The notes below the pieces were generated by a model. The model was not told the origin of the DNA. It did no database searches and worked only from the letters and a program-made list of their open reading frames with translations. From IMG/VR virus record IMGVR_UViG_3300025112_000113, positions 1 to 30,080 of that record: DNA of 30,080 nucleotides. One strand, given 5' to 3'. Positions 1-30,080 of this stretch are shown here, one piece after another. The position numbers and the translations under genes are program-made. How positions within the stretch are numbered: position 1 is the stretch's first letter; each line of letters begins with the position of its first letter. The stretch comes from a virus.

Positions 1-207
1 TTTTTTTTCGTGATTTCTGTTCTGTGGCTCTATATATGCATAATATGACAAAAAACAGCAAAAATACAGTCTTTTTTAACATAAAACAGCACTATTAGGG
101 CAATAATATCAACAACTTATGAAATATTTCAAGGTTTTTGATGATTTTTATGAAAATAAGTGGTTTTAAGCGTTTACATGCGCAAAAAACTGGATTAAAA
201 ACTCGGA
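1..207. other. AT-rich non-coding leader
   Basis: The first 207 bases are strongly AT-rich, begin with eight T and contain several AAACAGC/AAAATACAG-like words. I see no convincing sigma70 promoter pair. One small plus-strand frame (ATG 141 or 150, stop 264-266, 38-41 residues) crosses into the next gene in another frame. Its translation looks protein-like (KTRIGPQLEYAFQIAENF), so it may be the displaced N-terminus of the following gene or a tiny separate gene. The region most likely carries the late-operon promoter or lies near a packaging site, but this rests on position only. Confidence 0.4.
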
Positions 208-225
208 TTGGTCCACAGTTGGAAT

Positions 226-555
226 ATGCGTTCCAAATTGCCGAAAATTTCCTCGTACGCTCGTAAGTTGAGCAAGGACCGAGTCCGAGTTATTTCGGAG
301 TTGGCTTCCGTTGCAATCCAGTGTTCGGATTTGCATCTTACGGAAATAGATATAAGGAGATTGAACCTTAGGAGAGTTACGCTTTCCAGAATCTACGAAT
401 ATCTCACCGACCAATTAAAAGAGCAGCAAAACCAGAGGCTTATTGATTCCGTTGAGGCAGTGGAGAATCTATGGGGCCATGGCATGGAGGATGTTGCGGA
501 TAGGGAATCGTTTGCTACGGAATTCGATAATACTACGAGCCGAACGACTCATTAG
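226..555 (+). CDS. hypothetical protein, possible small terminase subunit
   Basis: A basic, helix-rich protein of about 109 residues directly upstream of, and overlapping, the large terminase gene. That is the usual place for the small terminase subunit, which binds DNA at the packaging start site. I recognise no signature motif, so the assignment rests on position, size and charge. ATG 226 was chosen; an in-frame TTG at 208 would add six residues and neither has a clear ribosome site. The C-terminal part overlaps the terminase frame by up to 77 bases. A protein-like stretch in another frame (141-263) just upstream raises the chance of an indel or a misplaced start. Confidence 0.45.
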   Translation: MRSKLPKISSYARKLSKDRVRVISELASVAIQCSDLHLTEIDIRRLNLRRVTLSRIYEYLTDQLKEQQNQRLIDSVEAVENLWGHGMEDVADRESFATEFDNTTSRTTH

Positions 556-2161
556 GAGCGAGGACAAGTTCACGGACTTGGGCGTCCTTGTCAGAATCGT
601 AAAACAGGACTTGGAAAACGGCGTAATTGTAAAGAAGGACAAGCCACCAGTAGTTTTATTAGAAGAACATGAATTCGGTGGTATGTTCGATAATCTGCAA
701 AGGCGAATAGTGGGCCCAAGCAAGAACCCTTTGGTTTGGTATGTCACGGAACTCCAGTGGCCTTTGATTACACACCAGACGGAAGAATCCAGGATTTTAA
801 CTTTTGGGGCTGAGGGTGCGGGGAAGTCCCACATTATGAGTTGTTATATTGCCTTATCGGTTTTGAAGTTGATAGGAGTAAAAGGAAACGCTGGGTGTAC
901 TGCTCCAACTGGTGACAGATTGCGGACGTTCCTATCCGTTTTGAAATCCGTGATTCCTATTGATTCTCCGCATGTTAAAAGGCGTGGGTCGTGGGGAACA
1001 TTCCATGGGTATGGAGGTCCTGGAGAAATTCGTTTTGTTACCGGACTGACTTTGCAGATGAGGCCAACACACCAGAGTTCCGCTGCTCTTGGTTCTCCGA
1101 TACAAGGATCGTCATGGCTTTTTTGCGTTTCGGATGAGGTTCAGGATACAATTGAGGAACGTGGTGACCGGGATGGAGACATAGAGGCAAGGTTAAGGAC
1201 TGCTCCAGGAGGAAAGTCTAAAAGATTATGCACGGCAACGGCAAAGGACTCATCGAGGTTCAGGGACTGGAAGTCCAAAAAGTTATTATCGCCAGATTGG
1301 ACGATTGAAAGAATGCCGTACCAAGCAAATTGGAGCGTGTGGCCAGAACACTGGGAAACCATGCGCCGAAATTTGAGTGAAAGAGAGTTTAAACGGAGAT
1401 GTTTGGCTTTGGATCTCCCTCCAGAAACAGCGGTTTACCACGCGTGGGATAGATCCCAAAACGTAAAGAATATTCCGCAATTGGGTGCTGTGGATGTGAC
1501 CTCAAAAGTGCTTAGAGGTTATGGAAATTTCGGAATGCTAATAGGGCACGACCCAGGCACCGTACAGGACGTTTCCGTATGTCTTAAAGCATTTCAGTTT
1601 GGAAAGGAATCATTCTATCGCTGGTATGTAGTCGATGAACTTACAACTCAAGGAACCAGTGAGCGGCACGCCAGTTTATTGATTGAAAGAATGAGAACCA
1701 AATGGGAATTGGATTATTTCGGTGAACATGAACCTAAATCCTTAATTCGTTGCGACCCATACGGGGATAGTGGTAATAAAACAGATAGGAGCGTATACCT
1801 TACTTTCAAAATCGCGGGATTCGATATTAGATCCGCACAGTATGATAAAAAAGGGAGAGGTCGTGGCGTTATTCAAAAGGAAGCACGGATCGAAATGGTA
1901 AATCGTCTTCTATGCTCCGCCAAAGGTGTCCGTAGGCTTTTTGTATCTAACGACGACACCGGCGCACCATGCGCCAAAAAATTGGTACGGGCATTCGAGC
2001 ATTCCGAGCGGGACGCCGCAGGAAGAGCGGAGAATGAAAAAAAAGGAAGCATGGATGACCTTTCTCATTGGCCGGCAGCCCTTGGGTATGCTCTTTGGCC
2101 AACGGAGAAGATCCACAAAGTTCTTGCGGAACATGTTAGGACACAAAACCAATGGATTTAA
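479..2161 (+). CDS. terL: terminase large subunit (packaging ATPase and nuclease)
   Basis: The DNA packaging motor: an ATPase that pumps DNA through the portal and a nuclease that cuts the concatemer. Residues here count from a TTG at 443. Walker A is GAEGAGKS at 122-129. Walker B is WLFCVSDE at 225-232, ending in the catalytic acid. A coupling motif CTATAK lies at about 263-268. The RNase H-like nuclease half shows Asp370 in IGHDPGT, Asp438 in RCDPYGD and Asp538/539 in MDDLSHWP, which fits a metal-binding acidic cluster. The total length (560-572) is normal for the family. The start is uncertain: ATG 479, ATG 491 and TTG 443 are all in frame. The stop overlaps the portal start by ten bases. 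Confidence 0.93.
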   Translation: MAWRMLRIGNRLLRNSIILRAERLIRSEDKFTDLGVLVRIVKQDLENGVIVKKDKPPVVLLEEHEFGGMFDNLQRRIVGPSKNPLVWYVTELQWPLITHQTEESRILTFGAEGAGKSHIMSCYIALSVLKLIGVKGNAGCTAPTGDRLRTFLSVLKSVIPIDSPHVKRRGSWGTFHGYGGPGEIRFVTGLTLQMRPTHQSSAALGSPIQGSSWLFCVSDEVQDTIEERGDRDGDIEARLRTAPGGKSKRLCTATAKDSSRFRDWKSKKLLSPDWTIERMPYQANWSVWPEHWETMRRNLSEREFKRRCLALDLPPETAVYHAWDRSQNVKNIPQLGAVDVTSKVLRGYGNFGMLIGHDPGTVQDVSVCLKAFQFGKESFYRWYVVDELTTQGTSERHASLLIERMRTKWELDYFGEHEPKSLIRCDPYGDSGNKTDRSVYLTFKIAGFDIRSAQYDKKGRGRGVIQKEARIEMVNRLLCSAKGVRRLFVSNDDTGAPCAKKLVRAFEHSERDAAGRAENEKKGSMDDLSHWPAALGYALWPTEKIHKVLAEHVRTQNQWI

Positions 2162-3624
2162 AAACCGCACTAGGTACACTGCCAAGCGGGAACGTTGTCG
2201 GATTATCAACGGACGAGATAACCACATTCCTTCGTGAGAAATATATTTTCAACGATGAGGAAAAGGGGAGACAGACCAGATCCGGAAACAGGCTCAGGCT
2301 TTACAAGGACAAAGGAAGAGAACTTGTAGAAAGCATGGTCGAGGCTCTTTTTAGGAATCTCAAGGTAAGGGAGCTACGGAAAGAGTTCGTGAAATATGCA
2401 ATGTTCCAGAACGTTTCCAAAAGGATTATCCGAGAAATCTCGATGGTCTATAGTTCCGAAGCACTCCGGACCGTAAGCAATAAAAACGATTCTTACCAAG
2501 AGGTAATACGGGCAACCAAGCAGGACAGGAAATTCAGGAACGTCAATAGGTACGTAAACCTCTTAAACGAATGTTTGGTTTGGTTTGACATAAGAGAAGA
2601 CGAACCAATAATCCGTGTGATAACTCCAGACAAGTTTTTCGCGGTTTCTCACCCGAACGATCCAACTCACCATGTGGCAAGTATCATTTCCCTGGAAACA
2701 AATGGGATTGAGGTAAATGAATCCTCTCCTCGATGGTTAGTCATAAGCGATACGGAATTCTTCAAGCTGGACAGTTCTGGCAGAATGGTGAGCGGAAGCT
2801 ACTTAAAACACAACCTGGGCATAATGCCAGCGGTCCTAGTTCACCGTGAGGAACCAGAAGATATATTATTGGATTCGGATTCTGGGGAGGATTTGATTAG
2901 TGCCCATTTGGCAGTGGCGCTATTGAATACCTTGATGCTTAAGCAAAGCAAGTCGGCGGAAAAGGTTGTTGCTGCTTCTGGTGACCTAAGCACAACCCCG
3001 ACCAATCAACCCTTGGACCAAGAGGTGGTCCAATCTTTTGGAGAAGGAATTTCCTTACAGACATTGGACTTGGGAGCAGATCCGGAAGGATATATCCGTG
3101 CGGCGCGTTCCGTAATCAAGCAAGTGGCGGCCAACTATGGAATTCCTGAATCTGTTTTCGATTTGACCTATGCGGCGTCAAGTGGTTTTGAAATCGAGTT
3201 GAAGCGGTCACAACTTATGGAAGTAAGGCAGGACCAAATCCTTGATTACAGGCCAGTAGAAAGGGAATTTGCGGAAATCCAATCAAGGGTTTTAACTGCC
3301 GCAGGTCACAAGTTGAAATTTAAGACATCTGGTTGGATGGTGAACTTTGGAGAGGTCCAGCCTCCGCGTGACCCGAGAGAAATGCTTACCTACTTTGAAA
3401 AAATGCGCCAGATGGGATTGATGAACACCGCGGACATGTATATCCGTTTGAATCCCGAGGCAACCTTTGAACAGGCGGAGCAGGCATTGCTTGCCAATGC
3501 AAGAGTTGAATCCAGTCGGGTCCAACTTCTCCGCGCCCTTAATACTTCCCCTTCCTCTACGGTTGATGATCCAGGCCAGGATCCTGAAGACAACGGAGGA
3601 TTGAGGTTGGTCGATGAACAATGA
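2152..3624 (+). CDS. portal protein
   Basis: A 490-residue protein between the large terminase and the scaffold/capsid genes, the standard position and size of the portal. The portal forms the ring at one capsid vertex through which DNA enters and to which the tail attaches. It has an alternating alpha/beta N-terminal half, a long helical segment around residues 310-400 (RAARSVIKQVAANYGIPESVF, then a basic-acidic helix), typical of the portal stem/clip region, and an Asp-rich C-terminal tail. The phrase ANYGIPES resembles the conserved ..GIP.. segment of Siphoviridae-type portals. The call comes from gene order and family feel rather than a single diagnostic motif. It overlaps terL by ten bases and the next gene by eleven if that gene uses its earliest start. 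Confidence 0.85.
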   Translation: MDLKTALGTLPSGNVVGLSTDEITTFLREKYIFNDEEKGRQTRSGNRLRLYKDKGRELVESMVEALFRNLKVRELRKEFVKYAMFQNVSKRIIREISMVYSSEALRTVSNKNDSYQEVIRATKQDRKFRNVNRYVNLLNECLVWFDIREDEPIIRVITPDKFFAVSHPNDPTHHVASIISLETNGIEVNESSPRWLVISDTEFFKLDSSGRMVSGSYLKHNLGIMPAVLVHREEPEDILLDSDSGEDLISAHLAVALLNTLMLKQSKSAEKVVAASGDLSTTPTNQPLDQEVVQSFGEGISLQTLDLGADPEGYIRAARSVIKQVAANYGIPESVFDLTYAASSGFEIELKRSQLMEVRQDQILDYRPVEREFAEIQSRVLTAAGHKLKFKTSGWMVNFGEVQPPRDPREMLTYFEKMRQMGLMNTADMYIRLNPEATFEQAEQALLANARVESSRVQLLRALNTSPSSTVDDPGQDPEDNGGLRLVDEQ

Positions 3625-3679
3625 TTCGGCATTATCCGAAAACGCTATGCGGAGCGATAACCGTAAAGGAGACATCCTA

Positions 3680-4297
3680 ATGGAAGAACAAGAACCGGAC
3701 ATGGAAAACATCGATAGCACAGCGGACACCGCGCCGGAAGTGGAAGAAAAATCCACAGCGGAGAGGACGTTTACTCAAAACGAAGTGAATGCCTTACTAG
3801 CTAAGGAGTCTTCCCGTCTAAAACGAAAATTACGAAAACAAAACAATGCGACTCCGCAGGAGGAAGCTCCATCGGAGGAAAGCAGTGCCACGGTTCAAGC
3901 CCTAGAAAAGATTTTGGGCAGATTGGAACGTTTGGAAACGGATAGTGCAGAAAAGAGCCGAGAGGTCGCCTTTGAGACTGTTGTAGGAGGTCGGGAGATG
4001 GATGAGGATGTTAGGAATTTATTGCAAAGGACTTTCGATCCAGAACATCCAGAACTGACCACGGCAATGCTCGAAAAGTTGGCCCCTATCACGACTAACC
4101 CAACTGGTTATCAGTCGCCGGGCGCGCCTTCCCAGTCCAGAGAAACCGATCATGGTCCAAATCCATTAACGTGGACGCAGGATGACATTGAAATTCTGGT
4201 GCGAGAAGGGAGATTCCTAGAAAGCATCGAAAAATGGCGCGAAACACTTCCGGGTGGAGGATCCAACCTGCTTAGTCGTAAAATGAAAAGGAAATAA
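3680..4297 (+). CDS. capsid scaffolding protein
   Basis: About 205 residues, extremely rich in Glu, Lys and Ser at the N-terminus, with a predicted coiled coil (ATVQALEKILGRLERLETDS) in the middle and a basic C-terminal tail ending KMKRK. This is the usual make-up of a phage scaffolding protein, which templates procapsid assembly and binds the capsid protein through a basic C-terminus. Its place between portal and major capsid protein agrees. A frame opens at 3614, but ATG 3680 has a strong ribosome site (AAAGGAG at 3665-3671, eight bases upstream), so I use it. No serine-protease motif is visible, so a fused maturation protease is unlikely. Confidence 0.8.
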   Translation: MEEQEPDMENIDSTADTAPEVEEKSTAERTFTQNEVNALLAKESSRLKRKLRKQNNATPQEEAPSEESSATVQALEKILGRLERLETDSAEKSREVAFETVVGGREMDEDVRNLLQRTFDPEHPELTTAMLEKLAPITTNPTGYQSPGAPSQSRETDHGPNPLTWTQDDIEILVREGRFLESIEKWRETLPGGGSNLLSRKMKRK

Positions 4298-4301
4298 GGA
4301 T

Positions 4302-5204
4302 ATGGCAGTTACAACCACGACAACCCTAACCGAATTAGTTGGAAGCGAATTTATAAATCGGGCCGTGCTCGAATACGCTTTGGACTTTATCGTTATCGCT
4401 CCATTTTTGAATCTTCTGGATTTACGCGGTAAGTCTACCAGCGTTGGAAGTTTCCCACGATGGAATAGTCCTCCAGATGCCCACACCGACTTGGGAACAA
4501 GTGCAGCTGCGGGTGGTTCTGCGGAAACCACAGACCTTACTTCGACCGCATTGCAAAGTACACAGGTAAGCATCACCGCTGCGGAAGTTGGTATCCGTCG
4601 CGATGTTAGCGATATTTCCGTAGAGGATAACGTCCTTGGTAGCAGCGTCTTTGATTTTATCGTAAAGGATGCTGGCAATGCGCTCGCGGTTTCCTTGGAC
4701 GATGATGTTTCTGGCTTGCATGGTTCCTTGTCTAACACCACCGGAACCACAACTGAGGATCTGGACCTTGCACAAATGGTTGAGAGTATGGCAAAACTCC
4801 GTAACCAAAAAATGCGAGGCCAAGCGGTTTTCGTTCTTGGATTACAACAGGCTCAGGACCTACAAGCGGCACAAGCTGCTTCCAGTGCCACGACCATTGG
4901 TAGCTTCATGACCATCGAGGCTAACAATAGTAATTTCTTGGGATCATTCATGGGCGCTCCTGTTTGGTGTTCCTCTACTACGGACTTTATGAACAGTAGC
5001 GCGGATGAAGCGGGATGCCTGATTATTCGCGGGGACACCAATCCAACGTCTGCCGCTTATGGGATGGTTATGTCCCGTGACGTTCGCGTGGAAACGGACC
5101 GCGATATCCATAACCGAACCACCTTGGTGGTCGCCACTGCTCGATGGGGTGTTGGTGAAATCAACGACGATGCTGGGGTTTGCGTATTCTCTGGCAAGAA
5201 CTAA
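4302..5204 (+). CDS. major capsid protein (HK97-fold type)
   Basis: A 300-residue protein directly after the scaffold. The sequence looks like the HK97-fold capsid family: an N-terminal arm, a segment SFPRWNSPPDAHTDLG, then AAEVGIRRDVSDISVED (E-loop and spine-helix region), a long central helix region and a beta-rich C-terminus with the ending DDAGVCVFSGKN. There is no obvious protease-processed delta domain, which fits a separate scaffold. A good ribosome site (AAGGA followed by TATGG) precedes ATG 4302. A strong hairpin 12 bases after the stop may end most of the transcripts, typical after a highly expressed capsid gene. Confidence 0.85.
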   Translation: MAVTTTTTLTELVGSEFINRAVLEYALDFIVIAPFLNLLDLRGKSTSVGSFPRWNSPPDAHTDLGTSAAAGGSAETTDLTSTALQSTQVSITAAEVGIRRDVSDISVEDNVLGSSVFDFIVKDAGNALAVSLDDDVSGLHGSLSNTTGTTTEDLDLAQMVESMAKLRNQKMRGQAVFVLGLQQAQDLQAAQAASSATTIGSFMTIEANNSNFLGSFMGAPVWCSSTTDFMNSSADEAGCLIIRGDTNPTSAAYGMVMSRDVRVETDRDIHNRTTLVVATARWGVGEINDDAGVCVFSGKN

Positions 5205-5216
5205 TTAACCCATAGG

Positions 5217-5243
5217 AGTGGGGGGAGTCATCCCCCCCACTTT
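5217..5243 (+). terminator. hairpin terminator after major capsid gene
   Basis: AGTGGGGGGA (5217-5226), loop GTCA, then TCCCCCCCACT (5231-5241), a ten-base-pair GC-rich stem with one bulged C, followed by only a short T run (CTTTA). The stem strength and the position just after the capsid gene support a leaky intrinsic terminator or 3' mRNA-stabilising structure. The poor T run means full termination is uncertain. The next gene's ribosome site (AAAGGA) starts four bases later. Confidence 0.7.
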
Positions 5244-5257
5244 ATGAAAGGACCACT

Positions 5258-5773
5258 ATGAACTTCGGAAAGCCACAACCTATTTGGAACGTCTTAAACG
5301 CCTGTCCCGTTGAAAAATACATGAACGATGATGGCGTTATGGTCGAGGACCGAGTTCCACAAAATAAGAACAGGAAGCTAATGCTTAATCTGGTCGGAAG
5401 CACTACCTGGCTAGTCCTTAGCACACATCCGACCATTCTGAGACAGAACCCTTATGGCGTGCAAATCCTCGCGGAGAAAATGGCAAAAGGGTTCTTACCA
5501 ATGGATGAATGCCCAACAATGCGCGGGTATATAAAATCCTATCAAGCCAAACCAAGCAAAGAGTGCCAAGGGATTGACGGTCGTGGGAAACTAGATCCAA
5601 AAAAACCATGCCCCTGCCTTCTACGTGTCCAAAAGAAACGTAAAGCGGCAGCACTAAAGGAATCGGAAAGATTCAAAAAATCAATGATGTCCGATGAACA
5701 GGTAATGCGGGATTACATGAAATTGAAAATTTCTCAGGAAGCCCAAGCGGTTGGCGATGTCAAAGAATCTTGA
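5258..5773 (+). CDS. hypothetical protein
   Basis: A 171-residue protein I do not recognise. It is cationic overall, with a Lys/Arg-rich C-terminal third (RVQKKRKAAALKESERFKKS) likely helical, and several cysteines including CPCLL near residue 115. The good ribosome site AAAGGA (5246-5251) and ATG 5258 fix the start. It is the first gene after the capsid terminator and overlaps the next gene by 17 bases, so it belongs to the neck/head-completion block by position. The spacing of the cysteines is not a clear zinc finger. A role in head completion or as a non-structural gene cannot be decided. Confidence 0.7.
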   Translation: MNFGKPQPIWNVLNACPVEKYMNDDGVMVEDRVPQNKNRKLMLNLVGSTTWLVLSTHPTILRQNPYGVQILAEKMAKGFLPMDECPTMRGYIKSYQAKPSKECQGIDGRGKLDPKKPCPCLLRVQKKRKAAALKESERFKKSMMSDEQVMRDYMKLKISQEAQAVGDVKES

Positions 5774-6257
5774 AATAAAGGAATCACTACTCGAAGGTGC
5801 CGCTGAATCTCAGCGACAAAACGGGTTGATGCCTACGGTACAGGAAAACGAGGAAATCATCGTTAACGTACTGGAGAAGGTAGACAAGGAACCGTCTAGG
5901 CCAAAACCATCAAAGCCAGAGCAGGGACCCGCAGATAAGATTGGAGAATGGGAACACACCAAGACACCAATCATCGACGAACCGGGGCCTAAGCCGCGGC
6001 CATTAACCATGCTGGAAAAAAAGTTGATAATCGAGCGGAAACTTCTTGGCAAGCGAGTTGTCCAGCTACGGAGTAAACCTGAATGGAAAAAAAAGGTTGA
6101 ATCGATAGTGGCTTTGATGATGGTGGCAGGAACACCAGAGCAGCACCAATTTGCACGGAATAAATTGGAACAGCTTATAGAAAAGAGCAATCAAACGTTC
6201 GGCGATTGGCGAAAGATGCCGGTACAAAAACTCTACTTCGACGGAGTTAAAAAATGA
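5757..6257 (+). CDS. hypothetical protein, Pro/Lys-rich middle, helical C-terminus
   Basis: About 166 residues. The N-terminal third is acidic (VQENEEIIVNVLEKVDKEPS), the middle is a flexible Pro/Lys stretch (RPKPSKPEQGPADK), and the C-terminal half is helical and basic, ending in QKLYFDGVKK. ATG 5757 overlaps the end of the preceding gene; a TTG at 5751 is an alternative start. The stop overlaps the next ATG (ATGA at 6254). No motif is recognised. The architecture resembles small accessory proteins of the capsid/neck region, but nothing shows the function. Confidence 0.65.
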   Translation: MSKNLEIKESLLEGAAESQRQNGLMPTVQENEEIIVNVLEKVDKEPSRPKPSKPEQGPADKIGEWEHTKTPIIDEPGPKPRPLTMLEKKLIIERKLLGKRVVQLRSKPEWKKKVESIVALMMVAGTPEQHQFARNKLEQLIEKSNQTFGDWRKMPVQKLYFDGVKK

Positions 6258-7198
6258 ATCCATCGCTGGAAATCTTTTATAACGTAACGGGGCAAAGTAT
6301 TTACTTGGATGCAACCGAAGGGCGGCCAAGTTCAATTACTAGCGTTTCGGTTTTTGAAGATACTACTGGCGACGATGGTACTGTGGAGAGTGCAACGACC
6401 GGTTCCGCAAGTGTGGAAACAAATCCAAACACGACCGTCGATGCGGCTTCTGGTGCAGGGCAGGATGATCCTAGAAAACTTTCACTTACGGCGACGACTG
6501 GGATCGAGGTTGGCAGGACCTATCTCTTGACAGGAAGTAGCAGTGAAAAGGAATGGGTTGAAGTAAGGGAAGTCGTTTCTGGGGACTATGTTGTTATTCG
6601 TAGTCCGTTGCATAACGCATACGTGAGCACGGACACCCTACAGTCAACCAGGATGACCCTCAGCGTCGATTCTACATGGGTTGCAGATAAGACAAACATC
6701 TCAGACGACCTTAGTCCGAATGCGGGCTATAGGGTTCGTTGGGTGTATGTGGTTAATAGCGAAACCTTTGTAAAGGACTCCTACTTTGATTTGGTTAGAT
6801 ATAAAGGAACCCACTCGGTGACCCCTGCCGACATGGAAAGGTTCCTACCATCGTGGAGAAATATTCTCCCCACCTATCACCGAGAGGACAATGGTAGGGC
6901 GTTAATCGATGAGGCATACCAACAAATAAAATTCGACTTGTATTCCCATTCCCGCGCCGATGAAATGATACGAGACAGGGAAGCGGTAAATGAATTGGTA
7001 AAGAATAAGGCGCGTGAGCTTATCCTTTTCCAAAGGTTTTTTGAAAGTGGTACAGGTCCAGAGATAGCCGACGAGGCGCGGACTCAGTACCACACTAGGT
7101 TGGACGCCCTTGTTGTTCGCACCAGTAAGATACCATTTGCAGTTGATTCTGAAGGGGCAGGATCAATAATAACTCCCACCTCTATTTGGAGCAGATAA
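6254..7198 (+). CDS. probable head-tail connector / neck protein
   Basis: A 314-residue two-part protein. Residues 1-180 are beta-rich and full of Thr/Ser/Gly, like an Ig- or beta-sandwich domain that samples the virion surface. Residues 185-285 are helical: a segment TPADMERFLPSWRNILPTYH, then a helix with GRALIDEAYQQIKFDLYS and a further helix KNKARELILFQRFFESG. This helical part resembles the head-tail adaptor proteins that dock beneath the portal. I make this call on general pattern, not on a specific catalytic or binding motif. It overlaps both neighbours slightly, so it is cotranslated with the virion genes. An alternative is a decoration or baseplate-like protein. Confidence 0.6.
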   Translation: MNPSLEIFYNVTGQSIYLDATEGRPSSITSVSVFEDTTGDDGTVESATTGSASVETNPNTTVDAASGAGQDDPRKLSLTATTGIEVGRTYLLTGSSSEKEWVEVREVVSGDYVVIRSPLHNAYVSTDTLQSTRMTLSVDSTWVADKTNISDDLSPNAGYRVRWVYVVNSETFVKDSYFDLVRYKGTHSVTPADMERFLPSWRNILPTYHREDNGRALIDEAYQQIKFDLYSHSRADEMIRDREAVNELVKNKARELILFQRFFESGTGPEIADEARTQYHTRLDALVVRTSKIPFAVDSEGAGSIITPTSIWSR

Positions 7199-7200
7199 CA

Positions 7201-7626
7201 ATGGGTCAAAAAATAATTACATTACTAACTTCCGCAACGGCAACGAATAGCGCACCTTCTGGTAGTTCAGCGGGTGTATCAACGAACGGTTTAAAGACTG
7301 GCGGGAACATCCCCGACACTTGCTCAGTGTTCGTTAAAAGCACAGCGGGATCGGGGACAATGACCGTGACTATTAAGCTGTTCGGTTATGTTTTGGATGC
7401 ACCGATTTCCGGATCTTGGTTTGTCTTGGGGACGGGTGCCGTTGCTACGCGCGGAATTCTGAATGAAGGCGCGGCGATCGACGAAGTGGTACCAAATGGT
7501 CTTCGGCATGTTGAACCACTGTCCTATTGTGGAACGTTCGATAGGCTTTATGCGGAGATCACGGCGATAGGTGGGTCGGCGACCGCTGTCTCTGTTTTCG
7601 TTGTTGCCGAAGATATTATCGATTAG
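7201..7626 (+). CDS. hypothetical virion protein, small beta-rich
   Basis: A 141-residue beta-rich protein with many Ser, Thr, Gly and Val. ATG 7201 with GGAG at 7188-7191 sets the start; a TTG at 7186 would add five residues but sits inside the ribosome site. The pattern (short strands separated by Gly/Asp turns, ending VFVVAEDIID) is that of small capsid-decoration or fibre-type proteins. No family is recognised. It lies between the connector-like gene and a 259-residue beta-rich protein, which supports a structural role. Confidence 0.6.
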   Translation: MGQKIITLLTSATATNSAPSGSSAGVSTNGLKTGGNIPDTCSVFVKSTAGSGTMTVTIKLFGYVLDAPISGSWFVLGTGAVATRGILNEGAAIDEVVPNGLRHVEPLSYCGTFDRLYAEITAIGGSATAVSVFVVAEDIID

Positions 7627-7648
7627 GTGGACCGAATAGTATTTCCGC

Positions 7649-8428
7649 ATGGGTTACTTAAACCGAAATACTTTTTTGAAAACCAGCGCGACGGGGTATT
7701 GGCGTTCGTATGTCGCGGCGTCTTTTTTTTATCGTGCCGCAGTTGCCGCATCTGCTTACGATTGGACTGCGAGCCTGTTTGACGAGAACAACATTGACGC
7801 GGATGCGGGGACGGGCGACGAGTGGGATCAAGCGGCACCCAAAAAACGATCGGTGTTTTATAAACCTCACGGGAATGCGTTTCTTTTCTGGGTTGATTTC
7901 TCGGGCACACCGGCATTAAAAATGGTGTTCGGGTGGCACAATTACGACGCTGCTGACGATTTCAATCAGGTGGATGTTGGTGTGTACCTTGGTAACTCGA
8001 ATGTGGTTTGCACAACTGCAACGGGGATTGAATTTTCAGGAGGCAATCTGGTCGATGGCGACCATGCGCTACAATACCAAATGCGGCATGATGCGAAGAG
8101 TGATCTCTACTATTCAATCACGGCCGTGATGAGTTGTACCAGTAATGTTATTACTGTTTATCTGACGTGGACGCAGGACGCATCTTCCTACCAGTCATAC
8201 ACGTCTGTTGGAGATACAAAGGTCAGCGGTAACAAAAAAATACAATTTACTTGGGGCACCGACAACACTTGGACAGTCCAGACCGACGCGTACAATATTT
8301 TCAATTCGGCGTTCGATGCAGATTGCGCGATTACAAGCACGGGCGGCACTCTGCACAACCTCATTGATGATGTTACTATCGACGGTGATGCGAGCGATAA
8401 GCGTGTATGGGAAGTGGTGGTTTCATAA
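7649..8428 (+). CDS. hypothetical beta-rich virion protein
   Basis: A 259-residue protein with alternating aromatic and hydrophobic residues, many Trp/Tyr (WDQAAP, FGWHNYD, VYLTWTQD, FTWGTDNTW), typical of a beta-sandwich or lectin-like domain found in head fibres and tail spikes. No signature motif was recognised. The start ATG 7649 has only a distant AGGTGG (7625-7630) upstream. Its stop overlaps the next start (TAATG). Position in the neck block and composition suggest a head-decoration or neck-fibre protein that contacts glycans, which is inference. Confidence 0.55.
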   Translation: MGYLNRNTFLKTSATGYWRSYVAASFFYRAAVAASAYDWTASLFDENNIDADAGTGDEWDQAAPKKRSVFYKPHGNAFLFWVDFSGTPALKMVFGWHNYDAADDFNQVDVGVYLGNSNVVCTTATGIEFSGGNLVDGDHALQYQMRHDAKSDLYYSITAVMSCTSNVITVYLTWTQDASSYQSYTSVGDTKVSGNKKIQFTWGTDNTWTVQTDAYNIFNSAFDADCAITSTGGTLHNLIDDVTIDGDASDKRVWEVVVS

Positions 8429-8931
8429 TGGCACATGAAGATTACAAGGCTTTGCTTAGTGAAACAATGTGTAAGGGTCCAAAAGCATATCCCGGCTTCA
8501 CTGATAAGAACGGAGCCCAGATAGCGCAGGAGTGCTACCAGGTAGCAGGCAGGCAAGATGCTGCGGTTGCGGTGTTGGCAGTGAATCCAGGCGATACCCC
8601 TCAAAGCTATATCCAGAGGATGAGCCTGAACTGGGACGCGTTGCCATACACCGGCAACTTCACCCTGCAAGATAGCGACTGGCTTGTCTTCGCATGGAGC
8701 GAGGACGGCACCGAAGGAATGAATACCCACCCCATTTTTAGCGCGCAGGGAAACGTTACAACTGGGTACTTAATCCAAGCATCGGGCGACTATCCGGTCG
8801 CATGGCTTAGCCACGAGCCGAGTATCAAAAGCGACGTGTACCCGTTGGAAAAATGTTTAGGAATGCGGTATTTTTCAGAGAATAAGCGCGGAAAAATCGC
8901 CGTCGTTTTTCGATTAAAGGGTGTTTCATAA
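8428..8931 (+). CDS. hypothetical protein, neck region
   Basis: A 167-residue protein, starting at ATG 8428 in a TAATG overlap with the previous stop; an in-frame ATG at 8407 lies inside the upstream gene and is less likely. The composition is mixed alpha/beta with several Trp and Tyr. No family is recognised. Its stop again overlaps the next start by one base, so it is translationally coupled to the 155-residue gene before the tail tube. By order it could be a head-tail stopper or a partner of the preceding beta-rich protein. Confidence 0.55.
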   Translation: MAHEDYKALLSETMCKGPKAYPGFTDKNGAQIAQECYQVAGRQDAAVAVLAVNPGDTPQSYIQRMSLNWDALPYTGNFTLQDSDWLVFAWSEDGTEGMNTHPIFSAQGNVTTGYLIQASGDYPVAWLSHEPSIKSDVYPLEKCLGMRYFSENKRGKIAVVFRLKGVS

Positions 8932-9398
8932 TGGCGACGACTACCTTTGAAGCTATTAGAACGGCTCAGATGTCGTTGGTCGAAGGGTTAACTCCTACGG
9001 CATTAGCTAGTGCCAAGTTCTTAAGACACCGAGAGGAGCAGGACTTTAGAGATTGGTGCATCGAAAACCCACAAGCTGCTTTCCGAAGATTTTCAATCGT
9101 TGACCAGTTCGACTATGAGATTCCAATGGTAAGTAATACGGATTTGGAATTCGTTGAAGGAAGAGAAGAGGTAACCGTATGCTACCCGGAGGATTTTAGG
9201 TATGGTGGAGATAATTATTCAGATTTAAGGGACTTGGTTAGGAATGACCAATATTTAATAGATAACAAGTTAGGACATAGAGGAACTGGAAACTATACCG
9301 ACTCACATGCCGTTTTGGAAGCCGCATCCATTGAGGATTCGGAAGGTGTAGTGTTCCTTTCATTGGTTTACGTTTTCAGGTTTTATAGGAGTGTATAA
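8931..9398 (+). CDS. possible tail terminator protein
   Basis: A 155-residue protein sitting immediately before the major tail tube gene, the usual place of the tail terminator (which caps the tube and joins it to the head). An N-terminal helix is followed by mixed alpha/beta sequence and ends in a strand VVFLSLVYVFRFYRSV, consistent with the small alpha/beta fold of that family. There is no diagnostic motif, so this is position-based inference. TAATG overlaps at both ends couple it to its neighbours. Confidence 0.5.
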   Translation: MATTTFEAIRTAQMSLVEGLTPTALASAKFLRHREEQDFRDWCIENPQAAFRRFSIVDQFDYEIPMVSNTDLEFVEGREEVTVCYPEDFRYGGDNYSDLRDLVRNDQYLIDNKLGHRGTGNYTDSHAVLEAASIEDSEGVVFLSLVYVFRFYRSV

Positions 9399-10624
9399 TG
9401 GGTAATCCATCAAATTTAGGAGCAATGCGGTTCGCGGATGAGGCAACCTTTGGAGAGGTGTCAACGACCTTCGATGAAAGATTGGAAATTATCGCTCCAA
9501 TCGATGCAGGAGGATTGACGCAGACAATGGAAATGGTTGATCCGACCGTTCAGTTTCAAAACGATGCGGCTTTGCCAATGCGCGGGGTTCAAGGTGGATC
9601 GTTTACGGTTTCCCTCTATCTATGCGGGCATGGGTCGGCAACCACTGGCGCCATTTCAGCGACTGCCGAGGAGAATTTCATTTCAAGGTGCATCGGTAAT
9701 CTTGACGTAACCAATGATGGCGGAACAGTCGCTGCGACGACAAATGCCAACCAGTTCACGGAAACGGACGCAACCCTTTCGGCGGGCGGCTTGACGCGAG
9801 TTGGAACGCTCGGCGATGGACGCGGGAACGGTCAATACATTGCCGTGAAAAATGCGTCCACTATGCTAATGCACACGGCACTGGATGGATCTCCGGATGC
9901 TGGCGACGTTCTTTACGCTCCCGCCATGATTTACCCAAGCGAGGCAGGGACCTCGTCATCCATAACATCGCAGAGGATTGAGATAATAACCGCCAACCAG
10001 TCCTATCACTGCTTTGGGTGCTATCCTACTGCCATAAGCATAACTGGACTCAGCCCAGGAGAAATCCCAAAAATCGACATTACTATGGGTGTTTCGAGGT
10101 GGAACAGTTACAACACAACATTCCCAACCGCTACATCGGTTAACTCCTTCGTGCCGTCACCTGTAGCCGCAGGATCGTTTTTCTTTGGCACGTTTGGAGC
10201 GGACACTCGCACAACCTACAGCATCCGTGATTTCTCTTTGAACATCGATATGGCAGTTACGGAAATTCGAGGACCTGGAGCGACCAACGCGCACCAAGTA
10301 ATCGTTGGAGCAAAAAGAACAAAGTGCCAAGCCAGCTTTGATTTCACAATTGATTCGGAGGCGGCCAACACTACAACTTTCGAGAGTTTATGGAATACCG
10401 CGGAAGGTTCACAAACCTTTAAACATTGTTTGTATACCTGTTCCGCTGGAAGGGATGGTGCGACCGTTGGCTTTTACTTCCCGAAAGTCCATTTAACTGG
10501 TCAACGACCAACACAGATGGACATGGATGGAATAAATAGGCAATCCATTAGCTGCCGGGCCGTAACAAGTGCGGCGACCGCTACCGCACTGGAACGTGCT
10601 AACTTTATTTTAGGACTTGGGTAA
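9398..10624 (+). CDS. major tail tube protein
   Basis: A 408-residue beta-rich protein directly before the tail chaperones and the tape measure. It is the expected size and composition of the major tail protein, the subunit stacked into the tail tube, possibly with an added Ig-like or insertion domain as it is longer than the minimal 200-250. The N-terminus NPSNLGAMRFADEATFGEV and the pattern of long strands with Gly/Thr-rich loops are typical of phage tube proteins (compare the F-A-x-E-x-T-F-G start common in this group). The call is supported mainly by gene order. Its stop abuts the ATG of the next gene. Confidence 0.75.
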   Translation: MGNPSNLGAMRFADEATFGEVSTTFDERLEIIAPIDAGGLTQTMEMVDPTVQFQNDAALPMRGVQGGSFTVSLYLCGHGSATTGAISATAEENFISRCIGNLDVTNDGGTVAATTNANQFTETDATLSAGGLTRVGTLGDGRGNGQYIAVKNASTMLMHTALDGSPDAGDVLYAPAMIYPSEAGTSSSITSQRIEIITANQSYHCFGCYPTAISITGLSPGEIPKIDITMGVSRWNSYNTTFPTATSVNSFVPSPVAAGSFFFGTFGADTRTTYSIRDFSLNIDMAVTEIRGPGATNAHQVIVGAKRTKCQASFDFTIDSEAANTTTFESLWNTAEGSQTFKHCLYTCSAGRDGATVGFYFPKVHLTGQRPTQMDMDGINRQSISCRAVTSAATATALERANFILGLG

Positions 10625-11104
10625 ATGTTAGAAGTTGGAACAGTCGCCACTCTGGTCAAGTCGTATGATGTCTTCTATTCCGAAGATCCTGCAATCGACA
10701 CGGATGCCGAAGGGTATAATGACATTTGGCAGGACTACCTAAGTACCAACGACTGCTCCAAGATTCCAATGAAAGCAGGGAGGCAGCCTACCAGATGGAG
10801 GTTGCGCCATATTCGAGGCAAGGCGAAAAGGATGCTCCAGGATACGATAAGAAAAACCGCAGTTGATGGAATGATTTCACCGACTGCCGCGTATCTTGCG
10901 TGCCAGATGGGTCTTTTGGAAGTTGAAAACTTGGTGGACAAGGACGGAAGGGAATTTTCATTGGAAACCCAGTTCGACCGGGATTTAACTATGAAGGTTG
11001 TGCGGGAAGAGGTGATGCAGGTGTTGGATAACATCGACGAAGGGCAGTTGGTGAACCAATTAGGTATCCGGGTGATTATGAGTATGTCCTTAAGCCCTTT
11101 GTAG
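10625..11104 (+). CDS. tail assembly chaperone (G-type)
   Basis: A 159-residue, charged, largely helical protein between the tail tube and the tape measure. That is the conserved place of the tail assembly chaperone pair, best known as G and GT in phage lambda. The chaperones bind the tape measure during tail assembly and are not in the final virion. Directly before the TAG stop lies CCCTTTG (11095-11101) in the exact X XXY YYZ phase, so a share of ribosomes may slip -1 and make a longer GT-type protein (about 296 residues) using the next frame. The downstream gene has no ribosome site of its own, supporting this. Confidence 0.75.
   Translation: MLEVGTVATLVKSYDVFYSEDPAIDTDAEGYNDIWQDYLSTNDCSKIPMKAGRQPTRWRLRHIRGKAKRMLQDTIRKTAVDGMISPTAAYLACQMGLLEVENLVDKDGREFSLETQFDRDLTMKVVREEVMQVLDNIDEGQLVNQLGIRVIMSMSLSPL
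11095..11101 (+). promoter_or_regulatory. predicted -1 ribosomal frameshift site (CCCTTTG)
   Basis: In the chaperone frame the codons are AGC CCT TTG TAG. The heptamer C-CCT-TTG matches the canonical X XXY YYZ pattern; after a -1 slip the tRNAs re-pair on CCC and TTT. It is followed at once by the stop, and the -1 frame is open from 11032 to 11514. The product would be join(10625..11101, 11101..11514). I see no certain downstream pseudoknot. The site fits the programmed frameshift widely conserved in tail chaperone genes. Confidence 0.7.
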
Positions 11105-11106
11105 TC

Positions 11107-11514
11107 ATGGGCCTTCGGATTCTTCCGCAGGTCCAGTATAAAAGGATGAAACTGAGAATGGATAAAAATCCACAATCCAGAAATTACCTAAACTGTTCAA
11201 CGTGCGAGAAGGATCTTCCTGCGAATGTCCGCGCCCGTTGGAATTGTGGTTTTCTAACACCTAAAAAACGTGTTGGTCCTGGGTTTCCCTCTCCCGCCGG
11301 ATGGGAAGCGGATAAGGATATATGTCCTGGATACATCATACAACTGCCCCAGGTTATCGAAGTGGCAAGGGCAAGGGTTCACTGGAATAAGGGTTTACTA
11401 AGGGAGAGATACGAAGGCGAGGAACTAACGGGCGTTCTCTTGGATGGATTGGAGTTGCTGGAAGGCTACGTTCAGGATTTGGAAATACAAATATCCAACG
11501 AAGGGAATAAGTAA
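11107..11514 (+). CDS. tail assembly chaperone, T domain (frameshift extension)
   Basis: A 135-residue frame in -1 phase to the preceding chaperone, most probably translated only as its frameshifted C-terminal extension (137 extra residues from 11101). Upstream of the ATG at 11107 there is no ribosome site, while the frame stays open and protein-like before it (EPIRYPGDYEYVLKPFVV). It holds four Cys (CSTC, then C near residue 47, then CPGY) that could form a zinc knuckle, and a helical C-terminal half. In the lambda model the T part recruits the tube protein onto the tape measure-chaperone complex. Its stop overlaps the tape measure start by one base. Confidence 0.7.
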   Translation: MGLRILPQVQYKRMKLRMDKNPQSRNYLNCSTCEKDLPANVRARWNCGFLTPKKRVGPGFPSPAGWEADKDICPGYIIQLPQVIEVARARVHWNKGLLRERYEGEELTGVLLDGLELLEGYVQDLEIQISNEGNK

Positions 11515-13433
11515 TGGGAATCCTAGGCATAGGTAGCAACGTACTCACTACCTTCAGGTCTGACAGTAAACAGCAAAGGGCAGACGTTAAAAAACTCTCT
11601 GGCGTAGAAAAGAAACGCCATAACGCGTTGGTGATGGGAATCGAAAGAGAAAACGCCCGAATGGACAAGCAAATTGCCATGCTTGGAAAAATCGGGATTG
11701 CCGCAGCGGCTGTGGGTTCTGCTTATATGGCCCTTAAGGCATCTTACGAAAAATACGCGGAACGTCAACAAATGCTGGCAGCCGGTGCAGGCAGCAACCT
11801 CCAAGCTATGCGTGATGTTACGCAAGGATTGGTAAGCGATACTCAACTCCTATCAATGGAAGCCGCGTTATTGAACGGTGCCATTAGACCGACGAGTGCG
11901 GAGATTGTTCGGATTACCGGGTTCATGATGGCTCTAAGGAAAGAGGGCAACGACTTCAACGAAGTCCAGAAAAAAATGACTCAGGCTTTTGTGGAGTTAA
12001 ATTCCAGAAAGCTGGTTAAGTTCGGTGTCCAAATTGACGCCGTGACTGGCGAAGTCGAATCATTTACTAAGATGCTGGCGATGGCCGACAAACATATCGC
12101 AATGATGGGTGGCGATATGACCATCGCCGGCGACACAATGAGGAAGGACCTGACCAGTTTAGAAACTGCAACCAGTGACCTTTCCATTGAACTAGGAAAA
12201 CTTGCTTCGGATGTTCTGCCTCCGCTGATTAAACTTTTCACGGCATTGGCAGAGGCCATCAACTCCGTATCCGATGCCATAGGCAAAGTATGGGAAGCAC
12301 CGGGATGGCTAGGCAAGGCAATGAGTCTTGGCGCTACGCCTGGTGCGGGAAGTACTACTGGAAAATTACACTCCGACTCAGCAATAGAGCAGGCACGATA
12401 CAGGGCCGGTGCACACAGGGCGTTCTTTGGTGAGTGGTATGTAAAAGACGAGGAGACCGGAGGGTCTAAGGTTGATTGGCTTGCGATGACTCGCGAAAGT
12501 GAATGGAGCAGTAGAGAAGCAATCAACAAGGCATTTCAAGAATACTTAGATGAACACATGACAATGCGGCCCGGTCTCCCGGAGAGGGGACCACTCGAAG
12601 AAGTGATTGACAAGGGTAAGGGCAAGGGCAAGGGCAAGGGTAAGGGTAAAAGGACCAGAATGCCTTGGCTTCCAAAGCGCAAGGGCATGGTAGACGAAAC
12701 GGCGTTTGACCCCAACACATGGAATAGACTCCTGGACCAGATGAATGCACAGTACCAACAGCAACGCGCCGATGAGGAAATGATTGGCATGCCTTGGCTT
12801 GAATTGCCGAAAGAGATTTTCGCTAAACAGGACATCGACCTTGAACCAGAGAGGAAAACCGCTGATGAATTGGTTGCGGAATACCAGGAGGCGCAAGACA
12901 AGATGGCAAAAGCCGCGATGCCTGGAGCTTTTGATTTGCAGACCCTTGCCATCGATAGATTAAAGGATGCCTTCGAGGGAATGACGGCCGCCTTTGGTTC
13001 TGCGGTTGGAGCGTGGATAGATGGAAGTCAATCCTTTGGGGCGGCGTTTGAACAGGCAGCGGCTCAGGCACTAAAGGCGATAGCGATACAGGAGTCCATC
13101 GAGGCAATGAGGCATGCGGCTTATGCCGTTGGTTACGCATTCACTCCTGGAATGCAGGGGTATGCTGCCGGACATGCAGTGGCTGCCGCAAAACATGGAG
13201 CGGTCGCAGTGGCTGCCGGTGTTGCTGCTAGGTTAGTTGGTGGGACTCCTTCCGCTGCTCCGAACACTGCGGCAGGAGCGGGCATGTTGAGGGGTGGGAG
13301 GGAATCCCGTTCTCAGACCATTATATTGGGAGCCGACTTTGAAACCGATTCGGCAAGGAGACGTTCTCATAGGATGGCTTCCATACTTAGACAAGCGGAC
13401 ACGGGTGGTTCTACAGTAGTGGAGTTTTCGTAA
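11514..13433 (+). CDS. tail tape measure protein
   Basis: A 639-residue protein that sets tail length and later leaves the tail at DNA entry. It is highly helical with heptad-like stretches at the N-terminus (residues 15-60), hydrophobic helices at about 58-75 (IGIAAAAVGSAYMALKA) and again in an Ala/Gly-rich C-terminal zone (about 540-600) that could insert in the membrane. In the middle is a striking Lys-Gly repeat (about residues 367-379), coded by six tandem AAGGGY hexamers, which looks like a flexible linker. This is short for a tape measure, predicting a tail of roughly 95-100 nm by the usual 0.15 nm per residue rule. It follows the chaperones, the standard order. Confidence 0.88.
   Translation: MGILGIGSNVLTTFRSDSKQQRADVKKLSGVEKKRHNALVMGIERENARMDKQIAMLGKIGIAAAAVGSAYMALKASYEKYAERQQMLAAGAGSNLQAMRDVTQGLVSDTQLLSMEAALLNGAIRPTSAEIVRITGFMMALRKEGNDFNEVQKKMTQAFVELNSRKLVKFGVQIDAVTGEVESFTKMLAMADKHIAMMGGDMTIAGDTMRKDLTSLETATSDLSIELGKLASDVLPPLIKLFTALAEAINSVSDAIGKVWEAPGWLGKAMSLGATPGAGSTTGKLHSDSAIEQARYRAGAHRAFFGEWYVKDEETGGSKVDWLAMTRESEWSSREAINKAFQEYLDEHMTMRPGLPERGPLEEVIDKGKGKGKGKGKGKRTRMPWLPKRKGMVDETAFDPNTWNRLLDQMNAQYQQQRADEEMIGMPWLELPKEIFAKQDIDLEPERKTADELVAEYQEAQDKMAKAAMPGAFDLQTLAIDRLKDAFEGMTAAFGSAVGAWIDGSQSFGAAFEQAAAQALKAIAIQESIEAMRHAAYAVGYAFTPGMQGYAAGHAVAAAKHGAVAVAAGVAARLVGGTPSAAPNTAAGAGMLRGGRESRSQTIILGADFETDSARRRSHRMASILRQADTGGSTVVEFS
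12612..12647 (+). repeat. AAGGGY hexamer tandem repeat
   Basis: Six consecutive copies of AAGGGT/AAGGGC encode a Lys-Gly repeat inside the tape measure. Such in-frame hexamers can gain or lose units by slippage and so change the length of the linker, and with it, in principle, tail length. The T/C variation at the third base of the Gly codon shows that the copies are not all recent. Confidence 0.85.
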
Positions 13434-14233
13434 TGGCAATAAGAAACGGAAAGCTGGAAAGATTGATTGAAATCCCTACTGGTGATTGGACTTTCCAGCT
13501 AAACGAGGGTGGCGGTGCCGTAACTGGGACGGTTGTCGCAGGTGCCAAGTATTTTCTGTCCTCAGGATACGGCGGAGGTAATGCGTTTTTAACAGACATG
13601 GACACCGTGCTGGATGGGCTTGGTGGCGATTACACCATATCATTTGGAGCAGGCGAAAACGGAACGGGGAAAGTTACTATCGCCCGCACGGATGGAGGGC
13701 CTGCAAACTTTGCTATAACGTGGGTGTCCACCGAACTACGTGACTTGTTAGGGTTTACACAAGGAAATCTAAGTGGCTCGGCATCATACACGGGGGACTC
13801 TCAGGCTAAATCCTTATGGTTGCCAGATGCCCCGATGAATAGTTTATTTGGTGCGGCGGATAAAGGGTTTTATGAAACGGACGCGTTGGCAACCGAATCC
13901 CCATCTGGGGCGGTTAAGGCATTCTTTGGAAACAAAAAGCAGGTTAACCAATTGTCATGGACCGGGATATCCCACGCGAAATGCAGGGCAAGCGCAGAGG
14001 ACACCACCAATGAATCCTTTGAACAGTTTTGGCTTGACTCCATATTAGGAGAGCAGTCATGGGCGGCAGGACCATGCGGACCAATTCGGGTCTATTGGGA
14101 TGCTGGCGACGATACAGCCTATGGAGATTATAAAGTGGTCGGTGAAGCGATGCGCGGGTTTAATCCGAGTATGGTGCAGGACGGGTGGCTTGGTCTCTGG
14201 CAAATTGAATTGGATCGAATGGTTGTTGTATAA
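13433..14233 (+). CDS. probable distal tail protein
   Basis: A 266-residue beta-rich protein directly after the tape measure, the usual place of the distal tail protein that forms the ring between tube and tip. Gly-rich strands at the start (TGDWTFQLNEGGGAVTG) are followed by a region containing SWTGISHAKCRASAEDTTNE and ending in a strand QIELDRMVVV. It shares a general phrase pattern with the major tail protein (KRTKCQASFDFT versus SHAKCRASAEDT, each followed by a Phe-x-x-Phe/Leu-W stretch), suggesting that they are related tube-fold proteins. TAATG overlaps at both ends. The call is mostly by order. Confidence 0.6.
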   Translation: MAIRNGKLERLIEIPTGDWTFQLNEGGGAVTGTVVAGAKYFLSSGYGGGNAFLTDMDTVLDGLGGDYTISFGAGENGTGKVTIARTDGGPANFAITWVSTELRDLLGFTQGNLSGSASYTGDSQAKSLWLPDAPMNSLFGAADKGFYETDALATESPSGAVKAFFGNKKQVNQLSWTGISHAKCRASAEDTTNESFEQFWLDSILGEQSWAAGPCGPIRVYWDAGDDTAYGDYKVVGEAMRGFNPSMVQDGWLGLWQIELDRMVVV

Positions 14234-17200
14234 TGGGAACAACCTTAACATCGCTCCAGAATGATGATGGAATACGCGTATGCTTCGTGGTTGCCGTAGA
14301 GGGCTATAGCTACCTTTTAACGGATTACCACACGCCATCGGATCTTTTTACTTCCAGCACTGGATGGCACGGGACTGACTGGTCCAGTGCTCTCGGAGGG
14401 TTGTCTCTGGAAGGAGTTGTGTTTGAGCAGAAAATAACTCCTTGGGATAATAAGATAATCGGAAACGAAATTTCTTTTTCCGTGATGGATTACGACGGAG
14501 CGGACCAGTTTGGGATTGACGTTTTCAAGGTTGGAGGTGGGAACGAAAGCCCATTGGCTGCTTCCATGTCCATATCTCAAACCACAAGCATTAAGGTCAA
14601 GGACGTTACCAACTTTGCAAGTTCTGGAGCCGCATATATAGGGACGGAGCGGATAGACTATGCGAGCAAGGACGCAGGCACCAACGAATTAAAAACCCTC
14701 ACTCGTGGGAAGTTCTCTCCGTTTAAAAGAGATTCAGGCGCGAATATAGGCAGGTCCCATAAACTGAATCTAAAAATGGGAACGGTACCGGCACCAACAA
14801 AGGTAACGGATGCCCCCCGCGTATGGATTGGAAAGTGGTGCGGGATTTGGATGCACCGAGTTATCGGCGGAGTTATCGATACAAAGGCAAACGCGGAACT
14901 TATTCACGCTGGAAAAATAAACGGGATACAGGATTCAACTAACGGAAACACGGTTGTTAGTGTTGGAAGTATACTTGATGTGGTTTCTGGTCAGACCATG
15001 TTGCACGACCAGTATGTCGGTAGAGTGAAAAAAGGAATCTATATCGGCACCGATTTTTGGCTTAGGTACGAAAGCCAGTTGACCGCACCGTCATCTGGTC
15101 CCAACAGTATTAAAAACCAATTGTTCAATGCCACCACTTCCGACTTAACAGAAGGTAACTGGTACACCATAGACGAGTTCGTGGATATTTTTAATAATTG
15201 GTTGCAGGACCATATAGTCGCTGGAACTATGAATGAAGGCGTCAACGCCCATATAACTACTAGGTGGGGAGGGAATAAGTTTAATATAAACTTGGAGGAA
15301 TACCCTGGTACTTGGACGCTACACCGGCACTGGTTAAAGGGTCCTCGCCATTATATAGAGATGCTAGGTTTCAACCCTGAGGGTAACGGTCTCCCTTCGG
15401 AAACTGTTTATGCCAATGCAATGGCTCCTCATGGAATGGAGGTAGAGCCGGACAATTTCAGGTCTCCTCTGGATCCAATTACAATTCGCGCCTTCCAAGG
15501 TGCAACGAATGGCACTCTGGAGCTTGAATTCGCAGATGGCACCTATGTTGACAACACCGACGACATGCCAGATTTTTTGACTTACAACTTGGACGGTTTT
15601 ACTGGAACTGGATGGGGGGTTCTCCAAATAAAAAAATCCCTTGTTATGGCAAAGAAAACCAGCAACACCACATTTAATCCAGTCAGGACAATCCCGGAAC
15701 TAAGTAAGATAGCGGGGGAAAAATTCGGTGCCTATGCAAATTTCCTTGATTCGGGAGGGTTTGGGGATGTTCGGTATGGAGAGGGTGACGAATTAAATGT
15801 AAAACAAGTTGTTATGCTTGAGGGGAAATTAAAAAACCTGATGGCTAAGATGCTGGCAACAACGGACGTTGATGCTCATAACGAGGCAGATATGGACATG
15901 GGGACCGTTTGGGGTTCTCACATGGGAGCAGCCATACCCTATTCTTTAATGGACACACCGTTTGAAGATTCGGTTTCAGGTTTTGATTTGGCTGGAAACC
16001 AAATCATCGTTGTTATTGATGAGCCAACCACATTCGAGGATTTGTTCCTAGCGGATATTACACTTCGTGGTGCCTACTTTATTTTTCGTAAGGGGACCAT
16101 AAGGCTAATAGCACCACAAACGCCAGTTGTATCATTGAAAACGCATGACCTAACGGAAGCCAACAAAGCAGCACCAACCGGAGAGGTTGATCCTAATAGG
16201 ACTCCAACGCAGGTCACGAATGAGTTTTTAAGGAATGTTTTCAAGCTACACTACAAAAGGGATTTAACACAGGACGGAAAATATTTAGAAAAGAAAACCT
16301 TCCAATTCCAATCATCGATTGACGACTATGGAGAGGCAAAGGCGATAACGATTAAGGCAAGGAATAGTTACGCTGGGCCTTCGTTCGGTGATGCAACAGA
16401 GCAATTGGCAATAAATGTTGTGGCAGTTATGCTACCGACTTGGGGCAAGCCAATGCGGAGACTGAGGAGAACCGTGGACATGTCTCTCTATCTGGACATG
16501 GCTCCTGGAGATATAGCGTTGGTAACGGACACCTTTGCTAGAAATCCAGACGATGGGACGAGAGGAATAACGTCAAAGCCTGCCCTTATTCTCGGACATA
16601 GTTTTTCCGTAACTTCTGGAATGATGGGGGAAGTGGACCTCCTGATTGGCGCCATAGACGACACGGTGGCTTATGCGCCTACGGCAAAGATAGACGATGC
16701 GCAAGCCAACTCTGGATATACTTCCGGCACTCCATCGATAACAGTGGACGCCCATGAGTTTTCTTTGGACGCCGAACCCGCGGATGCGTCCCACTTTGAA
16801 GTTGACGACCTTATAAGGATTGAGGAGATAAGCCCGTCCAATCCAGCCAGTACAACAGCATGGGAAAGAACAGTAGCCGGTGTTTCTGGAAATATTATAA
16901 CCTTGAATACCACATTGAGTTCACCGGCATGGGACACCGCGAAGGAATACAATGTTTACTCCCAGGATTATGCGTCGGCGGTAGCAACACAGAAAGCGGA
17001 TTGTTATCAAGCCGACGATGGAGACCATAGAGTGGTCGATACTCGCAACCCTTACACCTACGGGATATTCAATGAAGGGGACACCCTTACTGGCCCTCTA
17101 GCCAGCACGTTGCCAGAGAAACACGCCAACTCCTGGTTTGGTGATGGGAACCCCTTAACGGTTGTAGCCCATAGCAATTTGGCGAAGATGGTAAATAATC

Positions 17201-17673
17201 TAGTCGGGTACAAGTGCGCCACAAAGGGAACGGAGATGATCCCCACTGGAACTGCTATCACCGGACCAACTGCGGCAACATACAAGGTTTATCAAGTGTT
17301 CCCTGTTTATCTAGGTGTTGGTCCACATTCATCGGAGGGTGGCAGGCTTATAAGGATTTCTCCTTTCATGAAAGCATCGGGCGCGTCTGGTGTTTCCATG
17401 AGGGTTACAATATCAAAGATTCCTCCGCACGTTGACCCTGACGTGGCGGCTCCTGCGACAACCGATACGGCATTCGAGTTACCTTTTTCTCAGGCAGAGT
17501 TTACAACCTCTTCCACGAGTTACGCGGAAATTACCGCACAGACCGTTCCCGCAATCTATAACACTGGTGATGGAATTGCCTATATCACTATAGAACTAAA
17601 AGGGTCCGGGTCCCATGCAACGATATACTGGGGGCTTAGTAGATTTGAAGTGCTCCCACCCGGAGGAGAATAA
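14233..17673 (+). CDS. tail tip / receptor-binding region protein
   Basis: The largest gene, 1146 residues. It follows the distal tail gene, where siphophages carry the tail-tip (J- or Tal-like) protein. Sequence is beta-rich with many Thr, Gly and Asp and few Cys. A part around residues 120-160 (SIKVKDVTNFASSGAAYIGTERIDY) and another around 840-890 resemble repeated Ig-like or fibronectin-like units often found on tips. The region around 530-600 and 640-700 looks like the gp27-like hub fold but I cannot prove it. It probably opens the tail at adsorption and contacts the cell surface. No peptidase motif was seen. Confidence 0.65.
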   Translation: MGTTLTSLQNDDGIRVCFVVAVEGYSYLLTDYHTPSDLFTSSTGWHGTDWSSALGGLSLEGVVFEQKITPWDNKIIGNEISFSVMDYDGADQFGIDVFKVGGGNESPLAASMSISQTTSIKVKDVTNFASSGAAYIGTERIDYASKDAGTNELKTLTRGKFSPFKRDSGANIGRSHKLNLKMGTVPAPTKVTDAPRVWIGKWCGIWMHRVIGGVIDTKANAELIHAGKINGIQDSTNGNTVVSVGSILDVVSGQTMLHDQYVGRVKKGIYIGTDFWLRYESQLTAPSSGPNSIKNQLFNATTSDLTEGNWYTIDEFVDIFNNWLQDHIVAGTMNEGVNAHITTRWGGNKFNINLEEYPGTWTLHRHWLKGPRHYIEMLGFNPEGNGLPSETVYANAMAPHGMEVEPDNFRSPLDPITIRAFQGATNGTLELEFADGTYVDNTDDMPDFLTYNLDGFTGTGWGVLQIKKSLVMAKKTSNTTFNPVRTIPELSKIAGEKFGAYANFLDSGGFGDVRYGEGDELNVKQVVMLEGKLKNLMAKMLATTDVDAHNEADMDMGTVWGSHMGAAIPYSLMDTPFEDSVSGFDLAGNQIIVVIDEPTTFEDLFLADITLRGAYFIFRKGTIRLIAPQTPVVSLKTHDLTEANKAAPTGEVDPNRTPTQVTNEFLRNVFKLHYKRDLTQDGKYLEKKTFQFQSSIDDYGEAKAITIKARNSYAGPSFGDATEQLAINVVAVMLPTWGKPMRRLRRTVDMSLYLDMAPGDIALVTDTFARNPDDGTRGITSKPALILGHSFSVTSGMMGEVDLLIGAIDDTVAYAPTAKIDDAQANSGYTSGTPSITVDAHEFSLDAEPADASHFEVDDLIRIEEISPSNPASTTAWERTVAGVSGNIITLNTTLSSPAWDTAKEYNVYSQDYASAVATQKADCYQADDGDHRVVDTRNPYTYGIFNEGDTLTGPLASTLPEKHANSWFGDGNPLTVVAHSNLAKMVNNLVGYKCATKGTEMIPTGTAITGPTAATYKVYQVFPVYLGVGPHSSEGGRLIRISPFMKASGASGVSMRVTISKIPPHVDPDVAAPATTDTAFELPFSQAEFTTSSTSYAEITAQTVPAIYNTGDGIAYITIELKGSGSHATIYWGLSRFEVLPPGGE

Positions 17674-18725
17674 TGGCCACCTATCTAGCAGACCAAAGCA
17701 TTCCCCCAAGAATCCATCATGAGGGTTTTGTTCGTAACGGGAAAGCACCCGATGGTCGATATATGCAGTCGGTTGTAAGAGGTACGAACCATATAGCTGC
17801 TTTTAGGAAAAAGTGTTTTTATACTTATGGGCGTGACCTAAACTCTTTGGTTGCTGGAATATCTGCGGGCAGAACATTTGGAGTAGGGTACAACTGGAAC
17901 GGATATAATACATCCAGACTGGAATTCCAAGTTGGTCTTATGCGGGTTGTTGCGGCAAGCTACACCGAGAATTGCCGTGTAAAGATAGTGGTAACAAGGA
18001 TAAGTGATACCAGTACCCAGACCATTTATTTTTATGACTTAATGTTTGCGGCAGGGCATTCGGTCGACACGCCTGAAAAAATAACTTGGATGAAAAAGGG
18101 CGTCAACGTAAATGCCAACGAGGCATACTCCATTGAAATCGTGGAAGAAAATTACGCTCGGTGCGTAGCGGTTTGTGCATTCGAGGTTGGTGGAAATCCA
18201 GTTGATGATACGGATACTGGAATCGTTAAACAAACCATAGGTGGGACGGGTGCCCCTATACTTGACGCGGACCAACAGGATATAATAGAGGCGCAGACAA
18301 ACCTTTGGAAAAGAAATGGGAGCGTTTTAGCATGGTGGTCTTTGGACACGGATCCTTATCAGATGGCGGCAACGACCTACACCAACTTGATAGACCGTTC
18401 GACTACGACAACTGTGGGCGCGGCAACTCCGGGAATAACGCTGGATTTACGATACCATGCCGTGAAATCCCAAACTACTGTTCCTGTCCGGCTTGCAGCA
18501 CTGGCACAGCGAACCAGTGGGACAGGTTCGACGGCGGACAATAGGGTAAGGTTTTCAAATGGGTCGGACCTTATTGAACTTACAGGAATTGGAAACACCA
18601 AGCAATGGTACACCGTTGATGGTACGTTACCCGTTGGGGCTGCTGCCGATAAATACGATTTTCAGGTTAGAACTTCGGGGGACACCATAAAGTTTTACGG
18701 TGTCACCGTTTTAAGTTATGAGTGA
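17673..18725 (+). CDS. tail accessory or fibre protein
   Basis: A 350-residue beta-rich protein right after the tip gene, TAATG-overlapping with it. Strands, Thr/Ser-rich loops and a short helical part near residue 200 (LDADQQDIIEAQTNLWKRNG) resemble a tail fibre or receptor-binding protein of modest size. No known family motif was seen. Position at the end of the tail block and composition support a virion surface protein. The stop overlaps the next start by eight bases. Confidence 0.55.
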   Translation: MATYLADQSIPPRIHHEGFVRNGKAPDGRYMQSVVRGTNHIAAFRKKCFYTYGRDLNSLVAGISAGRTFGVGYNWNGYNTSRLEFQVGLMRVVAASYTENCRVKIVVTRISDTSTQTIYFYDLMFAAGHSVDTPEKITWMKKGVNVNANEAYSIEIVEENYARCVAVCAFEVGGNPVDDTDTGIVKQTIGGTGAPILDADQQDIIEAQTNLWKRNGSVLAWWSLDTDPYQMAATTYTNLIDRSTTTTVGAATPGITLDLRYHAVKSQTTVPVRLAALAQRTSGTGSTADNRVRFSNGSDLIELTGIGNTKQWYTVDGTLPVGAAADKYDFQVRTSGDTIKFYGVTVLSYE

Positions 18726-19053
18726 GGAATTCCCACATACTCCAGCACCCGGAAGTATAGGAAACGTTTTGGAGCACCGTGTAAATTCCATAGAATTAAA
18801 ATATTCGGACATAAAAAAAATGGTCGTTAACAACCGAGAGGCCATGATTGACCTTGTTGGGAGTAGTGGAAAGAACGGGCGTATAGGATTCATAACAAAC
18901 CAGTTGGAAGAAATATCAACCGAGGTACAGGAGATACATAGAATCATGGAAAACCAGCGGACCTTTATCTGGAAAATTTGTTTGGCTATGCTAGCAACCT
19001 CGGGAGCTGGAGCAGGATTGGCGCAGGTCCTAATGGCCGCGATGGGAACCTGA
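18718..19053 (+). CDS. coiled-coil protein with C-terminal membrane helix, holin-like (XhlA-type)
   Basis: A 111-residue protein with a helical, charged coiled-coil part (residues 20-82, ISTEVQEIHRIMENQRTF) and one C-terminal hydrophobic helix (about 84-108, ICLAMLATSGAGAGLAQVLMAAMG). This layout matches XhlA-like haemolysin/holin accessory proteins that sit with endolysin genes. It lies directly before the M15 endolysin gene. It could form or regulate the lysis pore, together with the small membrane protein after the endolysin. An alternative is a tail-associated membrane adaptor. It overlaps the preceding gene by eight bases. Confidence 0.65.
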   Translation: MSEEFPHTPAPGSIGNVLEHRVNSIELKYSDIKKMVVNNREAMIDLVGSSGKNGRIGFITNQLEEISTEVQEIHRIMENQRTFIWKICLAMLATSGAGAGLAQVLMAAMGT

Positions 19054-19054
19054 T

Positions 19055-19654
19055 TTGTGGAATCTAAATAAAATTTGCCAACTGCTTCGGAAAAAGGAAA
19101 TTGAGGTAGTACCGTTCGATGGTGGGTTGATTGGTATTCCAGTTGGATTAAAGGAAAGGGACGAAGTTTATGGTGAACCATCTGTTTCCGTTGGAGCCGA
19201 CAACAGGTTCAAGGTTTCTAGGAAGTTTGGAAAAAACCTTGGAACGGTTCCTGCTGAAAGGTTTCCTAATTATTTTCGTCGCCTTTATATGCACCGATTG
19301 GTTGCTCCGTACTTTGTGGAAGCAATGCGTCGGGCTCATATCAACTGCCCCGATTGGAAACCAAAAAGGATAGGGTGTTTCAATCCAAGAAGGATGAGGC
19401 ATAGCAAAGATCCACGCGTTCCGTTCTCGGACCATACCTATGGGATAGCGTTCGATATTGACCCATCAGAAAATAGAGCATGGAGCCGAAGGAAGTATAA
19501 GGATAGACCGATGCCCTTTACTAAGGGTTGGAAAGAATATAGCAGCCTACCCGCTGGCGTGGTGATGGCTTTTGAAAGTGTAGGTTTTGAATGGGGCGGC
19601 AGATGGAAAACATTTTGCGATCCTATGCACTTCTCTTTAAGAAAGGTAAAGTAA
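19055..19654 (+). CDS. endolysin, M15-family (VanY/L-alanyl-D-glutamate type) peptidase
   Basis: A 199-residue zinc peptidase that cuts peptide bonds of peptidoglycan stem peptides to lyse the host. The M15 motifs are clear: SDHTYGIAFDID at residues 125-136, giving Zn ligands His127 and Asp134, and FCDPMHFSL at 187-195 with catalytic-region Asp189 and third ligand His192. There is no signal peptide, so it needs a holin to reach the wall. It starts at TTG 19055 with only a weak ribosome site, two bases after the upstream stop. No cell-wall-binding domain is seen in the basic N-terminal 70 residues, although these could have that role. TAATG overlap with the following holin-like gene. Confidence 0.88.
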   Translation: MWNLNKICQLLRKKEIEVVPFDGGLIGIPVGLKERDEVYGEPSVSVGADNRFKVSRKFGKNLGTVPAERFPNYFRRLYMHRLVAPYFVEAMRRAHINCPDWKPKRIGCFNPRRMRHSKDPRVPFSDHTYGIAFDIDPSENRAWSRRKYKDRPMPFTKGWKEYSSLPAGVVMAFESVGFEWGGRWKTFCDPMHFSLRKVK

Positions 19655-19887
19655 TGGCACAAGCAAGGAAACCTGGGTACCGTACTTCGGAGTTTTGGTT
19701 AAGTCTTTGCGCTTTAATTTTAGGCGCATTGATAGCAAGCGGGTATGTTGGAGACGAATCGACCGCAGGCAAGGTTATGGCCTTTGCTGCCAGTGCGTTC
19801 ACTGCTCTTGGATATAATATTTCCAGAGGCATGACCAAAAAGGCAGAGGCACTAACAAGTGCCATTTCTACCCAAGACCCCAAGTAG
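19654..19887 (+). CDS. small membrane protein, putative holin
   Basis: A 77-residue protein with two hydrophobic helices: residues 15-32 (FWLSLCALILGALIASGY) and about 41-57 (VMAFAASAFTALGYN), a short basic N-terminus with KPGYRTSEFW and a charged C-terminus. This two-helix design and a place right after the endolysin fit a class II-like holin. ATG 19654 overlaps the endolysin stop (TAATG). Just before its TAG stop the run CCCC (19878-19881) precedes AAG, and the -1 frame beyond is open and protein-like for 88 codons with no start codon of its own. A longer, 164-residue product by -1 slip, or an indel, is possible. Confidence 0.75.
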   Translation: MAQARKPGYRTSEFWLSLCALILGALIASGYVGDESTAGKVMAFAASAFTALGYNISRGMTKKAEALTSAISTQDPK

Positions 19888-20147
19888 CCCTTGACGATAT
19901 AAGCGATAAGGTTGAGGGCTCCTTAGTCGCGGCAACGGATCTCCCCGAGAACACCAGTAGCCTAAATCTCACCGGGTTTATAAAAGGAGACAGGAAGAGA
20001 TTCCTGACTGGTGCCCTCGCGGAATATTCACACCATTTTACCGACAAGGACGCCGCATTCCTAAGCGCATCCATTGCCATGGAGTCCGAACCTGATAGGT
20101 CCAGGCTTGTTTATGAATTCCTTGCAGGAGTGAAATTTACTTTCTGA
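19881..20147 (+). CDS. start-less reading frame, possible frameshift extension of holin-like gene
   Basis: The -1 frame relative to the holin-like gene is open from 19818 to the TGA at 20145-20147. Its translation after the holin stop reads like a real protein, for example LDDISDKVEGSLVAATD, GFIKGDRKRFLTGALAEY and SASIAMESEPDRSRLVYEF. It contains no ATG, GTG or TTG before the late ATG near 20083, so no normal start explains it. It is probably made as a C-terminal extension of the holin-like protein by a -1 slip on CCCC (19878-19881), or the pair is one gene split by an indel, real or from assembly. A rare start (CTG or ATA) is less likely. The function is unknown. Confidence 0.45.
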   Translation, partial: QVALDDISDKVEGSLVAATDLPENTSSLNLTGFIKGDRKRFLTGALAEYSHHFTDKDAAFLSASIAMESEPDRSRLVYEFLAGVKFTF

Positions 20148-20192
20148 ATTGTTTAGGCTAGTATAGTACAAGTGCCAAACAATGGAGATAAC

Positions 20193-20690
20193 ATGGAGCC
20201 GAATGCAGCGGAATGGGTAGATATTGAGGACCTGGTTCCTTGGACAGAGAATCCGAGGGACAATGACCACGCAGTGGATGAAGTTGCCAAGAGCCTTGAA
20301 CGATTTGGCTGGGGTGCCGTTATCATCGCTCGCCGTGAGAATGGGAGGGTTATTGCTGGGCATACAAGGCTTAAGGCAGCAATCAAACTTGGGCATGAGA
20401 AGGTTCCTGTTAGGTTTGTGGACATCACGGAACATGAATCGAGGGCATTGGCTTTAGCGGATAATCGATTGGGTGAACTTGCCAACTGGTCACAGGATCT
20501 ATCCAAAATCCTATCGGAATTAGATAAGGACGAGGTGAACTTGGACGGACTGGGTTGGTCCCTTGTTGAGTTGGAAAAGCTCATGGTGGAGAATGAACCG
20601 GCAGCCCAATTTGAGGAATTCAATGAGGACATAGGAACGGACCATAGATGCCCAAAGTGTAACTATGAGTGGTCTGGAGCCTCCTCATGA
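20193..20690 (+). CDS. ParB/sulfiredoxin-like domain protein with C-terminal CxxC
   Basis: A 165-residue protein with the ParB/Srx fold: NPR near residue 22, the phosphate-binding AGHTRLKAA (about 69-77) and LADNRLGELA (about 94-103). Members bind DNA, use CTP or cut DNA, and phage versions often sit beside DNA methyltransferases. The C-terminus ends with CPKCNYEW, half of a zinc ribbon, so it may bind metal as a dimer or with a partner. ATG 20193 has GGAG six bases before it; a GTG at 20172 is the longer option. It opens the operon and its stop overlaps the chorismate mutase start (ATGA). It may guide or regulate DNA modification, which is inference. Confidence 0.8.
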   Translation: MEPNAAEWVDIEDLVPWTENPRDNDHAVDEVAKSLERFGWGAVIIARRENGRVIAGHTRLKAAIKLGHEKVPVRFVDITEHESRALALADNRLGELANWSQDLSKILSELDKDEVNLDGLGWSLVELEKLMVENEPAAQFEEFNEDIGTDHRCPKCNYEWSGASS

Positions 20691-20989
20691 TTGCCAACAA
20701 CCCAAGAGTCCCTAGAATTGCCAAGGACTTTTTCAGAAAAGAGGTCGAGGACCTTCGTAAGATGATAAGCAGGCAGGATGACGAAATATCCATGGCCCTT
20801 CTTCGGAGATCCAAGCTTGTTCATAAAATGCAGAAACTGAAACAGGATTTCCAAGTGGACATGCGGGACCCATCCAGAGAGGAAGAGGTCTTAAAAAGGG
20901 TGGATGCTGGATTATACGGCGAAGAGGTAGCCCGTAAGATTTGGACAGTTCTTTTCGAGCATTCTAGGTTTGATGAACCAGAGGGATAA
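20687..20989 (+). CDS. chorismate mutase (AroQ, type II), stand-alone
   Basis: A 100-residue all-helical enzyme that converts chorismate to prephenate. The E. coli P-protein mutase active-site residues line up: Arg24 (Ec Arg11), Arg41 (Arg28), Lys52 (Lys39), Asp61 (Asp48), Arg64 and Glu65 (Arg51, Glu52) in RDPSREEEVL, and Ser93 (Ser84). Spacings match except for a four-residue shorter loop before the last helix. Ec Gln88 is Glu97 here; yeast mutase has Glu at this place too, with a more acidic pH optimum. ATG 20687 overlaps the previous stop, with GGAG at 20675. A phage seldom needs Phe/Tyr synthesis, so the reason is probably prephenate for the CmoA-like enzyme three genes on. Confidence 0.87.
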   Translation: MIANNPRVPRIAKDFFRKEVEDLRKMISRQDDEISMALLRRSKLVHKMQKLKQDFQVDMRDPSREEEVLKRVDAGLYGEEVARKIWTVLFEHSRFDEPEG

Positions 20990-22020
20990 TGGAGAAACCT
21001 CCATATAGAATTCCAGACATGAAGGAAATAGCGGCGATCCCATGGAATGGGATAAACGTGGTTTCCACGTTTTCGGGATGCGGTGGATCGTGCTTGGGAT
21101 ACAGGATTGCGGGATGCAAGGTTGTATGGGCCTCTGAATTTGTTCCAGCCGCGGCAGAGGTTTATAAATTGAATCACCCAAATTCCCATTTGGACACTAG
21201 GGACATCAGGGAAGTAGAGTCTTCCGATATTTTACGGGATGCAGGTATCCCAAAAGGTTCTGTGGATATTTTAGACGGAAGTCCTCCGTGCTCTTCCTTT
21301 AGCTTGGCGTCCGCAGGAAAGAGAACAAAGGATTGGGGAAAAGTAAAAAAGTATAGCGACACCAAACAGAGGACGGATGACCTTTTTTTCGAGTACACCC
21401 GAATCCTTGACGGGTTGCAACCCCGTGCGTTCGTAGCCGAAAACGTTCCTGCCCTTATAAGAGGAAAAGCCAAAGGATATTTTAAGCAGATAATTGGAGA
21501 GTTGAAAGATTGCGGTTACAAGGTTTCCGCAGCGATTATAAATGCTGGAAGACTAGGAGTTCCACAGGCTCGCCAAAGATTGATTTTTGTAGGGTTTAGG
21601 AATGATTTGGGGTTGAGCCCAGTTTTTCCACGTCCCGATAGCTGGGGTTATACGATAGGAGAATCCTTGAAGGGCCTTGATACCTCTGTCCAGTGCATTC
21701 GGTTTACCGGAAGAGGATGGGGAGTCGGCGCTCCTATTTATACGCCAAGTTTCCAGTCACCAACCGTTACCACTATGGGATTTTTTAGCGATGTTTACAA
21801 AGTGGATCGTCCAAGTTCCATTAACTGCTTTTCGGAAAATCAGAAAAACTCCGATAGGCTAACCATACATGAATTAAAAAGGCTCTGTTCCTTTCCAGAT
21901 GATTTTGAGCTTTCCGGTTCATATGAGCAGAGATGGGAAAGGCTTGGGCGCGCCGTACCTCCAATGATGATGAGTCGGATAGCCTCAACCATTGCGGAGA
22001 AATTAAATGCCAAGCGATGA
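20989..22020 (+). CDS. cytosine-C5 DNA methyltransferase family, predicted carboxymethyltransferase
   Basis: A 343-residue C5-cytosine methyltransferase. Motif I is STFSGCGG (26-33), motif IV GSPPCSSFS with nucleophile Cys101, motif VI ENV (151-153), motif VIII QARQR (193-197), motif IX RLTIHELKRLCSFPDDF (290-306) and motif X LGRAVPP (319-325). The target-recognition region (about 205-285) is short. The oddity is Arg321: the family has a nearly invariant Asn (GN[AS]V) there, close to the methyl donor. A Lys at the equivalent place of an engineered CpG methyltransferase has been reported to allow carboxy-SAM use. With a CmoA-like gene in the same operon, I infer transfer of a carboxymethyl group to cytosine. 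The target site is unknown. TAATG overlap upstream, 14-base overlap downstream. Confidence 0.88.
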   Translation: MEKPPYRIPDMKEIAAIPWNGINVVSTFSGCGGSCLGYRIAGCKVVWASEFVPAAAEVYKLNHPNSHLDTRDIREVESSDILRDAGIPKGSVDILDGSPPCSSFSLASAGKRTKDWGKVKKYSDTKQRTDDLFFEYTRILDGLQPRAFVAENVPALIRGKAKGYFKQIIGELKDCGYKVSAAIINAGRLGVPQARQRLIFVGFRNDLGLSPVFPRPDSWGYTIGESLKGLDTSVQCIRFTGRGWGVGAPIYTPSFQSPTVTTMGFFSDVYKVDRPSSINCFSENQKNSDRLTIHELKRLCSFPDDFELSGSYEQRWERLGRAVPPMMMSRIASTIAEKLNAKR

Positions 22021-22855
22021 CCATCTAACGGAAGGAATAAGGAGAGTCCTTATCGAGGAAGTGGAGAAGATAGATGGAAGGATTGCCGTTCTTCTATCTG
22101 GTGGAGTTGATTCCCATACACTGCTTGGTGCAGCAATAGCAGCAAAAAAAAATCCTCTTTGCCTTACATTTGCCTTAGAGGGTGTCAACTCAATGGACCA
22201 AAGGGAGGCAAGGAGGACCGCAAAGGCCTGTGGTCTGGAGTGCCGGGTTACCATCCTTCCTCGATCCATAGATATTTTACAAGAGGACGTTTCGGAATTA
22301 GTAAAGGTGTTTGGTCTTAGGAAAAAATCCGACATTGAATGCTCATGGCCCATAGTTAGGACAATTAGAGAATTGGAACCAGGGTTTACCGTACTCATTG
22401 GGTACAATGCGGAGAGATACTTTGGTCTTGGTAGAAAGAGGGAGATAACCTACAGGGACCAAGTTGACCCCGAACCAATAAATCTTTGCAGGAGAGAATT
22501 ATTCCTAAAGGGTTCCCCTCAAATAAGATGCGTTAGGAAAGTTGCCGCATCTAAGGAATGCCAAATAAGCGTTCCATACAGGGACCGATCTCCGGACCTG
22601 CTGGACCTATTTAACGGATTCAACTTCAAGGACATGAATTCCCCCAAACAGAAAAAACATGCGCGCCTTGCATTCAAGAAGGAAATCCCAAGAATTGTAA
22701 ACCTACTCCCACATACAAACCTTCAGCTTGGTGACTCAGGTATAGCCAAACATTTCCGTTCGTTAATAGATACGAATTGGAACGTTGGAGGGTGGAGGTC
22801 ACCAGTTGGAATTTATAACGCATTGGCAAACAACAGGATAGGAGTGGAGCAATGA
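22007..22855 (+). CDS. asparagine-synthetase-like ATP-dependent amide synthetase (no glutaminase domain)
   Basis: A 282-residue PP-loop enzyme matching the C-terminal synthetase domain of AsnB: LLSGGVDSHTLL at 29-40 (pyrophosphate loop SGGVDS 31-36), FALEGVNSMDQREARRTA (55-72) as the AsnB-type second strand, VLIGYNAERYFGLG (129-142) in place of the AsnB SGEGADE.FGG segment, and ISVPYRDRSPDLLDLF (187-202) for VPFLDH. The family adenylates a carboxylate and attaches an amine. The N-terminal Cys-type glutaminase is missing, so it must use free ammonia or another donor. In this operon the likely carboxylate is carboxymethylcytosine in DNA, giving the amide. This substrate is inference. A small-molecule substrate is possible. 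It overlaps both neighbours (ATGA at 22852). Confidence 0.8.
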   Translation: MPSDDHLTEGIRRVLIEEVEKIDGRIAVLLSGGVDSHTLLGAAIAAKKNPLCLTFALEGVNSMDQREARRTAKACGLECRVTILPRSIDILQEDVSELVKVFGLRKKSDIECSWPIVRTIRELEPGFTVLIGYNAERYFGLGRKREITYRDQVDPEPINLCRRELFLKGSPQIRCVRKVAASKECQISVPYRDRSPDLLDLFNGFNFKDMNSPKQKKHARLAFKKEIPRIVNLLPHTNLQLGDSGIAKHFRSLIDTNWNVGGWRSPVGIYNALANNRIGVEQ

Positions 22856-23559
22856 ACCAAGACATGGTTATCCCTGATGGAAAATGGGAATTCAATGATG
22901 AGGTCACAAAGGTTTTCGACGACATGTTAAAACGCTCCATTCCTCAATACGAGGTAATGAGGGAAGCAGTTACGGATTTGGCCCAACAGTATGCGGTACC
23001 ACAAACCGATATAGTTGACCTTGGGTGTTCCAGAGGAGAAGGAATTTCCAGACTGATAGATTACCTTCCATTCAACACCTTTGTTGGCGTTGAGATTTCC
23101 GAGCCAATGAGGAAATCCTGTATAGATAGGTTTTCCGATAGATTGCCTGCCAGTAAGGTAAGAATCCTTAATCTGGACCTTCGCCATCGGTACCCGGCGT
23201 GTTCCGCATCCGTTACGTTGGCGGTCCTAACTATACAATTCACGCCAATCGAATACAGGCAGCAAATCCTAAAAAACATTTATGACCATACGGAGAAGGG
23301 CGGAGCCCTTATTGTGGTTGAGAAGGTTTTAGGCGGATGCAATGAAATAAACGAATTGCTGGTGGACCAATACTATTCAATGAAAAACAGGAACGGATAC
23401 ACCCATGACCAGATAGACCGGAAAAGGCTATCTCTCGAAGGTGTATTGGTTCCTGTTACCGCCAAATGGAACGAGGAAATGTTGCAGTCGGCGGGGTTTA
23501 GTCGGGTGGAATGTTTTTGGAGGTGGATGAACTTCGCTGGTTGGGTTGCCTTAAAGTGA
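22852..23559 (+). CDS. cmoA-like: CmoA-like carboxy-S-adenosylmethionine synthase
   Basis: A 235-residue class I SAM enzyme that closely follows E. coli CmoA along its length: GKWEFNDEVTKVFDDMLKRSIPQY (split by me at residues 10-33), SAM-binding DLGCSRG (56-62), FVGVEISEPM (77-86), TIQFTPIEYRQQIL (127-140), EKGGALIVVEK (148-158), NGYTHDQIDRKR (181-192) and WRWMNFAGWVALK at the end. Arg192 aligns with CmoA Arg199, a residue reported to hold the carboxylate. CmoA makes carboxy-SAM and phenylpyruvate from SAM and prephenate. In bacteria its partner CmoB modifies tRNA wobble uridine; no CmoB is present here, and the likely user is the DNA methyltransferase. Last gene of the operon; it converges with and overlaps by nine bases a minus-strand gene. 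Confidence 0.9.
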   Translation: MNQDMVIPDGKWEFNDEVTKVFDDMLKRSIPQYEVMREAVTDLAQQYAVPQTDIVDLGCSRGEGISRLIDYLPFNTFVGVEISEPMRKSCIDRFSDRLPASKVRILNLDLRHRYPACSASVTLAVLTIQFTPIEYRQQILKNIYDHTEKGGALIVVEKVLGGCNEINELLVDQYYSMKNRNGYTHDQIDRKRLSLEGVLVPVTAKWNEEMLQSAGFSRVECFWRWMNFAGWVALK

Positions 23560-23976
23560 TGTTCTAAGGCGATTACCAATATAGGTACTCAGGACTTTCC
23601 GAGCTTGGTCGTGGATAGTGTTATCCGGGAATATCAACCGGGCATGTTGGAGCGTTTCAAGGACCTCTACGGTTCTATCGTATGAGAGGCGAGACATAAC
23701 ACCAAGCATCTTGGTATTGATAATGGTCCCACCCCAAAGCCTTTTCCATACTGCGCCTTCGTTTTTATCCTCGAACTTACTATCCAAGAACTCCTGGAGG
23801 ATCTCCTTCGATTGGTCCATCTGGTAACACAATGGAACGAAGGGCCAAGCAGCGGTTAACCTAATGGCCTCAGGGAAGTCCAAAAGAAAAATTAGAGTGG
23901 TCGGGTCGTTTTGCCGTTTATACGGAGCCAACATATCGTCCCAATAGGCGTTAGTTTTAACAAATTCAATTTCCAT
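23551..23976 (-). CDS. hypothetical protein, possible winged-helix
   Basis: A 141-residue protein of unknown function, last in the minus-strand operon. The C-terminal half (TKMLGVMSRLSYDRTVEVLETLQHARLI, split here as residues about 89-115, then a short hairpin and helix) resembles a winged-helix, with a recognition-helix-like segment RTVEVLETLQ. The N-terminal half is rich in aromatic residues. The ATG is preceded by AGGATAAAAAAAAA on the minus strand: a good ribosome site followed by nine A. It converges with the CmoA-like gene. It may be a regulatory or recombination-linked protein. Confidence 0.65.
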   Translation of the reverse strand: MEIEFVKTNAYWDDMLAPYKRQNDPTTLIFLLDFPEAIRLTAAWPFVPLCYQMDQSKEILQEFLDSKFEDKNEGAVWKRLWGGTIINTKMLGVMSRLSYDRTVEVLETLQHARLIFPDNTIHDQARKVLSTYIGNRLRTSL

Positions 23977-24012
23977 TTTTTTTTATCCTCGTACCAAACG
24001 GGAAAGGAACGA

Positions 24013-24042
24013 CGCAAGCCACGAGAAATATCGTAGCTTGCG
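24013..24042. terminator. hairpin between zinc-ribbon gene and 141-residue gene
   Basis: CGCAAGC (24013-24019) pairs with GCTTGCG (24036-24042). Inside it, ACGA (24021-24024) pairs with TCGT (24031-24034) across one mismatch, with loop GAAATA. On the plus strand it is followed by a T-rich stretch (TATATATTATTTTTC), so it could stop read-through from the modification operon. On the minus strand the T run is weak. It may equally be an mRNA structure between two minus-strand genes. Confidence 0.5.
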
Positions 24043-24051
24043 CCGTATATA

Positions 24052-24240
24052 TTATTTTTCACCCTTCATCCTGCATATCGGACACCAAAAGGATTCCTTT
24101 GGTTCGTCCTTATGTTCTCGGAACATTTCCCACTTATCGCCACAGGTTTTACAGTTATACCAGTGCCAATATTGTGTGACTTTACGGATTTTATCCGGAT
24201 CCTCAAGGAAGGAATAGGTGAAGGTGGTCCTATGGGCCAT
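24052..24240 (-). CDS. small zinc-ribbon protein
   Basis: A 62-residue protein with two CxxC pairs, CKTC at about 30-33 and CPIC at about 53-56, with a Trp/Tyr-rich linker (YWHWYN before, KWEMF after). This is a classic zinc ribbon, typical of nucleic-acid-binding or protein-binding small phage proteins. The ATG overlaps the stop of the upstream SSB-like gene (TAATG), so it is coupled to the recombination operon. Partner and role are unknown. Confidence 0.7.
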   Translation of the reverse strand: MAHRTTFTYSFLEDPDKIRKVTQYWHWYNCKTCGDKWEMFREHKDEPKESFWCPICRMKGEK

Positions 24241-24710
24241 TAAAAAGGAACTTCATCCGACTTCGGTTTATTGTTGGTTGGTGTGTGCCCTTGCATCGAT
24301 GAAATCCTGTTCCGCATGGCGGCGGCAAATTGCTCCACGCTTCTATCGTCCATCGGGTTGTTCACCGAGATATTCTTTCCTCCAACCTTGTTGACCCATG
24401 CCACCTTGGTGTGCATTCGTCCTTCGTACTCCTCATTTTTAAGAGTAATGGACACGGTTTCCTCTAATGACCCAAGTTCCGTAAGGTCTTCACCTACAAA
24501 ACCCATGAACCTTAATGCTTGGACCGTTCTCTCCCACGTCTTATCCGTGAAGTACCCCCACCATGTTATAGTCTGCCCTTCGGCAAAGTCCTGACCGTTG
24601 CCTCCTATCAATTCAAATTGGACCGCTAAGGCTTTTGTTCCTGCGCTTGAAAGGCACCATTGGGTTTCGATTGCGCGTGCTAAGTATTCTCCTGGTATCA
24701 AATTTGGCAT
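24240..24710 (-). CDS. SSB-like/DUF669-type protein with DEVPF tail
   Basis: A 156-residue protein that starts with IPGEYLARAIE and continues with strand-rich sequence (ALAVQFELIGG, WWGYFTDKTWERTVQALRFMGF, VSITLKNEEYEG, KVAWVNKVGG), a pattern seen in DUF669-type phage proteins that accompany annealing or recombination ATPases. The C-terminus is flexible and ends SDEVPF, nearly the DDIPF tip by which bacterial SSB recruits partners. I infer a single-strand-binding protein for replication and recombination. It is preceded by a good ribosome site (AGGAAAG) and follows the Sak4-like gene by 14 bases. The DUF669 label is from memory of the pattern. Confidence 0.7.
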   Translation of the reverse strand: MPNLIPGEYLARAIETQWCLSSAGTKALAVQFELIGGNGQDFAEGQTITWWGYFTDKTWERTVQALRFMGFVGEDLTELGSLEETVSITLKNEEYEGRMHTKVAWVNKVGGKNISVNNPMDDRSVEQFAAAMRNRISSMQGHTPTNNKPKSDEVPF

Positions 24711-24724
24711 TTTTTTCGTCTTTC

Positions 24725-25549
24725 CTAGAATGGGTTGTTCATCGCTTGTTCGGTTGTTGTATTACTGGTTTTCTTTTTGGTTTTCTTTTTGGTTGCTGGC
24801 AGAGTAGGCACGTCCAGCCTTACCCAGGACTCCGGTCCTTGTATTTCAATTTCATCGGGTAACGGGAGCCTGGTCTTGGCATCAAACGCCGCGGTCCTCT
24901 TGGTATGGATGTATCTCTTGCCTGTGCTGTATCCTTTTGCTCTTACCTCGCCCTTCATCTTGGCGGCTCCTTCGTCAAATCGCATAAACCCACAAACGTC
25001 GGACCACTCTTTTAGGAAGTTTCCTGCCTTTTCATTTAGTCTTAGCTGGTAACGGTCATAGTCGTCTCCTTCTGGGTTTTTGAATGTTCTTATGTGTGAA
25101 TGGCCAATAAGGACTATTGCCATACCTCTCCGTTGCCTTATTTGGTCCAATTTGCAGGCAATTCGCTTCCATTGAGTAAGGGCGAACAGGTACCCCTTAC
25201 CGAAATCAAAGTCCCCCATGGATTTGACGTTGTAACTTGCTTTTTTGCACACGTCGTCCCAGATAAGTTGTTCCAATCTATCCAAGGTATCCAGTATCAA
25301 GGTTTTGAACCCATGGTCTTGCTCCAATATGGCTTCCAAGGATGACCAAATCTCATCCATGTCGGTTGCATGGCCTTCCTTGAATGGAATACGCGTTAAC
25401 TCTATGGATCCGGCGCCACCTTCTAAGTCAATATAGATAGGGTCCTTGGCACCAGAACATAGCGTGGTCTTTCCAGCCCCCTCTTGACCGTAAATAATGT
25501 ACCTAGCGGGCTTTAATAATTTGCAGGGTTTTAGGCTTTTCAGTTTCAT
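24725..25549 (-). CDS. Sak4-like RecA-fold ATPase (AAA_24 type)
   Basis: A 274-residue P-loop ATPase. Walker A is GQEGAGKT (21-28), Walker B LILDTLD (84-90), and IVLIGHSHIRTF (about 149-160) gives the sensor strand with His. The short RecA-like core without a helicase N-domain is typical of Sak4/AAA_24 phage proteins, which promote strand annealing with a phage SSB. The neighbouring SSB-like and RecB-like genes support it. The C-terminus has a Lys/Thr tract coded by a repeated 12-mer (24767-24790) and ends NNPF. It overlaps the upstream nuclease gene by 47 bases, an unusually long overlap, but no better start is present. Confidence 0.82.
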   Translation of the reverse strand: MKLKSLKPCKLLKPARYIIYGQEGAGKTTLCSGAKDPIYIDLEGGAGSIELTRIPFKEGHATDMDEIWSSLEAILEQDHGFKTLILDTLDRLEQLIWDDVCKKASYNVKSMGDFDFGKGYLFALTQWKRIACKLDQIRQRRGMAIVLIGHSHIRTFKNPEGDDYDRYQLRLNEKAGNFLKEWSDVCGFMRFDEGAAKMKGEVRAKGYSTGKRYIHTKRTAAFDAKTRLPLPDEIEIQGPESWVRLDVPTLPATKKKTKKKTSNTTTEQAMNNPF

Positions 25550-26525
25550 CCGTTTTTTCTCCTTGTAGTTCTTGGTGTATACTTTCTTTTCTTATCCAAC
25601 GGCTATTTTCCAAATCGCTGGTTTCACAACATAAATCAAAAAACTTGCATGGCCTATTGAAGGTAAAACAGGCGTCCGAATTTGTTGGGTGTAAATCCTC
25701 ACTCCTGTAGGCCGACATTTGTTTGGCTTGAAACCAAATGTGTTCCATTAACTGCTTTTGGTCCTTTTCGGTACGGTATACCGGTCCTCTTGCGAAGTAC
25801 TTGGAGGGTTCCTTTAGGTATGCCTCGACTATCCGCTTTCGATAATCGTTCATGGTCTCATCTTCCAAGTGTTGGCCTTTTCTAAGGCGTCTTGGACCGT
25901 CTTTCGGGACCACCCATTTTTGTTTATCAACAGGGGTCGCCTTGTATGGTTTTATAGAGGACTTTCTTAGTACGTCATACATGCAACCGACAGGGTTGTA
26001 ACCAAGTTCGGTAGCGGCGTATAAATAAATTCCAATTTGTTCATCCAATTGGAGCTTTTGCCAGTAGGTGCTTCCTGCCGAGCAATCCATGCTCGTGGTC
26101 TTGTGCTCTATTACGAAAACCTCTCCTGTTTCCCTATTACGGGCGATGGCGTCTATTTTACCAGACAACCGGTAGTTCCTACTGGCCCTACCCGTGTTCG
26201 GGTTTATTAGAGGGAGATTGAATTCCAATTCTGTGGCCAGTGTTTCCCATTCCTTAATATCCCAAACTCCATCGTACATTTCCATCATGACCCCAAGCCT
26301 TGCATGGGCATCTGGATCCAGTTTTTCTTCGGAAGGAGTAAACCCCTCAATTGTGGAGCCCTCCCACATACACTCCAAAATCTCATGAGCCGCAGACCCG
26401 AAAAGAAGGGCTGCCGCCTTTCCAAGTGTTTCTATGCCTAACTCATAAGAATAATAGTGCTTCCTTTTGCACTGTCTAAAAAGTTTTAGTCGCGAATTGG
26501 TGATAATTTGGAGGTCATTCGTCAT
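25503..26525 (-). CDS. RecB/Cas4-like PD-(D/E)XK nuclease with Fe-S cysteines
   Basis: A 340-residue nuclease. The active site shows as GSAAHE with His47, GKIDAIA with Asp125 and VIEHKTT with Glu140 and Lys142. Cys19 (QCKRKHYY) plus Cys286, Cys293 and Cys299/300 (CFTFNRPCKFFDLCC) form the split four-Cys pattern of the 4Fe-4S cluster in AddB/Cas4-type nucleases. It should resect or trim DNA ends for the annealing proteins downstream. Start: ATG 26525 (MTNDLQ); an ATG at 26576 would run into the divergent HTH gene. No ribosome site is evident, so translation may start from a very short leader. Confidence 0.85.
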   Translation of the reverse strand: MTNDLQIITNSRLKLFRQCKRKHYYSYELGIETLGKAAALLFGSAAHEILECMWEGSTIEGFTPSEEKLDPDAHARLGVMMEMYDGVWDIKEWETLATELEFNLPLINPNTGRASRNYRLSGKIDAIARNRETGEVFVIEHKTTSMDCSAGSTYWQKLQLDEQIGIYLYAATELGYNPVGCMYDVLRKSSIKPYKATPVDKQKWVVPKDGPRRLRKGQHLEDETMNDYRKRIVEAYLKEPSKYFARGPVYRTEKDQKQLMEHIWFQAKQMSAYRSEDLHPTNSDACFTFNRPCKFFDLCCETSDLENSRWIRKESIHQELQGEKTDETEKPKTLQIIKAR

Positions 26526-26534
26526 ACTGTTCTG

Positions 26535-26549
26535 TATACTACAAGTATA
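26535..26549. promoter_or_regulatory. palindromic operator / overlapping divergent -10 elements
   Basis: TATACT-ACA-AGTATA is a perfect six-base inverted repeat with a three-base spacer, sitting in the gap between the divergent start codons at 26525 (minus) and 26549 (plus). Each half is a near-perfect -10 box reading outward. It is a natural operator for the HTH protein coded next to it and may set both promoters. The plus start overlaps the palindrome, so the HTH mRNA may be leaderless. No clear -35 box was found. Confidence 0.6.
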
Positions 26550-26776
26550 TGACAGAAGAGGGCACAGAAAAGACACCTAGGGCGCTATTAAGGCGATGGT
26601 GTGATGACAACTCCTTAGAATTCTTAGCTTTTAAAAGCGAAGTAACTGCGGGTTATATTCACATGATTATAAGAGGAGATAGGACACCAAGTAAAAAAGT
26701 AGCAAGGAAAATAGAGCGAATAACTAATGGAGAAGTAAAGGCGAAAGGATGGACGAAAATTGTACCGGAAGATTGA
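26549..26776 (+). CDS. Cro/CI-like HTH regulator
   Basis: A 75-residue basic protein with an HTH of the Cro/YdaS type: helix EFLAFKSEVTAGYIHMIIRGDRTP (split about residues 24-47) in which the turn and recognition helix are around TAGYIHMIIRG, followed by SKKVARKIERITNGEV, the usual third-helix pattern. It likely binds the palindrome that surrounds its own start, controlling itself and the divergent recombination operon. ATG 26549 has no ribosome site, fitting leaderless translation. It overlaps the replication gene by 17 bases. No integrase was found, so this is a lytic-type switch or replication control rather than proof of lysogeny. Confidence 0.75.
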   Translation: MTEEGTEKTPRALLRRWCDDNSLEFLAFKSEVTAGYIHMIIRGDRTPSKKVARKIERITNGEVKAKGWTKIVPED

Positions 26777-27617
26777 GTGTAGGATTTGGGCAGATAGGAA
26801 ATTCCTTAAATGGAAGCCTAAAACCAAGATTGTTTTTTTCTATTTATTAACAGGCAGGCATACACACCAAATACCAGGAGTAATTGTTGGATACCAAGAG
26901 GAGATAGCCACAGCCATAAAGCATGCCAATGCCATCGAGGATGCCACTTACGATGACATTGCCGATGCCATCGAGGATATCATTCGGGATGGCTGTTTGA
27001 TGGTATGCGAGATGGCACCTTTGATGTACCTAAGAAACGCATTAAAACACAACAAGCCTGTATCTCCAGGACAGGTAAAATCATGGGCCAAATCATTCAA
27101 GGAGGTCCCTGATTCTCCCCTAAAAAACATTATATATCGGGATGTTAGTGCCATACTGAGTGGCATGTCCAGTGGCATGTCCGATGCCTTTGCCGATGCC
27201 ATGCCCGATACAGAAACAGAAGCAGAAACAGAAACAGAAGTTATAAGGAGAAAAAAACCAACCCGAAAACGGGCCCGAAAGGCGAACCCCAAAAAGAGGG
27301 AACGGGCGATAGCGGAAAAAAAGGTTGCAGAGGCAACCTCTATAATTGTCATCGCCCATTTATCAGCAAAAACAGGCAAGGACTTCCATCCTACCAAGAC
27401 GGATATAAAGAGATTCCAAGAATTGGTACACGAGGGGCATACAAAGGACCAGATGATTGCGGTCGTTGATTGGGCATGTTCCTCATGGGGGGCCGAATGG
27501 CAGGACCGTATAACTCCAAAATCCCTATTTAGGATTGAGAAATTCAGGGACCATTGGCAAGCGGCAAGAACAAAAGGGCATAGGAAGGAAACCATGCCCG
27601 AATTAAAACCAATTTAG
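26760..27617 (+). CDS. replication initiator (phage O / phg_TIGR02220-type)
   Basis: A 285-residue protein with an N-terminal winged-helix-like part (residues 1-110; KTKIVFFYLLTGRHTHQIPGV), a low-complexity, acidic then strongly basic linker (about 130-190) and a C-terminal domain with HLSAKTGKDFHPT, ELVHEGHTKDQMIAVVDWA and ITPKSLFRIEKFRDHW, matching the phage replication domain called phg_TIGR02220. Such proteins bind the origin and load the helicase, coded next. The start is TTG 26760 with AAAGGA about ten bases upstream. The linker region carries tandem repeats in the DNA that may be the origin, as in lambda O. Confidence 0.82.
   Translation: MYRKIECRIWADRKFLKWKPKTKIVFFYLLTGRHTHQIPGVIVGYQEEIATAIKHANAIEDATYDDIADAIEDIIRDGCLMVCEMAPLMYLRNALKHNKPVSPGQVKSWAKSFKEVPDSPLKNIIYRDVSAILSGMSSGMSDAFADAMPDTETEAETETEVIRRKKPTRKRARKANPKKRERAIAEKKVAEATSIIVIAHLSAKTGKDFHPTKTDIKRFQELVHEGHTKDQMIAVVDWACSSWGAEWQDRITPKSLFRIEKFRDHWQAARTKGHRKETMPELKPI
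27159..27240 (+). repeat. tandem repeats inside the initiator gene, candidate origin
   Basis: Two copies of AGTGGCATGTCC (27159-27182), then GATGCC/TTTGCC/GATGCC hexamers (27183-27200), then AGAAAC/AGAAGC hexamers five times (27212-27240), followed by an A-rich stretch. They encode a flexible linker in the initiator. A run of iterons inside the initiator gene is the layout of the lambda origin. Whether it acts as origin is inferred from location; the repeats could be just low-complexity coding. Confidence 0.5.
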
Positions 27618-27625
27618 GGGGAACC

Positions 27626-28888
27626 ATGTTTGCGAATGAACAAGTGGAAAGCTTGGTTATTGGACGACTGTTAATCGAGCCAAGTTTACTAAATCAAGAA
27701 GCCATAAGCGGTAACTATTTTACTAACTTTATAAACAAGACCATATTTATGGCAATTGAGGAAACGAAGGAAATCCTAAGGGACGGAGACGACCTAAATA
27801 ATATAAATCAGATTGCAGCATGTATGGAAGGAAGGAATCACTTAGACCATGTTGGAGGATTGGTTAAATTAACCGAATTTCATCCCGCTATAGGAGAGAC
27901 CTTTTTTTATAACCTAAAAGAGCTTAGGAAGTTGTTTAGGTCCAGGATGCTCCTAAAAGTATTACAAGAAACGATTGGTAAACTACAGCATGAAGAAATA
28001 GAGGCCGAAGAGGCCATAGATTCAATGCTTCCTCATTTTAAAATGTACGGAGAAATAGAGGAGGATGGTAGAACGTTAAAAGATTCCGTCAAGGATGAGA
28101 TAATATCCATATTCGATTTTATAGAGGCGAGGAAAAAGGGGCAAGAGCCTCTTGTGGGTATACCAACAGGAATAAATACATTAGACGCCATCATTGGAGG
28201 GATGCCAGTTGGTGTACCAACAGTTATAGCGGCAAGACCGGGCGAAGGAAAAAGTACGCTTGCCTTAAACATCGCCAACAACGTGGCAAAGAGGGGCATC
28301 GGAGTACATTTATTTTCTTATGAGGATGGGGAGAAGTCCTTTTCTCAAAGGATGATTGCCATGCGTACTAATAACGACTTATCCAAAATCGTGCATCGGA
28401 AAATAGACGATACGGAACAGCTAAGGATAAGGACCATGAAAGGAACGGCCCTTGAAAATATACGAGTGGAAAAGGCGCATGGGTATAACGCAAAAAAAAT
28501 CACCCGTTCCTATAAGGCCAATCGCTTACAATTAAATACAAAGTTGGTAATAGTTGATTACTTACAGTTAATGCCTGGAGAAAACAGGCAAGCCCCTACA
28601 CATGAGCAGCTAGAAAGGAATATGCAGGAGCTTGCGGCTATGGCAGCACAGGAGGAAATCGCCGTTATGATACTTAGCCAATTAAAAAGGGAAACGCAAG
28701 GCATAGAGCCTAAACTAAATGACCTTAGAGGGTCGGGCGCAATAGAACAAATTGGAAAACTAATAATAGCCCTACACGCGGACTCACCAGAGAGCACCCA
28801 ATTGAAGTTTGTTATATTAAAAAACTTTCAAGGAAAACGAGGCTACATGTTCGGTGATTATAATAGAGGGGAATGTCTCATAAGATGA
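27626..28888 (+). CDS. DnaB-like replicative helicase
   Basis: A 420-residue hexameric helicase that unwinds the fork. N-terminal helical domain (1-150), then RecA core: Walker A ARPGEGKST (203-211), Walker B VIVDYLQLM (308-316), the SQLKRE segment (351-356) and LRGSGAIEQ (367-375), all standard for DnaB. Start ATG 27626 has AGGGGG eight bases upstream. It follows the initiator by eight bases; the two should act together at the origin. Its stop overlaps the RusA start (ATGA), one operon. Confidence 0.93.
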   Translation: MFANEQVESLVIGRLLIEPSLLNQEAISGNYFTNFINKTIFMAIEETKEILRDGDDLNNINQIAACMEGRNHLDHVGGLVKLTEFHPAIGETFFYNLKELRKLFRSRMLLKVLQETIGKLQHEEIEAEEAIDSMLPHFKMYGEIEEDGRTLKDSVKDEIISIFDFIEARKKGQEPLVGIPTGINTLDAIIGGMPVGVPTVIAARPGEGKSTLALNIANNVAKRGIGVHLFSYEDGEKSFSQRMIAMRTNNDLSKIVHRKIDDTEQLRIRTMKGTALENIRVEKAHGYNAKKITRSYKANRLQLNTKLVIVDYLQLMPGENRQAPTHEQLERNMQELAAMAAQEEIAVMILSQLKRETQGIEPKLNDLRGSGAIEQIGKLIIALHADSPESTQLKFVILKNFQGKRGYMFGDYNRGECLIR

Positions 28889-29289
28889 CATACTCCTTTT
28901 TTGTTACAGGAGAACCAAGAACGAAGGGTAGCAAGTCCTTAATGAGGACAAGGAGAGGGAAGTACGTTATGGTAGAGGCAAGTGCTTCCAAATTAAAGAA
29001 GTGGATGAGGCTAATAAAGGTAAGGGCCTCTATTGCATTCAATGAACCGATTAAAGGGCCCATCCATTTGCATTGCCTATTCTATTTCAAAAGACCAAAG
29101 ACGGTAAGGGATAGGGTACTCCCACATGTACGCCCTGATTTGGATAAGCTATTGCGAGCGGTGAACGATGCCTTAACTGGCATTGCATTCAATGACGATG
29201 GACAGGTGACCACCATCCTTGCCCATAAATTATATACAGAAGAGGAAACGGGGTGTCATATCACCATCAGGTGTGATAGCCTGAGATAG
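28885..29289 (+). CDS. rusA-like: RusA-like Holliday junction resolvase
   Basis: A 134-residue endonuclease that resolves branched DNA before packaging. The RusA pattern RPDLDKLLRAVNDAL (83-97) and FNDDGQV (102-108) gives the acidic cluster Asp85, Asp87, Asp95, Asp104/105 and Lys88. N-terminal VTGEPRTKGSKSLMRTRRG fits the family. Two starts are possible: ATG 28873, too close to the GAGGGGA ribosome site, and ATG 28885, with a long but usable spacing and an ATGA overlap with the helicase stop; I chose the latter. It is followed by a strong hairpin. Confidence 0.9.
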   Translation: MTYSFFVTGEPRTKGSKSLMRTRRGKYVMVEASASKLKKWMRLIKVRASIAFNEPIKGPIHLHCLFYFKRPKTVRDRVLPHVRPDLDKLLRAVNDALTGIAFNDDGQVTTILAHKLYTEEETGCHITIRCDSLR

Positions 29290-29314
29290 TCATTCGTTTT
29301 AAGGCTTTTGGCCT

Positions 29315-29346
29315 CCCCCGTATGTGCTTCGTCCGCCATACGGGGG
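29315..29346. terminator. perfect ten-base hairpin after rusA
   Basis: CCCCCGTATG (29315-29324), a 12-base loop, and CATACGGGGG (29337-29346), followed by TTCTCCTTATT. It lies 26 bases after the RusA stop and before the SLT gene, so it most likely ends or attenuates the replication transcript. The T run is interrupted, making termination partial. Confidence 0.7.
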
Positions 29347-29367
29347 TTCTCCTTATTAAGGGAATCA

Positions 29368-29850
29368 ATGTACAACACCATCCTATGTATGCTTGCCTTG
29401 ACCGAACTATTCTATGCGCCTAATGGTAAACCGTTAAGCCAATCATATGTTGATAGGATAGGCAGTGGATATGAGGAGAGGTTAGAGGTATGCCATGAGG
29501 TAGCCCATAAAGCGGAGGCAATGGGTATCAAGCCAACATGGGCAATCGCATTAGCATACGAGGAGAGCCGCTTTGATAGAGATAAGATAAGCGGTGCTGG
29601 TGCCGTTGGTCCACTCCAGGTACTCCCCTCTTATTCCAATTGCCAACCCAACAAACCATGCGATTGGATTTCCCAAGGTTTGATTGCCTTGAAGTATTGG
29701 ATGGACAGGTATCCCAAGAAGTGGGTGTGCCATTATAATAGTGGAAATTCCTGCAATAAAAACAGCATAAGGTTTGCCCGGCGCGTCTCCTCTCGTCGCC
29801 ATAGACTGTACACGCAACTTAGAAGTATCACTTTCAACTTTGAGCCCTGA
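29368..29850 (+). CDS. SLT-type lytic transglycosylase
   Basis: A 160-residue peptidoglycan glycosidase of the soluble lytic transglycosylase fold: LAYEESRFD with catalytic Glu66, GAGAVGPLQVLP (about 75-86) and HYNSGNSC (about 131-138), the three SLT motifs. The hydrophobic N-terminus (residues 1-18) may be a weak signal or anchor. Cysteine pairs near 101/107 and 130/138 suggest disulfides outside the cytoplasm. ATG 29368 with AAGGGA upstream is preferred; a frame opens at 29308 but crosses the hairpin. It may help the M15 endolysin in lysis, or be a virion muralytic enzyme at entry. Its place after rusA, away from the lysis block, is odd. Confidence 0.85.
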   Translation: MYNTILCMLALTELFYAPNGKPLSQSYVDRIGSGYEERLEVCHEVAHKAEAMGIKPTWAIALAYEESRFDRDKISGAGAVGPLQVLPSYSNCQPNKPCDWISQGLIALKYWMDRYPKKWVCHYNSGNSCNKNSIRFARRVSSRRHRLYTQLRSITFNFEP

Positions 29851-29860
29851 TTCCCTGGCG

Positions 29861-29882
29861 ACGTTCTAACGTCTTAGAACGT
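29861..29882. repeat. inverted repeat, nine bases per arm
   Basis: ACGTTCTAA, loop CGTC, TTAGAACGT: a perfect match between arms. It starts ten bases after the SLT stop. No T run follows on either strand, so it is more likely a protein-binding site or weak terminator than a standard intrinsic terminator. Confidence 0.65.
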
Positions 29883-29972
29883 ACTCAATAGCTTGATATC
29901 ATTGAATAAATCAGAGCCCTGGAGAGCCCTAGAGAAAAGATCAATGGTTTCATATAGTTGAGTCGCCCGCGA

Positions 29973-30006
29973 AAACCGCTTATGGGACGAAACCGCACAT
30001 GGGACG
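29973..30006. repeat. tandem 17-base direct repeat
   Basis: AAACCGCTTATGGGACG is followed at once by AAACCGCACATGGGACG, 15 of 17 bases identical, then AATTC. Two adjacent copies near the presumed genome junction could be terminase- or regulator-binding iterons. Function is not shown by the sequence. Confidence 0.7.
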
Positions 30007-30080
30007 AATTCATGAATGAAATCAAGTACTTGGGAGCCTCTCTTCCGAAAATCGTACTCTTTCAGTTCACCATTTCGACG

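Follow-up and report, generated by a model that had tools for sequence, protein, structure and literature searches.

The closest described relative of the locus considered here comes from the Synechococcus phage S-B43, whose CmoA, CmoX and CmoY proteins were reported in 2025 to make 5-carboxymethylcytosine (5cxmC) and then its glycine amide (5gcxmC) (Yang et al., PMC12783734). In the same work, the motif X arginine of SpCmoX was found to bind the carboxymethyl group, with carboxy-SAM being the only donor accepted by the wild-type enzyme. Where the prephenate comes from is posed there as an open question; the word chorismate is absent from the paper and chorismate mutase goes unmentioned. Carboxy-SAM is also made, from prephenate and SAM, in the bacterial CmoA/CmoB pathway that modifies tRNA to cmo5U34, in which Arg199 of E. 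coli CmoA has a role in carboxylate binding (PMC3663124).

The 30,080-base stretch of DNA analysed here (the window, a linear virus record that is possibly incomplete) carries an operon that is quite probably a cassette for hypermodifying phage DNA, prephenate supply included. An unregulated, free-standing chorismate mutase (CM) would convert host chorismate to prephenate, from which the CmoA homologue, with SAM, would make carboxy-SAM. The CmoX homologue would then carboxymethylate the phage DNA at C5 of its cytosines and the CmoY homologue would use ATP to activate the carboxylate and join it to an amine, presumably glycine or another one, leaving the modified DNA resistant to host restriction. 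The virus-borne supply of prephenate for carboxymethylation appears to be the new part.

The original prediction placed four genes on this strand between 20687 and 23559, and an ORF check bore out both position and strand (Table 1). The genes are tightly packed, with a TAATG junction between the CM and methyltransferase genes, a 14-nt overlap between the methyltransferase and AsnB-like genes and an ATGA junction between the latter and cmoA. The prediction had passed over a fifth gene, which lies upstream, encodes a ParB-like protein and overlaps the CM start (ATGA); it is part of the cassette in almost every relative. An in-frame GTG for the CM lies at 20669, and a promoter scan returned nothing exceeding shuffled sequence. 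The gene order recurs across unrelated phages and prophages, so the arrangement is more than chance.

Table 1 Genes of the cassette and their positions in the window
Gene product	Position	Strand	Features
ParB-like DNA-binding protein	20172..20690	+	172 aa, GTG start; first cassette gene
AroQ-type chorismate mutase (CM)	20687..20989	+	100 aa, ATG start; Pfam CM_2, AlphaFold2 fold
C5-cytosine DNA carboxymethyltransferase, CmoX homologue (predicted)	20989..22020	+	343 aa; SPPC Cys101, Arg321
AsnB-synthetase-like ATP-dependent ligase, CmoY homologue	22007..22855	+	282 aa; glutaminase domain absent
Carboxy-SAM synthase, CmoA homologue (predicted)	22852..23559	+	235 aa; Arg192 = E. coli CmoA Arg199

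The window and S-B43 share a carboxy-SAM synthase, a C5-methyltransferase with an SPPC motif and a carboxylate-binding arginine, and an AsnB-like ligase that has no glutaminase domain; the association with ParB is likewise recorded for the published system (PMC12783734). The proteins, however, are only 28–35% identical, the order is CmoA-CmoY-CmoX in S-B43 but ParB-CM-CmoX-CmoY-CmoA in the window, and the CM is an addition, the S-B43 cluster having no annotated CM within 5 kb.

The CM scores 42.1 bits against Pfam CM_2 (curated cut-off 27) and the first 15 PDB fold matches of its AlphaFold2 model (pLDDT 83.8) are all chorismate mutase entries. It shares the CM_2 fold and catalytic residues with the bacterial AroQ enzymes (AroQ itself, PheA, TyrA and those linked to DAHP synthase) but is phage-borne and stands alone at about 100 aa, with no PheA or TyrA fusion, no other fused domain and no regulatory (ACT) domain. 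Against the E. coli active-site set (R11, R28, K39, D48, R51, E52, S84 and Q88), alignment A4 shows the catalytic residues R24, R41, K52, D61, R64 and E65 to be retained. At the two remaining positions, a manual alignment to the E. coli sequence gives the window CM serine (S84) and glutamate (Q88).

As a single query, the window CM retrieved only a near-identical contig, or nothing, from viral contigs and annotated phages; relatives were traced instead through CmoX/CmoA neighbourhoods and Pfam. By this route, CMs were found in five CmoX lineages (11 clusters), always adjoining the cassette, and a single-clade origin of the CM-bearing CmoX proteins is rejected (p-AU 1e-4). The order is ParB-CM-CmoX in four of the lineages, and the fifth has CmoA-DAHP synthase-CM. 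Free-standing CMs number 17 in the four Verrucomicrobia genomes examined, and every one sits in a ParB-CM-CmoX prophage cassette (15 intact, two decayed). The remaining CM matches lie in long reading frames, and those inspected encode fusions of CM to PheA or TyrA. The prophage CMs are under purifying selection (median dN/dS 0.19), and none of 77 arbitrary viral contigs has a CM. The argument rests on the CM lying next to the cassette, on its being confined to such cassettes within genomes and on its occurrence in independent lineages; a simple count of CMs (11 of 151 clusters with the motif X arginine against none of 41 plain C5-methyltransferase clusters) is not significant and was too weak to use. 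Also set aside were the CM of MT835512, a PheA fusion in an unannotated record from human faeces, and the SA/LM 'phage' records that hold a CM or a DAHP synthase, which are probable bacterial contamination.

The CM is an optional part of the cassette, since most sampled phages with CmoX and CmoA do without it. What would make it matter is that, in the hosts inspected, chorismate mutase is fused to prephenate-consuming enzymes, which a phage CM would bypass. In E. coli, a CM-only version of PheA restored prephenate-dependent tRNA hydroxylation (PMC6599085). Judged from sequence, a deregulated prephenate-supply module, carried optionally with the cassette, is the best reading.

That the CM instead partners CmoX or CmoA without itself being catalytic, or is a drain diverting host chorismate from tryptophan, folate and quinones, seems to us rather unlikely. 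The ease with which most CmoX phages cope without a CM would fit such a role, as would the verrucomicrobial copies, which stop at the position of E. coli Ser84, so lacking the Gln88 position, and whose catalytic activity is for this reason uncertain; in one mutase (L314), Asp48 is lost. Yet among CMs sharing only 20–33% identity, the columns that remain conserved are the catalytic ones, and the CM is invariably placed with CmoX/CmoA. The DAHP synthase (the first enzyme of the shikimate pathway) that joins the CM in one lineage would be unneeded by a pure binding partner and is unexplained by a drain on chorismate, and T4-like phages too have a CM, adjoining a U32 protein. Comparative genomics supports the CM's place in the cassette, as originally proposed, and the retention of its catalytic residues. 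Taken with its relatives and with the lineage that has a DAHP synthase, the operon suggests that certain phages carry the enzyme or enzymes for making prephenate themselves.

The AsnB-like protein barely exceeds the Pfam Asn_synthase cut-off (21.5 bits against 21), a match that is weak taken alone, but an ATP-pyrophosphatase fold, an SGGVDS loop and homology to SpCmoY (31% identity across 231 aa) are all present. Its AlphaFold2 model (pLDDT 92.5) has beta-lactam synthetase and asparagine synthetase as top PDB matches and matches AsnB over its synthetase half (TMq about 0.72, TMt about 0.44). The original prediction had the enzyme form 5-carbamoylmethylcytosine, a simple primary amide that would be made from ammonia. 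Homology to asparagine synthetase is in keeping with this, and a glutaminase-bearing CmoY cluster in other phages may use glutamine-derived ammonia (PMC12783734). No glutaminase domain is found in the 282-aa protein here, however, and its nearest tested relative, SpCmoY, ligates glycine. We therefore consider the primary amide unlikely; with the glutaminase domain missing, the enzyme more probably ligates glycine or some other amine.

The methyltransferase matches Pfam DNA_methylase (182 bits) and has SpCmoX (8yf3) as its best PDB sequence match (E 1.5e-62; 35% identity). The SPPC motif with the catalytic cysteine (S98-P99-P100-C101) is invariant in alignment A2, and in the alignment to 8yf3, R321 falls on SpCmoX R350, an arginine in place of the motif X asparagine. 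We compared related C5-methyltransferases as 196 clusters, scoring the motif X residue against a nearby cmoA gene; about 240 CmoX loci were sampled, out of several hundred to thousands. Arginine occurs with CmoA in 145 clusters and without it in six, whereas asparagine or methionine occurs with CmoA in none and without it in 41 (p 9e-36). CmoY homologues follow the same division (56 of 151 arginine clusters, none of 41 Asn/Met clusters). ParB does not: it accompanies 135 of the 151 arginine clusters and 38 of the 41 plain Asn/Met clusters, and was rejected as a marker of carboxymethylation because it is equally common beside plain C5-methyltransferases.

The CmoA homologue belongs to Pfam Methyltransf_25, matches PDB entries 1im8 and 4gek and keeps, as Arg192, the carboxylate-binding arginine; PHROG matches in the operon are to 4752 ('tRNA methyltransferase', E 4e-72) and 26038 (E 1e-39). 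It scores 160.3 bits against NCBIfam TIGR00740, the tRNA CmoA equivalog, under the 193.3-bit cut-off, and its sequence thus marks it as a phage-type CmoA outside that equivalog. The S-B43 CmoA, more divergent still, is an active carboxy-SAM synthase (PMC12783734). The locus differs from the cmo5U34 pathway in this respect, in its predicted acceptor (DNA cytosine) and in CmoB, which, as claimed, is absent from the window.

Given the published S-B43 system and the association of the arginine with CmoA, it is well supported that the window enzyme reads as a carboxymethyltransferase, and its proposed use of carboxy-SAM is likewise supported, although this core chemistry is not new. CmoA genes regularly found apart from the methyltransferase would have spoken against it, and to a degree they are, 37 CmoA loci lacking CmoX; some do so because the contig ends there and 15 because they have another methyltransferase-like fusion, which concerns a separate module and not the window operon. 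That the enzyme is an ordinary SAM-using 5-methylcytosine methyltransferase, the CmoA homologue serving the host tRNA wobble uridine, is very improbable: CmoA takes its name from tRNA modification and generic C5-methyltransferase families are matched, but the motif X arginine, the donor specificity of SpCmoX (PMC12783734), the presence of CmoA with almost all arginine enzymes and with no Asn/Met enzyme, the restriction of CmoY homologues to arginine enzymes and the missing CmoB all argue against it.

Viral chorismate mutases were read as aromatic amino-acid genes in a rumen virome survey (PMC10465536); the present results suggest an alternative metabolic role. We lean towards the view that phages have repeatedly gained a small unregulated CM (once with DAHP synthase) as a prephenate module for nucleic-acid modification, serving carboxy-SAM-dependent DNA carboxymethylation here and in the prophages, whereas in T4-like phages the module would serve hydroxylation of pyrimidines by U32-type proteins. 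If true, viral CM, asparagine synthase and DNA methyltransferase genes, listed separately in virome surveys, would partly be pieces of DNA-modification pathways. The T4-like phages in question (Klebsiella PWKp16 and Enterobacter Entb_45) have a U32-CM-thymidylate synthase homologue operon, and E. coli needs two U32 proteins, RlhA and TrhP, to hydroxylate RNA in a prephenate-dependent manner (PMC6599085). The T4-like operon resembles that of the window in having a small stand-alone CM, in this case adjoining a U32-family (TrhP-family) protein, but differs in its predicted chemistry, which is of the hydroxylation type rather than carboxymethylation, and in the CM itself, from which the equivalents of R51 and D48 are missing.

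The core carboxymethylation pathway is already known. In the Synechococcus phage S-B43, CmoA converts prephenate and SAM to carboxy-SAM, CmoX (crystal structure 8YF3) yields 5-carboxymethylcytosine (5cxmC), which blocks HhaI, and CmoY produces the glycine amide (PMC12783734, Nat Commun, Dec 2025). The same study collected 5,615 candidate CmoX sequences, also reported the association of CmoX with ParB and named prephenate availability as a matter for further work, with mention of neither chorismate nor mutase (PMC12783734). The new part is the predicted precursor-supply module that this known kind of system gains: chorismate mutase (CM), joined in the phage contig L031 by DAHP synthase.

The window, a linear record of 30,080 bases from a public viral collection, includes phage head, lysis, recombination and replication genes. 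The four operon genes of the original prediction were all confirmed (see table), and a second contig of 27,439 bases, of which 12,457 bases were covered, contains this stretch at 99.9% identity. No PHROG matches the 1146 amino acid protein encoded in the tail region, or several of its long neighbours.

Features of the window and of related loci
Locus	Feature	Position	Strand	Remarks
Window	CM, C5-cytosine DNA methyltransferase, AsnB-like and CmoA-like genes	20687-23559	+	tightly packed
Window	ParB-like gene	20172-20690		overlap with CM start is ATGA
Window	1146 amino acid protein	14233-17673		tail region
L031	DAHP synthase	8703-9542		directly downstream of phage CmoA
L031	uracil-DNA-glycosylase-like gene	7424-7984		between CmoX and CmoA
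L011	DAHP synthase fragment	3-326		upstream of ParB-CmoX, at contig end
L093 (Klebsiella PWKp16)	U32-CM-thymidylate synthase homologue operon	4829-6923
L095 (Enterobacter Entb_45)	U32-CM-thymidylate synthase homologue operon	4814-6917

The 100 amino acid window CM scores above the Pfam CM_2 cut-off, as do all ten relatives tested. In a PDB comparison of its model, chorismate mutases fill the first 15 places, among them E. coli 1ecm and complexes of mycobacterial CM, with the weak E-values of a short helical protein. Relatives occur in CmoX cassettes of four phage contigs (L031, L258, L290, L314) and of a Verrucomicrobia prophage family. Across an alignment at 20-33% identity to the window protein, R24, D31, R41, R64 and E65 (by our alignment presumably E. 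coli R11, D18, R28, R51 and E52) are invariant, D61 (which we take to be D48) is nearly so, and K52 (presumably K39) is kept except in L031 and L314. At the S84 and Q88 positions the window CM has serine and glutamate; the verrucomicrobial copies stop at the former. Genes, residues, folds and recurrence are direct observations; the CM is probably active and would supply prephenate to the cassette.

The order ParB-CM-CmoX-(CmoY)-CmoA is found in the window, L290, L258, L314 and the Verrucomicrobia loci, one of which (L198) is a clear prophage with terminase, portal and DNA polymerase genes. A family search of four Verrucomicrobia genomes (G082-G085) gave 23 CM matches. All 17 free-standing CMs lie in ParB-CM-CmoX cassettes (15 with CmoA, two decayed copies). 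The other six lie within long frames, five of which were read: three as CM-TyrA, one as CM-PheA and one as an apparently interrupted CM-TyrA-like frame. NCBIfam assigns L332 to CM-TyrA and L333, from another Verrucomicrobia genome, to CM-PheA. Median dN/dS among the prophage CM copies is 0.19. Whole-contig family searches of CmoA/CmoX viral contigs found CM only beside the cassette. None was found in 77 viral contigs picked by arbitrary 15- and 16-base words, a small control, and the case for CM rests on adjacency and exclusivity. Up to seven cassette copies, some decayed, occur per Verrucomicrobia genome in related prophages (L186-L203, L422, L423).

CM-bearing cassettes fall in five places on the CmoX tree, and their grouping in one clade is rejected (p-AU 0.0001), although one gain of CM followed by several losses, or by cassette transfer, could give the same distribution. 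L031 has the order CmoX-UDG-like-CmoA-DAHP synthase-CM. Its DAHP synthase reaches 401 bits with the NF006421 profile, whose cut-off is 335; since the match begins at profile position 80, the N-terminal regulatory part is lacking. A uracil-DNA-glycosylase-like gene also lies between CmoX and CmoA in L003, L057 and L270.

Stand-alone CM genes are also present in annotated T4-like phages of Klebsiella, Enterobacter and Edwardsiella, lying in the two records examined (L093, L095) between a U32-family gene and a thymidylate synthase homologue; these two CMs have lost the R51 and D48 equivalents. In E. coli, prephenate-dependent pyrimidine hydroxylation needs the U32 proteins TrhP and RlhA, and a CM-only PheA variant restored this modification (PMC6599085). 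This restoration is a direct precedent for free CM activity limiting prephenate-dependent nucleic acid modification.

The top match of the window methyltransferase among solved structures is 8yf3, with which its SPPC cysteine and carboxymethyl-holding arginine align exactly; overall identity to S-B43 CmoX is 35%. We sampled 285 C5-methyltransferase loci (196 clusters at 90% identity) from viral contigs and bacterial and archaeal genomes. Clusters with this arginine had CmoA in the locus in 145 cases and lacked it in six, whereas those with Asn or Met had it in none and lacked it in 41 (Fisher p 9e-36), in loci chosen for their similarity to CmoA or CmoX, where contig-end truncation can hide genes. 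AsnB-like ligases accompany 56 of 151 Arg clusters and none of the 41 Asn/Met clusters. Because the arginine tracks both CmoA and these ligases, there is strong, if indirect, evidence that the Arg enzymes use carboxy-SAM, the window's included, as had been predicted. The operon would carboxymethylate cytosine, and would be expected to protect phage DNA from restriction.

The window CmoA keeps the carboxylate-binding arginine (R192, aligned with E. coli R199) but with 160 bits it falls below the cut-off of the tRNA-CmoA equivalog (193), and so is a phage-type enzyme; S-B43 CmoA, 28% identical to it, is more distant still, and active. The high-confidence AsnB-like model (pLDDT 92.5) matches asparagine and beta-lactam synthetases in their synthetase half. 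The protein lacks a glutaminase domain, and its identity to the S-B43 glycine ligase CmoY is 31%. On these grounds the simple amide first proposed, 5-carbamoylmethylcytosine, was not upheld; it is more likely that this CmoY homologue would join glycine or another amine.

In another phage module, which lacks CmoX, CmoA goes with a small HAD-like protein of PHROG 32036 and a ~500 amino acid fusion of ParB and a methyltransferase-like domain, PHROG 5475 (L013, L014, L015, L017, L035, L037, L041, L067, L082, L084, L085, L087, L088, L090, L091); the fusion is possibly a carboxymethyltransferase of another type. In the contig L010, CmoA, again without CmoX, clusters with two radical-SAM-like proteins, recognised by cysteine motifs, and an FtsJ-like methyltransferase (8934-9992, 12336-13763). 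In a rumen virome survey, DNMT1, asparagine synthase and chorismate mutase of viral origin are each listed as a metabolic gene of its own (PMC10465536); some of these may be parts of such cassettes.

Follow-up and report, generated by a model that had tools for sequence, protein, structure and literature searches.

We asked what an asparagine synthetase-like ligase is doing in a cluster of DNA-modification genes of a virus. The ligase is encoded in the window (the whole stretch of DNA that was analysed, 30,080 nt, IMG/VR record IMGVR_UViG_3300025112_000113), which also encodes a portal, a capsid, a DnaB helicase, a Sak4-like protein and RusA; the host replicon of the ligase is a tailed phage. 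An earlier note had described the gene as an AsnB synthetase domain without its Cys2 glutaminase domain, placed it in a DNA-modification operon, and proposed that it amidates carboxymethylcytosine in DNA. The gene belongs to a unit of five genes with overlapping ends, all on the plus strand: ParBc, chorismate mutase, CmoX, ligase and CmoA (Table 1). The chorismate mutase ATG overlaps the ParBc stop, the chorismate mutase stop overlaps the CmoX ATG and the CmoA ATG overlaps the ligase stop; the chorismate mutase gene sits two positions upstream of the ligase gene. The window has a near twin, IMGVR_UViG_3300025141_009520 (99.85% identity across 9,454 bases), and the synteny around the ligase is kept across dozens of viral contigs. 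The ParBc gene scored 25 bits with Pfam ParB_N, under the cut-off of 26.3; ParBc genes occur in many CmoX contexts (PMC12783734).

Table 1. Predicted features of the five-gene unit, in window coordinates
Feature	Position	Strand	Basis
ParBc-domain protein, first in the overlapping unit	20172..20690	+	PHROG ParB-like families, best 1.5e-39
AroQ-type chorismate mutase, 100 aa	20687..20989	+	Pfam CM_2 PF01817
CmoX, DNA cytosine-C5 carboxymethyltransferase homologue	20989..22020	+	Pfam DNA_methylase, PDB 8yf3
CmoX Arg321 codon	21949..21951	+	Column of SpCmoX Arg350
Putative CmoY-type ATP-dependent amide ligase, 282 aa	22007..22855	+	Homology, fold, context
Ligase PP-loop SGGVDS, residues 31-36	22097..22114	+	S31, G33, D35 and S36 invariant in 33 homologues
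Ligase Lys216 codon	22652..22654	+	Aligned with AsnB Lys449 / beta-lactam synthetase Lys443; invariant in 33 homologues
CmoA, carboxy-SAM synthase homologue	22852..23559	+	TIGR00740, E. coli CmoA 4gek

The guess of the earlier note is largely correct and has, in outline, already been published for a homologue. Yang et al. 2025 (PMC12783734) reported that 5-carboxymethylcytosine (5cxmC) in the DNA of Synechococcus phage S-B43 is made by CmoA, which produces carboxy-SAM (Cx-SAM) from SAM and prephenate, together with SpCmoX, an enzyme that modifies DNA cytosines at C5 with a carboxymethyl group and requires a Cx-SAM-binding arginine, Arg350. CmoY of this phage is an AsnB-like ligase that joins glycine to 5cxmC, and the native phage DNA contains the glycyl base; ligases with a glutaminase domain occur in related contexts and are predicted to use ammonia (PMC12783734). 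The carboxymethylation and amide-ligation chemistry has been shown for the S-B43 homologues only, and the transfer from Cx-SAM at GC sites for SpCmoX only (PMC12783734).

The partners of the ligase in the window correspond to this cassette. CmoX matched Pfam DNA_methylase (2e-53) and found SpCmoX (8yf3) as its closest PDB match (1.5e-62); it carries the SPPC motif (Cys101) and, at the column of SpCmoX Arg350, Arg321, where M.HhaI has Asn304. Within the loci fetched by CmoX similarity, from which these counts were drawn, methyltransferases of the Arg type had CmoA nearby in 8/8 bacterial-genome contigs and 85/91 viral contigs, contig ends being an explanation that may hold for some of the six viral exceptions; the Asn/Met type had CmoA nearby in none of 68 cases in bacterial genomes. 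The Arg type tracks CmoA, so that its presence points to a Cx-SAM partner; both occur in the window. CmoA reached 160 bits with TIGR00740 (6e-47), under the equivalog cut-off of 193, and matched E. coli CmoA (4gek) over its full length (1.8e-28), with Arg192 aligned to E. coli Arg199. The proposed DNA-modification operon is thus borne out by its match to the S-B43 cassette and by the diagnostic residues, and carboxymethylcytosine as the carboxylate substrate agrees with the S-B43 precedent and with CmoX Arg321 and CmoA Arg192.

Some observations on these partners extend beyond the window. PHROG 4752 is named 'tRNA methyltransferase', and its members in cassettes such as this one (window 22852-23559) are likelier carboxy-SAM synthases. 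Two tandem CmoX copies lie between ligase and CmoA in locus L226 (3902-6165), with similar arrangements in L217, L221, L229, L231, L234, L235, L238 and L242; the copies perhaps represent two sequence specificities. Arg-type CmoX together with CmoA was also seen in six bacterial genome contigs (L252, L253, L254, L255, L256 and L259), from Brasilonema, a Scytonema plasmid, Telluribacter, Hymenobacter, Spirosoma and Endozoicomonas, where prophage, plasmid or host use is possible.

The ligase itself scored 21.5 bits with Pfam Asn_synthase (PF00733; cut-off 21), a margin that is small because the family has diverged, and was matched nearly end to end by PHROG 26038 ('unknown function'; 1.4e-39). 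Homologues spanning at least 80% of its length were found in 45 phage records, and none in bacterial genome contigs or in plasmids; together with the synteny kept across viral contigs, this makes the gene more than a chance occurrence. The PP-loop lies about 30 residues in, the structural model begins at the synthetase domain and no GATase domain was matched by Pfam, which confirms the earlier description of the gene. The stop-to-stop reading frame opens at 22007, with an in-frame stop (22004-22006) just before the ATG; an in-frame N-terminal extension, and with it an overlooked glutaminase, is therefore ruled out.

A search of the ligase sequence alone against PDB sequences gave no match, and the fold was compared by means of an AlphaFold2 model (alignment of 33 homologues, mean pLDDT 93). 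The model resembles beta-lactam synthetase best (VIA-align Z 23.8, rmsd 3.3 over 259 residues), the alignment starting at residue 216 of that enzyme; further matches were human asparagine synthetase (Z 22.6), carbapenam synthetase (22.2) and AsnB (19.7), then TsnB9 (17.0) and the remaining families (Z ≤ 11.6). QueC, LarE and the PP-loop thiolation families were rejected as the function of the ligase: all fell under their cut-offs, LarE matching partially with Z of about 11 versus about 24. AsnB and the beta-lactam and carbapenam synthetases have the fold, the ATP-pyrophosphatase motif and the catalytic lysine in common with the window ligase, which differs from them in having neither an N-terminal glutaminase nor a pseudo-glutaminase domain, in its low identity (14-20% in structural alignments) and in its DNA-modification context. 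Lys216 aligns with the catalytic lysines of AsnB (Lys449) and beta-lactam synthetase (Lys443). Tyr133 aligns with beta-lactam synthetase Tyr348, which in that enzyme helps to activate the attacking amine; the AsnB Glu348 motif (SGEGSDE) is absent, and IGYNAER stands in its place.

Compared directly with SpCmoY (QDH50619.1), the window ligase showed 31% identity over 82% of its length (tblastn, 4e-24) and about 30% over the whole. Both are stand-alone AsnB-type synthetase domains of about 270-280 aa, adjacent to CmoA and CmoX, and both have the PP-loop, the catalytic lysine (K216) and the K107, E111, C112, R162, H236, N238 and Q240 motifs; R174, N211 and P213 are likewise common to the window ligase and the glycine-ligating clade. 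The differences are one extra Asp after the QLG motif, the residue at position 133 (Tyr, against Ile in SpCmoY and its S-B43 clade and Glu in AsnB and the glutaminase-bearing phage ligase), the gene order (CmoA-CmoY-CmoX in S-B43, CmoX-CmoY-CmoA in the window) and the position in the ligase tree, where the window ligase stands alone on a long branch, apart from the S-B43 clade. In Streptomyces phage TurkishDelight, whose CmoX is 61% identical to that of the window across the first 227 residues, the ligase likewise lies between CmoX and CmoA but carries GATase_6/GATase_7; glutaminase-bearing ligases of this kind keep the AsnB GEGSDE motif, whereas the window ligase has GYNAER.

With a probability of roughly 0.85, we read the ligase as a stand-alone CmoY-type enzyme that would perform amide ligation on 5cxmC in DNA, much as the earlier note had supposed in calling it an amide synthetase acting on DNA; the S-B43 CmoY precedent and the conserved residues argue for this. 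From the observed gene content, order, overlaps, fold and diagnostic residues we infer the activities, the donor and the shielding as follows: chorismate mutase would convert host chorismate to prephenate, which CmoA would use with SAM to form carboxy-SAM; CmoX would put the carboxymethyl group on cytosine C5 of the phage DNA, giving 5cxmC; the ligase would adenylate the 5cxmC carboxylate with ATP and couple an amine to it; and the bulky product would shield the phage DNA against restriction enzymes.

The contrary reading of the gene is that its product acts on tRNA or on a free metabolite such as aspartate and has nothing to do with DNA modification. The AsnB and beta-lactam synthetase relatives that share PF00733 use small molecules, host CmoA serves tRNA modification, and in Salmonella phage Sen-NF (L007, 3875-5398) a ligase homologue lies beside a 2OG-Fe(II) oxygenase gene with no CmoA or CmoX nearby, so that its carboxylate substrate may be made in a different way. 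Against such a role, the ligase gene overlaps both CmoX and CmoA in a neighbourhood that is kept in many viral contigs, no CmoB-type tRNA partner was seen among the neighbours, CmoX being a DNA C5-methyltransferase, and a homologue has proven activity on DNA (PMC12783734); we consider it very improbable.

If the ligase acts on 5cxmC in DNA, the amine donor has to be weighed, and here the reading is less settled. The earlier note had ammonia as the default donor and allowed for other amines, and it is the latter that the glycine ligation by S-B43 CmoY favours. AsnB-family synthetase domains use ammonia, and the TurkishDelight relative at the same gene position, having a glutaminase, probably does so too (PMC12783734), in which case the product would be neutral 5-carbamoylmethylcytosine; the window ligase, however, has neither a glutaminase nor the GEGSDE motif kept by the glutaminase type, and the sole tested stand-alone relative uses glycine (PMC12783734). 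We infer an amino acid as the more probable donor, ammonia being unlikely, which puts the proposed loss of negative charge in doubt: the carboxylate of glycine itself would keep the charge, and with an amino acid as donor the shielding would then come from bulk. For an alpha-amino acid, with glycine as the first candidate, we see an even chance. Another amine, whether a different amino acid, a polyamine or an aminosugar, is a real if lesser possibility. In its favour, the window ligase has a long branch to itself, apart from the clade that ligates glycine, and Tyr at position 133 where that clade has Ile; for other clusters, other donors are predicted by Yang et al. (PMC12783734); and in Erwinia phage pEa_SNUABM_1 (L009, 2033-4870) a DUF1611 gene and an alanine-racemase-N gene lie between CmoA and ligase, which makes a D-amino acid, or one altered in some other way, a possible donor in that phage. 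Against a non-glycine amine stands the core, R174 included, that the window ligase has in common with the S-B43 clade; R174, H236, N238 and Q240 are candidates for residues that would bind the glycine. Given the identity of about 30% and the long branch, the donor and even the acceptor could have shifted.

The chorismate mutase gene sets the unit apart from S-B43, in which a search with PF01817 found none. The window gene scored 42.1 bits with PF01817 (cut-off 27) and matched the PDB chorismate mutase 2d8d (8e-6); its scores with the NCBIfam chorismate mutase models fell under their cut-offs. Across the catalytic part no gap was needed to align it with E. coli PheA, and 6/6 compared residues are kept (window R24, R41, K52, D61, R64 and E65 for PheA R11, R28, K39, D48, R51 and E52), residues with catalytic roles in PheA and other AroQ enzymes. 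A single-sequence model of modest confidence (70) suggests a long helix with shorter ones after it, which is the AroQ pattern; a fold search with this model retrieved chorismate mutases at weak E-values (0.1-0.5) and counts for no more than this helix pattern. The gene thus has the catalytic residues and three-helix pattern of AroQ chorismate mutases (PF01817), from which it differs in being small, stand-alone, phage-borne and within a DNA-modification operon. PHROG 10027 ('unknown function') matches the gene and is therefore possibly chorismate-mutase-like.

Of the 191 records behind the loci that were searched with PF01817, five exceeded the cut-off, namely those of the window and of its twin and three further viral contigs that have CmoA and diverged chorismate mutases (L185, 4261-4509; L195, 4766-5026; L208, 4672-4935, the last with Phe at the equivalent of PheA Glu52). 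Just below cut-off (26.3 bits) was a distant copy in Yersinia phage fHe-Yen9-02, a phage with both CmoA and a ligase. A tblastn search of phages with the window chorismate mutase gave no match. Two other leads were dropped: in Burkholderia phage AH2 the name 'chorismate mutase' is an artefact attached to an integrase match, and the chorismate mutase matches in MT837090, MT839634 and MT836175 (L336, L337 and L338) have housekeeping neighbours and no Cmo genes, and were not counted because these 'Bacteriophage sp.' records look like bacterial DNA.

In all four lineages above cut-off the chorismate mutase lies directly upstream of CmoX, and on the CmoX tree these lineages correspond to four label changes, three of them forced by well-supported branches. 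This suggests that chorismate mutase was captured recurrently as a prephenate supply, with repeated loss as the alternative, and we consider it probable that the enzyme supplies prephenate to CmoA. That it is a coincidental metabolic gene redirecting host aromatic amino acid synthesis would fit with the varied metabolic genes that phages carry and with most CmoA phages being without it, but appears improbable in view of its constant place upstream of CmoX and of the small chorismate mutases of T4-like phages, which adjoin a gene of the U32 family, a family linked to pyrimidine hydroxylation that depends on prephenate. As it occurs in few lineages, the prephenate-supplying enzyme would be an optional extra that boosts the pathway, perhaps in hosts poor in prephenate. 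Yang et al. state that prephenate availability needs study and do not mention chorismate mutase (PMC12783734), and the open-access literature that was searched held no report linking phages, chorismate mutase and DNA modification.

The T4-like arrangement can be seen in Enterobacter phage Entb_45 (L339, 4832-6935), where U32-family, chorismate mutase (40.9 bits) and thymidylate-synthase-like genes overlap in a row, and in Pectobacterium phage PM2 (L341), which has a similar order and a PF01817 match. TrhP and RlhA, both U32 proteins, hydroxylate pyrimidines in RNA and require prephenate to do so (PMC6599085), and a prephenate-dependent hydroxylation of DNA with its own prephenate supply is possible in these two phages. 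As a lead only, this suggests a general rule: where a base-modifying enzyme depends on prephenate, phages would acquire a chorismate mutase.

What is new in this operon is the pairing of a chorismate mutase with the CmoA/CmoX/CmoY cassette, the ligase being a diverged member of the published CmoY kind. More tentatively, chorismate mutase may have been captured repeatedly upstream of CmoX, the branch of the window ligase may use a non-glycine donor and so make an undescribed DNA base, and the U32 genes of the T4-like phages may be a parallel. The ligase adds a new branch to a class of DNA hypermodification described only very recently, which makes it a candidate source of a new DNA base and a candidate new DNA-labelling enzyme, and the chorismate mutase bears on the source of prephenate for genome-wide carboxymethylation, a question left open by Yang et al.

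Follow-up and report, generated by a model that had tools for sequence, protein, structure and literature searches.

A phage cassette predicted to hypermodify DNA cytosine, with a chorismate mutase beside CmoX, a CmoY-like ligase and CmoA

The CmoA homologue found in the window (the whole stretch of DNA analyzed here, a virus record of 30,080 bases that is possibly a genome fragment) is the last of five genes which run in one direction on the forward strand at 20193-23559, each overlapping the next, in the order ParB, chorismate mutase, CmoX, CmoY and CmoA. Judged from the sequence and from analogy with a characterized system, we hold with good confidence that this cassette would hypermodify cytosines in the phage DNA, with prephenate supplied by its own chorismate mutase. 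According to the proposed route, the phage chorismate mutase would convert host chorismate into prephenate, and CmoA would use SAM and prephenate to make carboxy-SAM. CmoX, in which an asparagine is replaced by arginine, would then place the carboxymethyl group onto DNA cytosine, giving 5-carboxymethylcytosine, and CmoY would activate the carboxylate with ATP and join an amine to it. The ParB-like protein may help to target or load these enzymes, and the likely benefit is protection of the phage DNA against host restriction.

Most of this finding is accounted for by the published CmoA/CmoX/CmoY DNA-hypermodification system of the Synechococcus phage S-B43, where CmoA makes carboxy-SAM, CmoX carboxymethylates cytosine and CmoY joins glycine (PMC12783734, Nat Commun, December 2025). 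The second to fourth steps of the route would follow by homology from that experimentally proven system, with the prediction for the fourth weaker than for the rest, and the first step, which is new, is suggested by the chemistry, by the conserved gene position and by the sequence and fold of the protein. The first-pass annotation had drawn attention to a phage CmoA without CmoB but missed the functional partners directly upstream, namely CmoX, the amide ligase and the chorismate mutase; such a CmoA is no longer puzzling, having been explained experimentally in the same paper (PMC12783734). The window resembles S-B43 in its adjacent CmoA, in a C5-type CmoX with the arginine and the SPPC motif, in a single-domain asparagine-synthetase-like ligase and in having no CmoB. 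It differs in gene order, which is CmoA - CmoY - CmoX in S-B43, in retaining the equivalent of E. coli CmoA R199 (a Glu in S-B43 CmoA, SpCmoA), in a CmoY without the SKKAxIH motif, and in possessing a chorismate mutase. The latter enzyme is nowhere mentioned in the description of the S-B43 system (PMC12783734), and a search of open-licence PubMed Central papers yielded none that connects chorismate mutase with CmoA or CmoX.

The neighbouring genes of the cassette overlap either as stop/start or by about 14 bases. Its first gene (20193-20690, +) encodes a ParB-N-like protein with a C-terminal zinc ribbon, CPKCNYEWSG, recognized by Pfam and PHROG: the ParB_N match (2e-5) lies narrowly below the Pfam cut-off, and the PHROG match to ParB-like proteins reaches 1.5e-39. 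The ATG at 20193 has GGAG 5 bases upstream, and an alternative GTG start is present at 20172. A ParB-like gene commonly adjoins CmoX (PMC12783734), as was also common in the related loci compared here. Zinc-ribbon-like tails of the form CPxCxYxWSG end the ParB-like proteins of the window (20193-20690) and of two related loci, L148 (4378-4953) and L164 (2424-2960), and in all three the next gene starts inside or just past this tail. On both sides the cassette is flanked by genes which Pfam and PHROG assign to phage replication and structural functions, including a portal, a DnaB-like helicase, RusA, a PD-(D/E)XK nuclease, an M15 peptidase and a transglycosylase. A near-identical contig, IMGVR_UViG_3300025141_009520, differs from the window by 14 mismatches over 8.2 kb and was not counted as independent evidence; nine of the ten mismatches listed (14 in total) cluster at 21207-22500, in CmoX and CmoY.

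CmoA and its predicted carboxymethyltransferase partner

The gene at 22852-23559 (+), with an ATG start, encodes a protein of 235 amino acids that is predicted to be a carboxy-SAM synthase. The full-length similarity to CmoA, first noticed by eye, is confirmed by profiles and structures. TIGR00740 CmoA is its best NCBIfam match and tops the curated matches (E = 6e-47, 160.3 bits), aligning residues 10-235 with positions 13-239 of the 239 in the model, PHROG 4752 matches over the full length at 4e-72, and the best PDB matches, YecO 1im8 (6e-33) and E. coli CmoA 4gek (2e-28), run end to end. The CmoA motifs named in the first-pass annotation are all present. The score is under the TIGR00740 equivalog cut-off of 193.3 bits and also under that of PRK15451 (104.5 vs 285 bits); the biochemically proven SpCmoA of S-B43 reaches 115.6 bits on TIGR00740 and thus fails by a wider margin. 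Since it falls below the cut-offs, and the proven SpCmoA likewise stays under that of TIGR00740, the window protein is on its sequence filed as a phage CmoA-type carboxy-SAM synthase and not as the bacterial equivalog.

Comparison with bacterial CmoA (E. coli 4gek, H. influenzae 1im8) shows likeness over the full length, at R199 and at most cofactor residues, and differences in the sub-cut-off score, the lack of CmoB and the location within a DNA-modification cluster. The cofactor contacts of the E. coli enzyme, including the salt bridge of Arg199 to the carboxylate, have been described (PMC3663124). Y39, D62, G64, S66, D117, F137, E164 and R199 of E. coli are kept in the window protein, where D89, N90 and N132 are replaced by E, I and V. 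The carboxylate-binding arginine is R192 of the window protein, in agreement with the Arg199 equivalent that had been proposed for it. In the active SpCmoA (S-B43; L037, 3494-4189), a Glu is aligned to E. coli R199, so either an arginine is dispensable at this place or SpCmoA is locally misaligned.

CmoX (20989-22020, +; 343 amino acids), a predicted DNA cytosine-C5 carboxymethyltransferase, matches Pfam DNA_methylase at 2e-53, and its best match among solved structures is S-B43 CmoX (SpCmoX, 8yf3; 1.5e-62), with 38% identity in the alignment. Its nucleophile is C101 in an SPPC motif. Furthermore, R321 of CmoX, within LGRAVPP, aligns with M.HhaI N304 and with SpCmoX R350, the window segment ERLGRAVPP being aligned to the SpCmoX segment ERVGRMVPP which holds R350. 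In SpCmoX, an arginine at this position gives the use of carboxy-SAM, and activity is lost in the R350N mutant (PMC12783734). Among the relatives of CmoX, arginine at the R350 place was found together with a CmoA gene in 103 loci, while all 11 loci with asparagine at that place have no CmoA; these counts include related sequences and are to be read as a trend, not as independent events. Five further arginine-type loci have no CmoA in the available sequence, and four additional asparagine-type loci in bacterial genomes are also without it.

On the Pfam matches alone, which for CmoA are limited to generic methyltransferase domains and for CmoX to DNA_methylase, one could suppose that neither enzyme is out of the ordinary, CmoX making 5-methylcytosine and CmoA being a common methyltransferase, and that the two are placed side by side by chance. 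This explanation is the least credible of those considered, as the CmoA matches in NCBIfam, PHROG and PDB are far stronger than those to the generic domains, and among relatives the replacement of asparagine by arginine in CmoX goes together with the presence of CmoA. The CmoA start lies 832 bases past the CmoX stop, with only CmoY in between, and by analogy with S-B43 the window CmoA very probably serves CmoX.

Alternatively, the CmoA homologue might top up the host pool of carboxy-SAM for tRNA wobble modification by the host CmoB. The protein is homologous to an enzyme of the tRNA pathway, and SpCmoX can draw on carboxy-SAM made by E. coli CmoA, which means that pools are shared (PMC12783734). 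Nevertheless, general family scans of the 30,080-base window gave no match to CmoB and ARAGORN found no tRNA gene in it, as had been noted from the first inspection, and a methyltransferase of the carboxy-SAM type is encoded in CmoA's own overlapping run of genes, which makes this scenario very improbable. In the first-pass annotation, the cofactor was expected either to be used elsewhere or to supplement the host pool. The former is probable, given CmoX two genes upstream; the latter is unneeded and unsupported.

CmoA is also found in other surroundings. In the Staphylococcus phages vB-SscS-F1 (L042) and SPbeta-like (L046) it adjoins a C5-methyltransferase with glycine (VGGVINQ) at the R350 place, and these enzymes possibly have a different way of reading carboxy-SAM, or a different use. 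In many other loci (L056, L058, L081 and others), CmoA lies downstream of an ORF of about 500-560 amino acids with a ParB domain and no CmoX was detected; those ORFs are perhaps ParB-methyltransferase fusions of another kind.

The chorismate mutase and its recurrence beside CmoX

Between ParB and CmoX, at 20687-20989 (+), lies a gene for a protein of 100 amino acids identified by Pfam, fold and residues as an AroQ-type chorismate mutase. Its ATG overlaps the ParB stop (ATGA), and its stop overlaps the CmoX start (TAATG). The match to Pfam CM_2 (PF01817; 1.2e-10, 41.8 bits) is over the gathering cut-off of 27, and a profile built from the seven virus copies matches solved chorismate mutases, at best with 1.5e-11. 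The AF2 model (pLDDT 86.5) presents one long and two short helices, and each of the top 17 Foldseek matches is a chorismate mutase or a CM-like domain, albeit with E > 0.001; such weak values are to be expected of a small helical protein, and the fold is taken as support, not as proof. The phage protein thus shares with AroQ chorismate mutases (PF01817; E. coli 1ecm, the intracellular M. tuberculosis enzyme 2qbv, T. thermophilus 2d8d) the three helices with a long first one and the conserved R11, R28, K39, D48, R51 and E52 of the E. coli enzyme, which we take to be its catalytic residues. They correspond to R24, R41, K52, D61, R64 and E65 in the window and are invariant in all seven virus copies.

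The phage protein differs from AroQ enzymes in being encoded by a phage, in overlapping a DNA-modification gene, in apparently having Glu in place of Gln88 and, in the copies of the L148 group, in being short at the C-terminus. The Gln88 place was assigned by eye, with Glu in the window copy and Trp or no residue in the others, and the C-terminal alignment there is uncertain. The five L148-group copies end before the region of E. coli Ser84/Gln88. Since some active chorismate mutases have Glu at the Gln88 place, this residue is not taken to define the family. The M. tuberculosis enzyme depends on DAHP synthase for its activity. Because of the Glu in the window copy and the short C-termini of the L148 group, the activity of the phage enzyme without a partner could be low, and the short forms, by analogy, may depend on another protein, CmoA for instance. 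We consider the phage chorismate mutase to be probably active.

A chorismate mutase gene was found between ParB and CmoX in three branches of CmoX, represented by the window phage, by L164 and by the Verrucomicrobia-linked L148 group, which comprises five virus records (L148, L213, L214, L259 and L268) and 17 genome-contig loci. The copies of the window, L164 and these five records are each over the Pfam CM_2 cut-off. In the 17 genome-contig loci, from MAGs labelled Verrucomicrobia, CmoX is preceded by ParB and chorismate mutase; no fewer than three of these chorismate mutase copies look broken or truncated. In the L148 group, dN of the chorismate mutase copies is well below dS. Several ParB-chorismate mutase-CmoX-CmoA cassettes, some of them broken, occur within one and the same Verrucomicrobia MAG (for example in JAOSKK01 and in JAKQDD01; genome-contig loci L287-L300, L304, L310 and L311), perhaps reflecting many related prophages in one genome.

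Overall, the gene is rare, being present in seven of about 180 CmoX-bearing virus records. A PF01817 search found none in S-B43, and owing to this absence and to its general rarity the chorismate mutase is not essential to CmoX cassettes. Related to this, L211 and L212 have a CmoX 77-82% identical to that of L148, yet their ParB abuts CmoX and the chorismate mutase is absent. On the CmoX tree (FastTree), in which the branches near the window are long, at least three changes are needed to explain the trait. The need for these changes, together with the close L148 relatives devoid of the gene, shows that the chorismate mutase behaves as an optional element of the cassette.

Querying 50,697 phage records by tblastn with the window, L164 and L148 copies and the E. 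coli chorismate mutase gave no phage gene, the single match being a misfiled contig of the Salmonella chromosome, and IMG/VR scans with the window copy, and with three aligned copies, returned only the twin contig and L164; the remaining copies were found through CmoX searches. Several candidates were set aside. Other short genes between ParB and CmoX are not chorismate mutase-like by eye, the CM_2 match in Yersinia phage fHe-Yen9-02 (26 bits) does not reach the cut-off and is 26 kb away from the CmoA of that phage, and a 'chorismate mutase family' match reported in 2012 in phage AH2 is an integrase (PMC3483164).

It could also be argued that the chorismate mutase is a general auxiliary gene, present in the cassette by chance, through which the phage enhances or redirects the synthesis of aromatic amino acids in the host, with CmoA, CmoX and CmoY acting as described. 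Most CmoX cassettes are without the gene, and in rumen viromes chorismate mutase has been counted among the viral auxiliary genes that concern aromatic amino acids (PMC10465536). On the other hand, in three CmoX branches the gene is placed directly after ParB and directly before CmoX and overlaps each of them, a PF01817 search of about 240 CmoA/CmoX records gave no match over the cut-off outside that position, and its product, prephenate, is the co-substrate of CmoA itself. We therefore regard a chance placement as unlikely, and a role of the chorismate mutase in supplying CmoA with prephenate as fairly likely. As for the step that is served, CmoY accompanies the chorismate mutase cassette in the window only and was not found in the available sequence of the L164 and L148 branches; its absence from two of the three branches points to the carboxy-SAM step and not to the ligation step.

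The CmoY-like amide ligase

The gene at 22007-22855 (+) encodes a CmoY-like ATP-dependent amide ligase of 282 amino acids, with matches to Pfam Asn_synthase (2e-4) and PHROG 26038 (1.4e-39). The protein carries an SGGVDS PP-loop and consists of an asparagine-synthetase PP-loop domain without a glutaminase domain, like S-B43 CmoY (SpCmoY), to which it is about 30% identical. Its AF2 model (mean pLDDT 92) matches beta-lactam synthetase with Z 23.3 and asparagine synthetase with Z 22.1. The likeness to the ligase domains of these synthetases covers the PP-loop and the whole ligase fold (Z about 20-23), whereas the N-terminal glutaminase or homologous domain is lacking in CmoY, and its predicted substrate is modified DNA.

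In regard to the amine, SpCmoY has the motif SKKAxIH, in place of which the window protein has GRKREIT. Among other loci, SKKAx(I/L/V)H was present in 12 of 30 single-domain CmoY genes beside CmoX and in none of 31 two-domain ones. Because of this replacement, the amine in the window phage is not fixed as glycine, and judging by the sequence the amine joined by its CmoY may be a different one. A CmoY without SKKAxIH is accordingly a candidate for placing a different amine on DNA.

A proposed prephenate supply for DNA hypermodification in phages

The authors of the S-B43 study called for work on how available prephenate is from host to host (PMC12783734). The recurrence of a chorismate mutase gene wedged in between ParB and CmoX, seen in several branches, suggests that certain phages provide prephenate themselves, and one small enzyme makes this question testable. 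The auxiliary genes of the rumen virome include chorismate mutase, asparagine synthase and DNMT1 (PMC10465536), and such 'amino-acid auxiliary' genes of viromes may belong to carboxymethylcytosine cassettes. We find it reasonably likely that in some phages an unregulated chorismate mutase, encoded by the phage itself, is devoted to the hypermodification of DNA. If true, a single cassette would lead from chorismate, a node of the shikimate pathway, to prephenate, carboxy-SAM, 5-carboxymethylcytosine and finally its amide, and a branch-point enzyme encoded by a phage would divert precursors of aromatic amino acids into DNA.
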